From Simplicispira hankyongi (lineage in GTDB: Bacteria; Pseudomonadota; Gammaproteobacteria; Burkholderiales; Burkholderiaceae_C), in NCBI RefSeq assembly GCF_003570885.1, contig NZ_QXJC01000003.1, forward strand, positions 372,001 to 436,000: a DNA stretch of 64,000 bases, written 5' to 3'. The notes under the pieces are model-generated. The model was not told the DNA's origin. It worked only from the letters and a program-made list of their open reading frames with translations, and made no database searches. Shown here in pieces: positions 1-64,000 of the stretch. Within the stretch, counting starts at the first letter, position 1; each line of letters starts with the position of its first letter. The translations under genes were made by a program, and so were the position numbers.

Positions 1-565
1 CAAGATGCAGCGCCTTGAGCAATTCGCTGCGCTGGGCGCCGTCGATGAGGCGAACGGGAATGCGCTCGCCCACGCCTTCCATACTGCACCAGGCGCTGGC
101 TTTGACGCTCACCAGTGTCGCCGGGCCGCTCAATTGCAGGACGAAGAACTGGTCTTCGTCGAGTGCTTGCCAGGTGCCCGGTCGGACATGCTCGACCAAC
201 GGGCCGCCACTATTGAATGCATAGCTTCTAGCGCCCTTCCACTCTGCGTCAGAGGGCGATTTGAGTGCTGCATTGGGCTGCGCAGTGCAGCGCACACCGG
301 GCGGCAGATGCTGTGCGAAATCAAACACCCATTCGCGCTCGCTGGTCCAGCGGCCCGAGCCCTGGCTGGCAGCAGCGTCACTGCAGGTAATGGCAAACGG
401 TGCTGGCGCCTTGGGATCGCCAAACTGCACCGCCGGCGCGTCGAAGTGCGCCACCACCTGGCGCACGCTGGCCACTTCGCCCTGTGGCGAAAAGCGGCTG
501 GTCTGAAACGCCTGCGCGCTGGCGGTGGCCAGCGCAAGGCCCCAGACAGCGATTCTTATATTCAT
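1..565 (-). CDS. Alpha-2-macroglobulin family protein, N-terminal part (cut by window start)
   Basis: Only the first ~188 residues lie in the window; the gene continues past position 1. The product begins MNIRIAVWGLALATASAQA, a signal peptide with an AQA cleavage site, so it is exported. The next segment (FSPQGEVASVRQVV, then FGDPKAPAPF and an LPPGVRC stretch) resembles the N-terminus of large bacterial alpha-2-macroglobulins, periplasmic protease traps. The frame is open from the ATG at 565 to the window edge. It is divergent from the GGDEF/EAL gene with 38 bp between starts. The thioester and macroglobulin repeats cannot be checked here, so the family call rests on the N-terminus alone. Confidence 0.7.
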   Translation of the reverse strand, partial: MNIRIAVWGLALATASAQAFQTSRFSPQGEVASVRQVVAHFDAPAVQFGDPKAPAPFAITCSDAAASQGSGRWTSEREWVFDFAQHLPPGVRCTAQPNAALKSPSDAEWKGARSYAFNSGGPLVEHVRPGTWQALDEDQFFVLQLSGPATLVSVKASAWCSMEGVGERIPVRLIDGAQRSELLKALHL

Positions 566-603
566 TCTGGTCTCCTCTGCTGAACCACAAGGCGAGCAAA
601 ATA

Positions 604-3600
604 ATGCAGTGCTCGCACGACAGCACCCGTCAATGCCGGAGTCGTGCCATCCTGCCAGCACAATACGCCATGCCCACGCGATTCGACATTCCATTTGGCC
701 AGAACCTGTGTGATGTACTTCACGCGGAACTGGATTTGGTCTGCAGCTTCATGGGGGAAGGTGGGCGCATCGTGGCGTCGAGCGAGCGTGAGCGCATCGG
801 CCACACGCACGCGATGGCGCAGCGCATCATGCAAGGCACGCTGGAAGAATACAGCGTCACCCCGGAGGAGGCCGCCCACTCGGCGACCATGCGCGAGGGC
901 ATCAACATGGGCATCGACCTGGGCGGCCAGCGGGTGGCCTGCTTTGCCATCGCCGGCCCACTGGAGGTGGTGCGCCCTCTGGCGCGGATCGTGCGCTTTT
1001 GTGTGACATCGCTGCTGCAGGTGCGCCCGGAAGTGCCCGCATCGTCTACGTCCACCCCCGCCATTGAACAAGCGCTGGGCAGCAGCGCCCCAAACACCCG
1101 CCTGACCGACCTGCTGGGCCATGCCAGCCAGACCATGGCGTTCAGTCTCAGCCGCCTGCACGACGCCGTCAACTACATTGACCAGGGCATCACGCTCTTC
1201 GACAGCCACCTACAGTTGGTGGTGTGGAACCGGCGGTTTCTCGATCTGATTGGCGTTCCCGAGACTGCGGTTCGCCTTGGCCAGCCGCTGCAAGAGTTGT
1301 TGCAGCGCTACGCAGAAGGCACGGGCCATTCCCCGGCAGAACTGCAGGCCCTGGTGTCCCGCAGGGTAGCGCGAGTGCGCGCGGGCCAACCCAGCGCCTT
1401 CGAGCATCTCAGCCCCCAGGGCACGGTCCTGGCCATCGTGGACCGGCCGCTGCCCGATGGCAGTCTGGTCTCCACCTACACCGATATCACCGATAGGCAC
1501 CGGGCCGACACCGCCATGCGCGCCGCCTACGAAAGCGCCGAGCGACTGGTCGAACAGCGCACCCGCACGCTGACGGATTTTTCCAACCTCTCGTCCGACT
1601 GGTTCTGGGAACAGGACACCGAGTTTCGTTTCATCCGGTTTTTCGGCAACTCACCCGAAAAGCTGCGCCGCGCGCCCAGCTATTTTCTTGGGAAACGGCG
1701 CTGGGATATGCCCATTCAAGGAATCACCGACGACCAGTTGGCCGAGCACATCGCCTGCCACCAGCGGCACGAGCCCTTTCGCCATTTCGAATACGAAATC
1801 GCTGCGGAGGACGGCAGCACACAGTATTTTTCCATCAGCGGCAGCGCCCGGTTTGACGATCAGGGCCGCTTCGAGGGCTACCATGGAACCGGCAGCAATA
1901 TCACCGATCTGCGGCGAGCGGAGTTGGTGATCCGCGAGCGGGAACGCCAATTCGCGCAAATTGTCGATGGCAGCCCACTGGCCACCTTCGTCATCGACGC
2001 ACAGCACCGCATCACCCACTGGAACCGTGCCTGCACCGCGCTGACAGGCAGGGACGCCACCACGATGCTGGGCCGCGACGAGGCTTGGCGCGGCTGGTAC
2101 CCGAGCCCCCAGCCGACCCTGGCCAGTCTGCTGGTCGACCAGGCCCCGGACGATGTGCTCGCCACCCATTACCCCAACGCTCGCTACTCCACCCTGATCG
2201 CAGGCGCGCTGGAGGTCGAAGTATTTCTGGCCAACGTCGCAGAGAACGGGCGCTGGCTGCACATCACGGCCGCCCCGCTGCGCGATGCGCAGAGCCAGCT
2301 GACCGGCGCCATCGAAACCGTGCAGGACGTGACCGAACGGCGGCGCGACCAGCAACTGCTTGAAGACCGCAGCACCGCACTGCAGCACGCCAACCTGGTG
2401 ATGGAAGAGCGCGTTCAGGCGCGCACCGAAGAGCTGTCCCGGCAACTGAGCTTCCTGCACCAGCTGATCGAGGCCATTCCCAGCCCCCTGTTCTACAAGG
2501 ATGCCCAACTGCGCTATCTGGGCTGCAACAGCGCCTTTGAGGCCTTCATCGGAAAGCCTGCGGCAGACATCGTTGGCAAAACGCCCCCTGGCGTTGCGCC
2601 CCAAGCACTGGCCGACCGGTACCTGGCCGCGGACCGGGAGCTTCTGGCGCAGCGTGGGAAGCAAATCTACGAGAGCGCAGTGCGCCATGCGGATGGGACG
2701 CTGCACCAAGTCATTTTCCACAAGGCCACGTTCACCCACCCCGACGGCAGCGTGGGCGGACTGGTCGGCGTCATGCTCGACATCACCGAACGCACGCGCA
2801 TGGAAAATGATCTGCGCCAGGCGGCCACGGTCTTCGACAACATCGCCGAGGGGGTCAGCATTACCGAACGTGATGGCTCCATCATCGCCGTCAACCGCGC
2901 TTTCTGCACCATCACCGGCTACGACCGCGCAGAAGCGATTGGCCAGAACCCCCGCATGCTCCAGTCGGGACGGCACGACCGCAAGTTCTACGCCGACATG
3001 TGGGAGGCCATCACCCGTTACGGCCGTTGGCAGGGCGAGGTCTGGAACCGGCGCAAATCGGGCGACATCTACCCCCAATGGCTGTCCATCACGACGGTGG
3101 ACGCTCCCCTGGGCCAGCCAACGCACTACGTTGCCACGTTCTCGGACATCACGCACCAGAAGCAGAACGAAGAACGCATCCAGTTGCTGGCCTTTTCGGA
3201 CCCACTCACGGGCCTGCCCAACCGGCGCTTGCTGCTGGACCGCCTGGAGCATGCCCTGATCGTGAGCACGCGCAACCAGCGCGGGGGGGCGTTGTTTTTC
3301 ATCGACCTGGACGACTTCAAGGGGCTCAACGATACGCGCGGCCACTACATGGGCGACCTGCTGCTGCAGCAGGTCGCCCAGCGCCTGGTAGGCTGCGTGC
3401 GCAAAGGCGATACCGTGGCCCGGCTCGGAGGTGATGAATTCGTCATCATGCTCGAGGGCCTGAGCCAGGATGCTCTGCAGGCCGTGAAACAGGCCGAAGC
3501 AGTCGGGGCCACCATCCTGCTCGCCCTCAATGAGCCCTACGTGCTGCAGGGCAGCGCGCACCACAATACGCCCAGCATTGGCGTGACGCTGTTTGGGCAG

Positions 3601-4521
3601 TCCCAGGGCTCGGTGGAAGAATTGCTCAAACAGGCCGATCTCGCAATGTACCGCGCCAAGGCCTCGGGGCGAAATGCCTTGTGCTTCTTCGACCCGCAGA
3701 TGCAGTCCGTGCTGGCCGAACGGGTGGCGCTCGAAAAGGAATTGCGCATCGCGCTGCAGCGCCAGGATTTCGTCCTGCACTACCAGCCCCAGGTCAACGG
3801 GGCAGGCGCCATGGTGGGCGTGGAGGCCCTGGTGCGCTGGCAGCATCCGCAGCACGCCCTGATCTCACCGCTCGACTTTATTCCACTGGCAGAGGACACC
3901 GGCCTGATCCTGCCCCTGGGCCGCTGGGTGCTGGAAACCGCCTGCAGGCAACTGGCCGCGTGGGCAGAGCGTGGCAACCGCCAGCACCTGACGATGGCCG
4001 TGAATGTGAGTGCCCGGCAGTTCCACCATGCCGATTTTGTCGAGCAGGTGCTCACGGTGCTGCAGGAGACCGGCGCCAACCCTCAGCGGCTCAAACTTGA
4101 GCTGACGGAAAGCCTGCTCATCACCAATGTCGAGGAAGTGATCGCGAAAATGAGCGCCCTCAAGGCCCGGGGCGTGTGCTTCTCGCTGGATGATTTCGGC
4201 ACGGGCTATTCGTCGCTGGCCTACCTCAAGCGCCTGCCCCTGGACCAACTGAAAATCGACCAGGGCTTTGTCTCCCATGTGCTGACCGACGCCAACGATG
4301 CCGCCATTGCCCGCATGATCGTCGCCTTGTCGGAGAGCCTGGGGCTGGAGGTCATTGCCGAAGGGGTCGAGCAGGCCGAACAGCGCGATTTTCTGGCGCA
4401 GCACGGCTGCCAGACCTACCAGGGCTACTTCTTTAGCCGGCCCCTTCCCATCCAGGACCTGGAGGCTTATATCGAGGCCTGCCAGGCCACACCTTTTGCA
4501 CTGGCAGGCGAAGGCATCTGA
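604..4521 (+). CDS. Sugar-diacid-recognition / PAS / GGDEF / EAL hybrid c-di-GMP protein
   Basis: Predicted cyclic-di-GMP enzyme of ~1305 residues without an obvious membrane segment. Residues ~25-150 resemble the CdaR-type sugar diacid recognition domain (GEGGRIVASSERERIGHTH). About five PAS-like domains follow (~200-300, 320-440, 450-580, 620-740, 745-870), then GGDEF (~870-1030; intact RLGGDEF near 940) and EAL (~1045-1300; GVEALVRW near 1072, DDFGTGYSSLAYLKRL, ending QGYFFSRPLP). Both catalytic signatures look intact, so it could make and degrade c-di-GMP, with one domain possibly regulatory. The ATG at 604 follows AAGGCGAG by 7 nt; ATG 670 (MPTRFDIPFG) fits the family N-terminus better but has no clear ribosome-binding site. 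Confidence 0.88.
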   Translation: MQCSHDSTRQCRSRAILPAQYAMPTRFDIPFGQNLCDVLHAELDLVCSFMGEGGRIVASSERERIGHTHAMAQRIMQGTLEEYSVTPEEAAHSATMREGINMGIDLGGQRVACFAIAGPLEVVRPLARIVRFCVTSLLQVRPEVPASSTSTPAIEQALGSSAPNTRLTDLLGHASQTMAFSLSRLHDAVNYIDQGITLFDSHLQLVVWNRRFLDLIGVPETAVRLGQPLQELLQRYAEGTGHSPAELQALVSRRVARVRAGQPSAFEHLSPQGTVLAIVDRPLPDGSLVSTYTDITDRHRADTAMRAAYESAERLVEQRTRTLTDFSNLSSDWFWEQDTEFRFIRFFGNSPEKLRRAPSYFLGKRRWDMPIQGITDDQLAEHIACHQRHEPFRHFEYEIAAEDGSTQYFSISGSARFDDQGRFEGYHGTGSNITDLRRAELVIRERERQFAQIVDGSPLATFVIDAQHRITHWNRACTALTGRDATTMLGRDEAWRGWYPSPQPTLASLLVDQAPDDVLATHYPNARYSTLIAGALEVEVFLANVAENGRWLHITAAPLRDAQSQLTGAIETVQDVTERRRDQQLLEDRSTALQHANLVMEERVQARTEELSRQLSFLHQLIEAIPSPLFYKDAQLRYLGCNSAFEAFIGKPAADIVGKTPPGVAPQALADRYLAADRELLAQRGKQIYESAVRHADGTLHQVIFHKATFTHPDGSVGGLVGVMLDITERTRMENDLRQAATVFDNIAEGVSITERDGSIIAVNRAFCTITGYDRAEAIGQNPRMLQSGRHDRKFYADMWEAITRYGRWQGEVWNRRKSGDIYPQWLSITTVDAPLGQPTHYVATFSDITHQKQNEERIQLLAFSDPLTGLPNRRLLLDRLEHALIVSTRNQRGGALFFIDLDDFKGLNDTRGHYMGDLLLQQVAQRLVGCVRKGDTVARLGGDEFVIMLEGLSQDALQAVKQAEAVGATILLALNEPYVLQGSAHHNTPSIGVTLFGQSQGSVEELLKQADLAMYRAKASGRNALCFFDPQMQSVLAERVALEKELRIALQRQDFVLHYQPQVNGAGAMVGVEALVRWQHPQHALISPLDFIPLAEDTGLILPLGRWVLETACRQLAAWAERGNRQHLTMAVNVSARQFHHADFVEQVLTVLQETGANPQRLKLELTESLLITNVEEVIAKMSALKARGVCFSLDDFGTGYSSLAYLKRLPLDQLKIDQGFVSHVLTDANDAAIARMIVALSESLGLEVIAEGVEQAEQRDFLAQHGCQTYQGYFFSRPLPIQDLEAYIEACQATPFALAGEGI

Positions 4522-4614
4522 GGCCGTCCAGGCTGGCGCTGGTTCCGCGTGGCCTGATGGACGAAACCGGCATGGGGAGCGGGCGGCGCTGCACCCACCT
4601 GCGACCAGGCCGGC

Positions 4615-5604
4615 CTACTGCGGCTGAAAGCCGCTGGTCTGGATGATGCGCGTCCAGGCCTTGGTGTAGGCGTGCTCGCGCACCGCCAGTTGTGCACCGG
4701 TCATGTAGTCCACCGTCAGGCCCAACGCGACGAGTTGCGTGCGCACCTCGGGCAGCGCCAGCACCTTGGCCACGCTGTCCGAGAGCCGCTTGACCTCGGC
4801 GGCCGGCGTGCCTTTGGGGGCGTAGATACCGTAATACGGCAGGTCTTCAAACCCCTTGAGGCCGAGCTCATCAAACGTGGGAACATTCGGCAGCGCCGCC
4901 TGGCGCTGGGTGCCCAGCACAGCCACCACCCGGATCTTGCCGGCACGGTGGTTTTCAATGAAGTCCTGCACCGAACCCACGCCCGCATGGATCTGGTTGC
5001 CGAGCATGTCGGTCACCATGGGCGCGCTGCCGCGGTAGGGGGCGGACACCAGATCGAGCTTGTATTTGTCGGCAATGACCTTCACCAGAAACTCGGGTGT
5101 GGAAGCAGGCGCCGGAATACCCACCGCGTCCTTGCCGCCGTTCTTCGCTTTGACCCAATCCACGTAGGCGGCAAAGCTGTTGGCCGGCGTGCCGCCTGAC
5201 ACGGCAAAGGCGTTGACGAAGGTGGCGATACCGGCCACGGGCACGAAATCGGTCTCGGGCGCGTAGCCGGGGTTTTTGACCACCAGCGGAAGAATGGAAA
5301 TGGTGTGGTCGTGCGAGAGGAACAGCACGCTGCCATCCGCCGGCGCGGCCTTGAGCGCCTGCGCCGCAATCTGCCCGCCCGCACCGGGCCGGTTTTCCAC
5401 CAGCACCTCGGTGCCCAGCGGCGTGCGCAACTTGGCGGCCAGCAGACGGGCAATGGCGTCCGAGCCGCCGCCGGCCGGGAAGCCGACCATCAGACGAATG
5501 GGTTTGGCACCCTGCGCGAACGCGCTGCACAGGGCCAGGCTGGCGCCCAGGGCGGCGGTGGTGCGCAAGGCGCGCGAGATCAGGCTGCGGCGAGACGGGG
5601 ACAT
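4615..5604 (-). CDS. Bug-family tripartite tricarboxylate transporter substrate-binding protein
   Basis: Periplasmic solute-binding protein of 329 residues. A signal peptide (RRSLISRALRTTAALGASLA, ending SAFAQ) leads into KPIRLMVGFPAGGGSDAIAR, the hallmark of the Bug/TctC family, then VLVENRPGAGGQ. These proteins are very abundant in Comamonadaceae and Bordetella and usually bind small carboxylates; the ligand cannot be predicted. No TctA/TctB membrane genes are adjacent, so it is an orphan receptor. Start at 5604 is supported by AAAGGAG 8 nt upstream; an in-frame ATG further upstream would precede the signal peptide. It lies downstream of argH on the same strand, separated by a palindromic repeat, so co-transcription is doubtful. 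Confidence 0.88.
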   Translation of the reverse strand: MSPSRRSLISRALRTTAALGASLALCSAFAQGAKPIRLMVGFPAGGGSDAIARLLAAKLRTPLGTEVLVENRPGAGGQIAAQALKAAPADGSVLFLSHDHTISILPLVVKNPGYAPETDFVPVAGIATFVNAFAVSGGTPANSFAAYVDWVKAKNGGKDAVGIPAPASTPEFLVKVIADKYKLDLVSAPYRGSAPMVTDMLGNQIHAGVGSVQDFIENHRAGKIRVVAVLGTQRQAALPNVPTFDELGLKGFEDLPYYGIYAPKGTPAAEVKRLSDSVAKVLALPEVRTQLVALGLTVDYMTGAQLAVREHAYTKAWTRIIQTSGFQPQ

Positions 5605-5670
5605 CGGCGGAACTCCTTTGGCGGGAAAAAATGGGCGCTGCCACACGCTGCCGCTAGGACAGCCGTGCGT

Positions 5671-5740
5671 TAAAAACTATTGTTTTGATAGCTATAAGCG
5701 CTTATGCATCAAGCGCTAGAGGCCAATTTCATTCAAAATT
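5671..5740. repeat. Palindromic intergenic repeat, family 1, copy a
   Basis: AT-rich ~70-bp element between argH and the Bug gene. Its core is an inverted repeat (AAGCGCTTATGCATCAAGCGCT) followed by AGAGGCC. It is one of eight related copies in the window. Confidence 0.8.
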
Positions 5741-5741
5741 C

Positions 5742-7241
5742 CTAGCCCAGGCGCGCCTGGTGCCGCGCAATCTGCATTCTGACCTGTGCGGGCGCCGTTC
5801 CGCCCAGAGTGCTGCGCGCGTCGAGCGAGCCGCGCAGGCTCAGCACGCCGTACACGTCCTTGTCGATTTGGGGGTGAAAGCCCTGCAGCACCGAGAGCGG
5901 CAGCTCCGACAAATCGCAGCCGTGGGATTGCGCCGCTTTCACAGCGTGCGCCACGGTTTCGTGGGCGTCGCGAAACGGCAAACCCTTTTTCACCAGGTAG
6001 TCGGCCAGGTCGGTGGCCGTGGCGTAGCCCTTGCGTGCCGCGTCTTCCATGGGCTGCGCATTGACGGTGATGCCGCCACTCTTCTCGCCGGTGGCCGCAT
6101 CCAACTGGCCGCCGATCATTTCGGCAAAGATACGCAGCGTGTCCTTGAGCGTGTCCACGGTGTCGAACAAGGGCTCTTTGTCTTCCTGGTTGTCCTTGTT
6201 GTAGGCCAGCGGCTGGCCTTTCATCAGCGTGATCAGCGCCATCAAATGGCCGACCACGCGGCCGGCCTTGCCGCGCGCCAGTTCGGGCACGTCGGGGTTT
6301 TTCTTCTGCGGCATGATCGACGAGCCGGTGGTGAAGCGGTCGGCAATGCGGATGAAGGCGAAGTTCTGGCTCATCCACAGCACCAGTTCTTCCGACAGAC
6401 GGCTGATGTGCACCATCACCAGGCTGGCGGCAGCGGCAAATTCAATGGCGAAATCACGGTCACTCACGGCGTCCAGGCTGTTCTGGCAGACGCGCGCCGC
6501 GCCGCTTTCATCGACCATGCCCAGCGTGCGCGCCACGCGCTCGCGGTCCAGCGGGTAGGTGGTGCCGGCGAGCGCCGCGCTGCCCAGCGGCAGCACGTTG
6601 ACGCGGCGGCGCACGTCCTGCATGCGCTCGGCATCACGCGCAAACATCTCCACATAGGCCAGCAGGTGGTGGGCAAAGCTCACCGGCTGCGCCACCTGCA
6701 GATGCGTAAAGCCGGGCAGGATGACTTCCACATTGCGGCCAGCAACTTCAACCAGGGCGCGTTGCAGATCGGCGAGCAGCGCGGCAATCATGTCGATCTC
6801 GCCGCGCAGCCACAGGCGCACGTCGGTGGCGACCTGGTCGTTGCGGCTGCGGCCTGTGTGCAGGCGCTTGCCGGCGTCGCCGACCAATTGCGTCAGGCGC
6901 GCCTCTATGTTGAGGTGCACGTCTTCGAGGTCGAGCTTCCACTCGAACTGGCCAGCTTCGATTTCAGCGCGAATGGCGACCATGCCGCGCACGATGTCGG
7001 CGTGGTCGGCGGCGCCAATGATGTTTTGCGCGGCCAGCATCTCCGCGTGGGCCAGGCTCCCCTCAATGTCGGCACGCCACAGGCGCTGGTCGAAAAATAC
7101 GCTGGCGGTGTAGCGTTTGACCAGATCGCTCATGGGCTCGGAAAACAGCGCCGACCAGGCCTGGGCCTTGGTGTCGAGCTGGTTGGCAGAAGGGGCGGAG
7201 TCGCTGCCGGCAGGCGCGATTTGGTCTTGGCTGGTGGGCAT
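5742..7241 (-). CDS. argH: Argininosuccinate lyase
   Basis: Last step of arginine biosynthesis: cleaves argininosuccinate to arginine and fumarate in the cytosol. The 499-residue product carries the fumarase/aspartase superfamily signature [16 protein letters not shown], plus [16 protein letters not shown] and [18 protein letters not shown]. The ATG at 7241 (MPTSQDQ) was chosen over an upstream in-frame start at 7307, because the longer form adds an unconserved leader that would overlap the divergent histidine kinase gene. Even so the N-terminus is about 30 residues longer than usual and rich in A, S and P, so the true start could be further in. It is divergent from the kinase with 51 bp between starts. 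Confidence 0.95.
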
Positions 7242-7292
7242 GGCAGGGCAATAATCGCGCACCCACGACAGCCGGACCACCCGGATGCCGCA

Positions 7293-8405
7293 ATGCACGA
7301 GACGCAAATTTTATCGACCCTTCCCGGAGTGCCCGATCCAGCGCCCAAGTCGCGGGAGCACGCACGCGTGCTGGTCTTCGATGCCTGCGACCTGGGCGTG
7401 GTGCTGCGCGCGGTGTTGTTCGTCGAACTGGTGCTCGCCGTGGGCGTGATGTTTGGCGCGCAAAACCCGATCGACTGGCTCGCCCGCCTCTCGCTGCTGA
7501 CGGGGGGCACCCTGCCCGCAACCCTCGCCTGGCTGGTGGCCGCCTGCAGCGCCAAACGGCTGCTCGCACGCCTGCCGGTGCGCGTCCAATACCTGGTTGG
7601 CGTGCTGCTGGGCGCGCTCGCCGGCCTGTGGGCCTGCACCATATTGGCCATGGTGGGCATCGCCGCACCGCCACCGTGGTGGGCAAGCGCTGCCAGCGGC
7701 GCGCTGCTCGCCGCCCTGCTGGTGGCGGCCCTGGCGCTGCGCGCTCGCGGGCGCACGCCAGCGGCGACCACCGCGCGGCTGACCGAGCTGCAGTCGCGCA
7801 TTCGCCCGCACTTTTTGTTCAACACACTCAACAGCGCCATCGCCTTGGTGCGCGAAGACCCGTCCAGGGCCGAGTCGCTGCTAGAAGACCTCAGCGACCT
7901 GTTCCGCCATGCCCTAGTCGAACAAGGCGAATCGGTCACGCTGGCCGAGGAACTGGTGCTGGCGCAGCGCTACCTCGCCATCGAACAGGTGCGCTTTGGC
8001 GAGCGGCTGCAGGTGCAGTGGCAGATCGACCCGCGCGCCGGCAGCGCTCTGTTGCCGCCACTTCTGCTGCAGCCGCTGGTGGAAAACGCCGTCAAGCACG
8101 GCGTCGAGCCCAGCAACTGGGGCGGGCGCCTGCGCGTCTGTACCGAACTGCGCGGCAGCCGCGTGATCATCCGCATCACCAACACTCTGCCCGCCGAGCG
8201 CGCGCGCACAAGTGACGCCGCACCGGGCCACGGCATTGCGCTCGCCAATGTGCGCGCCCGCCTGGCGCTGCTGCACGATGTGCAGGCCGAATTCAGTGCT
8301 GGCATACGCGGCGCTGTGTACGAGGTGCGGCTTTCAATCCCCCCCGCACGGCCAAAGCAGCCAGCAGGTGAGGCCCGCACGGCCAAAACAGGACGCGCAC
8401 CATGA
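7293..8405 (+). CDS. LytS/YehU-type membrane sensor histidine kinase
   Basis: Predicted inner-membrane sensor kinase of 370 residues. The first ~150 hold about four hydrophobic segments ([52 protein letters not shown]). The His_kinase domain follows with [18 protein letters not shown], where the His is the predicted phosphoacceptor, and [16 protein letters not shown] as the ATPase N-box. It overlaps the response regulator gene by 4 nt (ATGA), so they form a translationally coupled pair, similar to the Pseudomonas AlgZ/AlgR pair that also sits by argH. The much longer open frame upstream of 7293 is only the antisense of argH. Confidence 0.9.
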
Positions 8406-9157
8406 ACATTCTCATCGTGGACGACGAAGCGCTGGCGCGCCGGCGCCTGGCCACGCTGCTGGCCGATTGCGGCGCGATGCCGCCGCACCGTGTCGTTGAG
8501 GCGGCCAGCAGCGCCGAGGCCCTGGCACTGCTCACGCCAGGTGACGGTCGCGGGGTCGATCTGGTGCTGCTTGACATCCACATGCCGGGGCTTGATGGCC
8601 TGGCACTGGCGCACCGCCTGCGCGCGCTCGCCCGGCCACCCGCCATTGTCTTTGTCACAGCACATGCCGAGCACGCCGTCAGCGCTTTCGAGCTGGAGGC
8701 GCTCGATTACCTCACCAAACCCGTGCGCCTGGAGCGCCTGCAGCAGGCCCTGGCCAAGGCACAGCGCCTGCGCAACCCATCCGGCCACGCACCGGCATCT
8801 GCCGCGGCAGCGCCCGGTGAGAGCCTGTTGATTCAAGACCTCGGCCGCACCGAGCGCGTGCCGCTGGCCGAAGTGTTGCTGTGCAAGGCCGAGCTCAAGT
8901 ACGTCACGCTGCGCACCGCGGCGCGCAGCTACGTGCTCGACAGCACCCTGGCGGAGCTGGAATCTCGCCACGCCGCGCACCTGATGCGCGTGCACCGCAA
9001 TGCGCTGGTGGCGCGCAGCGCCGTGCGGGCGCTGGAGCGCTACTTTGACGCGGAGGAAGGCGAAGGCTGGGCGGTGCGCCTGGCGGGCCTGGCCGACCTG
9101 GTGCCGGTCTCGCGCCGCCAGGTGGCTGCCGTGCGCGAGGCCATCGCTGGCAGTTAG
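8402..9157 (+). CDS. LytTR-family response regulator (AlgR-like)
   Basis: DNA-binding response regulator of 251 residues. The receiver domain (1-120) has acidic residues in IVDDEALARR, the predicted phospho-Asp in LVLLDIHMPGLDGL and the Lys in LDYLTKPVRL. A LytTR domain occupies ~145-250 (LLCKAELKYVTLRT; HLMRVHRNALV; VPVSRRQVAAVRE). It is coupled to the sensor kinase by a 4-nt overlap. The TAG stop is the first triplet of a family-1 palindromic repeat. In related genomes hemC often follows this pair; here the next gene is hisF in the opposite orientation. Confidence 0.92.
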   Translation: MNILIVDDEALARRRLATLLADCGAMPPHRVVEAASSAEALALLTPGDGRGVDLVLLDIHMPGLDGLALAHRLRALARPPAIVFVTAHAEHAVSAFELEALDYLTKPVRLERLQQALAKAQRLRNPSGHAPASAAAAPGESLLIQDLGRTERVPLAEVLLCKAELKYVTLRTAARSYVLDSTLAELESRHAAHLMRVHRNALVARSAVRALERYFDAEEGEGWAVRLAGLADLVPVSRRQVAAVREAIAGS

Positions 9158-9226
9158 CTATCAAAAGTAGAGCTTTTACCGCTTACTGCATAAGCGCTAG
9201 GGCCGTATTTCTATTGAAATTTTGGC
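9155..9226. repeat. Palindromic intergenic repeat, family 1, copy b
   Basis: Lies between the convergent response regulator and hisF genes and supplies the regulator stop codon. The core is diverged (CGCTTACTGCATAAGCGCTAG). Between converging genes it may act as a bidirectional transcription end; that is inference. Confidence 0.75.
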
Positions 9227-9232
9227 TGCGAG

Positions 9233-10018
9233 CTATGCGGCCAGACGAACCGGAATCCCGCGCGCCGCCATCGCCCGCTTCGCTTCTTGCACCGTGAATT
9301 CGCCGTAATGGAAGATGCTCGCGGCCAGCACCGCGTCAGCGCCGCCGATCTGGATGCCATCGCACAAGTGTTCCAGGGTGCCAACGCCGCCCGACGCAAT
9401 CACCGGCACGGAAACCGCATCGCTCACCGCACGGGTGAGCTCCAGATCGAAACCGGCCTTGGTGCCGTCCCGGTCCATGCTGGTGAGCAGAATTTCACCC
9501 GCGCCGCGTGCGGCCATGTCGCGCGCCCAGGCGACAGCGTCAAGCCCGGTGTTCCTGCGCCCACCGTGGCTGTAGACATCCCAGCCAGCGCCGCGCGCGG
9601 CCAGGTCTTCGCCCTGGCGGCGTTTGGCGTCAATGGCCACCACGATGCACTGCGCACCGTAGCGGTCGGACACCGCATTGATGACGTCCGGGTTGGCAAT
9701 GGCGGCGGAGTTGAAGCTCGTCTTGTCGGCTCCGGCATTGAGCAGCCGGCGCACATCTTCCACCGTGCGCACGCCGCCCCCTACAGTGAGCGGAATGAAC
9801 ACCTGGCTGGCCACGGCCTCAATCATGTGCAGGATCAGGTCGCGCCCATCGCTGGTGGCGGTGATATCGAGGAAGGTCAGCTCGTCCGCCCCCTGGGCGT
9901 TGTAGCGCGCGGCGATCTCCACCGGATCGCCGGCGTCGCGCAGTTCGACGAAGTTGACACCCTTGACGACGCGGCCACCGGTGACGTCCAGGCAGGGAAT
10001 GATGCGTTTGGCAAGCAT
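9233..10018 (-). CDS. hisF: Imidazole glycerol phosphate synthase, cyclase subunit
   Basis: Cyclase subunit of the HisHF complex, making IGP and AICAR from PRFAR in histidine synthesis. The 261-residue TIM barrel starts [20 protein letters not shown] and has [17 protein letters not shown] and [13 protein letters not shown], matching family length. Start at 10018 is the conserved MLAKRIIPC start; the longer open frame is unconserved. It is stranded 17.5 kb from hisA, with the polysaccharide island between them, and no hisI/hisE follows it. A candidate extended -10 just upstream suggests it now has its own promoter. Confidence 0.97.
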
Positions 10019-10054
10019 GGCGGGATAACTCTGGCGGTTGAAAGCGAGGCGCGC

Positions 10055-10063
10055 AAGATAGCA
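10055..10063 (-). promoter_or_regulatory. Candidate extended -10 promoter for hisF
   Basis: On the minus strand TGC-TATCTT (extended -10) lies ~37 nt upstream of the hisF ATG. No convincing -35 was found, so this is a weak prediction, but an isolated hisF needs a promoter in this 239-bp divergent gap. Confidence 0.35.
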
Positions 10064-10257
10064 CGCGGCGCAGCGAGCGCCTTGCAACCGCGCCTCTCGA
10101 TTGGCCGTTTGCCACCAGGATGGTGCGATTCACGGGGTCGACAGACTTCCATGAACGATCTTTGAAACTGCCCATGGCGGAGTCGACACGGCGCTTCCCG
10201 GCAAGCCGATCGAGATATGGCTATGCTGGGCTGTCTTGCCTCTGACACCCGATTGCG

Positions 10258-11214
10258 ATGCTCCATCTTTCCGCTGCCTCACAGGGTCGTGCCCTACAGC
10301 TTCGCAGGCGAACTTGGTTGACGATGGCTGCGGCATCCTTACTGGCTTCCTGTAGCAGCAGTTCCCCTGAAAAATTTCAGGCCACCTTTCTCCAGCCTTG
10401 GCAGAGCCATGAAACGCTGCCCCTCGTCGAGTGGCGCAGGCGCCTCAAACTCATGCACGACATGGGGTGCAGCGAAATCATCTTGCAATGGAGTGCCACT
10501 TACGACGGCAGCTTCCCATGGACTATGCCCGATGCGCTGATCCAGCTTCTGTTTGACGAAGGCGCTCACCAAGGCATAGGCATTCGGGTCGGCCTGCCGT
10601 ACGACGAGGGCTGGTGGAATGCCCTGCGCAGCGATAACGCACAGAGTTTGCCCGACTTCCTCGCCAGCACCCAGGCGCGTTGCGTTAAGACTCTGGAGGA
10701 AAGTCGATGGCCAGCACAAGCGGGATTCCGTGGCTGGTACCTCCCTTACGAACTGGACCAATACAACTGGGCGACACCCGAGCGAAGGGCGTTGCTCCTT
10801 CCGTGGCTGAACGCCATTGCTGCCGCGTCCAGCAAGAGCTCCACACAACCACTTGCGCTGTCTACTTTTTACAGCACCTTGCCAACCGCTGGCACCTTGG
10901 CGGGGCTGTGGACCGACATCCTGGATCGGGTGACATTGCGCCCCATGCTGCAGGATGGTGTTGGCGTGGCAGGCCTTGGGAACTACGCAGGGCTGGAGCC
11001 GCTGCGCGTGCTCTTGCTCAATCGGGGAATCGCCTTTGACCTCATCGTTGAACTGTTTGAGCAATTGCCTCCATTGCCCAACACCAACGGCGCCTTCCGG
11101 GCTCGGCCCGCTTCGAGCGACCGTATCCGCACGCAGATGTCCATTGCGCGCAATTACGGTGCAGATCGCATCGTGGCTTTTGCTATCGATCCCTGGATGC
11201 TCAAAAAGTCGTAG
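10258..11214 (+). CDS. DUF4434-like lipoprotein, possible glycan hydrolase
   Basis: A 318-residue predicted lipoprotein: RRRTWLTMAAASLLASC gives a positively charged n-region, hydrophobic core and lipobox LLASC. The mature part (FLQPWQSHETLPLVEWRRRL, CSEIILQWSATYDGSFPW, FRGWYLPYELDQYNW, MLQDGVGVAGLGN) resembles DUF4434, a TIM-barrel-like family of unknown activity. The Glu in YELDQ is a candidate catalytic acid, by analogy only. It is first of four plus-strand genes in the island, separated from the next by 187 bp. By position it could trim or release the island's polysaccharide. The start is uncertain because no strong ribosome-binding site is visible. Comparison with E. coli YbcH, encoded beside nfrA, is worthwhile. 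Confidence 0.6.
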   Translation: MLHLSAASQGRALQLRRRTWLTMAAASLLASCSSSSPEKFQATFLQPWQSHETLPLVEWRRRLKLMHDMGCSEIILQWSATYDGSFPWTMPDALIQLLFDEGAHQGIGIRVGLPYDEGWWNALRSDNAQSLPDFLASTQARCVKTLEESRWPAQAGFRGWYLPYELDQYNWATPERRALLLPWLNAIAAASSKSSTQPLALSTFYSTLPTAGTLAGLWTDILDRVTLRPMLQDGVGVAGLGNYAGLEPLRVLLLNRGIAFDLIVELFEQLPPLPNTNGAFRARPASSDRIRTQMSIARNYGADRIVAFAIDPWMLKKS

Positions 11215-11401
11215 GCGGCCAATAGTGCCTTTTCCTGGATTGCGTGGGAACCACAGTACCCACTTCTTGCACACCATATGCCTGTGAGCCAGCCAGTGAA
11301 CAGCATCTGATAGCGCAGCGATTGACGAAACTTTGTACCGATGCTTGCCCCTCCATGACTACCAAGAGAAAATGCGGCAACTTTTAGTAAGACGCATTCG
11401 A

Positions 11402-12568
11402 ATGAGTTCCACCACCGCAGAGTCTCCGCCGGCATTCGCAGCCTCTGCTGCCGCCACCGCTGCCGTCGCAGCGGAACACGCTGACGCAGTCGACAGGGCA
11501 GGACAGTTGCCACACCATGCACTGGATTCCCTGCGTGCGGAGGGCCTGCTCGGGCTATTGGTGCCGCACCGCTATGGTGGACCAGGCCTGTCGCTGCGTG
11601 AGGTTACGAATGTGTGCAGGCGCTTGGCCGAAGCTTGCGGCTCTACCGGGCTGATCTTTGCAATGCACCAGTCGCAAGCTGCCGTGGCCATTGGCCATGC
11701 CCAGGACAGTGCGTGGCACCACCACCTTCTTGAGCACATGGCCCGCGAGCAATGCCTGATCGCGTCGGCAACGACGGAAGGCGCAACGGGCGGCGCTATC
11801 CGCCACAGTGCCTGCTTTCTGGATGCGCGCGAAGATGGGCTGCATCTGGACAAATTCGGCTCCGTCATTTCCTACGCGCATGCGGCCGACATCTTCCTGA
11901 TCTCGGCCCGGCGCTCGCCAGAGGCTGCGGCATCAGATCAGCAATTGGTCGCTAGCTTGCGCGAGCAAACCACGCTCGCCAGCGCCACTACATGGAACCC
12001 CATTGGCATGCGTGGTGCCTGCACCCAGCGCTTCGATCTGCATGCCCACTGTAGCCAAGAGCAGGTTTTCCCAGACCTCTTCGCGCATGCCATGTCGCAA
12101 ACACTTTTGCCTACCTCGCACATCTTGCTGGGCGCCGTCTGGCTGGGCATTGCGTCCTCCGCACTGGCGCGCGCACGGGCTTTTCTGCGCGCTCGCAATC
12201 GCGCCGGCGTGCCGCTCAACCCGATCGCCAATCTGCGCCTTGCCGAGGGCGAAGCGCTGGTGCAGCAAATGCGCGCCATGATCGCGGCCAATCTGGCGCT
12301 GTACGAAGGTGCAAGCTGCAGCGCTTCGGCCACCGACCGCATGGTCAGCTACAACACGCTGAAGGTCGGCGCATCCGAGTTGGTAGTGCGCATCACCGAT
12401 GTCGCGCTGCGCATTTGCGGTATCCAGGGCTACATGGAAGAAGGCGAGTTTTATCTCAGTCGCCATATCCGTGACGCCCACTCTGCGATGGTGATGGTCA
12501 ATGACGACCGCATTCTCGGCAGCCTCTCCAGCGTGGTGCTCGGCGTGCCCATCACACGCAACGTCTGA
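11402..12568 (+). CDS. Acyl-CoA-dehydrogenase-like flavoprotein beside a carrier protein
   Basis: A 388-residue protein with the acyl-CoA dehydrogenase fold: an N-terminal helical domain (LRAEGLLGLLVPHRYGGPGL), the flavin-site segment ASATTEGATGG, the mid-domain WNPIGMRGACTQ and a C-terminal helical bundle. It sits 29 bp before an acyl carrier gene and a DltA-like ligase, so the likely substrate is a carrier-bound acyl or aminoacyl thioester rather than a CoA ester, as with the prolyl-carrier dehydrogenases of pyrrole pathways. By eye neither usual position of the catalytic Glu is occupied: SH at 239-240, and a VMVNDDR stretch near 365-370. Start 11402 is preferred; upstream ATGs (11372, 11333) add codons rare for this genome. 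Confidence 0.75.
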   Translation: MSSTTAESPPAFAASAAATAAVAAEHADAVDRAGQLPHHALDSLRAEGLLGLLVPHRYGGPGLSLREVTNVCRRLAEACGSTGLIFAMHQSQAAVAIGHAQDSAWHHHLLEHMAREQCLIASATTEGATGGAIRHSACFLDAREDGLHLDKFGSVISYAHAADIFLISARRSPEAAASDQQLVASLREQTTLASATTWNPIGMRGACTQRFDLHAHCSQEQVFPDLFAHAMSQTLLPTSHILLGAVWLGIASSALARARAFLRARNRAGVPLNPIANLRLAEGEALVQQMRAMIAANLALYEGASCSASATDRMVSYNTLKVGASELVVRITDVALRICGIQGYMEEGEFYLSRHIRDAHSAMVMVNDDRILGSLSSVVLGVPITRNV

Positions 12569-12597
12569 ATGCCACCCCACTACCCGTTTCACTGCCC

Positions 12598-12831
12598 ATG
12601 ACCTCCTCCGAAATCGAAACCCAACTGGCCGACATGATCCACGCGGCCATTCTGAAAAAAGTTGACCCGGATACCTTGCTGCTGGAGTCTGGGCTGCTCG
12701 ACTCGGTCGCCGCAGTCGATTTGATGCTGGCCATCGAGGGGCGCTTTGGCTGCACCGTGCCACTTACAGAAGTGGAGGAGCACCTGCACTCCCTGCGCAC
12801 CCTGACCCACTACGTGGCGGCGCACTGCTGA
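12598..12831 (+). CDS. DltC-like acyl/aminoacyl carrier protein
   Basis: A 77-residue carrier protein. The phosphopantetheine site is Ser36 in ESGLLDSVAAVDLML, and the helical pattern through FGCTVPLTEVEEH resembles DltC, the D-alanyl carrier of Gram-positive bacteria, more than fatty-acid AcpP. It should hold an activated acyl group as a thioester on its prosthetic arm, loaded by the adenylating enzyme encoded 13 bp downstream and possibly modified by the flavoprotein encoded upstream. No phosphopantetheinyl transferase gene is in the window, so a housekeeping one is presumably used. Confidence 0.88.
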   Translation: MTSSEIETQLADMIHAAILKKVDPDTLLLESGLLDSVAAVDLMLAIEGRFGCTVPLTEVEEHLHSLRTLTHYVAAHC

Positions 12832-12844
12832 AACCTTCTGCCCC

Positions 12845-14284
12845 ATGCATTTCAACTTTGAAACTGGCGCATTCGCTGATCTGGACACTCGCCCCGACGC
12901 AACCGCCGTCATCGCCCACGATCGCACCCTGAGCTGGCGTGAACTTCAAACCGAGGTCCTGGCCTGGTGCGCACAGGCGCGTGCCTTGGGTCTGGAGGTT
13001 GACACCCCCATCGTCATCCGCGGCCACAAGGAATCGGCATTTTTTGTCGCGCTCACAGGCGCCTTGATGCTGCGTGCACCGTTTGTGCCGGTGGACGCCG
13101 TGTACCCGCAGGAGCGCCTGCTAAGCATCCTGGACATACTCGACGCCAGCCTACTCTACGACACGGCCAGCGCCCAATTCGAAGTGGTGCGGCCGGGCCC
13201 TGCACCGGTGATGCATGAAAAGGCCTTGTGCTACATCATGTTCACTTCGGGCACCACCGGCCAACCCAAGGGGGTGCAGATTGGCCGAGAAAGCGTGCAA
13301 GCGCTCATCGAATGGATGCGCCTGGATTTCGATCTGGGAGCGCACCCCGTGTTTCTCAACCACACGGTCTTCAGCTTCGACGTATCGCTCTACGACGTGT
13401 TCGGCACGCTTGCCATGGGCGGCAGCATCATGATGCTGGACCGCGATACGGCGGCGTCACCGCTGAAGGTCGCTGCGCTCATGGAAGAGCACCAGGTCAC
13501 GACCTGGGTGTCCACGCCCTCCTTCGCCCAACAGCAACTCCCCAATCCAGGCTTCAACCAAACAGCGCTGCCATCGCTGCGAACGCTGCTGTTTTGCGGG
13601 GAGCCACTGCCGGTTCCGTTGGCGCGCGCACTGCGCAAGCGTTTTCCAGATCTGCCCATCCTCAATACCTACGGACCCACGGAGGCGACGGTGGCCACAA
13701 CATTGCTGCGCGTCGAAGACGTCCACCTCGCCAACGACGCCGTTATGCCCATAGGGCGTGCCAAGCGCGGCAGCGCCGTGTACTGCGACGGTGGAGAGCT
13801 GTGCATTGCGGGGCCGCACGTCATGCGGGGCTACCTCAACCGGCCCGATCTGAATGCCACCCGAATGTTCCAGCGTGGTGGAGAACGCGGCTTTCGCACG
13901 GGAGACTTGGGCACCGAATCTGAAGACGGCATGCTGTACTGCCAGGGCCGCATCGACGACCAGATCAAACTGCACGGCTACCGCCTGGAGTTGCTGGAGG
14001 TGGACGCCGCACTGGCCACGCTACCGGGCGCACGCCCAGCCGCCGCCATCGCCCTGCGGCGTGCCGATGGCACCGTTGCACGCCTGGTCGCTTTTGTGGA
14101 AATCGGCTCTGCCAACCCCGGCCTGCCATCAGAGCTGACCAACTGGAAAGCACTGCTCGCCAGCAAGATCCCGCACTACATGCTGCCGACAGAACTGCTG
14201 GCTTGCGAGCGTCTGCCTGTCTCCGTGAACTACAAGGTGGATCGCAAGCAGCTTGCTGCACTCTACCAATCGCTCAACGCTTGA
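12845..14284 (+). CDS. DltA-like amino-acid adenylating enzyme (carrier-protein ligase)
   Basis: A 479-residue stand-alone adenylation protein. Motifs in order: A3 P-loop IMFTSGTTGQPKGV (131-144), A4 FSFDVSLYDVFG, STPSFAQQQL, LLFCGEPLP (Cys251), A5 NTYGPTEATVATT (274-286), A8 DDQIKLHGYRLEL and the A10-like NYKVDRKQL with the predicted catalytic Lys near 464. Cys251 and the STPSF and TYGPTEATVA blocks match D-alanine ligase DltA, so a small amino acid is the likeliest substrate; proline is an alternative given the neighbouring dehydrogenase. It should form an aminoacyl-AMP and load the DltC-like carrier. The 3' end overlaps the convergent algF-like gene by 11 bp. Confidence 0.85.
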   Translation: MHFNFETGAFADLDTRPDATAVIAHDRTLSWRELQTEVLAWCAQARALGLEVDTPIVIRGHKESAFFVALTGALMLRAPFVPVDAVYPQERLLSILDILDASLLYDTASAQFEVVRPGPAPVMHEKALCYIMFTSGTTGQPKGVQIGRESVQALIEWMRLDFDLGAHPVFLNHTVFSFDVSLYDVFGTLAMGGSIMMLDRDTAASPLKVAALMEEHQVTTWVSTPSFAQQQLPNPGFNQTALPSLRTLLFCGEPLPVPLARALRKRFPDLPILNTYGPTEATVATTLLRVEDVHLANDAVMPIGRAKRGSAVYCDGGELCIAGPHVMRGYLNRPDLNATRMFQRGGERGFRTGDLGTESEDGMLYCQGRIDDQIKLHGYRLELLEVDAALATLPGARPAAAIALRRADGTVARLVAFVEIGSANPGLPSELTNWKALLASKIPHYMLPTELLACERLPVSVNYKVDRKQLAALYQSLNA

Positions 14285-14975
14285 AGACATCGGTGCGGTT
14301 GGTCTGCATGACCAAAACCGGCGCCTGTGCCGTTCCCAAAAGGAACAGGCTCAGGTGGTCCCCCGGCTGCAGCGCCGGGAGTTGCTGCGCTGGCGTGCTG
14401 ACCTGTCCACACTGGGCAGCAACGGCCGCACGCACAGGGTTGACCGAGCGCGCCGCCGAACCGTTGGCCGCGACCGATCGAAACACCAGCGTGCCCGACG
14501 GCGAGAGCGCCAGCGCAGCCTCCGGACACGCACGCGCCAGGTTGTAGAAGCGCAGTTCTGCCTTTAGCGCGTCTTCGGTGTCGGTCGTATCGTCCACAGG
14601 TGTTACCGCGTAGCGCTTGCCGCTGCGGCGCAGTACCAAGGTATGAAAACTATCGGGCCGCACCTGCAGCCCGGTGATTTCTGTATCCCCAACCTGTACT
14701 GAAAAATCCTGCCCGCCGTGCACGATGGCATAGCTTCCTGCGGGGGTTTGGCCGCCAATGCTCTGCACGGAGCCTTTGGCCACGCGCACGGCGAGCGCTG
14801 GCGCTTCTGGATTCACCACCCGCACATAGGACGACCCAGCCGGCGGACGCGCTGCGTAAAGCTGCGACAAAACCCCCTCCTGCGCCGCTGCCAAACCGCA
14901 GGCGGCAATCAACACCAGCACAAGGGCATGGTGCACCCGATCAAAAAAACGAGTTTTTTTAGTAAAGCAAAACAT
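14274..14975 (-). CDS. AlgF-like periplasmic polysaccharide acetylation protein
   Basis: A 233-residue exported protein: a charged N-terminus (MFCFTKKTRFF), a hydrophobic stretch (HALVLVLIAACGLAAAQ), then a domain with LYAARPPAGSSYVRVVNP, the typical opening of AlgF. In alginate producers AlgF is a periplasmic partner of AlgI and AlgJ needed for O-acetylation. The gene is last in the eight-gene minus-strand operon. Its ATG shares one base with the MBOAT stop codon (TGATG), implying coupled translation. Its last 11 bp overlap the end of the convergent dltA-like gene. Confidence 0.78.
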   Translation of the reverse strand: MFCFTKKTRFFDRVHHALVLVLIAACGLAAAQEGVLSQLYAARPPAGSSYVRVVNPEAPALAVRVAKGSVQSIGGQTPAGSYAIVHGGQDFSVQVGDTEITGLQVRPDSFHTLVLRRSGKRYAVTPVDDTTDTEDALKAELRFYNLARACPEAALALSPSGTLVFRSVAANGSAARSVNPVRAAVAAQCGQVSTPAQQLPALQPGDHLSLFLLGTAQAPVLVMQTNRTDVFKR

Positions 14976-16558
14976 CAGAATTGGAAGTAGAGAAACCGGG
15001 TTTCCCGGTGGAGGTGGATCAGGCAGAAAAAGAGCGTCACCAGCAGCACCCCCAGCCAAGGGAGGCTCGGCTTCCAGCGCAGCCAGCGCACCCGCGCCTC
15101 ATCCGTGCGTGCGAGCGCTGGCGAGAAACGCCCCAGAATCTGGTGGGTATTGGGCGCCAGCCATACGATGAGCAGCAACAGCACCAAGTAAACAGCCAGC
15201 AAGTTCCGCCCCAGCAGCAATCGCCAACCCTCTATTCCTCCCACCTCGCGCAGGAGGCCACCTGGCCACTGCCAGGCTTCAAACCCCTGCAAGCCGGCCA
15301 TGCCCTGCAGCAACGCCACGGCGTCGTGCACGCCCGCGGCACGGAAAAACGCAAAGGCAGCCACCACGGCAACAAAGGTCAGCAGCACACAGGTGCTGCG
15401 CCACAGCCACTGTGTCCAGGCGCGCTGCAGTTTCAGGCGGCTACCCACCGCAATACGCCAGCCATGGTTCACGCACAGGTAGGCGCCATGCAGCACGCCG
15501 TAAATAAAGAACTGCAGGCCAGCGCCGTGCCACACACCGGCCAGCGCCATGGTGTAGAGGGTTGGCGCGGCAACCATGAGCGCAAAACCTGTGGGTGTCC
15601 GGCTGCCCACAGACCCGACCGCCAGACCCCGGCGGCTGCGCCAACGCGAGATCTGCATTGCCATGGGGTAGTACAGGTAGGCGGTCAGGTAGCGCGTCAG
15701 CGTCATATGCCAGCGTGCCCAGTAATCGATGATGCACACGGCCTTGTACGGCGAATTGAAGTTCAATGGAAAACGAATGCCAAACATCTTGGCCAGTCCG
15801 AGTGCCATGTCGGAGTAGCCCGAAAAGTCGAAATACAGCTGCATGGCATACGCCAGACTCGTAGCCCAGGCACCCCAGAACTGAAGGCCTTCTGGAGCCA
15901 TGAAACCTGCGTCGGCATACGGTGCAATGCTGTCCGCAAACAGCACTTTCTTCGCAAGCCCCATAAGAAATAAGGTGCCGCCAATGGACAGATTTTCTGC
16001 CCTGAACCGATAGTTTTCGGGTTCGGCAAACTGCGGCATCATTTCCTTGTGGTGCAACACCGGCCCGGCAATCAGATGCGGGAAGAACGTGACGAAAAGG
16101 GTGTGCTTGAGCAAGCTGGGGGATGCCACCAGGCCAGCCCGGCAATCAAGCAGATAGCCAATCTGTGTGAAGGTAAAAAACGAAATCCCGAGGGGCAACA
16201 AGATGCTGTCCGGCGAATTCGTGTACAGACCAAAGCCCTGCAGTGCTGCGATCAGACTCACGAGGTACTTGTAATAAATAAGCAGCAACAAATTGCATGC
16301 CACGCCGAAGGCCACTATCCAGCCCTGGCGTTTTTTCTGTCCAGCATGGCGCAGCACGTAGAGGCTGACCACATAGTTGAAAAGAATCGAGGTGACAAGG
16401 AGCACGACAAAGCGTGGGTTCCACCACCCGTAAAACACAAACGAGGCAAGGCATAGCCAAATTGCCGCCCACTTCAAGCGAATCGATCCCAGCAGGTAAT
16501 AGCCGCCCAGCGCCACGGGCAGGAACAGAAACAAAAAGAGGTAAGAGTTGAAAAGCAA
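14975..16558 (-). CDS. AlgI-like MBOAT O-acyltransferase
   Basis: Multi-pass inner-membrane acyltransferase of 527 residues. The opening MLFNSYLFLFLFLPVAL is the typical AlgI start, read here from a TTG codon at 16558 with GAGG 6 nt upstream that overlaps the previous stop. Core motifs are MQLYFDFSGYSDMALGLAKM, DYWARWHMTLTRYL and the two expected His residues in AGVWHGAG (His344) and GVLHG (His357). AlgI proteins pass an acyl group across the membrane to AlgJ/AlgX-type transferases; DltB does the same for D-alanine from DltC. The neighbouring carrier-protein genes make a carrier-derived donor possible. Confidence 0.9.
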   Translation of the reverse strand: MLFNSYLFLFLFLPVALGGYYLLGSIRLKWAAIWLCLASFVFYGWWNPRFVVLLVTSILFNYVVSLYVLRHAGQKKRQGWIVAFGVACNLLLLIYYKYLVSLIAALQGFGLYTNSPDSILLPLGISFFTFTQIGYLLDCRAGLVASPSLLKHTLFVTFFPHLIAGPVLHHKEMMPQFAEPENYRFRAENLSIGGTLFLMGLAKKVLFADSIAPYADAGFMAPEGLQFWGAWATSLAYAMQLYFDFSGYSDMALGLAKMFGIRFPLNFNSPYKAVCIIDYWARWHMTLTRYLTAYLYYPMAMQISRWRSRRGLAVGSVGSRTPTGFALMVAAPTLYTMALAGVWHGAGLQFFIYGVLHGAYLCVNHGWRIAVGSRLKLQRAWTQWLWRSTCVLLTFVAVVAAFAFFRAAGVHDAVALLQGMAGLQGFEAWQWPGGLLREVGGIEGWRLLLGRNLLAVYLVLLLLIVWLAPNTHQILGRFSPALARTDEARVRWLRWKPSLPWLGVLLVTLFFCLIHLHRETRFLYFQF

Positions 16559-16565
16559 GGCTGCC

Positions 16566-17672
16566 TCAGTGCATGGCGGCCCACGCGCGCTGCTCTTGTG
16601 CGGACAGCGGTAGTGACAACGAGAGTTCCGAGAACACCCACACCGCCACCTTGAGGCTGTGGGGCCAGCGGTCCTGGCGCGCCAGCGCGTCAAGCATGGC
16701 ACCGGAGAAATAGCCGCCGTCCTGGCTTAAATTCCACACCTCACGACCCAGACTGCGGCCCAAGCGATCGGCAAATTCACTGCGCAGGCCATTGGAATCG
16801 CCCACCAACAGCACCTCGACTGGCGCCACATCGTCCAGCAAGCCCCCGCGGCGCTGCGCTTCCAGGTGCGTGGGAAGGAACTGCTCCACAGGCGGGCGCC
16901 AACCGATGGGTGCCTGCGCCAGATCAGCCAGCACGAGCAGATCACCCATGCGCACCTCAGGCTTGGGACCTGCACTTTCGACGAACTGCGTCTCGCCTTT
17001 GCCACCCAACAGCGGGAGCAGTGCATCGCCTATGCGATCCGCCGCCACCTGTGCGCCAGCGGGTGCCATGTGCACGTCGGTGCGATAGAAGGCCTGGGGC
17101 AGCGACACCAAGGGGGGCCGCAAGTCAATCAACGGGACGCCTGCTGTCGCGAGTGCGGCCTGCCACGTATTCCAGCGGGCGTGCATGAGGGGTGCCTGGT
17201 GCAGGCCGCACAAGTGTTTTGACTCGATCCGCGACTTATCGGGTACGGTGGCAACCACCAGGCGCACTCCGGCTTGTTCAAGACGCGAGGCCCAGCGGCG
17301 CATCAGGTCGATCCGCTGTGACAGCACGTGCGCCCGAGTCGGCGGTGGGCGCAAACCGTCGCGGTAAAACAGCCAGCCAGGGCAGCCTTCACGCACCTGC
17401 CGCCCAAGGTCGCCCAGCAGGCGGTAGCGCAGTGCAGCCGACCAACGGTCCATGCGGGCCTGGCCAGGCAGCGTCCCCAAGGCGGTGTTGACGAGTTTGC
17501 CCGCGTGCCCATCCACCCAGGTGGACGGCTGCCATTCGCTTGGAGCAAAACGCAACTGCGCCAGGCGCAGGGCGCCCCAGCCGAACGCAGCGGCAAGAGC
17601 GATGGCTACGGCGAAGGCAGTACGCCGGTGTCCTTCACGGTACGGTGCATCCGACGGTAGCGGCATTGCCAT
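16566..17672 (-). CDS. AlgJ/AlgX-like SGNH acyltransferase, second copy (membrane-anchored)
   Basis: A 368-residue protein with an N-terminal membrane helix (AFAVAIALAAAFGWGALRL, 19-37) and a periplasmic SGNH-like domain. PGWLFYRDGL resembles the AlgJ/AlgX opening. The expected triad is visible: YRTDVHM (Asp199, His201) and VLLVGDSNGLRSEF (Ser293). It would transfer the acyl group delivered by the MBOAT to the polysaccharide. The start is ATG 17672, 5 bp after the stop of the other copy; the longer open frame runs back into that gene. The stop overlaps the ribosome-binding site of the MBOAT gene. Confidence 0.78.
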   Translation of the reverse strand: MAMPLPSDAPYREGHRRTAFAVAIALAAAFGWGALRLAQLRFAPSEWQPSTWVDGHAGKLVNTALGTLPGQARMDRWSAALRYRLLGDLGRQVREGCPGWLFYRDGLRPPPTRAHVLSQRIDLMRRWASRLEQAGVRLVVATVPDKSRIESKHLCGLHQAPLMHARWNTWQAALATAGVPLIDLRPPLVSLPQAFYRTDVHMAPAGAQVAADRIGDALLPLLGGKGETQFVESAGPKPEVRMGDLLVLADLAQAPIGWRPPVEQFLPTHLEAQRRGGLLDDVAPVEVLLVGDSNGLRSEFADRLGRSLGREVWNLSQDGGYFSGAMLDALARQDRWPHSLKVAVWVFSELSLSLPLSAQEQRAWAAMH

Positions 17673-17677
17673 GGCAG

Positions 17678-18667
17678 CTACGCCGGCAGCGCGGCTGCGA
17701 GCCTTTGGCTCCAATCCTGCTCGGAAATGAGCGATGCGCTGTCCCAAAGACCCTTTGCATTCGGACCCAAATGCAAGTTGGGTTCGAACAACTGCCAGAC
17801 GACGACCTGTGGTGGCTGCGTCCGAAATGCCGAGGATTCCAGGTACTCCATCAGCACGATCCAAAATCCTACGTCACCCGGTTTCCAATTGACAGACACC
17901 GGCCGGTCAAGCAGGTTGGACAATTTTTGCGGAAAACCGAAATACGGCTGCACCATGCTGTTTCCAGTAACGTGCACCGGAGCTGGCGCACTATCGAGAA
18001 GCCCCGTTTGTTCCGTCGCTCGTCGCACCGTAAAGATTTCACGTCCCGCCGCACGCCGCTGCTCAGGAGACAGGAAACGGTCGGCCAAGTCGCCGTAGCG
18101 CCGCTCTTTGGTAATAGCGCCCAGCGCAAGGCCGGTTCCGGGCTTGCCTGCAAGTTGGGGCACCAATTGGTGAATCAGCTCCGCCGTGGCCTGCGCCGTG
18201 GCATCGGCAGCGATCTGTGTCCAGTGCTGATCCGTACGGTAGTACACCTGTTCGCCCTTGGCCTGCAGTGCACGGAACAATGCTTCGGCATCAAATCCCG
18301 GAACCTTGGCCGCAGCCAGCCGGTCCCGAATGCCGGCATAGCGGCCGAGCATTTCAGGTGTCAGCGCGTCGTCTCCCACCAGCTTGTCGGCATAAAAAAG
18401 CTTCTTGCTGGGAATCACAGGCGCCACCAGCGCAATGCCCCGTGCGGCCAGGCGTCGGCGTACCTCCGCCACCCTCGCCACGTTGGCGTCAATCGCCGCC
18501 CAATCGGGTGCATCCGTGGTTCCCCAGGCAGGAAACAGGTAGTTGTCTTTGCCAATGATGGCCAGGATGTCCGGCTGCGCGTGGGCCGCACCTGCCAACC
18601 ACAGTCCTAGAGGCCAACTCAGCAGGGTTCGGCGGGTGAGTACGCAAAAGGGAGCGGAATGTTTCAT
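17678..18667 (-). CDS. AlgJ/AlgX-like SGNH acyltransferase, first copy (exported)
   Basis: A 329-residue protein with a cleavable signal peptide (TRRTLLSWPLGLWLAGAAHA); the twin Arg resembles a Tat signal, though Sec export is equally possible. The mature domain begins with IIGKDNYLFPAWG, as in AlgJ. The triad is conserved as YRTDQHW (Asp146, His148) and HVTGNSMVQPYFGFP (Ser237, with GNS rather than GDS). It is predicted to O-acylate the exopolysaccharide in the periplasm. It starts 40 bp after nfrA and ends 5 bp before the second SGNH gene. The two copies are diverged, not a recent duplication. Confidence 0.78.
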   Translation of the reverse strand: MKHSAPFCVLTRRTLLSWPLGLWLAGAAHAQPDILAIIGKDNYLFPAWGTTDAPDWAAIDANVARVAEVRRRLAARGIALVAPVIPSKKLFYADKLVGDDALTPEMLGRYAGIRDRLAAAKVPGFDAEALFRALQAKGEQVYYRTDQHWTQIAADATAQATAELIHQLVPQLAGKPGTGLALGAITKERRYGDLADRFLSPEQRRAAGREIFTVRRATEQTGLLDSAPAPVHVTGNSMVQPYFGFPQKLSNLLDRPVSVNWKPGDVGFWIVLMEYLESSAFRTQPPQVVVWQLFEPNLHLGPNAKGLWDSASLISEQDWSQRLAAALPA

Positions 18668-18707
18668 CGACAGATCGAAGGGAGTTCAACAACAGCGACC
18701 AGCGCTC

Positions 18708-21700
18708 TCAATAGGAATAGGTCAGACTCAGAAAGACCCCTCGGGCACGGTCGGTCACGCCGCCCAGGCGCGCTCGGTACTGCAAGGTGCCATCGATATA
18801 GGAGCTTTGCGCGCGGTAGTGGTCACCTTGAAGCCAGTAGCGCACATTGACGCCCACGCCTGCACCCACCGACCAGTCGCTGCCGCTCCCTGTAAGGTCA
18901 AAGCTCGCATTGCCCGCGACAGGTGAGCCGGTCACGCGGTTGCGGTTGGAGTACCAGTCGGCTGCCACCGAGACATGGGGAAAGAACACCAGGCGATCGC
19001 TGTAATCCGTGAGGAAACTGCGGCCTACACGCACCTCACCAGCGGCAAAACCCTGGCCACGCTTGAGCTTGCCGTTAGAGCTTCCCAGCACCTGGCCAGT
19101 GCTGTCGCGCAGGGTATAGGCGGTAGGCGCATCCAGCAGCGTGTAGCCCGCCTGCAGGTAGCCTTCCATGGTGAACCAGCTCTTGGTATCGATGCGCAGT
19201 CCCGTGCCTTCATAGAAACCGTAGAGCACATAGGCCTGCCAGGCGCCTGCGGCTGCATCGGTTCGGTAGTCCACCGCACTGGCCTGCTGGTTCAGCAAAC
19301 AGCGCACGGCGTTGGAACTTGGGTTGAGAAGCCCTGTGCGGGTTGCATTGCCGAGGAAGAATTGCCGTTCCAGGCCAAAGGTGAGGTTCTTTTCGGCCCA
19401 CGGCGTATAGCGGACACCGAGCGCGCCCGTGGTCGTGGGAAAGCCCGATGGGGCGTGCGTGCGGCTCTCCGCGACAGCTATCGCACCGCCGCCACAAGGG
19501 TCTGGCACGCTCTGCGCACCCGTGACATCGGTGCCGCTGTGCAGCGTATTCGACAAGCGCCCGTAGACATCAAAAGTGCTGCTGCTGGAATTAAGAAACT
19601 CAGGCGGTCGCCAATACGCTTCCACCGTGCTGAACTCGGAATTTCCCGGAACGGAAACAGGCTGCCCAACCAGGCCGTTCGACGGGGCACGGGCACCACG
19701 GTAGCCGACCGACGCTGTCAGCCCCCATTCACGAGAAAAGTTGGCAATGGCGCTGCGGGTATCGAAGCGCTGCTGTTTGTCCAGCGGCAGTTTGCCTTCA
19801 TCGGCGTCGTCAATCGCTTGGCGCAGCATGGCAGCGGCCGGCAACCGCCGGCCGGTTGCGGCCATGGCATACGCTTCGTCGAGCAAGTTGGTGGCGGGTG
19901 CGTTTCCTGTATTGCGCGCCGCGACAAAATCCTCCAAGGCCAACAGGGGTTTCCCATTGGCCAGCCGCAAATAGCCGCGCTGGCGCAGCAGGTTGGCGTC
20001 ATTGGCTTGCGCGGCCAATGCCTGGTCAAGCCGTGCCATGGCCTCCTGCTGCTCCACCGGAGTTCCCGCCGCCAGCGCCGTCGTCAGCAGCGTTTGATTG
20101 CCCGCATTTTTAGGGTCTTCTGCGACCGCCTTGCGCGCCAAGGCAATCGCCTCTGGATAGCGCTTCTGGCCGTAAGCCGCATAGGCCCGCGCCGCTGGGT
20201 TGTCGGTACCAGGGGCATCCCACGGCTCCATTTCGCACACCGTTCCATAGGGCGTGTCCCGGCACAGCTGCAATGGGGCATAGGCCGTCACAGGCAGCAC
20301 GTCTGCTGGCCTCCACAAGCTGCCGATAGCCTTCGCTGCCTCGCGGCGAGTCTTCGCCTGGCTGTCACCGGCAGGTAGCGGCTCCAGCAGCGCCAGCGCC
20401 CGCCCCCGTTGTCCGTTGGCAAGCGCAAGGTCGGCACCAATCAAACGGGTGTTGCGGCGCAGGGCCTCGTCGATCCAGTCCTGGGCAAGGACAGCATCAA
20501 TATCCTGCTGCGCAGCATCTCCCTGCCCCAGTTGTTGGCGCAGGTACGCTCGCTGGAGATGAATGGTGGTATTTTCATCATCGTCTTTCAACGCGTCGCT
20601 TGCCGCCACTTCTGCTCCTGCAATGTCCTGCGTTGCCTGCAAGGCACTGATGAGCAACAGACGATGGCTGGCGACATCCGGGGCCCGGCGCACAGCTTCG
20701 CGCGCCTCTGGCACAGCGTCCTGGGGACGGTTCGCGGCGATCGCGTCGAAAGCCTTCTGAGCGTACTGAACAGCGATCGCCTGACTGGCCACGCGCATCA
20801 AGGCTCCAATGGCATCGCGGTTGGGTGCGCCCAGCTCGATTGCTTGTTGGCCTGCAGCAATCATGTTCTCGTAGCGCTGTAGATCTTCCAGGGCATTGAG
20901 CCAAAGGAGTGCCCAATCGCCCTGGCTGGGATCCGTGCGCACGGCAATTTCTGCATTGGAAGCGGCCTCCGCGTACTTTCCGGAGGCCAGCTGCTGGAAC
21001 GCGAGCGTGGCGATAGGAAAGGCCTTGCGGTATTCCGGTGTCGTAGGCACAGTGCCGGCGGCCCCTGGCGCCGACTTCAGGTTCGTAAGCGCCGCCTCCA
21101 GCTCGGGACTGGTGTAACCGTTGGTGATGGCCTGCTCGGCAGCATGCACCGCGTCGTCAATGCGCCCCAATTTCTGCAAGGCATACACGCGCAATTGGTA
21201 CAAACGAATTACATCCGGACGCAGTGCCAAAGCGGCATCTGCACGTTTCAGCGCAGTTTCATAGTCGCCGCGGGCGTAGGCCTTGTAGCCTTGATCCGAA
21301 AGGTGCCACGCCCGGCCGCGCAGGCCGCCACTGCTGCGCCTGGCCCGTGCTGCTGGCTTGCTGTTGGGTTCCGCGCGCTGTGGACGCTCGATCTGATCGG
21401 GGGGCGCAATCGCGGGGAAAGGTGCCACAGGTTGAACGGGTTGCACCGGCGCATCGGGTCGCGGGGCTTGCCAAACCGGCAAGGCGGGCATTTGCAGCCT
21501 GACGTACCGCATCAAAGCGCGCTGGAAGACGTTGTCCGTGATGGTATCTGCGGGGCCAGCGCTCCAGGAGCTGTCCTGCATGTGCTCAATTTCCTGCAAA
21601 GCATGCGCAATCAACTCGGGCCCAAGCCGGTTGGTGGACAGCGGTGCGGGTGGCGCTGCTGCCAGCACTGGCTGCCCCCTTGGAGCACCCCGATGCAGCG

Positions 21701-21974
21701 TCAACGCGCGGGCCAGCCTCAAGCGTGCAGTCACGACCTCGCGCGGGTCACGCAGCAACTGCGCGACTTGAGGCGCTTCTTGCGGAGCGTTCGGCCTGGG
21801 TGCTGGGCGCGATGGATCGGGCATCGTCATCACCATGGACATCGTGAGATGCAAGGGAATCTCGTCGCCCTGTGCTGCAGTGTCCCCGTGCTGCGAGGCG
21901 GCCCCTGCAGAAGCAAGCGGCCAAGCAAGGGCCAGCGACATGACCAAAAGGGTGCGGCTGCACAGCGGCTTCAT
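18708..21974 (-). CDS. nfrA: NfrA-like outer-membrane protein (TPR plus C-terminal barrel)
   Basis: A 1088-residue outer-membrane protein. A signal peptide (1-26), a proline-rich linker, then TPR-like repeats from ~220 to ~700 (QGYKAYARGDYETALKRADA; AYAAYGQKRYPEAIALARKA) precede a C-terminal domain matching the phage N4 adsorption protein A family (VEAYWRPPEFLNSSS; SWFTMEGYLQAGYTLLD). It ends SLTYSY, an aromatic terminus typical of beta-barrels. The layout resembles exporters such as BcsC and PgaA, so it probably carries the polysaccharide through the outer membrane. In E. coli NfrA is the N4 phage receptor component. Its ATG overlaps the nfrB stop by 4 nt. Confidence 0.87.
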   Translation of the reverse strand: MKPLCSRTLLVMSLALAWPLASAGAASQHGDTAAQGDEIPLHLTMSMVMTMPDPSRPAPRPNAPQEAPQVAQLLRDPREVVTARLRLARALTLHRGAPRGQPVLAAAPPAPLSTNRLGPELIAHALQEIEHMQDSSWSAGPADTITDNVFQRALMRYVRLQMPALPVWQAPRPDAPVQPVQPVAPFPAIAPPDQIERPQRAEPNSKPAARARRSSGGLRGRAWHLSDQGYKAYARGDYETALKRADAALALRPDVIRLYQLRVYALQKLGRIDDAVHAAEQAITNGYTSPELEAALTNLKSAPGAAGTVPTTPEYRKAFPIATLAFQQLASGKYAEAASNAEIAVRTDPSQGDWALLWLNALEDLQRYENMIAAGQQAIELGAPNRDAIGALMRVASQAIAVQYAQKAFDAIAANRPQDAVPEAREAVRRAPDVASHRLLLISALQATQDIAGAEVAASDALKDDDENTTIHLQRAYLRQQLGQGDAAQQDIDAVLAQDWIDEALRRNTRLIGADLALANGQRGRALALLEPLPAGDSQAKTRREAAKAIGSLWRPADVLPVTAYAPLQLCRDTPYGTVCEMEPWDAPGTDNPAARAYAAYGQKRYPEAIALARKAVAEDPKNAGNQTLLTTALAAGTPVEQQEAMARLDQALAAQANDANLLRQRGYLRLANGKPLLALEDFVAARNTGNAPATNLLDEAYAMAATGRRLPAAAMLRQAIDDADEGKLPLDKQQRFDTRSAIANFSREWGLTASVGYRGARAPSNGLVGQPVSVPGNSEFSTVEAYWRPPEFLNSSSSTFDVYGRLSNTLHSGTDVTGAQSVPDPCGGGAIAVAESRTHAPSGFPTTTGALGVRYTPWAEKNLTFGLERQFFLGNATRTGLLNPSSNAVRCLLNQQASAVDYRTDAAAGAWQAYVLYGFYEGTGLRIDTKSWFTMEGYLQAGYTLLDAPTAYTLRDSTGQVLGSSNGKLKRGQGFAAGEVRVGRSFLTDYSDRLVFFPHVSVAADWYSNRNRVTGSPVAGNASFDLTGSGSDWSVGAGVGVNVRYWLQGDHYRAQSSYIDGTLQYRARLGGVTDRARGVFLSLTYSY

Positions 21975-23674
21975 ACGGCGACGATATCCTGCATGGCGGG
22001 GTGCGGCGGTGCCACGGGCTTGGATTCCGCTTCTTGAAATAAGATGGCTTCTTCCAGCGTGCCTTCGTCCAGCCAGCCCTGCTCCAACAAAATGGCGCCT
22101 AACGGACGGCGCGAGTCGCGCTGCATGACCAGTGCCTGCTGAAGGTGACTGGCATCAATGGCACGCCAGGACAGCAGCACTTCGCCAAGACGCTGGCGAT
22201 GCCGGTCAAGCTGGTCAGCCGAAGGGAAATCGTGCATGGTCTTGTCCCAGACCAGTCGGGTGCCCAGCAATTTGTGCGACAAGAACAGGCGCCAAGCGCG
22301 GGCTGCGGCCATGGCGTTGATGAAGTTGCCTATCACCATGCGAGGAATGGACAGCAGTCCATGCTCCCACCCATACATGCTGCCAACAAAGTAGGCGCGC
22401 TGTACCACGCGCAGCAGGAGGGCGATGGCATTGAGCCCCATGATGGTCATGAACCAGCCATTGATACGGAACACGGATGGGTAGTACACCGTCCACCAGC
22501 CCAGTTGATCGGCGGCATAGAACACCAGGAAATTGAGCATCAGCAAATAGCCCAGGATGGCCACGAAAGCGGTGACCAAGCCTTTGCGATCACGGAACAA
22601 CAGGTACTTGGTCGAGAGCGGGCCGGCCCAGCCGACTTGCTGCCAGCCTTGTAAACCAATACCAATGGTCCAGCGCGCCTTTTGCCGATAGGCCGCCCGG
22701 AAGTTGTCGGGGAAAAATTCACGGACGCCCAAAGGCATCTGGATGGAACCCATCTTTTCTCGCCCGAGCCCAAACCAGGAAGTGCGCCGCGTCACGTAGT
22801 CCACGTCGAATTTGCCAAAAATCTGCTTCATCCCCATGCGGTTGAGGCGCGTGCCAATGTCGTAATCCTCGGTCAAGCTCTCTACATTGAACGGCTCGTT
22901 GCTCGTCGTGGCCGTCAGCACCTGCATCGCGCTATGGGAAAAGCAGGTGCCCACGCCAGCCGACGGCACCATGCTGGAGAGGCTCTCGCGCACCACCAGA
23001 TCTTTGCTGTGCCACTCCGCAAACTCATCCATGTAAGTCCCCGCGATCAGCTCGAACCAACTGCGTTCCAGCGATGTCACCGGCAGTTGGATGAAATCCA
23101 TGCGCGGCAGCAGATAGTTGTAGTACTTGAGTTCCAGCGGGTGCAGCACATCTTCGCTGTCGTGCAACACGAAGCCGGCAAAAACTTGCGAGACCGCCCG
23201 TTCGTGCAGAAATGCCGCCTGCACGATCCAGTTGAGGCAATCGGCCTTGCAGGTCGGCCCATCATGCGGGACCTCGACACGCACCAGTTGCCGGTACCGC
23301 CGGCGCATGCGCTCCACCTCGGCAATGGTGCGTTCGTCGTTGCGGTAGGTTCCCACGAAGATGGTGTAGTTCGTATAGTCCAGAACCGACACCATGTTGC
23401 TGAGCATGGGCGCGATCACGTCGTATTCCAGCCATGCCGGCACCATGATCGCCATAGGTTGCTCAGCATGCGAACGCAGTTGCTCGGCCGTCAGCCGCTT
23501 GTACTGACGACGCCGCACCACGACCGTGCGGTAGATCTGCCGCACCCAGTACCAGGCGTCAATAAACAAGTCATCCAGACTAGAGAGCAGGATGACGACG
23601 CCTACCACCGCCGTCACGATTTCGAGACCGCGGTAGTAGTCGGCAAACAGATAGGGCCAGTACAGCGTGAACAT
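21971..23674 (-). CDS. nfrB: NfrB-like family 2 glycosyltransferase with C-terminal MshEN c-di-GMP domain
   Basis: Inner-membrane polysaccharide synthase of 567 residues. An N-terminal helix precedes a GT2 domain with VLHDSEDVLHPLEL (172-175), SLTEDYDIGTRL (268-270) and QKARW (331-335), the processive-synthase set, then further membrane helices (~365-435). The C-terminus has two tandem 24-residue MshEN-type motifs: RLGEVLLSWRAID to Gln518 (Arg in place of the usual Gly at motif position 10) and PLGAILLEQGWLD to Gln547. In E. coli this domain makes NfrB c-di-GMP-responsive. It is shorter than E. coli NfrB, about 745 residues. It lies 27 bp after the BcsB-like gene and overlaps nfrA by 4 nt. 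Confidence 0.9.
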   Translation of the reverse strand: MFTLYWPYLFADYYRGLEIVTAVVGVVILLSSLDDLFIDAWYWVRQIYRTVVVRRRQYKRLTAEQLRSHAEQPMAIMVPAWLEYDVIAPMLSNMVSVLDYTNYTIFVGTYRNDERTIAEVERMRRRYRQLVRVEVPHDGPTCKADCLNWIVQAAFLHERAVSQVFAGFVLHDSEDVLHPLELKYYNYLLPRMDFIQLPVTSLERSWFELIAGTYMDEFAEWHSKDLVVRESLSSMVPSAGVGTCFSHSAMQVLTATTSNEPFNVESLTEDYDIGTRLNRMGMKQIFGKFDVDYVTRRTSWFGLGREKMGSIQMPLGVREFFPDNFRAAYRQKARWTIGIGLQGWQQVGWAGPLSTKYLLFRDRKGLVTAFVAILGYLLMLNFLVFYAADQLGWWTVYYPSVFRINGWFMTIMGLNAIALLLRVVQRAYFVGSMYGWEHGLLSIPRMVIGNFINAMAAARAWRLFLSHKLLGTRLVWDKTMHDFPSADQLDRHRQRLGEVLLSWRAIDASHLQQALVMQRDSRRPLGAILLEQGWLDEGTLEEAILFQEAESKPVAPPHPAMQDIVAV

Positions 23675-23701
23675 GCGGTCCAGACAGGACGTAGAGCGTC
23701 G

Positions 23702-25912
23702 TTACTGGCTCTTTTGCTGTGAATGGCGGCGCTTGAGGCGATAAGCCCACACAAACAGCAGCAGCAACACCAGGAGCGCCGCGCTCACCAATGGCACACC
23801 CCAGGAGAAGTACCGACGCCATTCGTAGAACGCCCCCTCGCCAGCACGCGGCGGCTGGCTCGCTGAAGGGTTGCTGCTGTCCACCCAGCTCACAGGGCCT
23901 TGTGCACCAATCAAAGCAATATCGCCACGATTGAGCACAAAGGGCTTCTCTTGAACAGGTGCCTGGCCGCCCAGGGTCTGCCAATACAGCCCATCCTGAT
24001 CGTGGGCGCGTGTGACTTCGACGGCACTCAGGTGGGCCAAACCATTGACATCCAGCCAAGGGGTCTTTTTGCCGTTGATGCGCAAATGGGCATCCTTGAT
24101 CTCCACCCGCGCCTTGGCACCGTCCACTGGAGCCTCCATGGCGAGGAAGGGCCGGGTTGGCGCGGTGGCGGCGCCTTGCGCAGCAACGACCAGCTCGGCC
24201 CGCACGGGCGTCACGCCTGCGGCCACCGCCATGCGCACCACCCGCATCAAGCTGGTCGGCGCATCGGCAAGATACGCCTGCGGAATGATGAGTTCCGGCG
24301 TACCGGACATCAACGGGAGCAAGCCAACAAAAGTACCGTCAGGCTCGGAATCACCGCCACGCACATAACTTGTAGGCAGCACACTCACGGGAAAGGCCTG
24401 CGGCGTCTCATTGCAATCGTTCGAATAGGGCTGGCGCTGGAACGACACGCGCACCACATTACTGAGGCCAAGGGCATAGCCAGGAACGCGCGCATCCAGC
24501 CGCTCGGGGTGTCCATCGGCCTGCAAGCGCCTGGCAGACAGCAACACGTTGTTCCAGAACACTGAGGCCACCGGCCGCGTGGAGGAAGCCCCGGGTGCCG
24601 CAGCCACATCCACCACCAAATCGGTGGGCATGCGGCCGTTGACCGCTACGGCGGCCAGAGGCAAAGTGGCCGTCCAGTCGCCATGCGCCAGCACGTCAAA
24701 GTTGGCATCACTGCCGCCCAGGTTCGTCAGACGCAGTGCCGCCTGGTCAATCACCTCGGGAGCGTTGGCCTCGGCGATCACCACATTGCGCGCCGTCAAA
24801 GCGTTGCGCCATACATCTGCAAAGGCGCCAGCCGCTTTGGCTCCGGCGTCTTCGGCCACGACGATGACCGGATGCGCTCCCAATGTGGCCAAACGCACGC
24901 TATGCGAGGGCACCGCCGCTGCGCCCAGCGCCGTTTGCAAACTGCGCCAGGTCGCCAATGCGCGAGTGGCGTCTGGATCGGCGGAAAGCTGTGCGCCCAG
25001 GGCATCCAGCGCTGCAGCGACCTGCTTTTGCAGGGCGGGATCGGCAACAACGATATCGCCCGTTGCCAGCGACGATCCAAGAACCACCAAGGCACCGACC
25101 TCGGCCTCGTCCTTCAGCGCGTGCTTGGCCTCATTTTGGCCCAGGGCCGCGAACGCCGGCACATTGGCCAGGCCAGGAGGCAACTGCCAGCCCGTCGTAT
25201 CGACCATATCGCCAGGCGACGGGAAAGACTTCACTTGGACGCGGCGATTGGCCTGCTCCAGCGCAACGCCAAGCCGCCAAGCCGTGTCGTAGGCCGTTTT
25301 GTTCAGGCTGCGCGAGGCCACCAGCAAGGTCGGGTGGGCAGGTAGCGTCAGCCAGGCATCCGCAAGACTGGTCAAGGCCGCACTGCTGAAACGGTAGTTG
25401 AATCGCGTGTCGCTCGACACAGACAACACGTTGCCCGTGGAGCGCTCCACGTCGCAAATACGCTGGCCGACATTGTTCAGCCAATCCACACGAAAACGCA
25501 GGAAGCCATTGCCGGGCTTGCTGACATCGACCTTCAAGAGCTGGCTGGCATCGCCTTCAGAGGTGTCGATGCGGCGCGAATGCACGGGTTTGCCATTGAC
25601 AAACAAAAGCATGGAGGTGCGCCCCTCCTCAGCCTTGTAATAGCGCCCGCGGAAATCGACGCTAGCATCGGCCAGATGCAGCGTGCGTGGCACTGGAAGG
25701 TAAAACTCCTGTCGGCTGTCATAACCGCTGAGCAGGACATCCTCACCAAAACCCAGATCGGACAAGGCAAAACTGCGGTTGACCCAGGTGTCGCCCTGCA
25801 AGCGCTGCAGCGCATCTCCGGCCGGACTGGCCCATGCCAGAAGAGGCGCACTCAAGCCGATCAAGGCAAGCAGGCGCGAAAGACGCCGTGGGTGAGAGAC
25901 GCTGGCTGTCAT
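23702..25912 (-). CDS. BcsB-like periplasmic subunit of a polysaccharide synthase
   Basis: A 736-residue protein resembling the cellulose synthase regulatory subunit BcsB: signal peptide (LSRLLALIGLSAPLLAWASP), a large periplasmic part with carbohydrate-binding-like segments (MLLFVNGKPVHSRRIDTSEG; LVDVAAAPGASS) and a C-terminal membrane anchor (GVPLVSAALLVLLLLFVWAY) followed by basic residues. BcsB guides the growing chain from the membrane synthase into the periplasm; here the partner would be NfrB. Start 25912 overlaps the wecB stop by 4 nt (ATGA); the longer open frame upstream is antisense or shadow. A BcsB-type subunit is not part of the E. coli nfrAB locus, so it is a notable addition. 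Confidence 0.8.
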   Translation of the reverse strand: MTASVSHPRRLSRLLALIGLSAPLLAWASPAGDALQRLQGDTWVNRSFALSDLGFGEDVLLSGYDSRQEFYLPVPRTLHLADASVDFRGRYYKAEEGRTSMLLFVNGKPVHSRRIDTSEGDASQLLKVDVSKPGNGFLRFRVDWLNNVGQRICDVERSTGNVLSVSSDTRFNYRFSSAALTSLADAWLTLPAHPTLLVASRSLNKTAYDTAWRLGVALEQANRRVQVKSFPSPGDMVDTTGWQLPPGLANVPAFAALGQNEAKHALKDEAEVGALVVLGSSLATGDIVVADPALQKQVAAALDALGAQLSADPDATRALATWRSLQTALGAAAVPSHSVRLATLGAHPVIVVAEDAGAKAAGAFADVWRNALTARNVVIAEANAPEVIDQAALRLTNLGGSDANFDVLAHGDWTATLPLAAVAVNGRMPTDLVVDVAAAPGASSTRPVASVFWNNVLLSARRLQADGHPERLDARVPGYALGLSNVVRVSFQRQPYSNDCNETPQAFPVSVLPTSYVRGGDSEPDGTFVGLLPLMSGTPELIIPQAYLADAPTSLMRVVRMAVAAGVTPVRAELVVAAQGAATAPTRPFLAMEAPVDGAKARVEIKDAHLRINGKKTPWLDVNGLAHLSAVEVTRAHDQDGLYWQTLGGQAPVQEKPFVLNRGDIALIGAQGPVSWVDSSNPSASQPPRAGEGAFYEWRRYFSWGVPLVSAALLVLLLLFVWAYRLKRRHSQQKSQ

Positions 25913-27099
25913 AGGTGAGACTCCGCAATAAAAGCGTTCATGAGAGGCTGCGATTGGGCAATCGGCCCGGGTCTGAATTCGGCAAAGGCGCGCCCGCACA
26001 AGGCATCGACGATGCGCTGGCAGGCGTGTCCGTCGCCATAAGGGTTGCCTTTGCGGCAAAACTCGGTATGCAGGGAGGCATCGTCCAGCAGGCGCGTCGC
26101 CTCGGCGGTAATGCGCTCGCGCGAGGTCCCCACCAGGCGCACCGTCCCTGCCGCCACGGCTTCCGGGCGCTCGGTCACATCGCGCATGACCAGCACCGGC
26201 TTGCCAAGGGCAGGCGCTTCTTCCTGCACGCCGCCAGAATCGGTCAGGATGAGGTAGGCGCGCCGCATCAGCCAGACGAAATCCACGTAGTCGAGCGGCT
26301 CAATCAAGTGGACATTGGCCTGACTGGCCAGGGATTGCCGCACAACATCCCGCACGTTGGGATTCAAATGCACCGGGTAAACGATTTGCACATCGTCCCG
26401 CTGTGCAAGCGCCTCCAAAGCAGCGCAGATATTGCGAAATCCTTCACCGAAATTTTCTCGGCGGTGGCCCGTCACCAACACAAGTTTTCGCTCGGCATCC
26501 AGCCAGCTGTAGCGCTGCGCCAGAGCGCGCTGGCGCTCAGCATCGGCGTCAAGCCGAGCCAGCGTGGCATTGAGCGCATCGATGACCGTGTTGCCCGTCA
26601 CCCAGATATGGCCCGATACCTTTTCTTGCAGCGCTGCCTCGCGTGCCGCCGGCGTGGGAGCGAACAGCCAGGTGCTCATCGAATCGACGAGCCGGCGGTT
26701 CATCTCCTCGGGAAAAGGCGAATGCATGTTGCCGCTGCGCAGGCCGGCTTCCACATGCCCCACGGCAATGCGGCGATGAAACGCAGCCATGGCTGCCGCT
26801 GCCGCTGTTGTGGTATCGCCATGCACCAGCACGCAATCGGGCTGCTCGGCGTCAAGCACCGCACCCACAGCCGTCAGCAGCCGTGCATACAGACCATTGA
26901 GCGTCTGATTCGGCCGCATGACATCGAGTTCGTGCTGGGCCTGCAGACCAAACAGCGCCATGACCTGCGCCAGCATCTCACGGTGCTGCCCAGTAACGCA
27001 AACGCTGCTATGTAACTGTGGCTCCCGACCCAGTGCTGCCACAAGGGGAGCCATCTTGATGGCTTCGGGACGGGTACCGAAAATTGAAAGAACGCGCAT
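25909..27099 (-). CDS. wecB: UDP-N-acetylglucosamine 2-epimerase, non-hydrolysing
   Basis: Cytosolic enzyme converting UDP-GlcNAc to UDP-ManNAc, 396 residues. Characteristic blocks are SIFGTRPEAIKMAPLV, VHGDTTTAAAAAMAAF, GHVEAGLRSGNMHSPFPEE and LTDSGGVQEEAP. As first gene of the nfr-like operon it presumably supplies UDP-ManNAc to NfrB; in E. coli WecB is likewise required for the NfrAB glycan. A sigma-70-like promoter lies ~140 bp upstream. No wecC (UDP-ManNAc dehydrogenase) is nearby, arguing for ManNAc rather than ManNAcA as the sugar used. Confidence 0.95.
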   Translation of the reverse strand: MRVLSIFGTRPEAIKMAPLVAALGREPQLHSSVCVTGQHREMLAQVMALFGLQAQHELDVMRPNQTLNGLYARLLTAVGAVLDAEQPDCVLVHGDTTTAAAAAMAAFHRRIAVGHVEAGLRSGNMHSPFPEEMNRRLVDSMSTWLFAPTPAAREAALQEKVSGHIWVTGNTVIDALNATLARLDADAERQRALAQRYSWLDAERKLVLVTGHRRENFGEGFRNICAALEALAQRDDVQIVYPVHLNPNVRDVVRQSLASQANVHLIEPLDYVDFVWLMRRAYLILTDSGGVQEEAPALGKPVLVMRDVTERPEAVAAGTVRLVGTSRERITAEATRLLDDASLHTEFCRKGNPYGDGHACQRIVDALCGRAFAEFRPGPIAQSQPLMNAFIAESHL

Positions 27100-27241
27100 T
27101 CGAGGAGTCAGTCGCTAGGGCCTCACAGACTGCTCCCCGGAGGGATGCGACAGCGCGCAAGACCACCACCACATGAAATGGGGCCACTTGCGTGAACCCC
27201 GTGGGCGGAACGATCTGCGCCGTCTGACCCTCGATGCACAT

Positions 27242-27271
27242 ATCTTAACAAATGTATCTGACCGTGCGCAA
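27242..27271 (-). promoter_or_regulatory. Candidate sigma-70 promoter of the wecB-nfrBA-alg operon
   Basis: On the minus strand TTGCGC, an 18-bp spacer, then TAAGAT, inside an AT-rich patch. It would give a leader of ~135 nt before the wecB start, long enough to hold a regulatory structure, but no known riboswitch was recognised. Confidence 0.5.
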
Positions 27272-27342
27272 GAGTCCCTCAAATCGTGAACAAATTGCAA
27301 CAACCTTAACGCTTTGCCGACAAGTAGGCGGCAACCCATCGC

Positions 27343-27511
27343 TTAGGGAGCCTCCGCACGAATCGCGTGGCAAGTGGGCGCTGCGGATCGGGATGAGCTG
27401 CAAGGCGCAAACCGCAGCGATAGCCGTAGCTATCGCGAGGATTTGCAACGCTGCAGATCGCCCGAGGCCGCAGATGCACACGGCGCGACGATTCGTGCAG
27501 AGGCTCCTTAG
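27343..27511. repeat. MITE-like long palindromic element after hisA
   Basis: The whole ~169 bp is an imperfect palindrome centred near 27427 (GCGATAGC-CGTA-GCTATCGC). The outer arms match best: TTAGGGAGCCTCCGCACGAA at the left and the complement of CTAAGGAGCCTCTGCACGAA at the right. It starts 18 bp past the hisA stop, contains no gene and could fold into a very long hairpin, so it may end his transcription. No clear target-site duplication is seen. Confidence 0.75.
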
Positions 27512-27529
27512 CGCGCTCCCGCGCGCAGA

Positions 27530-28267
27530 TCAGGCCAGCGCGTCGGCCCGGCTCTGTGCAGCGGCAAAATCGAGGTCGCCCGAATAGATGGCGCGCCCGC
27601 AAATCACCCCCTCCACACCTTCATCCTCGACAGCGCAAAGCCGCTCGATGTCTTGCATGTTGCTCAGGCCGCCCGAAGCAATGACCGGAATGGTGAGCGC
27701 CTGGGCCAGCTTGACGGTGGCCTCGATGTTGATACCCGAGAGCATGCCGTCGCGGCCAATGTCGGTGTAGACGATGGATTCAACGCCCCAATCCTCGAAT
27801 TTCTTGGCCAAATCGACCACCTCGTGGCCGGTGAGCTTGCTCCAGCCATCCGTCGCCACCTTGCCATCCTTGGCGTCGAGCCCGACGATGATGTGACCGC
27901 CAAACGCCGAGCAGGCGTCCTTCAAAAACCCTGGGTTTTTCACGGCTGCAGTGCCGATGATGACGTAGCGCAGGCCGCCATCGATGTATTTTTCAATGGT
28001 ATCCAGGTCCCGAATGCCGCCCCCGAGCTGCACCGGGATCTCGTCGCCCACTTCGCGCAAGATGCTTTTGACGGCGGCGTAGTTCTTGGGCTTGCCCGCG
28101 AAGGCACCGTTCAAGTCCACCAGGTGCAAACGGCGCGCGCCGGCATCCACCCAGCGCCTGGCCATGGCCGCCGGGTCTTCACCAAAAGTGGTCGATTGGT
28201 CCATGTCGCCCTGCTTGAGGCGAACACAGTGGCCGTCTTTGAGGTCAATGGCGGGGATGAGCAGCAT
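27530..28267 (-). CDS. hisA: Phosphoribosyl-formimino-AICAR ribotide isomerase
   Basis: Fourth step of histidine synthesis, isomerising ProFAR to PRFAR. The 245-residue TIM barrel opens [20 protein letters not shown] and contains [12 protein letters not shown] (catalytic-region Asp), [11 protein letters not shown] and [10 protein letters not shown]. Start 28267 is the conserved MLLIPAIDL; the open frame upstream is a shadow. It lies 103 bp after hisH. The usual next gene, hisF, is 17.5 kb away beyond the polysaccharide island. Confidence 0.97.
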
Positions 28268-28370
28268 GGCAAGTGGGTAAGGATAGTGGGCTCGAAGACT
28301 TGGCCCGGACAGGTGGAGAAAAAGTTGCAGCCTGGGAAAATCCGCCAGGATGCAGCAAGAAACGGCTCGG

Positions 28371-29039
28371 TCAGGGATTCCAGCGCAGAAAATTTCGGTA
28401 CAGCCGCAACCCTTGATCGGCACTCTTCTCGGGATGGAACTGGGTGGCAAAGATGTTATCGCGCGCAATGGCCGCTGCAAAGGGCGCGCCGTAGTCGGCC
28501 TCGCCAGCGCAGTGCGCGGCATTCGCCGGCGCCGCATAAAAGCTGTGCACGAAATAGAAATAACTGTTGTCGGGCACCCCATGCCACAGCGCATGCACGG
28601 CGCCGCCATGGGGCACCTGGCGCACCTGGTTCCAGCCCATTTGCGGCACCTTGAAACGGCTGCCGTCCTGCTGCAGGCGGCCGGCCAGGTCAAACCGCAG
28701 CACCTCGCCAGGGATCAAGTTCAGGCCGGGCGTATCCCCCTCGGCGCTGTGGCTCAGCAGCATCTGCATGCCGACACACACGCCAAACAGAGGCTTGCTG
28801 GCAGCCGCTTCGAGCACCGATTCCTTGAGCCCCGATTCGCGCAGCTCGCGCATGCAGTCGGGCATGGCGCCCTGCCCTGGCAGCACGATGCGCGCGGCAG
28901 CGTGCACGTCATCGGGCCGGGAGGTCACCACGACGTCCCAACCCGTGTCCTGCGCTGCGGCCTGGACGGCTTGCGACACAGAGCGCAAATTGCCCATGCC
29001 ATAGTCCACCACTGCGACCGTTTTTGCTTTGATATTCAT
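28371..29039 (-). CDS. hisH: Imidazole glycerol phosphate synthase, glutaminase subunit
   Basis: Class I glutamine amidotransferase that feeds ammonia to HisF; 222 residues. It opens with [18 protein letters not shown] and has the catalytic Cys in [12 protein letters not shown] and the His near [10 protein letters not shown]. It lies between hisB and hisA, with a family-1 palindromic repeat touching its start codon. Its partner HisF is encoded far away, so subunit expression is no longer tied by one short transcript. Confidence 0.97.
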
Positions 29040-29092
29040 AGCTGATAGCGCTTACTCTATAAGCGCTAGAGGCACTTTTTACTTACAAAACA
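29038..29092. repeat. Palindromic intergenic repeat, family 1, copy c
   Basis: Core TAGCGCTTACTCTATAAGCGCTAGAGGC between hisB and hisH (shown as positions 29046-29073). It starts at the hisH start codon and its far end contains the TAA stop of hisB (29083-29085), so both genes are trimmed to the repeat edges. Confidence 0.8.
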
Positions 29093-29706
29093 CCTTTGGT
29101 GGAAGGAACGCTGCCGGCATTGCGCGGATCGCGCTCGACCGCCGCACGCAGCGCGCGACCGAAGGCCTTGAAGGCTGTCTCGCACTGGTGGTGCGCATTG
29201 ACACCGCGCAGGTTGTCGATGTGCAGCGTGGCGCCAGCATGGTTGACAAAGCCCTGAAAAAATTCGTGTGTGAGCTGGGTGTCGAAGCCACCAATCATGC
29301 CGCTGGTGAAAGCGATGTTCTGCACCAGCCCCGGCCGGCCGGAGAGGTCAATCACCACCCGCGTCAGGGCTTCGTCCAGCGGCACATAGGCGTGACCGTA
29401 GCGGCGCAGGCCCTTTTTGTCGCCTATGGCACGTGCCACGGCCTGACCAAGCGTGATGCCCACGTCTTCGACCGTGTGATGGCCGTCGATGTGCAGGTCA
29501 CCGTCGGCGCGCACTTCGAGATCGATCAAGCCGTGGCGGGCGATCTGCTCAAGCATGTGGTCAAAAAACCCGATGCCGGTCGAGAGTTGCGATTGGCCGC
29601 TGCCGTCGAGGTTGATGCGCACGGTGATGCGCGTCTCGCTGGTGTTGCGGCTGACTTCCGCAGTGCGGTCCGCATTGGCGGAGGAAACGAGGGCAGAAGA
29701 GGTCAT
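29083..29706 (-). CDS. hisB: Imidazoleglycerol-phosphate dehydratase
   Basis: Mn-dependent dehydratase, sixth step of histidine synthesis; 207 residues, single-domain form without the phosphatase fused in enterobacteria. Signatures: [36 protein letters not shown] and the C-terminal [15 protein letters not shown]. Start 29706 overlaps the hisC stop by 4 nt (ATGA). The stop codon lies within a family-1 repeat, which may have replaced the original 3' end. Confidence 0.96.
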
Positions 29707-30821
29707 AGCGAAGCCTGAAGGGCGGCCAGCATGCATGCGTTCTCGTCGGCGGTACCCACCGTGAGCCGCAGGCACTGGGCCAGCAAGGGATGCATTGTAG
29801 AAACGTTCTTGATAAGAACCTTGCGCTCGCGCATACCGGCAAAGGTTTTGGCCGCGTCCTGCACGCGCACCAGCACCATATTGGCTTCGCTGTCCCACAC
29901 GCGCTCCACCCCCGGCAGGGCGCGCAGGCGCGTCACCAGTGGGTCGCGCTGGGCGCGCAGTTCGGCGGCCTGCGCGGCAAACACGTCGGCATGTTCCAGC
30001 GCAAACAGCGCCGCCTCGCAGTTGAGCACGCTGACGTTGTAGGGCGGGCGCAGCTTGTCCACCTCGGCCACCAGCACTGCCGGGCCCATCAGGTAACCGA
30101 GACGCACACCCGCCAGGCCGAACTTGGAAAGCGTGCGCATGAGCAGCACATGCGCGTTGCGCTCGGGCTCGGCGCGCATGCGATCAATCCAGCTGCGGCT
30201 GGCGAACGGCTGGTAGGCCTCGTCGATGAGCACGATGCCGCCCTGCGCGCCCACCGCATCGACCACGGCCTGCACCGCCGCTTCGTTCCACAGCGTGGCC
30301 GTGGGGTTGTTGGGGTAGGCGATGTGCGTGAGTGCCGGACGGTAGTCGGCAATGGTGGCCAACATGGCGGGCACATCCAGTTCGAAATCCGCGGTCAGCG
30401 GTACACCAACGAATTCGAGGCCCAGCAGCTGTGCCGACACCGCGTACATCACAAAACCCGGCATCGGCGCAAGCACCACCGGGCGCTTCGCGGCGGCGTC
30501 CCAGGGCTGCGCGCAAGCCTGGGTGACCAGACCGATGAGTTCGTCGGAACCGTTGCCCAGCGCCATGCTGCAGCCCGCCGGCATGTCCGCATACTGCGCC
30601 AGCGCGGCCTTGAGGTCATCGCTGCGCGCGCCGGGATAGCGGTTCAAGGCCAGCGCGCCAAGACGTTCACCCAACGCACGTTGCAGCTCGGGCGGCAACG
30701 TGAAGGGATTTTCCATCGCATCCATCTTCAGCATGCCTTCCGCCGGCTGCACGACGTAGGCGTGCATGGCACGGACGTCGGGGCGGATACGGTTCAGGGC
30801 TTGGTCGGTAGTCGTTGTCAT
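29703..30821 (-). CDS. hisC: Histidinol-phosphate aminotransferase
   Basis: PLP-dependent class I/II aminotransferase of the histidine pathway, 372 residues. It has [14 protein letters not shown] near the N-terminus, [32 protein letters not shown] and the PLP Lys in [15 protein letters not shown]. Its ATG overlaps the stop of the upstream vapC-like gene by 4 nt, so the toxin-antitoxin pair is fused into the his transcript. It overlaps hisB by 4 nt downstream. Confidence 0.96.
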
Positions 30822-31270
30822 TCGGTGGTGTCCAGTGCAGTAGGTGCCACAAGGAAGGGGTTGATAGGGCGCACGGCATCGAGGGGCTGGTCGTGCGGCA
30901 GCGCCTCGGTCAGCAGGTAGCGGCAGCCCTGCTGGTGGGCAGACGAGAGGATGAGCGCGTCCCAGTAGCCCAGGCCGTAGCGGTCTTGCAGGTCCCAGGC
31001 GCCATCAACCGTATAGGCGTCGAGGTGCGGCGGCAGCCAGACGCGCAGGCGCCGCACCTGGGCGCGCACCTGCGGCAGCACCCGGGGGCCGTCAAAGCGC
31101 TGGATGGCCTGGTTGTACAGCTCGTTGAGCACCTGTGAGCTGATGCGCCCGCTGCGGGTTTCCCAGCAAAAGCGCAGCCATTCGCGGGCGCGCGCCTGGC
31201 GCACAGCATCGCGCTCGTCCACGCTGGCCAGCAGCACTTCGGTGTCGACAAAAATGGGAGCGATTGCCAT
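30818..31270 (-). CDS. vapC: PIN-domain ribonuclease toxin (VapC-type)
   Basis: A 150-residue PIN-domain protein. Metal-binding acids are seen in IFVDTEVLLAS (Asp9), SSQVLNELYNQA (Glu) and GYWDALILSSA (Asp), with a Glu in LLTEALPHDQ at the usual fourth site. VapC toxins cleave RNA and are held inactive by the cognate antitoxin. The gene follows a ribbon-helix-helix antitoxin gene with a 3-bp gap and overlaps hisC by 4 nt. Specific RNA targets cannot be predicted. Confidence 0.85.
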   Translation of the reverse strand: MAIAPIFVDTEVLLASVDERDAVRQARAREWLRFCWETRSGRISSQVLNELYNQAIQRFDGPRVLPQVRAQVRRLRVWLPPHLDAYTVDGAWDLQDRYGLGYWDALILSSAHQQGCRYLLTEALPHDQPLDAVRPINPFLVAPTALDTTE

Positions 31271-31273
31271 GGC

Positions 31274-31498
31274 TCAGCGCTCGAACAGGGTGTTGCGCGG
31301 CACATAGGGGCCGCTCGAAGCACCCCACGTCTCAAAGCCCAGCGCCTCGCGCATGGCCTGGGCGTAAGCGTCTTCCTGGCGCATCTTTTCGGCCATCCAC
31401 TCACCCAACAGGCGCGAGACGCTACTGCCGCGCTTGGCCGCTTCCACGCGGACCCATTCGGCAACGGCATCGTCCATGGTGATGGTGACGTTTTTCAT
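31274..31498 (-). CDS. vapB: Ribbon-helix-helix antitoxin (VapB/CopG-type)
   Basis: A 74-residue protein with an N-terminal ribbon-helix-helix (VTITMDDAVAEWVRVEAAKR, then SSVSRLLGEWM) and a C-terminal tail that would wrap the toxin. Such antitoxins repress their own promoter; two tandem near-palindromes overlap the predicted promoter just upstream. The start codon lies within ~8 nt of the predicted -10, so the mRNA may be leaderless. It is paired with the PIN toxin gene 3 bp downstream. Confidence 0.85.
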   Translation of the reverse strand: MKNVTITMDDAVAEWVRVEAAKRGSSVSRLLGEWMAEKMRQEDAYAQAMREALGFETWGASSGPYVPRNTLFER

Positions 31499-31505
31499 AC
31501 GGCAC

Positions 31506-31533
31506 AGTTTACACGAACTTCGTGTTGCACGAA
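31506..31533 (-). promoter_or_regulatory. Candidate vapBC promoter
   Basis: On the minus strand TTCGTG, a 16-bp spacer, then TAAACT, the -10 ending ~7 nt before the vapB ATG. The operator palindromes overlap it, which fits autorepression. Transcription from here would also read into hisC. Confidence 0.45.
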
Positions 31534-31541
31534 CTTCGTGT
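31511..31541. promoter_or_regulatory. Tandem operator palindromes for VapB
   Basis: Two copies of a 15-bp near-palindrome, ACACGAACTTCGTGT at 31511-31525 and GCACGAACTTCGTGT at 31527-31541, offset by 16 bp. Two sites about 1.5 helical turns apart, directly upstream of an RHH antitoxin gene, are the expected autoregulatory arrangement. Confidence 0.75.
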
Positions 31542-31566
31542 CACTTCAAGGCAAAATAAAAATAAC

Positions 31567-33015
31567 TCAAGCCGCCTTGCGCGGCACCGCCGCCATGGCG
31601 CAGGCCAGCTCCCCCACCCTGCGCAGCGCACGCACATGGTCGGCCGTCCAATCGCCACCCACGCCGATGCGCAGGCAATTGCGAAAGCGCCCACCGGTAC
31701 CGAATACCGTCCCGGGCGGCACGAGGATGCGTTCGTCCAGAAAGGCCTGGTGCAATTGCACGGTATCCACGGCGCGGGGCAACTCCAGCCAGAACAGCAA
31801 GCCTCCGGGCGGATCGCTAACCCGCGTTCCGGGCGGAAAGGCGCTCGCGATCACCCGGCGCACCTCGTCCATGCGCGCAGCAATGGCCGTGCGCAGCTGG
31901 CGCATGGCGGCGGCGTGGCCGGTCTGCCCTATGAGGTCGGCCAGCGCCAGTTCCAGCACCGGCGACTGGCCGCCGGCCTGCATGTCCTTGATGCGGCGCA
32001 GGGGTTCGGTCCAGCGTCCTGCCTCGACCCAGCCCAGGCGCAGACCAGGGGCCAGCGTCTTGGAGAACGAGTCGCACAGCATCACATGGCCCGTGGCGTC
32101 GTAGGATTTGACGGAGCGCCGGTGCTCGTCCTGCTCGGCCAGGTCGCTGTAAATGGCATCCTCGATCACGGCCAGGCCATGCTGCGCAGCGAGTTGCGCC
32201 AGGCGGCGGCGCTCACCTTGCGGCATGCAGGCACCCAGCGGGTTGCTGAGCGTGGGCACGACCAACAGGGCTTTGACGGGCTGTGTCTCCAGCGCCAGCT
32301 GCAAGGCATCAAGCGAAATGCCGTACCGTGGGTGCGTGGGGATTTCCAATGCCTTGAGGTGCAGGCCCTGCAGCACCTCCAGAAACGAAAAATGCGTGGG
32401 CGACTCCAGCGCCACCACGTCCCCCGGCTGCGTCACCGCACGCAGGCACAGGCTGATGCTGTCCATGCAGCCGCCAGTAATGAGGATGCGCTCGGGGTTC
32501 AGGCTGCATCCCAACCCCACGGCATAGCGCGCGATGGCCCGGCGGGCATCTTCATGCCCGTTCGATGAAGGGTAGGTGCACAGCAGTTGCCGGTGCCGCT
32601 GGGCCGAACGGGTCACGGCGCGGCGCACGCGGTCCACGTCCAGCAAGTCCGGCCCCGGCGTGCCACTGCTGAACGAAATCACGTCGGCGGGATGCGGCGT
32701 GCCCAGAATGCGCTGGCCCAGCCAGTCCACCGAAACATCGCGCGGGCGGCGCAGGCCCCGCGAAACGCTGGGTTCGGGCAGCGCCACTGGCCGCGCGGCG
32801 ACGAAATAGCCCGAGCGGGGCCGCGCCGTGATCAGGCGCGCATCTTCCAGCCAGTGGTAGGCCTGCACCACCGTGCTTTGCGCCACGCCGCGCTGGCGGG
32901 CCAGTTCGCGTACCGAGGGCATGCGCGAGCCGCGCCCCAGGGAGCCATTGCGAATGAGTTCGGCCATCTGCGTGGCGATCTGCAGATACAGCGGCGGTGA
33001 ATCGTCAAGAGCCAT
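31567..33015 (-). CDS. MocR-type transcription regulator (GntR HTH fused to aminotransferase domain)
   Basis: A 482-residue fusion. Residues ~1-75 form a GntR winged helix (LYLQIATQMAELIRNGSLG; MPSVRELARQRGVAQSTVVQ), and ~110-480 a fold-type I PLP domain with the Lys in CDSFSKTLAPGLRLGW. MocR proteins bind PLP or an amino acid and switch on an adjacent, usually divergent, gene. Here the divergent neighbour encodes a DUF2917 protein, and two inverted repeats lie in the shared 152-bp gap. It is inserted between hisD and the vapBC-hisC block on the his strand. A histidine-related role is possible but not shown. Confidence 0.88.
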   Translation of the reverse strand: MALDDSPPLYLQIATQMAELIRNGSLGRGSRMPSVRELARQRGVAQSTVVQAYHWLEDARLITARPRSGYFVAARPVALPEPSVSRGLRRPRDVSVDWLGQRILGTPHPADVISFSSGTPGPDLLDVDRVRRAVTRSAQRHRQLLCTYPSSNGHEDARRAIARYAVGLGCSLNPERILITGGCMDSISLCLRAVTQPGDVVALESPTHFSFLEVLQGLHLKALEIPTHPRYGISLDALQLALETQPVKALLVVPTLSNPLGACMPQGERRRLAQLAAQHGLAVIEDAIYSDLAEQDEHRRSVKSYDATGHVMLCDSFSKTLAPGLRLGWVEAGRWTEPLRRIKDMQAGGQSPVLELALADLIGQTGHAAAMRQLRTAIAARMDEVRRVIASAFPPGTRVSDPPGGLLFWLELPRAVDTVQLHQAFLDERILVPPGTVFGTGGRFRNCLRIGVGGDWTADHVRALRRVGELACAMAAVPRKAA

Positions 33016-33022
33016 ATGGCAT

Positions 33023-33057
33023 TCTGTATCGGTTCACGTCAGAGCCATCGATACAGA
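33023..33057. promoter_or_regulatory. Inverted repeat near the MocR start (candidate operator)
   Basis: Perfect 9-bp arms TCTGTATCG and CGATACAGA separated by 17 bp, just upstream of the MocR gene start at 33015. Probably an autoregulatory or activating MocR site. Confidence 0.5.
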
Positions 33058-33072
33058 TACCCTGCAGATCAA

Positions 33073-33108
33073 GCAACACAGATGGCCTGCGCCGGGCATC
33101 TGTGTTGC
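33073..33108. promoter_or_regulatory. Inverted repeat upstream of the DUF2917 gene (candidate operator)
   Basis: Perfect 12-bp arms GCAACACAGATG and CATCTGTGTTGC with a 12-bp loop, ~60 bp before the DUF2917 start. Its sequence differs from the other repeat in this gap. It could be a regulator site or a leader-RNA hairpin. Confidence 0.5.
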
Positions 33109-33167
33109 ACCACATCGCCGCGCGCTGTGGCTGTTGCAGGTGCGGCGTCGCACGCACAGTGGACGGC

Positions 33168-33476
33168 ATGAAAACCCTGCTCCATCTCTCTCCTACCGCT
33201 CCCATGCTCCAGATCAACCTGGAGCCCGGCGCACCGGTGACGCCGCTGCGCTGCCGTACCGGGCAGCGCGCCTCGCTCGAAGTGCTGGAAGGCCGGCTGT
33301 GGCTGACGCAGCAGGGGTGCGGCGACGACCTGTTTCTGGAGGCCGGCCAGCGCCTCACCCTGCAAGGCCCTGCCGTGTTGTATGCCGGGGCCGACGGCGC
33401 TGCGCCCCTGCGCCTGCGCTGGATGCAGGAGGCAGGCACCCTCCGCGCACGACCCGCCCGCCTCAGCGCGGCTTGA
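33168..33476 (+). CDS. DUF2917 domain protein
   Basis: A 102-residue protein with a small beta-rich core ([36 protein letters not shown]) typical of DUF2917, a short cupin-like family of unknown role, common in betaproteobacteria. It is divergent from the MocR regulator and is its probable target. The ATG at 33168 is preferred because upstream starts would run through the regulatory gap. Its 3' end overlaps the convergent hisD end by 14 bp. Confidence 0.75.
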
Positions 33477-34785
33477 GGCGCAGCTCGGCCGCCTGCGCGT
33501 GCGCCTGCAGGCCCTCGCCATAGGCCAGAGTGGCGGCAATCGGGCCCAGAATTTGCGCGCCCGCCTCGCTCACTTCAATCAGGCTGCTGCGCTTCTGGAA
33601 GTCGTACACGCCCAGCGGCGATGAAAAGCGGGCCGTGCCGCTGGTGGGCAGTACGTGGTTGGGGCCGGCGCAGTAGTCGCCCAGGCTCTCCGAGGTGTAG
33701 GCGCCCAAAAAGATGGCGCCAGCGTGCTTGAGCAGCGGCTCCCAGCGGTGCGGTTCGCGGCTCGATATTTCGAGGTGCTCGGGCGCGATGCGGTTGGAAA
33801 TTTCCCAGGCCTCTTCCATGCTGCGCGTATGGATCAGCGCGCCCCGGCCGGCAAGGCTCTTGGCGATGATCGCGGCGCGCGGCATGGTGGGCAGCAGCCG
33901 GTTCATTTCACGCTGCACGGCGTCGATGTAGGCCGCATCCGGGCTCAGCAGGATCGCCTGCGCCAGCTCGTCGTGCTCGGCCTGTGAAAAAAGGTCCATG
34001 GCCACCCAGTCGGGCGGTGTGCTGCCGTCGGCCAGCACCAGGATTTCGCTGGGGCCGGCGATCATGTCGATACCCACCTGGCCGAACACGCGCTTCTTGG
34101 CGCTGGCCACGTAGGCGTTGCCGGGGCCGGTGATCTTGTCCACCTTGGGGACGGTTTGCGTCCCGTAGGCCAGCGCCGCCACGGCCTGGGCGCCGCCCAG
34201 GGTGAAGGCGCGCGTGACGCCAGCCACGTAGGCGGCGGCCAGCACCAGCGGGTTCTTCTCGCCGCGCGGCGTGGGCACGACCATGATGATCTCGCCCACG
34301 CCAGCGACATGCGCGGGGATGGCGTTCATCAGCACACTGCTCGGGTAGGCGGCCTTGCCGCCGGGCACGTAAATGCCCACGCGGTCGAGCGGCGTGACCT
34401 TCTGGCCCAGCAGGCTGCCGTCGGCATCGCGGTAGCTCCAGCTCTCGCCGCAGGCCTTTTTCTGCGCTTCGTGGTAGCTGCGCACGCGGGCGGCCGCTGC
34501 TTGCAGGGCTTCGCGCTGCGGCGGAGGAAGCGCATCGAACGCGGCTTTGAGCTCGGCCTGCGTGAGCTCCAGCGCCGCCACGCTGCTGGCATTCAGGCCA
34601 TCGAAGCGCGCGGTGTAGTCCAGCAGCGCTGCGTCGCCGCGCGCGCGCACGTCGGCCAGGATGTCGGCCACGCGCTGCTCGATCGCGGCGTCCTGGTCGG
34701 CAGACCAGTGCAGACGCGCTGCGAAATCTGCCTCAAAAGTGGCGCTAGCGCTTGATAGGCGTGCGGGTATAGCTACTAAATTCAT
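33463..34785 (-). CDS. hisD: Histidinol dehydrogenase
   Basis: NAD- and Zn-dependent enzyme for the last two oxidations of histidine synthesis; 440 residues. Signatures: [47 protein letters not shown] and the Zn-ligand region [12 protein letters not shown]. The first ~16 codons overlap a family-1 repeat, so the N-terminus ([16 protein letters not shown]) is repeat-derived. It is separated from hisG by 177 bp containing a second repeat type, and from hisC by four unrelated genes. Confidence 0.96.
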
Positions 34786-34790
34786 AGTAA
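34743..34790. repeat. Palindromic repeat, family 1, copy d (degenerate, overlaps hisD start)
   Basis: Contains GCGCTAGCGCTTGATAGG and the AGCTACTAAATTCATAG flank seen in the other copies; one half of the palindrome is lost. It spans the hisD start codon and its first codons. Confidence 0.6.
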
Positions 34791-34844
34791 ATCAGCGTCT
34801 CATGGAATGTCGCAGCATCCGCGACAGTTGCAGTGGCACACAAC

Positions 34845-34962
34845 AAGCCAGCGGCCACCGTGCAAGGGCCGCCCCGCAGCACCGGTGGCGTCACCCTGCC
34901 CGCATCGCGCAGCGATGCGAGAGCGGGGAGAAGGCGCGAAGCGACGCAGTGGGGTGTTCATT
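34845..34962. repeat. Dispersed GC-rich repeat, family 2, copy a
   Basis: Shares GTGCAAGGGCCGCCCCGC and GAAGGCGCGAAGCGAC with copies near 37308 and 43871 (the latter inverted). Here the middle part is diverged. It lies between hisG and hisD and ends at the hisG stop. Confidence 0.7.
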
Positions 34963-35625
34963 TCACTTCGGGCCGATAGCACCCGCGAACGCGTCAATGA
35001 TGCGGCGCAGCGGCGCCTGCTTGAGCTTGAGCGCCGACTGGTTCACCACCAGGTGCGAGCTGATGTCCATGATGCGCTCCACCTCGACCAGGTGGTTGGC
35101 CTTGAGCGTGTTGCCGGTGGAGACCAGATCGACGATGGCGTCGGCCAGGCCGGTGAGCGGGGCGAGCTCCATGCTGCCGTAGAGCTTGATCAAATCGACA
35201 TGCACGCCCTTGCTGGCGAAAAAATCGCGCGCAATGGCGGGGTACTTGGTCGCCACCTTCAGGCGCCCGCCGGGCTGGACGGCGCGGGCGTAGTCAAAAC
35301 CCTCACGCACCGCCACGCTGACGCGGCAGCGGGCAATGCGCAAATCGAGCGGCAGGTACAAGCCAGCGCTGCCCGAGCCGCCCCACTCGGCGCTGTGCTC
35401 GATCAGCGTGTCCTTGCCGCAGACGCCGATGTCGGCACCGCCAAACTGCACGTAGGTGGGCACGTCGGTGGCGCGCACGATGACGACGCGCACGTCCGGC
35501 TGGTTGGTCGGCAAGATCAGCTTGCGCGATTTTTCCGGGTCTTCCAGCACCTGAATACCGGCGGCGGCCAGCAGCGGCATCACTTCTTCGAAGATGCGGC
35601 CTTTGGAGAGGGCGAGGGTGATCAC
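34963..35625 (-). CDS. hisG: ATP phosphoribosyltransferase, short form
   Basis: First, feedback-controlled step of histidine synthesis; 220 residues. It starts from GTG at 35625 ([19 protein letters not shown]) and has [16 protein letters not shown] and the PRPP-binding segment [19 protein letters not shown]. The length marks it as the short form, which needs the HisZ regulatory subunit; no hisZ is in the window. The AAGGAT ribosome-binding site is formed by the last codons of murA, which ends one base upstream, so the two are tightly coupled. Confidence 0.95.
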
Positions 35626-35626
35626 A

Positions 35627-36907
<1,281 letters not shown>

Positions 36908-36924
36908 GCCTGTCTTGCGTTAGG

Positions 36925-36985
36925 AGTTTAGAAGAAATATGCCTCTAGCGCTTATGTATCAAGCGCTTACAGCTATTATTTTATG
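36925..36985. repeat. Palindromic intergenic repeat, family 1, copy e
   Basis: Core CTAGCGCTTATGTATCAAGCGCT in the 100-bp gap between murA and the BolA-like gene. Confidence 0.8.
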
Positions 36986-37007
36986 AGCACTCTGGTTTCT
37001 GGTGGGC

Positions 37008-37250
37008 TTACGCCTGCGCCTGCGCCCACTCTGCCGGGGTGAAGGTCTTCATCGAGAGCGCATGCACTTCGTCGCTCAGCATCTTGCCGCCCAGGGTGCC
37101 GTACACGCGCTGGTGGCGCTGAATGGCGCGCAGGCCCTCGAAGGCCGGCGAGACGATGGTCGCATACCAATGCCGGCCGTCGCCTTCCAGTGTGATGTAT
37201 TCGCACGGCAGGCCGGCGCTGATGAGGTCTTTGATTTGGTCGGCAGTCAT
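37008..37250 (-). CDS. ibaG: BolA/IbaG-family protein
   Basis: An 80-residue BolA-type protein with a class II KH-like fold: ITLEGDGRHWYATIVSPAF, then QRHQRVYGTLGGKM, SDEVHALSMKTFTPAEW. These proteins partner monothiol glutaredoxins in iron-sulfur handling; IbaG is the acid-stress member that typically sits before murA, as here. Start 37250 (MTADQIKDLI) is the family start; the longer open frame overlaps a repeat. Confidence 0.88.
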   Translation of the reverse strand: MTADQIKDLISAGLPCEYITLEGDGRHWYATIVSPAFEGLRAIQRHQRVYGTLGGKMLSDEVHALSMKTFTPAEWAQAQA

Positions 37251-37307
37251 TTGGTTTATTCCAGGAGGTTGATAAGCGTGCGCCGGGCCATGAAACTGAC
37301 GCAGCCC

Positions 37308-37401
37308 AGGCCAGCGGCCGCCGTGCAAGGGCCGCCCCGCCGCACGGGCGGCGTCCCCCTTGAGGGGGAAGGCGCGCAGCGACTCAGGGGGTGCTTCTTC
37401 A
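37308..37401. repeat. Dispersed GC-rich repeat, family 2, copy b
   Basis: Contains GCCGTGCAAGGGCCGCCCCG, a CCCCCTTGAGGGGG hairpin, then AAGGCGCGCAGCGACTCAGG. It lies between the ABC-2 permease gene, whose stop it touches, and the BolA-like gene. Confidence 0.75.
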
Positions 37402-38154
37402 TGACCTTATCTTGTACCCGATGCGCAGCAGGTGCAGGGCCAGCAGGCTCACGCACAGGCAGGCACTTCCGACAATGGCCAGGCTCAGCCAGGGCGAGGC
37501 GTCGCTCTGGCCAAAAAAGCCGTGGCGGAAACCGTCGATCATGTAGAAAAATGGGTTGAACAGACTCACCGCCCTCCAGAACGGCGGCAGCGAGCCTACC
37601 GAATAGAACACGCCCGAGAGAAAGGTCATCGGCACGATGATGAAGTTCTGGAACGACGCCATCTGGTCGAACTTGTCGGCCCACAGGCCGGCAACGATGC
37701 CCAGCGAAGCGAGCAGCGTGGCGCCCAGCACGGCAAACACCACAATCCACAGGGGTGCGGCGAACTGCGGCACGGCAAAGTACAACGAAACCACCAATAC
37801 GCCCAGTCCAACAGCCAGCCCACGCACCACCGAAGAGCCCACATAGGCCACAAACCAGGCGAAGGGGGACAGCGGCGTCAGCAGCTGAAACACCAGGCTG
37901 CCCATGATCTTGCTCTGCACCAAGCTGGAAGAACTGTTGGCAAATGCATTCTGCAGCACGCTCATCATCACCAAGCCGGGCACCAGAAACGCGGTGTAGC
38001 CGATGCGGTCGTACACCTTCACATGGTCTTCGAGCACATGCCCGAAGATCAGCAGGTACAGCATGGAAGTGAGCACCGGCGCGGCCACGGTCTGGAAACC
38101 CACTTTCCAGAAACGCAAAATTTCCTTGTAGAACAGCGTGTGCCAGCCAGTCAC
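37399..38154 (-). CDS. ABC-2 type transporter permease (YadH-like)
   Basis: A 251-residue inner-membrane permease with about six helices, beginning VTGWHTLFYKEILRFWKVGF from a GTG start at 38154 and containing FLSGVFYSVGSLPPFWRAV and NPFFYMIDGFRHGFFG, typical of YadH-type ABC-2 permeases. It works with the ATPase encoded 49 bp upstream. The substrate is unknown; position beside the mla operon hints at envelope lipid or polysaccharide export. Confidence 0.87.
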   Translation of the reverse strand: MTGWHTLFYKEILRFWKVGFQTVAAPVLTSMLYLLIFGHVLEDHVKVYDRIGYTAFLVPGLVMMSVLQNAFANSSSSLVQSKIMGSLVFQLLTPLSPFAWFVAYVGSSVVRGLAVGLGVLVVSLYFAVPQFAAPLWIVVFAVLGATLLASLGIVAGLWADKFDQMASFQNFIIVPMTFLSGVFYSVGSLPPFWRAVSLFNPFFYMIDGFRHGFFGQSDASPWLSLAIVGSACLCVSLLALHLLRIGYKIRS

Positions 38155-38203
38155 TGCAAAACCTCCGTAGCACGCACCAGGGCGCGCGCTTGCCTGGCTG
38201 CGC

Positions 38204-39166
38204 TCATGCTGCTGCCTCGGCGGGCCTGGGAAAACTGGGCACCTTGGCCTCCCAGTCCGCCGGCGCGTTGCCGGCCATGACCTTGAGGAACACATCCTCC
38301 AGATCGGCGCGGCGAATCTCGATGTCCTGCACCTCCACGCCCGCCTGGCGCAACTGCGCCAGAAAGTGTTCGACCTCCTGGACATCCTGCGCAACCATTT
38401 GCACCACGCGCCCAGTGACGCGCGCAAGCGGCGCCAGCGCCGCCGGCAAGGGCGCGTCGGTTTTGAACACCAGCACGTTGCCCGAGGCCGATTTGAGCAA
38501 GTTCGAGGTGCGGTCCAGGGCCACCACATGGCCGCGCTGCAGCATGGCAATGCGGCTGCACAGGGCTTCGGCTTCTTCCAGATAGTGCGTGGTCAGCAGC
38601 ACGGTGTGGCCCTGCTTGTTCAGTTTGGCGATGAACTGCCACAGTGTTTGGCGCAGCTCGACGTCCACGCCGGCCGTAGGCTCGTCCAGCACGATGATGG
38701 GCGGTTTGTGGACCAGCGCCTGCGCCACCAGCACGCGCCGCTTCATGCCGCCGGAGAGCTGGCGCATGTTGGCCTGCGCCTTGTCGGCCAGACCCAGGCT
38801 GTGCAGCAATTCATCGATCCAGGCGTCGTTGTGCTCCACGCCGAAGTAGCCCGACTGAAAGCGCAGTGCTTCCCGCACGCTGAAAAACGGGTCAAACACC
38901 AGTTCTTGCGGCACTACGCCGAGTTTGCGGCGCGCGTTGGCGTAATCGCTTTGCACATCAGCGCCCTGCACCAGCACGCGCCCGGAAGTCGCGCGCGCCA
39001 GGCCCGCGAGAATGCTGATAAGGGTGGTTTTCCCCGCGCCGTTGGGGCCAAGAAGGCCGAAAAACTCGCCTTCCTCAATGCCCAGTGACACCGCATCCAG
39101 CGCCCGGAAGGGGCCTTGAGGGGTCGAATAGGTCTTGGTGACGGACTGAAAGGAGACTGCTGCCAT
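38204..39166 (-). CDS. ABC transporter ATPase (YadG-like)
   Basis: A 320-residue ATPase: Walker A LLGPNGAGKTTLISIL, signature RQLSGGMKRRVLVAQAL, Walker B PIIVLDEPTAGVD and switch His LLTTHYLEEAE. A C-terminal extension of ~90 residues follows, as in YadG/DrrA types. It is coupled with the YadH-like permease and starts 14 bp after mlaB, so it may be transcribed with the mla genes. Confidence 0.9.
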   Translation of the reverse strand: MAAVSFQSVTKTYSTPQGPFRALDAVSLGIEEGEFFGLLGPNGAGKTTLISILAGLARATSGRVLVQGADVQSDYANARRKLGVVPQELVFDPFFSVREALRFQSGYFGVEHNDAWIDELLHSLGLADKAQANMRQLSGGMKRRVLVAQALVHKPPIIVLDEPTAGVDVELRQTLWQFIAKLNKQGHTVLLTTHYLEEAEALCSRIAMLQRGHVVALDRTSNLLKSASGNVLVFKTDAPLPAALAPLARVTGRVVQMVAQDVQEVEHFLAQLRQAGVEVQDIEIRRADLEDVFLKVMAGNAPADWEAKVPSFPRPAEAAA

Positions 39167-39180
39167 GGAAGCCGGCTATT

Positions 39181-39495
39181 TTAGCCGGCCGGTGCGGCGT
39201 GGCCGTCTGCGTCGGTCAGCAAGGTGTCCACGCCGTACAAAGCGGCCAGGCCCCTGAGGGCCGACGGCAGCCCGGCGACCGCAAACGCCCGGCCGCTGGC
39301 AAGCGCAGCACGGCGGCATTCAAGCAGCACGGCGAGGGCAGACGAATCAAACACCTGCATGCCCTGCGCCTGGATGCGCACCGGGACACTTGGCGCCAGC
39401 GTAGAAATGGCGGCGAGCAAGCGCAAGAGCGCGCCACTGGCCTGGCGCAGCGTCAGCTCGCTTGGCAGGGAAAGGGCATCGGCCAAGGCGTTCAA
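39181..39495 (-). CDS. mlaB: STAS-domain protein of the Mla lipid transporter
   Basis: A 104-residue STAS protein with the conserved loop QVFDSSALAVLLECRRAAL. MlaB binds and stabilises the MlaF ATPase in the inner-membrane MlaFEDB complex. Its start overlaps the mlaC stop by 4 nt. It is weakly conserved at sequence level; context makes the call. Confidence 0.87.
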   Translation of the reverse strand: MNALADALSLPSELTLRQASGALLRLLAAISTLAPSVPVRIQAQGMQVFDSSALAVLLECRRAALASGRAFAVAGLPSALRGLAALYGVDTLLTDADGHAAPAG

Positions 39496-40121
39496 CCTTT
39501 TGCCGCGTTGCTCTTGTTGCGCGCGTCCAGCGTTTCAATCAGGCCATCAATGCCGTGGGCGTTGATTTCTTGGGCAAACTGGCTGCGGTAGGTCTCCACC
39601 AGCCATACGCCGAGCACATTGAGGTTGTAGATTTTCCAGCCGGCGCCCTCACCAGGCGTTTTTTCCAGCCGGTAATCCAACTGCACCGGGTCGCCCCGGC
39701 CGCGCACTTCGGTGCGCACCAGCACATCGGTATCGTCCGGCGCTGCGCGCAGCGGCTTGACGACCACGGTCTGGTCGCCCACCTGGGCCAGAGCGCCGGA
39801 GTAGGTCCGGATCAACAGCGTCTTGAACCCTTGCTCCAGCTGCTGTTGCTGCTGCGCTGTGGCGCGGCGCCAGGCCGGCCCGACGGCAGCGGCCGTCATG
39901 CGGCGAAAGTTCACGTTGGGCATCACGCTCTTGTCCACCAACGCAATGATGCGGTCCAGGTTGCCGTTTTTCAGCGCAGGGTCGGCACGCAGTTCGGCCA
40001 GTACCTCATTGGATATCCGGCCCACCAAGGCATCGGGCGCCTCCTGGGCCGCGAACGCGGGCCCGAACGCCAGCGCTGCCAACACGACAGCCGCAAGGCG
40101 GCCAATCAAACGTCTTTGCAT
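39492..40121 (-). CDS. mlaC: Periplasmic phospholipid shuttle MlaC
   Basis: A 209-residue exported protein: signal peptide ending FGPAFAAQ, then the MlaC/Ttg2 fold with LVDKSVMPNVNFRRMT and FKTLLIRTYSGALAQ. It ferries phospholipids between MlaA at the outer membrane and MlaD at the inner membrane. It overlaps mlaB by 4 nt and follows mlaA by 139 bp. Confidence 0.92.
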   Translation of the reverse strand: MQRRLIGRLAAVVLAALAFGPAFAAQEAPDALVGRISNEVLAELRADPALKNGNLDRIIALVDKSVMPNVNFRRMTAAAVGPAWRRATAQQQQQLEQGFKTLLIRTYSGALAQVGDQTVVVKPLRAAPDDTDVLVRTEVRGRGDPVQLDYRLEKTPGEGAGWKIYNLNVLGVWLVETYRSQFAQEINAHGIDGLIETLDARNKSNAAKG

Positions 40122-40260
40122 GAATCACTCCTTCCAAACCGCTTCAGGCGGGTGCTATGGCACGGATTATCTCGGGTAAACCCTTAACGCGTCGGCCAAC
40201 GGCCCGAATGCAGGCAAGCGGGGCAGGCTGCGTTCTGGCTGCGCCCTGACGCGCCAGATC

Positions 40261-41013
40261 TCAATCCGGCTCAGGGGGGAGCCGGCCGTCGTTGACGGGG
40301 CGAGAGGCACTGGGCCGGCGGCGACCGTTTTCTTCACGGCGCACCTGCAGGTAGACGTCGCGGGTAAAGCTGTACTTGTCCAGCGCGGCATCGTCCAGCA
40401 CGCTGCCCGCACGCAGCAGGTTGGCACGCGCGTCCACTGCGCGCAGCGCATACAGACTGTTGCGGGCGGAAACCGGATCCACGGTGGTGAGCAGGTTGCC
40501 GCTCATGTCCACGGGCAGCGCCACGGTGTCGCGAATCGTCGAGGGACCAAGAACGGGCAGCACGAAATACGGCCCGGTGGGCACCCCCCAGCGGCCCAGC
40601 GTGAGGCCGAAATCCTGCTTGTAGCGGTCAATACCCATCTCGCTGGCCACATCGAGTATGCCGGCCAGACCCATGGTGCTGTTGATGGCAAAACGGAAGA
40701 AGCTAGAGACAGCCGGCTCCAGGCGCAACTGCAGCGAGTTGTTGACGAACGACCAAGAGTCACCAATGTTGGCAAAAAAGTTGCTCACCCCGGTGCGCAC
40801 CAGCATCGGCGTCAATTCCTGGTACGTAGTGGCCACGGGCTTGAGCACGGCGTTGTCGACGGCGTCGTTGAACTTCGTCATGCTGCGGTTGTAGGGCTCC
40901 AGCGGATCGTCCCGATTCACGTTGGGGCCGCTGGCACAGCCAGCCATCAGGCTGCCACACAGCGCCAGAAGCAGCGTCGGTGTAGACAAAGGGCGAAGAA
41001 AAGGGTGTTTCAT
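40261..41013 (-). CDS. mlaA: Outer-membrane lipoprotein MlaA (VacJ)
   Basis: A 250-residue lipoprotein, lipobox LMAGC, then DPLEPYNRSMTKFNDAVD and FFRFAINSTMGLAGILDVA, the VacJ signatures, and GPYFVLPVLGPSTIRDT. It removes mislocalised phospholipids from the outer leaflet. In E. coli mlaA is a separate gene; here it sits inside the mla operon between mlaD and mlaC, the usual betaproteobacterial order. Its start overlaps the mlaD stop by 4 nt. Confidence 0.95.
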   Translation of the reverse strand: MKHPFLRPLSTPTLLLALCGSLMAGCASGPNVNRDDPLEPYNRSMTKFNDAVDNAVLKPVATTYQELTPMLVRTGVSNFFANIGDSWSFVNNSLQLRLEPAVSSFFRFAINSTMGLAGILDVASEMGIDRYKQDFGLTLGRWGVPTGPYFVLPVLGPSTIRDTVALPVDMSGNLLTTVDPVSARNSLYALRAVDARANLLRAGSVLDDAALDKYSFTRDVYLQVRREENGRRRPSASRPVNDGRLPPEPD

Positions 41014-41498
41014 TTTTTTGCTGTGCTGTCGGTGGCAGGCGCTCCGTCAGCGGCCTTGCTGTAGAGGAACTGGCTGATCAGGTTTTCGAGCACCACGGCG
41101 GATTGCGTCGCCACGATGCGATCGCCTGCGGCCAGCATTTTTTCATCGGCGCCCGCCTCAATGCCCAGGTACTGCTCGCCCAGCAGGCCGCTGGTGAGAA
41201 TCTTGACCGAGCTGTCCTTGGGAAAAGCATAGCGGTCCTGCAGCTCAAGCGTGACGCGTGCCTGGTAAATTTTGTCGTCAAACGTGATCGACGCCACACG
41301 CCCAACGACCACGCCGGCGCTGCGCACCGCCGCGTTGGGCTTGAGCCCGCCGATGTTGTCGAAACGGGCGGTCACCTGGTAGCCACTGCGAAAATTGAGC
41401 TGCAGCAGATTGGCCGATTGCAGCGCCAGAAACACCAGCGCCGCTGCCCCGAGCAGGACAAAAAGCCCAACCCAAACATCTGTTCGCGACTTTTGCAT
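41010..41498 (-). CDS. mlaD: MCE-domain lipid-binding protein MlaD
   Basis: A 162-residue protein with one N-terminal membrane helix (VGLFVLLGAAALVFLALQSA) and one MCE domain (YQVTARFDNIGGLKPNAAVR; VKILTSGLLGEQYLGIEAG). It forms the hexameric ring of the MlaFEDB complex. It lies 26 bp after mlaE and overlaps mlaA. Confidence 0.95.
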   Translation of the reverse strand: MQKSRTDVWVGLFVLLGAAALVFLALQSANLLQLNFRSGYQVTARFDNIGGLKPNAAVRSAGVVVGRVASITFDDKIYQARVTLELQDRYAFPKDSSVKILTSGLLGEQYLGIEAGADEKMLAAGDRIVATQSAVVLENLISQFLYSKAADGAPATDSTAKK

Positions 41499-41524
41499 TG
41501 AAGATTCCTTGATTTGCGGGGCTT

Positions 41525-42307
41525 TTAGAGGCTGAACATCAGCGCCGTCAGCACAAAATCCATCGCCAGCACCGAGAGCGACGCCACCACCACGGTGCGC
41601 GTGGTAGCACGCGCCACGCCGTCCGGCGTCGGCTTTGCGGTGTAGCCCTGCAGGAGGGCGACAAAGGTGACGATGAAGCCAAACACCACGCTTTTCACGA
41701 CCCCGTTGCCGACATCGCGAAAGACATCCACCCCGCCCTGCATCTGGCTCCAGAACGAGCCGTTGTCAATACCGATCATGCCCACGGCCACCCACCAGCC
41801 ACCGACCACGCCGATGGCGCTAAAAACGGCCGCAAGCACCGGCATGGCGACCACGCCAGCCCAGAAACGCGGCGCGAGAATACGGCGCACCGGGTCCACC
41901 GCCATCATCTCCATCGCGCTGAGCTGCTCGCCCGCGCGCATCAGGCCGATCTCGGCTGTCAGCGAGGTGCCGGCACGGCCAGCAAACAGCAACGCGGTGA
42001 TCACCGGCCCCAGCTCGCGCAGCAGGCTCAGCGCCACCAACTGACCCAGCGCCTCGGTGGAGCCGAACCCTTCCAGGGTGTAGTAGCCCTGCAGCGCCAG
42101 CACAAAGCCCACAAACAGGCCCGAGATTGCAATGATGCCGAGTGAAAAGTTGCCCAGGAAATGGATCTGGTCGCGCACCAGAGCCGGCCGCCGGGCCACC
42201 GCCGGCAGCAGCAGCGCGAGACGCACAAACAGGCGCGTGGCGCTGCCGATACGGCCCAGCAGGCCGCGCGTCGCAAAACCTACGTCTGCGGGCTTGAACC
42301 AGCTCAT
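41525..42307 (-). CDS. mlaE: Mla complex permease MlaE
   Basis: A 260-residue MlaE/permease protein with about five helices; RELGPVITALLFAGRAGTS and GLMRAGEQLSAMEMMAVDP are the family signatures. It is the membrane subunit of the retrograde phospholipid transporter. Its start overlaps the mlaF stop by 4 nt. Confidence 0.95.
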   Translation of the reverse strand: MSWFKPADVGFATRGLLGRIGSATRLFVRLALLLPAVARRPALVRDQIHFLGNFSLGIIAISGLFVGFVLALQGYYTLEGFGSTEALGQLVALSLLRELGPVITALLFAGRAGTSLTAEIGLMRAGEQLSAMEMMAVDPVRRILAPRFWAGVVAMPVLAAVFSAIGVVGGWWVAVGMIGIDNGSFWSQMQGGVDVFRDVGNGVVKSVVFGFIVTFVALLQGYTAKPTPDGVARATTRTVVVASLSVLAMDFVLTALMFSL

Positions 42308-43137
42308 GCGCCCCTCCCGGCGCGCGCGCCAAAGTCTTCCTCGATCCCGGGGCCCGGGTAATGAAACGGCACCGGCCCCGTGGGCAGCGCGTGCACGAAC
42401 TGGTGCACCAGAGGGTCGGTGCTGGCACGCACCTCGTCGGGCGAACCCTCTGCCGCCACGCGGCCTGGGCCGAGGATGACGATGTGGTCGGCCAAACGAA
42501 ACGTAGCCTCCAGATCATGGGACACCAGGATGGTGGTCAGCCCCATGGCGTCGTTCAGATGGCGAATAAGCTCGGCCGCCGTGCCCAGCGAGATCGGGTC
42601 CAGCCCGGCAAAGGGCTCGTCGTACATCACCAGTTCGGGGTCCAGGGCAATGGAGCGCGCCAGCGCGACGCGACGCGCCATGCCGCCGGAGATCTGCGAT
42701 GGCATGAGATCGCGCGCGCCGCGCAGGCCCACGGCATGCAGCTTCATCAGCACAATGTCGCGCACCAGCGCCTCGGACAGATCGGTGTGCTCGCGCAGCG
42801 GGAAGGCCACGTTGTCAAACACGGTGAGGTCGGTGAACAGCGCGCCGTACTGGAACAGCATGCCCATGCGCCGGCGCGCACGGTAGAGCGCAGCGGTGTC
42901 CATGGCCCCCACGTCCTCGCCATCAAACAGGACAGTGCCCTGGCTGGCACGCTGCTGGCCCCCTATGAGGCGCAGCACGGTCGTCTTGCCGCCCCCCGAG
43001 GCCCCCATGATGGCCGTGATCTTGCCGCGTGGAACGCACAGCGACACGCCGCTGAGCACCTCACGCTCCCCATAGCCGAAATGCACCCCGCGCAGCTCCA
43101 CGAGCGCATTTTCAGTGGGAGTGGTCGGCATGGACAT
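42304..43137 (-). CDS. mlaF: Mla complex ATPase MlaF
   Basis: A 277-residue ABC ATPase: Walker A IMGASGGGKTTVLRLIG, signature SQISGGMARRVALARSI, Walker B ELVMYDEPFAGLDPIS. It is first gene of the mlaFEDACB operon. Two possible starts, 43137 and 43131, are 6 bp apart, neither with a strong ribosome-binding site. It is divergent from speH across a 320-bp gap. Confidence 0.95.
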   Translation of the reverse strand: MSMPTTPTENALVELRGVHFGYGEREVLSGVSLCVPRGKITAIMGASGGGKTTVLRLIGGQQRASQGTVLFDGEDVGAMDTAALYRARRRMGMLFQYGALFTDLTVFDNVAFPLREHTDLSEALVRDIVLMKLHAVGLRGARDLMPSQISGGMARRVALARSIALDPELVMYDEPFAGLDPISLGTAAELIRHLNDAMGLTTILVSHDLEATFRLADHIVILGPGRVAAEGSPDEVRASTDPLVHQFVHALPTGPVPFHYPGPGIEEDFGARAGRGA

Positions 43138-43457
43138 GGAAAAATGGGCAGGATGGAAGGCTGCGGCAAACCGCCCATCATAGGGGAATTACGGATATCC
43201 TTCCTGAGGCCTACTGCTGCGGGCTATACTTTTTGGTTCTGGTGCTGGGTGGATTCAAGAGGCATGCAAGAACGTGTTCACGAGCTCCCAGGGGGCCGCG
43301 CAGTGGTGTTTGCCCCGACGCCCCGCGCGCCACGCCGATCCGAGGGCGCAGGCTCCACTTTCCCCCTCGTTTCCCTGCTGCCAGCGCGTTGCGCACGGCG
43401 CGAGCGTTCGTCGGCGCGCCGGTTTTTGCCATCCGCAAGAATAAGGACCTCCGCCCC
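43138..43457. other. Divergent intergenic region mlaF / speH
   Basis: 320 bp with no credible gene. It holds a TATGAT -10-like box for mlaF (43177-43182, minus strand) without a good -35, a speH promoter candidate at 43201-43230, and a ~225-nt GC-rich speH leader whose function is not apparent. Confidence 0.6.
43201..43230 (+). promoter_or_regulatory. Candidate promoter of speH
   Basis: TTCCTG, an 18-bp spacer, then TATACT. It implies a 5' leader of ~220 nt before speH, which could host post-transcriptional control by polyamines; no structure was recognised. Confidence 0.4.
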
Positions 43458-43865
43458 ATGCAATCTGTACCCACTGCCGCGGATACGCTGCGCCCGCTCG
43501 GTCGCCAGGCGAGTGGCCTGCATCTGATTGGCGACCTCTATGGCTGCCTGTGTGATAGCCAACTGATGCGCGACGCCCAGCACCTTGAACAATTTTGCAA
43601 GGAGCGCGTGGCCGCCGCCGGTCTGACCGCGGTGGGTGCCTTGTTCCACAGTTTTGGCGAGGGTGGCGGCGTCACCGGCGTGGTGGTGCTGGCCGAATCG
43701 CACCTCTCGATCCACACCTGGCCCGAGGCAGGCTACGTGACGCTGGACGTATACGTCTGCAACTATTCGGCCAACAACCGGCCCAAGGCGCAGCAGTTGT
43801 TTGACGACATCCAGGCCGCGTTCAACCCGGCCGACCCGCACCTGCACCGTGTCGAACGGGCGTGA
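43458..43865 (+). CDS. speH: S-adenosylmethionine decarboxylase proenzyme
   Basis: A 135-residue bacterial short-form enzyme that self-cleaves to make a pyruvoyl cofactor and decarboxylates SAM for spermidine synthesis. The cleavage site is in VVLAESHLSIHTWPEAGYV, where the Ser after Glu becomes the pyruvoyl group; HSFGEGGGVTGVV is also conserved. Start ATG 43458 has AAGGAC upstream; the longer open frame is the leader. It is paired with speE, though a 123-bp repeat now separates them. Confidence 0.93.
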   Translation: MQSVPTAADTLRPLGRQASGLHLIGDLYGCLCDSQLMRDAQHLEQFCKERVAAAGLTAVGALFHSFGEGGGVTGVVVLAESHLSIHTWPEAGYVTLDVYVCNYSANNRPKAQQLFDDIQAAFNPADPHLHRVERA

Positions 43866-43870
43866 ACATG

Positions 43871-43990
43871 AGGCATCCCCCTGAGTCGCCTTCGGCGCCT
43901 TCCCCCTTCTCTCAATCGCTTGGCGCTTCGGGAAGGGGGACAACTCCAGCGCGGCGGGGCGGCCCTTGCGCGGCGTTCACTGGTTTTTGG
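43871..43990. repeat. Dispersed GC-rich repeat, family 2, copy c (inverted)
   Basis: Reads on the minus strand as GCGCAAGGGCCGCCCCGCCG, then a GGGGGAAGGCGCCGAAGGCG block, matching copies near 34845 and 37308. It fills the speH-speE gap and contains hairpin-forming CCCCCTTC/GAAGGGGG stretches. Confidence 0.75.
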
Positions 43991-44028
43991 GCGCGCTCGT
44001 TTCAACGGTTTTGCCTTTTTAGACAGCA

Positions 44029-44970
44029 ATGACCCAACCGCGATACCTAGCCGAGCGACTGACGCCCGACTTCGGTTTCTATTTGCGCGAAGGTGAATTG
44101 CTCGCCCGCGTGCAGTCGCAGTGGCAGCACATCGAGGTCTTCGACAACGCGCTGTTTGGCCGCGTGATGCGCATCGACGGCTGCTTCATGACCTCGGAGC
44201 GCGACGAATTCTTCTACCACGAGCCCATGGTGCACCTGCCTGCCATCGCCCACGGCGGGCCGCGCAGCGCACTGGTCGTGGGCGGCGGTGACGGCGGCGC
44301 TGTGGAAGAGCTGCTCAAGCACCCGGGCATGCAGCGTGTCGTCCTGGCCGAACTCGACGCCGAGGTGATCGCCATGGCGCGGGCCTGGCTGGGCGGCATC
44401 CACCACGGCGCGCTGGACAATCCACGGGTCGATATTCGTCTGGGCGATGCACGCGTGTTGATCGAGGCAGGCGGCGAGCGGTTCGACCAGATCGTGCTCG
44501 ATCTGACGGACCCTTTTGGCCCGGCGCTGGACCTTTATACCGTGGAGTTCTACCAGGCCTGCCGCAAGCGGCTTGCACCCGGCGGCGTGCTGTCGCTGCA
44601 CCTTGGCTCACCCATCCACCTGCCTGGCTCGATGGCGCGCATCGCCGCATCGCTGCGTGCGGCATTCCCCATCGTGCGGCCCTATCTGCAGTACGTGCCG
44701 CTCTACGGCACGCTGTGGTGCATGGCCATGGCATCCGAGAGCACCGACCCCGCGCTGCTGGATGCGGCAGCGGTCGATGCACGCATCGCCGAGCGTGGGC
44801 TGGCGGATTTGCAGCTCTACAACGGTGCCGTGCACCAGGCCCTGCTGGCCCAGCCCAACTTCGTGCGCCATTTGCTGGCGCGCCCAGCGCAGCCCATCCA
44901 CCGCGGCGGCAGCCTGCCCGAAGCCATGGACCCAGAGGATCTGCCAAGGGTTGCCGTGCTTCCTGCCTAA
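44029..44970 (+). CDS. speE: Polyamine aminopropyltransferase (spermidine synthase)
   Basis: A 313-residue enzyme transferring aminopropyl from decarboxylated SAM to putrescine. Signatures: HIEVFDNALFGRVMRIDG, FFYHEPMVHLPAIAHGGP, ALVVGGGDGGAVEELLKHPG and the catalytic-region DLTDPFGPALDLYT. It is downstream of speH, which provides the donor. A family-2 repeat lies between them, so it may be partly uncoupled. Confidence 0.93.
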   Translation: MTQPRYLAERLTPDFGFYLREGELLARVQSQWQHIEVFDNALFGRVMRIDGCFMTSERDEFFYHEPMVHLPAIAHGGPRSALVVGGGDGGAVEELLKHPGMQRVVLAELDAEVIAMARAWLGGIHHGALDNPRVDIRLGDARVLIEAGGERFDQIVLDLTDPFGPALDLYTVEFYQACRKRLAPGGVLSLHLGSPIHLPGSMARIAASLRAAFPIVRPYLQYVPLYGTLWCMAMASESTDPALLDAAAVDARIAERGLADLQLYNGAVHQALLAQPNFVRHLLARPAQPIHRGGSLPEAMDPEDLPRVAVLPA

Positions 44971-44997
44971 GAGTCTGTTCAATGCCCAGGAACACAA

Positions 44998-45056
44998 GCA
45001 AAATATGGCTCCAGCGCTTATCCAATAAGCACCTGAAGCTACAATAACAAGAGCAT
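44998..45056. repeat. Palindromic intergenic repeat, family 1, copy f
   Basis: Core CCAGCGCTTATCCAATAAGC with degenerate right arm, between the convergent speE and amino-acid transporter ATPase genes. Confidence 0.7.
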
Positions 45057-45060
45057 TTGA

Positions 45061-45837
45061 CTACAGCATGTGTTGCAGAAATGCCCGCGTGCGTGCGTGC
45101 TGCGGGTGGGCAAAAAAGTCAGCTGCGCGCTGCGCCTCGATCAGCTCGCCCTGGTCCATGAAGACCACGCGGTGGGCCACCTCGCGCGCAAACCCCATTT
45201 CGTGCGTGACCACCAGCATGGTCATGCGTTCTTCAGCGAGCTGGCGCATGGTGCGCAGCACCTCGCCGGTGAGTTCGGGGTCGAGCGCCGAGGTCGGCTC
45301 GTCAAACAGCATGATGTCGGGTTCCATCGCCAGCGCGCGGGCAATGGCCACGCGCTGCTTTTGCCCGCCCGAGAGCCGCGCAGGGTAGCTGCCTGCCTTG
45401 TCCTTGAGCCCGACCTTCGCCAAGAGCGCCTCAGCCCGCGTACGCGCCACATCGCTCGCCAGACCCAGCACATCGACTGGTGCCAGCGTGATGTTCTCCA
45501 GCACCGTGAGGTGCGGGAACAGGTTGAAGTGCTGGAACACCATGCCAGTTTTGCGGCCGATGCCGCGCAGATCGCGCTCGCTCGCATAACTGCAGCGGCC
45601 AGCGGCGTCGGTGCTGACCAGGGTTTCGCCTTCGATGGCGATACTGCCGCTGTCGATCGTCTCCAGGTGGTTCAGGCAGCGCAGCAGCGTGCTCTTGCCC
45701 GAGCCCGAGGGGCCAATGATGGCCACCACCTCGCCGCGCGCGATCTCCAGCGACACGCCACGCAGCACCGGCACGCTGCCAAAGCGCTTGTGCAGGCCGC
45801 GTGCCTCGATCATGAACTCAGGCGTCTTGCCGTGCAT
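45061..45837 (-). CDS. Polar amino-acid ABC transporter ATPase
   Basis: A 258-residue ATPase of the GlnQ/HisP type: Walker [21 protein letters not shown], signature [17 protein letters not shown], Walker [16 protein letters not shown] and [20 protein letters not shown]. Start 45837 has GGAG 8 nt upstream and overlaps the permease gene by 20 nt; [11 protein letters not shown] at 45813 is an alternative. Last of three genes (binding protein, permease, ATPase). Confidence 0.93.
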
Positions 45838-46471
45838 AGCGATTCTCCAGGCGCGCAAAGCCCCAGGTGAGCAGCAGCGTCATGGCCAGATAGAACGCGG
45901 CAGCCACAATGAAGGGCGTGGTGGTGAAGTCGCGCTGCACGATGCCGCGCGCGGCGCGCAGCAGGTCGTTGAGTGCCAGCACGTAGATGAGCGAGGTGTC
46001 CTTGACCAGCGTGATGGTCTCGTTGCTCATGGGCGGCAGGATGCGCCGCACCATTTGCGGCAGCACGATGCGGCGCATGGTCTGGCGGTAGTTCAGGCCC
46101 AGCACGCGCGCCGCTTCGTACTGGCCGCGGTCCACCGCCTCGATGCCGGCGCGAAAGATCTCGGCGAAGTAGGCGGCGTAGTTCAGCGCAAAGGCCAGCA
46201 CCGCCGCCGGAAAATCGGGCAGGCGCACGCCCACCACCGGCACGAAGGGCAGCGCAAAGTAGATGAACAGCATCTGCAGCATCAGCGGCGTGCCGCGCAT
46301 CAGCCACAAATAGCCACTGACCGCCGTGCGCAGCAGCGCCCAGCGCGAGAGCCGTGCCAGCGCCAGCACCAGGCCCAGCGGCAAAGCCAGCGCCAGTGTG
46401 ATGAAAAAGAGCTTGAGCGTGACCTGCGCGCCCTGCCACAGCGGCGCCAGCATCGAGAGCAGGTAATCCAT
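45818..46471 (-). CDS. Polar amino-acid ABC transporter permease (His/Glu/Gln/Arg type)
   Basis: A 217-residue permease with about five helices and the EAA loop [20 protein letters not shown], followed by [12 protein letters not shown]. The ATG at 46471 follows AAAGGA closely; a GTG 21 bp upstream is possible. Only one permease gene is present, so it probably works as a homodimer. Confidence 0.92.
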
Positions 46472-46519
46472 GCAGTCCTTTGCAACACGCACCGAGGCGC
46501 GCGTGGGGCAAGCGGGGGT

Positions 46520-47320
46520 TTATTTGGTGATGTCCTTGCCAAACCACTGGGTGGCGATTCGGGCCGCCGTGCCGTCCTGCTTCATGCCGGCAAGAGACTG
46601 GTTGAGCTTGGCGAGCAGGTCGGTGTCGCCCTGGCGCACGCCGACACCGTATTCCTCGGTACCGAAGTTCTCATCGAGCACCGCGTAGTCCTGCGGTTTC
46701 TTGGCGACGTAGTAGCGGCCCACCACCTCGTCCACCACTACGGCGTCAAGCCGACCGGTGCTCAAATCCATCAGCGCCGTGACGTTGTCGCCAAAGGTCT
46801 TGAATTCCTTGAACGACTTGAAGACCGCGTCGTCCTTCTTCACGGCATCGACCGCGCTGCTGCCGTCCTGCGCGCCCACCACCTTGCCAGCCAGATCGGC
46901 CTTGGTCTTGATGGGCGAGGCCGCGGCCACCACCACGATCTGGTGGTTCTCCATGTAGGGCGCCGTGAAGGCAATGTTCTTCTTGCGCTCTTCGGTAATG
47001 GTCAGGCCGTTCCAGAGCACATCGACACGCTTGGCCGAAAGCTCGGCCTCCTTGGCGCTCCAGTCGATAGGCTTGAACTCCACTTCCACGCCCATGCGCT
47101 TGGCCGCCTCGCGTGCCATGTCGATGTCAAACCCCACCAGTTCGTTCTTCTCGTCGCGAAACCCCATGGGTGGGAAGTTGTCGTCCAAACCGACGACGAT
47201 TTTGCTCACCACTGCCGGCGTTGGCGCAGCGGCCGTGGCGCTTGGCGCAGCCTCTTGCTTGCCGCAGGCGACAAGCAAGGCACTGAGAGAGAGGGCGATC
47301 AGGGCGGAACGTTTGTTCAT
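46520..47320 (-). CDS. Amino-acid ABC transporter substrate-binding lipoprotein
   Basis: A 266-residue family 3 solute-binding protein. Signal with lipobox SLSALLVACG, an Ala/Pro/Thr linker, then VGLDDNFPPMGFRDEKNELV, VDVLWNGLTITEERKKNIAF and LVGFDIDMAREAAKRMG. Ligand-site features fit a polar amino acid, but which one is not clear. Start 47320 (MNKRSALIALS) is the signal-peptide start; the longer open frame runs into intergenic sequence. Confidence 0.92.
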   Translation of the reverse strand: MNKRSALIALSLSALLVACGKQEAAPSATAAAPTPAVVSKIVVGLDDNFPPMGFRDEKNELVGFDIDMAREAAKRMGVEVEFKPIDWSAKEAELSAKRVDVLWNGLTITEERKKNIAFTAPYMENHQIVVVAAASPIKTKADLAGKVVGAQDGSSAVDAVKKDDAVFKSFKEFKTFGDNVTALMDLSTGRLDAVVVDEVVGRYYVAKKPQDYAVLDENFGTEEYGVGVRQGDTDLLAKLNQSLAGMKQDGTAARIATQWFGKDITK

Positions 47321-47416
47321 GTCAGGGGAATCTGCTTGGAAAAACCCAAGATTGTCCCAGACAGGACGGCCCGCAACTCCAAAAGTGGTTGGCTGCCTAT
47401 GGGAATTTGGTGGCAT

Positions 47417-47485
47417 TTACTATGTAAACCATAGCTACTAGCGCTTACTCCATAAGCGCTAGAGGCCATTTTCACCATATTTCTC
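47417..47485. repeat. Palindromic intergenic repeat, family 1, copy g
   Basis: Well-preserved core TAGCGCTTACTCCATAAGCG followed by CTAGAGGCC, between the binding-protein gene and the gltD 3' end. Confidence 0.82.
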
Positions 47486-47492
47486 ATGCCAC

Positions 47493-47549
47493 CGGGGCAG
47501 GTCGCTCGATCCCAACTGGTCCACCGAGCGAGCGGCCTGCCGGCCTTCG
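47493..47549 (-). pseudogene. Partial direct duplication of the gltD 3' end
   Basis: About 57 bp nearly identical to the last codons of gltD (47611-47675). On the minus strand it reads [18 protein letters not shown] against [20 protein letters not shown] in GltD. It lacks 6 bp (two codons in frame) and has a few substitutions. It lies ~60 bp beyond the intact stop, with no start of its own, so it is a remnant. Confidence 0.7.
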
Positions 47550-47608
47550 CGCCGCACGCGTCCACACCTTCCCGCCTTGGGCGGTTCGGGAAGGCCGGGC
47601 GCTACCGA

Positions 47609-49084
<1,476 letters not shown>

Positions 49085-49112
49085 GTTCTTGTCCTCGTGA
49101 GGGTTCAATGGC

Positions 49113-53894
<4,782 letters not shown>

Positions 53895-53927
53895 GGCGCA
53901 TTCCTCATTGTTTTCGCAGGGACGCCA

Positions 53928-53957
53928 AGATTAGTGCATTGCAGCAACTTTGTGCAA
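53928..53957 (-). promoter_or_regulatory. Candidate sigma-70 promoter of gltBD
   Basis: On the minus strand TTGCAC, 18 bp, then TAATCT, giving a ~30-nt leader. The left end of the RAYT element lies only ~6 bp beyond the -35, so upstream activator sites may have been displaced. Confidence 0.55.
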
Positions 53958-53962
53958 GTTAA

Positions 53963-54819
53963 ATAATTGGGGTCAGATTCCAATTATTTTTAAAAACCAG
54001 GTTTTTGAATTAATTTAGGGACATATCAAAATTGATAGCATTTATCTCATTTGCTTCCTAAGGGAAATGGGGTTTTATTTACTTATTTTTCCGCTCAAGC
54101 CGTGGCCGACCGGCAGCCGACTTGATCGCCCGGCGATCGGTATGCGCGTGCAAACCAGCAACAAATTCAGGCCCGCCAAGCGCCCATCCGCGAAGCGTGG
54201 CCTCCGTCAGCGCTTCGCGTTGCTTGCGGTCGATCCCCACTTGCAAGAGCTCCCGGTACGCGGCCTCTCGCGCGAAAGGTGTATTGCCCATGGCCCACTG
54301 CAAGGCATGCGGCGTCACCAAGCGGTCGGTGTGCAGACCAAGATGGCTCGCACAACTCGACCAGGCCCATTCCGCCGGGCTGCGCACCAACCCCGCCCGC
54401 TCCGGATTCAGGTCGATATAGACCATGCACGCCAGCAGATAGCGTTCGGTCTCGATCAGGGTTGAGCGGTACCGCCCTTCCCACAAGGTGCCGGTGCGTG
54501 TGTGGCGTTGGTTGAACCACCGCACGTAACTGCGCCCCACCGCCTGCATCATCTGCGGCAGACCGTCGGCAGTCACAGGTGTTGCCAACAGGTGCAAATG
54601 GTTAGGCATGAGCACGTAACCGTGCACGGCGACCTGGAACTTCTCCGCATATTCGGCCAGGGTGTCCAGCATGCGCTCGTAATCACGCTGGTCGTGAAAG
54701 ATGGCCTGCCGGTTGTTGCCCCGCTGGATCACGTGGTGGGCATAGTGCGGAACCGTGAGACGTGGCAACCGGGCCATGGCGATCCTCCAAAGGCAGAAAA
54801 GGGGTCTGACCCCAATTAT
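53963..54819. mobile_element. REP-associated tyrosine transposase element
   Basis: About 857 bp bounded by 15-bp perfect inverted ends: ATAATTGGGGTCAGA at 53963 and TCTGACCCCAATTAT ending at 54819. Each end holds its own small palindrome (AATTGG..CCAATT; GGGGTC-TGACCCC), the REP-like feature. A single transposase gene lies inside. The left ~110 bp is strikingly AT-rich and gene-free. Confidence 0.8.
54079..54777 (-). CDS. REP-associated (Y1/HUH) transposase
   Basis: A 232-residue single-strand transposase of the IS200-related RAYT group. It begins MARLPRLTVPHYAHHVIQRG and has the metal-binding HUH pair in MPNHLHLLA, the predicted catalytic Tyr in GRSYVRWFNQRHTRTGTLWE, and IDLNPERAGLV. It lacks flanking insertion-sequence genes; such proteins move or maintain short palindromic repeats. 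Start 54777 has GGAGG 8 nt upstream; the longer open frame enters the neighbouring gene. Confidence 0.88.
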   Translation of the reverse strand: MARLPRLTVPHYAHHVIQRGNNRQAIFHDQRDYERMLDTLAEYAEKFQVAVHGYVLMPNHLHLLATPVTADGLPQMMQAVGRSYVRWFNQRHTRTGTLWEGRYRSTLIETERYLLACMVYIDLNPERAGLVRSPAEWAWSSCASHLGLHTDRLVTPHALQWAMGNTPFAREAAYRELLQVGIDRKQREALTEATLRGWALGGPEFVAGLHAHTDRRAIKSAAGRPRLERKNK

Positions 54820-55688
54820 GCTGTGAGCCCGAAACGGGGGCCCAGACTGGATTCCAGTCCGAATTGCTGGAGGATGGCGCGCAGGCGCTCCGTGGCGCTG
54901 TGCTTTTTCTGGCCGGTGTAGCGCGCGATGATGAGTTCGTTCTTCATGCTGTGCTCCCAACCCACGAGCTCGGTGACAGTCACCTGGTAGCCACTGGCTT
55001 CCAGATGTAGGCAACGCAGCACGTTGGTGATCTGGCTGCCCAGCTCGCGGGTGTGCAAGGGGTGGCGCCACAACTCGGCCAATGGGGTGCGGGAGAGTTG
55101 CAACGCCTTGCCGGCACGCAGGCAGGCAGCGACCTCCGCCTGACAGCAGGGCACCAGCACCATGGCACGGGCATGCTTTTGCAGCCCAAAGGCAATGGCG
55201 TCATCCGTCGCGGTGTCACAGGCGTGCAATGCGGTCACAAGGTCGATACGCTCAGGCAGCTCTGCAGCGTCTTGCGATTGCGCAACCGACAGGTTCAGGA
55301 AGGACATGCGCTCGAACCCAAGCCGTTTGGCCAGCGCACGCGATTTTTCCACCAGCTCGGCGCGCGTTTCGATACCGTAGATGTGTCCACGCCCCATCGC
55401 CTTGAAATACAGGTCGTAGAGGATGAAGCCGAGATAGGACTTGCCCGCGCCATGGTCGGCCAGCAACGGTGCGTGACCATCGGCCGCCATCTCTTCCAGC
55501 AAAGGCTCGATGAACTGAAACAGATGGCTGACCTGCTTGAGTTTGCGGCGCGAATCCTGATTGAGCCGGCCATCGCGGGTCAGGATGTGCAGTTCCTTCA
55601 GCAACTCCACTGACTGCCCAGGCCTCAGCTCGGGCAGATCGACCACGGCGCCTTTGTCCTGGCCAGCTGCGCGCTCGCGCGGCTTCAT
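54816..55688 (-). CDS. SAM-dependent methyltransferase-like protein (Methyltransf_32 type)
   Basis: A 290-residue protein. LLADHGAGKSYLGFILYDLY resembles the glycine-rich SAM site, followed by IYGIETRAELVEKSRALAK and LVTALHACDTATDDAIAFG, then PCCQAEV. This pattern fits the Methyltransf_32 family; the substrate is unknown, possibly RNA or protein. The TAA stop (54816-54818) lies in the terminal repeat of the RAYT element, so the C-terminus may have been altered by the insertion. The start overlaps the DUF1415 gene by 4 nt. Confidence 0.78.
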   Translation of the reverse strand: MKPRERAAGQDKGAVVDLPELRPGQSVELLKELHILTRDGRLNQDSRRKLKQVSHLFQFIEPLLEEMAADGHAPLLADHGAGKSYLGFILYDLYFKAMGRGHIYGIETRAELVEKSRALAKRLGFERMSFLNLSVAQSQDAAELPERIDLVTALHACDTATDDAIAFGLQKHARAMVLVPCCQAEVAACLRAGKALQLSRTPLAELWRHPLHTRELGSQITNVLRCLHLEASGYQVTVTELVGWEHSMKNELIIARYTGQKKHSATERLRAILQQFGLESSLGPRFGLTA

Positions 55689-56335
55689 GCGTCTTCACCG
55701 GTTGCCAGCGCCACTTCGCCAGGCACGCCGTTTTGGGGCAGCGCCCGCGCACCCACATCCAGGGCCGTCCAGCCAGCTGCGCCCAGCGCCTCAAGCCGTT
55801 CTACGTTGCGGCCAAAAATCGCCCCGGCATCTGGAAAAACCTCGACGGCGCGGTTCAGGCTTTCTTCACGCAAAAGATGCAAGGTGGGCCAAGGGGCGCG
55901 GTTGGTGCAATTCGAGACGTCGTCATCGCCCGTTCCGGCAAACCGGAACTGCTGGTGAAAACTGGCGATCTGCAGAACGCCCGCAAGCTCCAGCGATTCG
56001 AGCAGTGCATCGCTCTCGTCAAGAAAATCGTTGAAATCGAGAAAATCACCGAGGCATGCTCGGAGCATGATCAAGGTGGTATCGCGTTCTGCAGCGGGCA
56101 GTGCAGCAAGCGCAAGCAACTCCGTTTCCAAGCACCTCAGCACCTCGGCGATGCCCGTAGCGCTGCACACCACGTAGTGAATCTGCCCCTTGCCATACAC
56201 GCTCTTGGCAAATGGGCACAGATTGAGACCGATGACGGCGCGCTCCAGCCAGCGCACCGTGTCCTGCACCACTTGCGCCTCTGCCGCCATGCCTGAAAAC
56301 GCGGCGCCGACAGGCGGGGAAAGAGTGCTATTCAT
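55685..56335 (-). CDS. DUF1415 family protein
   Basis: A 216-residue cytosolic protein of unknown function, matching DUF1415 through TVRWLERAVIGLNLCPFAKS, FLDFNDFLDESDALLE and the C-terminal RNVERLEALGAAGW. The single Cys in NLCPFAK is characteristic. It is translationally coupled (4-nt overlap) to the methyltransferase-like gene, suggesting a shared role. Confidence 0.85.
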   Translation of the reverse strand: MNSTLSPPVGAAFSGMAAEAQVVQDTVRWLERAVIGLNLCPFAKSVYGKGQIHYVVCSATGIAEVLRCLETELLALAALPAAERDTTLIMLRACLGDFLDFNDFLDESDALLESLELAGVLQIASFHQQFRFAGTGDDDVSNCTNRAPWPTLHLLREESLNRAVEVFPDAGAIFGRNVERLEALGAAGWTALDVGARALPQNGVPGEVALATGEDA

Positions 56336-56410
56336 GGCAGGAGCCCGGTGGGAAGACAGCCGCCGATTTTATCGGCCCAGCGATTGCGGCAGCCGGGCCG
56401 GGGCAAACGT

Positions 56411-57640
56411 TTACGGCTTCTTGCGTTCCAAGTGCTCAAGCTTGGCCACATCGAGCTGGTCCGCCATGCTGCGCAGTGCGGCAATGTCCATATGGTCGGC
56501 AGAGACACTCACCAACACGCCGTTCTTGAGCGCGATCTTGCGCTCTGCCGCACTGCCGTCCTTGGCATAGCTCTCGTGCAGGGTGCGTCCACCTTCCTGC
56601 CATGTCTTCTCGGCGTGCGTCTGGTCTTCCTTTTCGCCTTGCACCATGCCAATGGCCGCAGCCGCCATTGCACCAAGCCCACCCAGGTCCATGATTTCCA
56701 CGCGCACCGCGCGCTCACCGCTACCGTACTTGGCGCTCGCCTGGCTGGTGGGCAGGCCGAGGGCCGCGCCGTCCTGCACTTCGAACGCAGTGCGTGCCAA
56801 GCCGCCAAGCTGCTCGGGCAGCGCCGCCTTGAGCGTTTGGGCTTCCAGTGCCTGGCCACCGCCCAGCATGCCGGCCGCCGCAGCCGTAGCCTCGCGCGTG
56901 GCAGCGGCCATGGCCGTCGGGTCGTTCTGGCTGCGCGCCCGCTCCATGCTGCGCGCCGCCTGCTCCATTTTTTTCTGCGCTGCCGCAATGCCGGCACTGT
57001 CAATGGTGACTTCGCCACCCGGTGTGCGCACCGAGACCGTCGCGGCGTCTCCGCCCGCCCAGTGGCTGGCACTGCGCGGCATGAACAGCGCATTGGCGGC
57101 GCCTACGACCAAGCCCAGCACAATGGCAGCGACGATGACTACCGCCGTATAGGCGGCCGACTTCTCCTGGGCACTTTTCATCAGGATCGGCAGGCCGGTG
57201 TAGAGCAGGTAAATGGAGTACAGCCCTGCCAGCAGGCCCAGCATTGACAGCATGGGAAGCAGCGCAAACACCCCTCCCAACATGGCGGCAGTGCTGGCAT
57301 ACACCGCCACTTTCAGCGCCTGAATGCGGCTGCTCGCGCCGCCAAAGCGTGGCGCGAGCAGGTCGATGATCAGCGCCAGCACGTACACACCCACCAGGCT
57401 CAGCACGTACGACACCACCATGTTGACCAGGCCCCAGAGGAAAGGGACGCGCATCGACACGCCAAACATTCCCATGCCGATGAGGGACATGCCGATAAAC
57501 CCGCAGACCGCTGGAATGGCGGCCAGCAGCATGAGGTAGCCGGTGTAGAGGCTTGCGGTATCGGCTGGTTCGGTGTCAATCACCTGCCATGTCGGCCGGG
57601 GGGCAAGCAGGATGGATTTGGCGCGCTCGACGATGTTCAT
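56411..57640 (-). CDS. Yip1-domain membrane protein
   Basis: A 409-residue protein. It begins MNIVERAKSILLAPRPTWQV, the usual Yip1 opening, with about five helices within residues 30-200 (e.g. VVSYVLSLVGVYVLALIIDL). A long non-membrane C-terminal half, rich in Ala, Gln and charged residues, is probably periplasmic or cytosolic. The function is unknown; the C-terminal domain is larger than in many Yip1 proteins. Start 57640 has GGGAGGAC upstream. Confidence 0.8.
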   Translation of the reverse strand: MNIVERAKSILLAPRPTWQVIDTEPADTASLYTGYLMLLAAIPAVCGFIGMSLIGMGMFGVSMRVPFLWGLVNMVVSYVLSLVGVYVLALIIDLLAPRFGGASSRIQALKVAVYASTAAMLGGVFALLPMLSMLGLLAGLYSIYLLYTGLPILMKSAQEKSAAYTAVVIVAAIVLGLVVGAANALFMPRSASHWAGGDAATVSVRTPGGEVTIDSAGIAAAQKKMEQAARSMERARSQNDPTAMAAATREATAAAAGMLGGGQALEAQTLKAALPEQLGGLARTAFEVQDGAALGLPTSQASAKYGSGERAVRVEIMDLGGLGAMAAAAIGMVQGEKEDQTHAEKTWQEGGRTLHESYAKDGSAAERKIALKNGVLVSVSADHMDIAALRSMADQLDVAKLEHLERKKP

Positions 57641-57879
57641 GGTGTCCTCCCAGTCATAGCGGCCCGCCAACGGCAGACCCGCGACAGGGCGAACCATAAA
57701 CGCGGACATCCTGCGGGGCAAGTCCCGGCTGCCTTTGTGCGGCCAAAGCGTGGAATATGTCCGCTTCGGGCTCTGCCACCTACGCTCTGATCGGCCTTCT
57801 GGCTCTCGGCGATTCACCCGGCGCTCAAGGAGGTCCTGCCCCACTTCTCGCACGCCGCAAGGAGTGGTTCGAGGTGTTC

Positions 57880-59175
57880 TCAGTCGCGCTCGAACGCCAC
57901 CTGACCGCCCACCAGTGTCCACCGCACCGTGCCTGGGAGTTCGTAACCACCAAAGGGCGTGTACTTTCCCTGGCTGCGCAGGGTCGCTGGCGCAACGGTC
58001 CAGCGCGCGGTCTCATCGACGATGCACAGGTCTCCCACGCCGCCCTCCACCAGTTGGCCCACGCTTGCGGCCAGGGTGCCCAAGGCGCTGCCGAGCACAC
58101 GCGCCGGCTCGCTGGTGACCACGGCCAACGCACGGGCGAGGGGCACCTTCCCGTCTTGCGACCACTTGAGGGCAAGACTCAGCAGGAGCTCCAGGCCCGT
58201 TGCGCCCGACTCGGCCTCCGCAAAAGGCAGCGTCTTGGCATCTTCATCGACAGGGTTGTGGTCCGACACCAGCGCATCCACCGTGCCATCGCGCAATGCC
58301 TCGGCCAGGGCGTCGCGGTCGCGCTGCTGGCGCAGCGGGGGCGAGAGCCGGGCGCGGCTGTCAAAGAAGCCAATATCGTTCTCGGTCAGGTGCAGGCTGT
58401 TGATGCTGATGTCGCAACTGACGGCCAGGCCTTCCGCCTTGGCCCGGCGCACCAAGGCGATGCCTGCCGCACTGCTGATGCGGCACAGATGCACACGCGC
58501 CTCGGTGCCGCGCATCAATTCGAAAATGGAGTGCAGCGCAATGGTTTCGGCGGCCACCGGGATGCCGGCAAGCCCCAGTCGGGTGGCCAGAGCGCCACTG
58601 GCAGCCACGCCTTTTCCGAGGCTCGCATCCTGCGGCCGCAGCCACACGGCGTAGCCAAAGGTCGCCGCATATTGCAGCGCGCGCTGCAAAACCTGGTTGC
58701 TCGCCAAACCGACATCCGCCTGGCCAAAGCCGACACAGCCTGAGTCGGTCAACGCAGCCATCTCGGTCAGCACCTCGCCGGCAAGGCCGCGCGTCAGAGC
58801 ACCCAAAGGAAAAAGGCGCGACTGGTGCAATTTTTCGGCCCGAAACTTGAGCATTTCGACCAAGCCGGGCTCGTCGAGCACAGGGTCGGTATCGGGCGGA
58901 CAGACGAGGCTGGTCACGCCCCCAGCCACGGCTGCGGCGATCTCAGATTCGAGCATGCCCTCATGCTCGTAACCAGGCTCACGCAGCCGGGCGGCAAGGT
59001 CCACCAAGCCGGGGATGACCAGACACCCGGTGGCGTCGATCACGCGCGCCGGGGCGAAGCCAGACGGAACGCGCCCCACACCGACGATCCGTCCCGCAGC
59101 CAACGCTACGTCACCCTTCTGATCAAAGCCACTGGCAGGGTCGATCACGCGGCCGTTCTGGATGAGAATCTTCAT
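57880..59175 (-). CDS. pyrC': Dihydroorotase-like protein, predicted inactive (PyrC')
   Basis: A 431-residue amidohydrolase-fold protein. The normal metal site D-x-H-x-H is replaced: PGLVDLAARLREPG has Ala61 and Arg63 where the two His should be, while DALVSDHNPVDED remains. This is the noncatalytic dihydroorotase type that in Pseudomonas holds together aspartate transcarbamoylase dodecamers. The neighbouring pyrB supports that structural role, and an active dihydroorotase is presumably encoded elsewhere. Start 59175 (MKILIQNGRVID); an in-frame ATG 12 bp upstream is possible. Confidence 0.9.
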   Translation of the reverse strand: MKILIQNGRVIDPASGFDQKGDVALAAGRIVGVGRVPSGFAPARVIDATGCLVIPGLVDLAARLREPGYEHEGMLESEIAAAVAGGVTSLVCPPDTDPVLDEPGLVEMLKFRAEKLHQSRLFPLGALTRGLAGEVLTEMAALTDSGCVGFGQADVGLASNQVLQRALQYAATFGYAVWLRPQDASLGKGVAASGALATRLGLAGIPVAAETIALHSIFELMRGTEARVHLCRISSAAGIALVRRAKAEGLAVSCDISINSLHLTENDIGFFDSRARLSPPLRQQRDRDALAEALRDGTVDALVSDHNPVDEDAKTLPFAEAESGATGLELLLSLALKWSQDGKVPLARALAVVTSEPARVLGSALGTLAASVGQLVEGGVGDLCIVDETARWTVAPATLRSQGKYTPFGGYELPGTVRWTLVGGQVAFERD

Positions 59176-59182
59176 GATTTGA

Positions 59183-59240
59183 AGCAAAATTGGCCTCTAA
59201 CGCTTATCCCATAAGCGCTAGCAGCTATAAAAATAAGAGT
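59183..59240. repeat. Palindromic intergenic repeat, family 1, copy h
   Basis: GGCCTCTAACGCTTATCCCA then TAAGCGCTAGCAGCTAT, in the 75-bp gap between pyrB and pyrC'. A stable hairpin here may lower pyrC' expression relative to pyrB. Confidence 0.8.
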
Positions 59241-59250
59241 CCGCACCACC

Positions 59251-60213
59251 TTAGGCCGTGTTTCCGGCCACGATGGACATCACCGCCATGCGCACTGCGA
59301 TGCCAAAGCTCACCTGCTTCAGGATCACGCTCTGCGGGCCGTCGACCACCGCCGAATGGATTTCCACGCCCCGGTTGATGGGCCCGGGATGCATCACGAT
59401 GGCATCCGGTTTGGCCAGCCGCAGGCGCTCGGGTGTCAGGCCAAAGCTCTTGAAATACTCTTGACTCGACGGTAGCAAGGCGCCGCTCATGCGCTCGTTT
59501 TGCAGGCGCAGGGTGATGACCACGTCGGCGTCCTTCAGGCCCTCTTCCAGCGTATGGCACACGCGCACGCCCATGGGCGCCATGTCGGTCGGCACCAGCG
59601 TTCGCGGGCCGACCACACGCACCTCCGGGCATCCCAGCGTGGTGAGGCCGTGGATATCCGAGCGCGCCACGCGTGAATGCAGCACGTCACCGACGATGGC
59701 GACGGTGAGGTTGGTGAAATCTTTCTTGTAGTGCCGGATCGTCAGCATATCCAGCAGCCCCTGCGTGGGGTGCGAATGCCGCCCGTCGCCGGCATTCACC
59801 ACATGCACATGGGGCGCCACGTGCTGCGCGATCAGGTACGGCGCGCCCGATTCACTGTGCCGCACCACGAACAGATCGGCCGCCATGGCCGAGAGGTTGG
59901 CGATGGTGTCGAGCAAGGATTCCCCCTTGCTGGCTGACGAGCGCGCGATGTCCAGATTGAACACATCGGCCGACAGGCGCTTGGCGGCGATCTCGAAGGT
60001 GGTGCGGGTGCGCGTGCTGTTCTCGAAAAACAGGTTGAAGACGCTCTTGCCGCGCAGCAGCGGCACCTTCTTGACCTCGCGGTCGTTGACCGAGACGAAG
60101 CTGGCCGCCGTATCGAGGATGTGCGTGACGATGTCGCGCGGCAGGCCCTCGACCGAGAGCAGGTGCACCAGCTCGCCGTTCTGGTTGAGTTGCGGGTTGC
60201 GCGGATTCAGCAC
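59251..60213 (-). CDS. pyrB: Aspartate carbamoyltransferase catalytic subunit
   Basis: A 320-residue enzyme joining carbamoyl phosphate and aspartate, the committed step of pyrimidine synthesis. Carbamoyl-phosphate site [13 protein letters not shown], then [14 protein letters not shown] and [13 protein letters not shown]. No regulatory PyrI is nearby; the adjacent PyrC' is the expected partner. Its start overlaps the pyrR end by 7 nt. Confidence 0.96.
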
Positions 60214-60743
60214 GGCGCCACCTCCCGCAGTTCGAAGTCAAACGCACCATCCGGGCTGCGCGCGAGCGCCAGCGCCTGGGTGGCGGGCAGGGCAATGCGC
60301 GCCGCGGCATAGTCGGCCTGCACCGGCAGCTCGCGCCCGCCGCGGTCTACCAGCACCGCCAGACGAACCCGCGCCGGCCGGCCATAGTCGTACAGTTCGT
60401 TGAGCACGGCGCGCACGGTGCGGCCGGTGTAAAGCACATCGTCGAGCAGCAAGATGTCGGCCCCGTTGACCTCAAAAGGCAAGGTCGTCTGGGCGCTGGC
60501 GGCAAGACCGCGCTGGGCAAAATCGTCGCGGTGCATGCTCGACGAGAGCACACCCGCTTCGCCTGCAAGGCCAAGGTCCCGCTGCAGGCGCTCCGCCAGC
60601 CAGGCTCCGCCAGAGGCAATCCCGGCAAGCAGCGTGTCCTGGCGGCGCAGGTTGCGCACGCCCGCTAGCAGTTCGCGGTACAGCGCTTCGGCATCAAGCG
60701 AGAGCGCACGGGCTCCGGCTGTGCCGGACGGATGGGATGTCAT
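60207..60743 (-). CDS. pyrR: PyrR-like phosphoribosyltransferase / pyrimidine regulator
   Basis: A 178-residue type I phosphoribosyltransferase with the PRPP loop [19 protein letters not shown]. PyrR proteins bind pyr mRNA and/or have uracil phosphoribosyltransferase activity; in proteobacteria the regulatory role is uncertain. Start 60743 has GAGGAA 6 nt upstream and overlaps the ruvX stop by 4 nt. An upstream ATG at 60779 lies within ruvX. Confidence 0.9.
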
Positions 60744-61168
60744 GGAAGATTCCTCAAAAACTGCTCCAGGATGATGCAAGCCGACGCGGCATCAGCGTCC
60801 CGGGCGCCCTGGGACAACGCCTCGGTCGTGCTGTAGCGCTCATCCACCTCGAATACCGGCAAACCAAAGCGCCCATGCAACTGGCGGGCAAAGCGCCGGG
60901 CACGGTGCGTGTTCTCATGGCTGGCGCCATCGGGATGAAACGGCACCCCAACCACCAGCGCATCGGGCTGCCACTCGCGGATGCGCTCGGCAACCGCGAC
61001 AAAACGCGCCTCGCCTTCGGCGCGCACCGTGGGCTGCGGGCTGGCGCTGCGCAGCATGCGGGTGCCGACCGCTACGCCGGTGCGCTTGAGCCCGAAATCG
61101 AACGCGAGAAAGCTTTGCAGGTGCGGCGCAACAACAGGCGCCGGCGCAAGCGGATCACCGTGGGTCAT
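60740..61168 (-). CDS. ruvX: RuvX/YqgF Holliday-junction-resolvase-like nuclease
   Basis: A 142-residue RNase H-fold protein: FLAFDFGLKRTGVAVGTRML, DALVVGVPFHPDG, FEVDERYSTTEAL. In E. coli the essential YqgF takes part in 16S rRNA 5'-end processing. It overlaps yqgE by 4 nt upstream and pyrR by 4 nt downstream. Confidence 0.94.
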   Translation of the reverse strand: MTHGDPLAPAPVVAPHLQSFLAFDFGLKRTGVAVGTRMLRSASPQPTVRAEGEARFVAVAERIREWQPDALVVGVPFHPDGASHENTHRARRFARQLHGRFGLPVFEVDERYSTTEALSQGARDADAASACIILEQFLRNLP

Positions 61169-61758
61169 GCGTGACCGGCTCCGGGAGAGAGCTGCCAGGC
61201 TTGCAGCCCCAGCAACCCCAGCGCGCTGTCGTAGCGCGCCTCCACCGGGGTGTCAAAGATGACGGCGGCATTTGCCCCCACTGTCAGCCAGCTGTTTTCG
61301 GCCATTTCCGATTCCAGTTGTCCTTCACCCCAAGACGAGTAGCCAAGCGTCACCAGCACCCGGCGAGGGCCTGCCCCGGTCGCCAGGGCTTCGAGCACGT
61401 CCTTGGACGTCGTCATCTCCAGGCCCCCAGGAATCACCATGGTGGAGGCGTACGCTGGCTCGTCGTCGGTTTCGAGCTGCACGCGCTCGTGCAGCACAAA
61501 ACCGCGTTCCGTTTGCACCGGTCCCCCGAGAAAAACGGGCGAGCCGGTCAGATCGCTTCGCCCCAGCGAAAGATCCACCTTCTCAAACAGCCCCTCAAGG
61601 CTGATATCCGTGGGCTTGTTGATGATCAGTCCCAGCGCGCCACGCTCGCTGTGCTCGCACACATAGACCACACTGCGTGAAAACGACGCGTCCTCCATGC
61701 CGGGCATGGCAATCAGGAAGTGGTTCGTCAAGTTCATGGGCGCAGAATTGGCGGGCAT
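61165..61758 (-). CDS. yqgE: YqgE/AlgH family protein
   Basis: A 197-residue protein: NHFLIAMPGMEDASFSRSVV, CEHSERGALGLIINKPTD and FLGGPVQTERGFVLHE. The function is unclear; the Pseudomonas homologue AlgH affects alginate and other regulated traits. It is first gene of the yqgE-ruvX-pyrR-pyrB-pyrC' cluster, with overlapping junctions. It is divergent from the photolyase gene, with only 20 bp between starts. Confidence 0.93.
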   Translation of the reverse strand: MPANSAPMNLTNHFLIAMPGMEDASFSRSVVYVCEHSERGALGLIINKPTDISLEGLFEKVDLSLGRSDLTGSPVFLGGPVQTERGFVLHERVQLETDDEPAYASTMVIPGGLEMTTSKDVLEALATGAGPRRVLVTLGYSSWGEGQLESEMAENSWLTVGANAAVIFDTPVEARYDSALGLLGLQAWQLSPGAGHA

Positions 61759-61778
61759 AGACCAATTTTACGGTGAAC

Positions 61779-63263
61779 ATGCCCCAACTCTTTCCCTGTG
61801 GCCTGGTATGGTTCCGCCGCGATCTGCGCGTGCACGACCACCCTGCCCTGTTTCACGCACTGCGTGAATGCGCCCAAGTGCACTGCGCTTTCGTGTTCGA
61901 CAAGGAGATCCTCGCGCCGCTGCCACGCGCTGACCGGCGCGTGCGGTTCATCCGGGAAAGCCTGGTGGAGCTCGACGCCTCCCTGCGCGCCCTGGCGCAC
62001 GACAGTGCCTGCGGCCTGATCATGCTGCACGCCGCTGCCAGTGCGGCCGTCCCGGAACTGGCCGAACGGCTGGGCGTGCAGGCGGTGTACGCGGCCCACG
62101 ACGACGAACCTGCCGCCCTGTTGCGAGACGCACAGGTGCGCACGGCGCTTGCAGCGCAGGGGCGCGAATTGCGGCTGGTGAAGGACCATACGATTTTCGC
62201 GCGTTCAGAACTGCTGACGCAGGCAGGAACGCCCTACACGGTCTTTACGCCCTACAAGAAGGCCTGGCTGCGCAAGGTCGACCCATTTTTTCTGAGCGCC
62301 TACCCGGTGCGCATTCCTCCGGGTACTCTCGCGCCCCGTGGCGAATTCGGTGCGCGCGGTATCCCTGCGCTGTCGGCGCTGGGTTTCGCTCCGAGTGAGA
62401 CCGTGCGACTTCCCGTGCCGGCAGGCAGCTCGGGAGGGCGTTCTCTTTGGACGGACTTCTCTGCACGCATGGACGCCTACGACCAAGCGCGCGATTACCC
62501 GGCAATCAAAGGCCCGAGCTACCTGGGCGTTCATCTGCGTTTTGGGACGTTGTCCGTTCGCGAAGTCGCCCGTGAAGCCTATGCGCGCATGCAGGCGGGT
62601 AGCAGCGGAGCGGCGGCGTGGCTCTCAGAGCTCGTCTGGCGGGATTTTTACCAACAATTGGTGGCACATTTTCCGCACGTGGTCGAGCGCAGCTTCAAAC
62701 CGGCGTACGACGCGATTGCATGGGAGACTGGCGAGCAAGCAGACGCCCTGTGGACCGCTTGGCAAACAGGCCGTACCGGCTACCCGCTGGTCGACGCCGC
62801 CATGGCGCAAATCAACCAGACTGGCTACATGCACAACCGATTGCGCATGGTGGTGGCAAGCTTTCTGGCCAAAGATCTGGGACTGGACTGGCGGCGTGGG
62901 GAGGCCTACTTTGCACAGCAACTGACCGATTTCGAGCTGGCCTCCAACAACGGCGGCTGGCAGTGGGCAAGCTCCAGCGGCTGCGACGCACAGCCCTGGT
63001 TTCGCATCTTCAATCCCGTCACCCAAAGCCAGAAATTCGACCCGAAAGGCGGCTTCATACGCCGCTACCTACCGGAACTGGCACGTCTAAACGACACGGA
63101 TGTGCATGCACCCTGGCTGGCGCGGTCGGAGGCCCTGCGCGCAGCGGGCGTCGTGCTGGGCGCCGACTATCCTTTGCCGGTCGTAGACCATGCCCATGCG
63201 CGCGATCGCACATTGGCGCGCTATTCGGTCGTCAAGGAAGCCCGGCTCTCCGGCAATCCTTGA
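61779..63263 (+). CDS. phrB: Deoxyribodipyrimidine photolyase
   Basis: A 494-residue light-dependent repair enzyme for cyclobutane pyrimidine dimers. The N-terminal antenna-binding domain starts LVWFRRDLRVHDHPAL. The C-terminal FAD domain has ELVWRDFYQQLVAHFP, NRLRMVVASFLAKDL, ELASNNGGWQWASSSGCDAQ and PWFRIFNPVTQ, matching class I photolyases. Start is ATG 61779, or GTG 61773 two codons upstream. The stop lies 10 bp from the convergent pilU end. Confidence 0.95.
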   Translation: MPQLFPCGLVWFRRDLRVHDHPALFHALRECAQVHCAFVFDKEILAPLPRADRRVRFIRESLVELDASLRALAHDSACGLIMLHAAASAAVPELAERLGVQAVYAAHDDEPAALLRDAQVRTALAAQGRELRLVKDHTIFARSELLTQAGTPYTVFTPYKKAWLRKVDPFFLSAYPVRIPPGTLAPRGEFGARGIPALSALGFAPSETVRLPVPAGSSGGRSLWTDFSARMDAYDQARDYPAIKGPSYLGVHLRFGTLSVREVAREAYARMQAGSSGAAAWLSELVWRDFYQQLVAHFPHVVERSFKPAYDAIAWETGEQADALWTAWQTGRTGYPLVDAAMAQINQTGYMHNRLRMVVASFLAKDLGLDWRRGEAYFAQQLTDFELASNNGGWQWASSSGCDAQPWFRIFNPVTQSQKFDPKGGFIRRYLPELARLNDTDVHAPWLARSEALRAAGVVLGADYPLPVVDHAHARDRTLARYSVVKEARLSGNP

Positions 63264-63273
63264 TCACTGAAAT

Positions 63274-64000
63274 TCACATCGGAGGGGGAGGCGGCGCCGC
63301 TTGCGCTCCGGGCGGTGCGGGTGGGTCGAAATCCGCCACACGCATCCCGGCCATTTCCAGTGGTGCCCCTGCGGCAAGGCGCACTCGCAGCGTGAGGTCG
63401 GTGCGGTTGTCGGCATAGGCCAACATATCCTCCTGGGTGATCGCGCCGCGCTCGTAGAGGGCAAAAAGCGATTGGTCAAAGGTGCACATGCCGACCTGGC
63501 TGCTTCGCTCAAGCGCAGTACGAATCTCATGCACCTGGCCCTTCTGTAGCAGATCGGCGATGAAATTCGTCAACAACAGCACCTCTACGGCAGGCACCTG
63601 ACGCGACTGCTTTCCAGGAATGAGCCGCTGCGCGACAACGGCCTTCAAATTCAGCGAGAGGTCCTGCAGTATCTGCGCATGCGCCGTATCCGGAAAGAAG
63701 TTGAGGATGCGCTGAATAGACTGACTGGCATTGTTGGCGTGCAGGGTGGACACGCACAGATGGCCCGATTCGGCGTAATGCAGCGCATGCTGCATGGTTT
63801 CGCGATCACGGATCTCGCCGATCATGATGGCGCTCGGCGCCTCGCGCATGGCATGGCGCAGCGCTTCGTCGTACGACAAGGTATCGAGCCCGACCTCGCG
63901 CTGCGTGACCAGCGAGCGCCGATGCGTGTGCACATACTCGATCGGATCTTCAATGGTCAGGATATGCCCAGGAATCCGAGCATTGCGATGGTCCAGAAGG
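63274..64000 (-). CDS. pilU: Type IV pilus retraction ATPase PilU, C-terminal part (cut by window end)
   Basis: The last ~242 residues lie in the window; the 5' part is beyond 64000. HILTIEDPIEYVHTHRRSLV, the Walker-B-like IMIGEIRDRETMQHALHYAE, and GHLCVSTLHANNASQSIQRI are PilT/PilU motifs. TQREVG followed by GHLCVSTLHANNA, and the long Pro-rich tail (PPAPPGAQAAPPPPPM), favour PilU. PilU assists PilT in retracting pili for twitching and DNA uptake. Confidence 0.9.
   Translation of the reverse strand, partial: LLDHRNARIPGHILTIEDPIEYVHTHRRSLVTQREVGLDTLSYDEALRHAMREAPSAIMIGEIRDRETMQHALHYAESGHLCVSTLHANNASQSIQRILNFFPDTAHAQILQDLSLNLKAVVAQRLIPGKQSRQVPAVEVLLLTNFIADLLQKGQVHEIRTALERSSQVGMCTFDQSLFALYERGAITQEDMLAYADNRTDLTLRVRLAAGAPLEMAGMRVADFDPPAPPGAQAAPPPPPM

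Follow-up and report, generated by a model that had tools for sequence, protein, structure and literature searches.

Dlt-type loading genes and Alg-type transfer genes form a likely hybrid system for exopolysaccharide decoration beside nfr genes in Simplicispira hankyongi

We find that a gene cluster in Simplicispira hankyongi is likely to encode a hybrid system, in which Dlt-type aminoacyl loading feeds Alg-type transfer beside a c-di-GMP-controlled NfrB, with an exopolysaccharide both made and decorated. We call the system a hybrid because its ligase and carrier are conserved with an MBOAT ending in FLYFQF, a motif that DltB lacks. The window (the whole stretch of 64,000 nucleotides analyzed) holds all seven genes of the original prediction: a flavoprotein, a carrier and a ligase on the plus strand, and AlgF, MBOAT, AlgX-type and AlgJ-type genes on the minus strand. 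The system reaches past 11402-18667 to NfrA-like, NfrB, BcsB-like and WecB genes on the minus strand and a DUF4434 gene on the plus strand. The cluster exists in two versions that differ in ligase pocket and flavoenzyme, type A (found in the window) and type B. The predicted products in the window are:

10258..11214, plus strand: DUF4434 protein (PRK09936 family), probably a periplasmic accessory factor for the nfr system; Pfam PF14488, 166 bits
11402..12568, plus strand: type A flavoprotein, acyl-CoA-dehydrogenase superfamily; Pfam Acyl-CoA_dh_N/1
12598..12831, plus strand: DltC-like carrier protein, Ppant attachment Ser36; PP-binding PF00550
12845..14284, plus strand: DltA-like amino-acid:carrier ligase (adenylation domain), pocket DVYSLCTVAK; AMP-binding, 200 bits
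14274..14974, minus strand: AlgF-like periplasmic adaptor; Pfam AlgF, 59 bits (cut-off 34.4)
14975..16558, minus strand: AlgI/PatA-type MBOAT, 527 aa, TTG start; Pfam MBOAT, 61.5 bits
16566..17675 (end ~17675), minus strand: AlgX-type SGNH acyltransferase; Pfam ALGX, 202 bits
17678..18667, minus strand: AlgJ-type SGNH acyltransferase, Asp146/His148/Ser237; Pfam ALGX, 203 bits
18708..21974, minus strand: NfrA-like export protein, named from its position beside NfrB
21971..23674, minus strand: NfrB-type processive glycosyltransferase, c-di-GMP-binding MshEN motif; PRK15489, 908 bits (cut-off 537)
23702..26059, minus strand: BcsB-like periplasmic protein; Pfam BcsB, 21.2 bits (cut-off 21)
25909..27099, minus strand: WecB-type UDP-GlcNAc 2-epimerase (UDP-ManNAc source); TIGR00236, 474 bits (cut-off 210)

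The two convergent groups had been described as meeting with no gap, which was borne out: the ligase and AlgF genes share 11 bases at their 3' ends (14274-14284), and the start ATG of AlgF overlaps the stop codon of the MBOAT gene. This layout is not a matter of chance, since the convergent arrangement was seen again in all 16 uncut type A loci.

We surveyed 84,980 species genomes with a two-peptide bait scan and obtained 66 loci with the nfr-alg cluster; since the bait consisted of just two conserved peptides, loci with a diverged AlgJ would be missed. Two loci with a carrier and AlgI-type genes, lacking nfr genes, were also found. A DltA-like ligase and a carrier were present in every uncut cluster locus that bears the MBOAT (62/62), while in the two cluster loci without an MBOAT, AlgX, the carrier and the ligase were jointly absent, and no comparable ligase was found elsewhere in those two genomes. 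In all 46 type B loci, the carrier and ligase genes lie between those for MBOAT and AlgF on one strand. The decoration block occurred in none of the 11 related non-block NfrB loci examined (of 17). On these counts, the neighborhood survey proposed with the original prediction upholds its claim that the ligase and carrier go together with the genes for acyl transfer, and we consider the association of loading and transfer genes well supported. On the opposite side, the only same-genus genome in the draw gave no MBOAT match.

These patterns bear on the idea that the MBOAT, AlgX, AlgJ and AlgF perform ordinary O-acetylation with acetyl-CoA, and that the product of the ligase, carrier and flavoprotein is unrelated. 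Other MBOATs of the AlgI/PatA type are thought to use acetyl-CoA, and AlgI-type MBOAT loci commonly have no ligase match within ~1.5 kb, as was so for 49 of the 51 controls. Moreover, passages in earlier papers interpret the alg genes as acetyltransferase machinery (PMC8669469) or as O-acetyltransferase homologues (PMC8669472), and a section of another gives acetyl-CoA as the donor for PatA (PMC12148441). Nevertheless, we consider this explanation improbable, given the invariable co-occurrence of ligase and carrier with the MBOAT, the fact that ligase, carrier, MBOAT and AlgX are absent together, and the position of the type B ligase and carrier genes inside the alg block.

The ligase suggests what might be loaded. 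The window ligase scored 352-355 bits against DltA models, below their cut-offs (476/560), and its pocket matches that of Bacillus cereus DltA (DLMSLCTVAK) at 8 of 10 positions; a variant pocket, DVYSVCTVAK, matches at 7 of 10. It keeps the Asp that is expected for an alpha-amino acid substrate, and the pocket Cys is a chirality determinant of DltA. The carrier scored 37.8 bits against the DltC model (cut-off 52.35), and its Ppant Ser is invariant in the 63 aligned sequences. Judged from these sequences, the type A amino acid is most likely alanine, D or L. The type B pocket, DFFS[VML]GSCSK, is not DltA-like. Each of the two types may represent a single clade, in which case pocket and flavoprotein could covary through one event.

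In each of the 16 uncut type A loci, the flavoprotein gene adjoins the carrier gene and shares its strand, with 24-92 bases between matches. The protein has no catalytic Glu at either of the two customary positions: of 17 sequences, 15 have Ser in the LCAD-type column and Val in the MCAD-type column, and the other two are gapped. Its AlphaFold model is closest to DszC/nitrososynthase/ACAD folds. The type B flavoenzyme, found in 40 of the 46 type B loci, is of the canonical acyl-CoA-dehydrogenase type and has the LCAD/IVD-type Glu in all 42 sequences (from 40 different loci). Five of six Pandoraea loci lack this dehydrogenase, their genomes have no orthologue at another site, and given this absence it may serve another purpose. 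The flavoprotein is not a constant part of the system, since two ACAD-superfamily types occur and the five Pandoraea loci have neither.

We considered plain D-alanylation, in which unmodified D-alanine would pass through the ligase and carrier to the AlgI-type MBOAT and on to the polymer, as in Gram-positive teichoic acids, with the flavoprotein doing another job or recycling misloaded carrier. Such a scheme fits the closeness of the type A pocket, including its Cys, to that of DltA, as well as the Pandoraea loci without the dehydrogenase. It accounts less well for the type B pocket, for the constant placement of the type A flavoprotein gene and the frequency of the type B flavoenzyme, and for the retention of the flavoprotein family with aminoacyl-carrier ligases elsewhere, and we regard it as unlikely, although not far-fetched.

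Outside the cluster, relatives of the type A flavoprotein were beside an amino-acid:[carrier] ligase in all 12 cases examined (of 20 found), 11 of them with a carrier nearby. These PRK07080-family clusters place the same flavoprotein family beside a Ppant carrier and an amino-acid ligase, and the window flavoprotein shows full-length homology to their members (36-41% identity, six aligned), with invariant residues in common. They load with a seryl-tRNA-synthetase-like ligase, in place of which the window has a DltA-like adenylation enzyme, and the 12 stretches (14-16 kb) contained no MBOAT, SGNH or nfr matches. Hence the concern that the plus-strand trio might be widespread without alg and nfr genes was not borne out in this sample, in which the relatives adjoin a different amino-acid ligase.

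Prolyl-carrier oxidation pathways consist of a stand-alone ligase, a carrier and an ACAD-type dehydrogenase, a layout that the trio matches. Conceivably, then, the trio makes a free small molecule (e.g., a pyrrole or a dehydroamino acid), and the exopolysaccharide genes adjoin it by chance or for shared regulation. The type A flavoprotein does match the RedW model weakly (51 bits against a cut-off of 650), but the tight co-occurrence with the alg block, the absence of the MBOAT from ligase-less loci, the DltA-like type A pocket, and a type B locus (L034) with no additional gene between the NfrB and DUF4434 genes all make this reading highly improbable. We also rejected a prolyl-carrier dehydrogenase (PltE/RedW/AnaB) identity for the type A protein itself, on this score and the Ser at the Glu column; the type B sequences have the Glu, yet the one tested reached only 207 bits against the same cut-off.

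On the transfer side, the window MBOAT has His284 and His344, and at its C-terminus lies the acyl-shuttle hexapeptide FLYFQF, which includes Tyr524. The His and Tyr residues are conserved, and all 62 complete cluster MBOATs have a FLYFQF-type motif; it is generic to this type of MBOAT, since 50 of 50 complete control MBOATs also have it. The best Foldseek matches are to DltB, Staphylococcus aureus DltB (404 aa) aligns at 29% to residues 171-453 of the 575-residue MBOAT ORF, and the NCBIfam DltB model gave 165 bits (cut-off 375). Despite this sub-cut-off match, the MBOAT is by sequence of the AlgI/PatA type, in length, C-terminal extension and shuttle motif. The proposal that the MBOAT hands the acyl group to SGNH proteins needs modification: the hand-over would not be direct, but probably via the C-terminal Tyr. 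The AlgJ-type triad was intact (Asp/His 67/67; Ser 66/67, L171 being gapped), as was the AlgX-type triad (Asp/His 65/65; Ser 63/65), where in the two rows without Ser (L158, L159) the script had taken the neighboring AlgJ frame.

The window NfrB scored 560 bits against the NfrB model (cut-off 1170) and 47.8 bits against its c-di-GMP motif NF053729 (cut-off 38), and carries DSED, TED and QKARW motifs. Homologues of the NfrA-like protein, whose N-terminal part is repeat-rich with a weak TPR-type and no curated NCBIfam match, were in all 66 cluster loci; the BcsB-like gene was in 63, the DUF4434 gene in 60, and WecB homologues in 59, some of the remaining loci being cut by the contig. The DUF4434 protein scored 83 bits (cut-off 344) against NCBIfam PRK09936, which we take to be the family of Escherichia coli YbcH. 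The presence of WecB suggests that the polymer is probably a ManNAc-containing exopolysaccharide; a ManNAc-based Nfr polymer is likewise postulated in the relevant passage of PMC8669472.

The observations concern which genes are present and which are kept or lost together, the catalytic residues, the two kinds of ligase pocket, the shuttle motif, and the company of the flavoprotein relatives; from these we infer a substrate, a direction of flow, a flavin chemistry, a polymer identity and the transfer itself. WecB would supply UDP-ManNAc, which NfrB would polymerize under c-di-GMP control, and the BcsB-like and NfrA-like proteins may export the polymer, as suggested by E. coli. The DltA-like ligase would adenylate a small amino acid and load it onto the Ppant arm of the carrier, where in most members the dispensable flavoprotein would modify it. 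The MBOAT would take the (modified) aminoacyl group off the carrier onto its own C-terminal Tyr, and AlgJ and AlgX, held together by AlgF, would transfer it to the polymer in the periplasm. More tentatively, we entertain as a real but lesser possibility that a ManNAc-type polymer is esterified with flavin-modified amino acids (e.g., N-oxidized or alpha,beta-dehydro), built on the carrier and passed by the AlgI-type MBOAT, and that two lineages swapped pocket and flavoenzyme together, so that each attaches a different group.

If the hybrid mechanism is correct, a carrier-fed MBOAT would no longer be exclusive to teichoic-acid D-alanylation, aminoacyl groups would also be substrates for AlgI/PatA-type MBOATs, and exopolysaccharide loci annotated with an 'acetyltransferase' would have to be checked for carrier and ligase genes. 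Amino-acid esters, perhaps of unusual chemistry, would then be found on a polymer made by Pseudomonas, Achromobacter, Delftia, Acidovorax and relatives; the counterpart polymer of E. coli is described as a phage receptor in part of PMC8669472. The flavin-modified reading, if true, would mean that polysaccharides carry a chemically new class of decoration, with AlgI-type MBOATs able to be carrier-fed. The aminoacyl-carrier-associated flavoprotein family would also gain a testable role.

The combination had been thought new. Its nfr-alg association was already published in 2021, for Simplicispira suum and Achromobacter xylosoxidans (PMC8669469; PMC8669472), but the main texts of those papers do not mention the carrier, ligase or dehydrogenase. 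For the whole combination of loading, flavin enzyme, alginate-type transfer and secreted polymer, we found no earlier description in the literature. The Dlt pathway of teichoic-acid D-alanylation (DltA, DltB, DltC, DltD and DltX) has in common with the cluster an adenylating ligase, a Ppant carrier, an MBOAT and an SGNH protein, and the likeness extends to the type A pocket and the MBOAT fold. However, Dlt uses a DltB of ~400 aa without the FXYXXF end and a separate DltX, where the cluster has a single 527-aa MBOAT, and DltD as SGNH partner, where the cluster has two PF16822 ALGX proteins and AlgF; the cluster also adds a flavoprotein and an adjoining Gram-negative exopolysaccharide synthase, and its scores fall below Dlt cut-offs. 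The shuttle mechanism of MBOATs and the carrier-fed Dlt route are set out in a 2025 paper, in a part of which the other MBOAT/SGNH pathways are stated to be without such a carrier (PMC12148441). The AlgI-AlgJ-AlgF-AlgX machine for alginate O-acetylation in Pseudomonas, like PatA/PatB and WssH/I, resembles the cluster in its FXYXXF MBOAT, two triad-intact AlgX-family SGNH proteins and AlgF; the cluster adds the carrier and amino-acid ligase and has an NfrB-type rather than an alginate synthase. Finally, the E. coli NfrB-NfrA-YbcH system (NGR) has in common an NfrB with GT and MshEN motifs, a putative NfrA-like protein, a DUF4434 protein and WecB, to which the cluster adds the BcsB-like protein and the entire decoration block.

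All seven genes named in the original prediction, by which Dlt-type activation genes feed Alg-type acyl transfer, were found in place in the window by Pfam and NCBIfam matches (the first six lines below), beside a run of nfr genes.

11402-12568, plus strand: acyl-CoA-dehydrogenase-superfamily flavoprotein
12598-12831, plus strand: carrier protein of 77 residues
12845-14284, plus strand: DltA-like ligase
14274-14974, minus strand: AlgF
14975-16558, minus strand: MBOAT
16566-18667 together, minus strand: AlgX-type and AlgJ-type SGNH proteins
minus-strand run continuing to 27099: NfrA-like protein, NfrB, BcsB-like protein and WecB
ahead of the flavoprotein gene: DUF4434 protein

The WecB call is well above its NCBIfam cut-off (474 bits vs 210), and NfrB has intact DSED, TED and QKARW motifs as well as a c-di-GMP-binding motif scoring above the NCBIfam cut-off; the NfrA-like protein, for which no curated NCBIfam match was found, is named by position. 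DUF4434 is the family of Escherichia coli YbcH. A promoter and terminator scan yielded nothing exceeding shuffles. The window genome has a single PF01648 phosphopantetheinyl-transferase match genome-wide (C1:1262187-1262552), and thus one enzyme may serve both the fatty-acid carrier and the cluster carrier.

We compared the MBOAT with 200 family genomes and 398 phylum genomes and found a sharp gap in identity between a close group (59-73%) and the remaining listed matches (50% or less). Apart from L096, which is cut by its contig end, every close-group locus that we fetched has ligase and carrier along with the MBOAT; the ligase is frame-shifted in L098, as is the MBOAT end in L160. The sole same-genus genome in the sampled draw had no MBOAT match, and the distribution of the block is patchy. 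We then used two conserved AlgJ-type peptides as bait in 84,980 species genomes, which yielded 69 loci, or 66 after leaving out L168 (an AlgJ-like match only), L175 (a fragment match) and L176 (Ruminococcus, 28%). Five pairs (L095/L111, L096/L114, L097/L115, L034/L150 and L036/L156) are seemingly the same contigs, judging from their identical lengths, and locus counts use the named set. The MBOAT is present in 64 of the 66 cluster loci, and ligase plus carrier in 62 of 66. Two of the loci without ligase and carrier (L114 and L132) retain the MBOAT, and their contigs end before those genes. The other two, L151 (Pseudomonas brassicae, on a 3.1-kb contig) and L155 (P. aegrilactucae), are missing MBOAT, AlgX, carrier and ligase together and keep AlgJ and AlgF. 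No comparable ligase was found elsewhere in the L155 genome (best match 34%, to a long synthetase), nor any ligase match at E 1e-50 elsewhere in that of L151. Thus, the four genes for MBOAT, AlgX, carrier and ligase are either all present or all absent. At L155 (9917-20906) the nfr cluster with AlgJ and AlgF is followed by apparent bcs cellulose genes, and this locus suggests that AlgJ and AlgF also function where the acyl-transfer block is missing. A genome-contig scan with the ligase alone as query found nothing.

The nfr system also occurs without the block. NfrB was found in 20 of 299 genomes, 17 of them without a close MBOAT, and the 11 of these 17 loci that we fetched had no match to MBOAT, AlgX, AlgJ or carrier; L205 gave a weak ligase match (64 bits). 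Two others, L203 and L204, have the same WecB-BcsB-NfrB-NfrA core as the cluster, with NfrB 61-62% identical and the block missing. Thus, the block is a module added to an nfr system that includes BcsB. NfrB and AlgJ lie on one strand in 64 of the 65 loci with NfrB, the exception being L120, with its nfr genes on the opposite strand. On the basis of co-conservation and co-loss, we consider it well supported that the amino-acid activation genes feed an alginate-type acyl-transfer machine, the central part of the original prediction; which acyl group is attached, and to which acceptor, we infer.

The transfer machinery itself is of the AlgI/PatA type. The window MBOAT has 527 residues and a C-terminal FLYFQF, and the shuttle motif is intact in all 62 complete cluster MBOATs (one further row is cut and one frame-shifted). 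Since the motif is equally intact in 50/50 complete non-cluster MBOATs, it marks the AlgI/PatA type rather than the cluster. One catalytic His is conserved in 65/65 rows and the other in 63/65, the two exceptions being the cut and the frame-shifted rows; across the cluster, the SGNH proteins retain their triads and the carrier its Ser. Staphylococcus aureus DltB, by comparison, has 404 amino acids and aligns only to the core of the window MBOAT (29%). Thus, the system is a hybrid of Dlt-type loading and Alg/Pat-type transfer. PMC10641220 describes AlgIJFX as assembling into a complex, with AlgF most likely mediating between AlgJ and AlgX; if the cluster proteins assemble by analogy, AlgF would bridge AlgJ and AlgX here as well.

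To read ligase specificity, we aligned ten positions to Bacillus cereus DltA (PDB 3fcc; DLMSLCTVAK). The pocket of the window and 16 named loci (type A) is DVYSLCTVAK or DVYSVCTVAK. A second version of the cluster (type B) has DFFSVGSCSK, the 46 identical pockets representing 44 different loci; L139 and L142 each deviate from it at one residue, and the pocket of L172 is DFFSYGGVSK. A Gram-negative dlt-like operon (L035) has DLYSLCTVAK, and a Klebsiella dlt-like ligase DLISIISIAK, without the Cys at position 301 that we take to be the chirality residue of DltA. The pocket Asp, which binds the alpha-amino group of the substrate, is kept in all of these ligases (types A and B, DltA, L035 and Klebsiella). 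From this comparison, we predict that alanine or something closely related is the substrate of the type A ligase, and that the type B ligase uses a different one.

The two types also differ in layout. In type A (Acidovorax, Paracidovorax, Pseudacidovorax, Xylophilus, Giesbergeria, Ideonella and one Burkholderiaceae genome), flavoprotein, carrier and ligase lie on the opposite strand, convergent with AlgF, in 16/16 uncut loci. In type B (Achromobacter, Pseudomonas, Stenotrophomonas, Delftia, Diaphorobacter, Bordetella genomospecies, Cupriavidus, Trinickia, Burkholderia sp., Pandoraea and one Alcaligenaceae genome), carrier and ligase lie between MBOAT and AlgF on the same strand (46/46), and a canonical acyl-CoA-dehydrogenase-type gene, unlike the type A flavoprotein, comes next in 40 of the 46. 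Each ligase type goes with its own flavoenzyme type in every case (16/16 for A, 40/40 for B), but each type forms one group in a ligase tree (32 rows, long branches), and the covariation may thus reflect one historical swap; the nearest pairing among type A, type B and the Gram-negative dlt ligase was not resolved in this tree. The dehydrogenase is missing from five of six Pandoraea loci (L124, L127, L128, L131 and L140), with no orthologue elsewhere in those genomes (best 35%, vs 77% in P. horticolens), and from the L172 cluster, with a partial match of 59% outside the cluster in that genome. Thus, the flavin step is usual but dispensable.

Glu at the LCAD/isovaleryl-type position is catalytic in acyl-CoA dehydrogenases. 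By alignment with human LCAD, this Glu is present in 42/42 type B sequences (from 40 different loci), whereas the type A flavoprotein has Ser and Val at the two acyl-CoA-dehydrogenase Glu positions in 15 of 17 rows (2 gapped). Flavoprotein alignment A2 covers 13 of the 16 named loci. We considered that the type A trio might be a PltF/PltL/PltE-type set for prolyl-carrier oxidation (pyrrole/proline), and rejected this based on its DltA-like pocket and a flavoprotein that scores only 51 bits, vs 650, on the RedW model and is without the catalytic Glu.

Outside the cluster, relatives of the type A flavoprotein (37-43% identity) occur in 20/299 phylum genomes. In all 12 neighbourhoods fetched of these 20 (L189-L200), the relative adjoins an amino-acid:[carrier] ligase (three tested scored 485-525 bits on NF005479, cut-off 357), with a carrier in 11/12 and a DUF1839 gene in 9/12; GH2-like genes lie beside some. 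None of the 12 had a match to the MBOAT, the DltA-like ligase or an nfr protein. By their gene content, these loci look like an aminoacyl-carrier pathway, with a tRNA-synthetase-like ligase where the window has a DltA-like one. The regular presence of ligase and carrier links this family of flavoproteins to carriers that bear aminoacyl groups. AlphaFold models were of moderate confidence (pLDDT 76 for the flavoprotein, and 73), and we drew no tunnel or docking inference; in Foldseek, DszC was nearest to the flavoprotein model, with KijD3/nitrososynthase, desulfinase and short-chain ACADs close behind. Because these ranks are close, dehydrogenation, oxygenation and N-oxidation are all possible chemistries for type A.

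Parts of this arrangement have been noted before. PMC8669469 reports that the nfr cluster of Simplicispira suum includes genes akin to those for the alginate acetyltransferase complex, and suggests that this complex may modify the polymer. For Achromobacter xylosoxidans, PMC8669472 describes nfrA, nfrB and wecB as having a BcsB homologue and homologues of O-acetyltransferases next to them. The main texts of both papers do not mention Dlt, carrier protein, AMP-binding, dehydrogenase or ligase. By title and abstract, none of the matches listed in our search, which lay mostly outside the subscription literature, described a combination of Dlt or carrier with AlgI/MBOAT and NfrB/NfrA. On our reading, the system joins two known kinds of polymer acylation.

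Among 51 control loci with non-cluster AlgI-type MBOATs (flanks of about 1.5 kb), the ligase matched in 2 and the carrier in none. The two, fetched in full, had no nfr matches: L216 (2368-9483) encodes two ALGX proteins, carrier, adenylating ligase, GNAT protein and AlgI-type MBOAT, and L217 (5901-10637) encodes ligase, AlgI-type MBOAT and a small protein that is carrier-like by sequence but without a Pfam match. These are possibly further carrier-fed AlgI-type systems, and the pairing of carrier and AlgI may extend more widely than nfr.

We also noted several Dlt-like operons. The L035 set (9735-13930), which shares genome G138 with a type B cluster, comprises a DltA-like ligase (52% to that of the window), a carrier, a short MBOAT and, where DltD would be, a protein of 436 residues. 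A Klebsiella electrica plasmid has a Dlt-like operon (annotated DltD, MBOAT, AMP-binding protein and carrier; L032, 5549-9601) flanked by insertion sequences, and its ligase and carrier recur on a K. pneumoniae plasmid (L033). In a record titled as a Staphylococcus aureus plasmid (L214, CP052031.1), the genes around the dlt operon look chromosomal, perhaps because the assembly is mislabelled.
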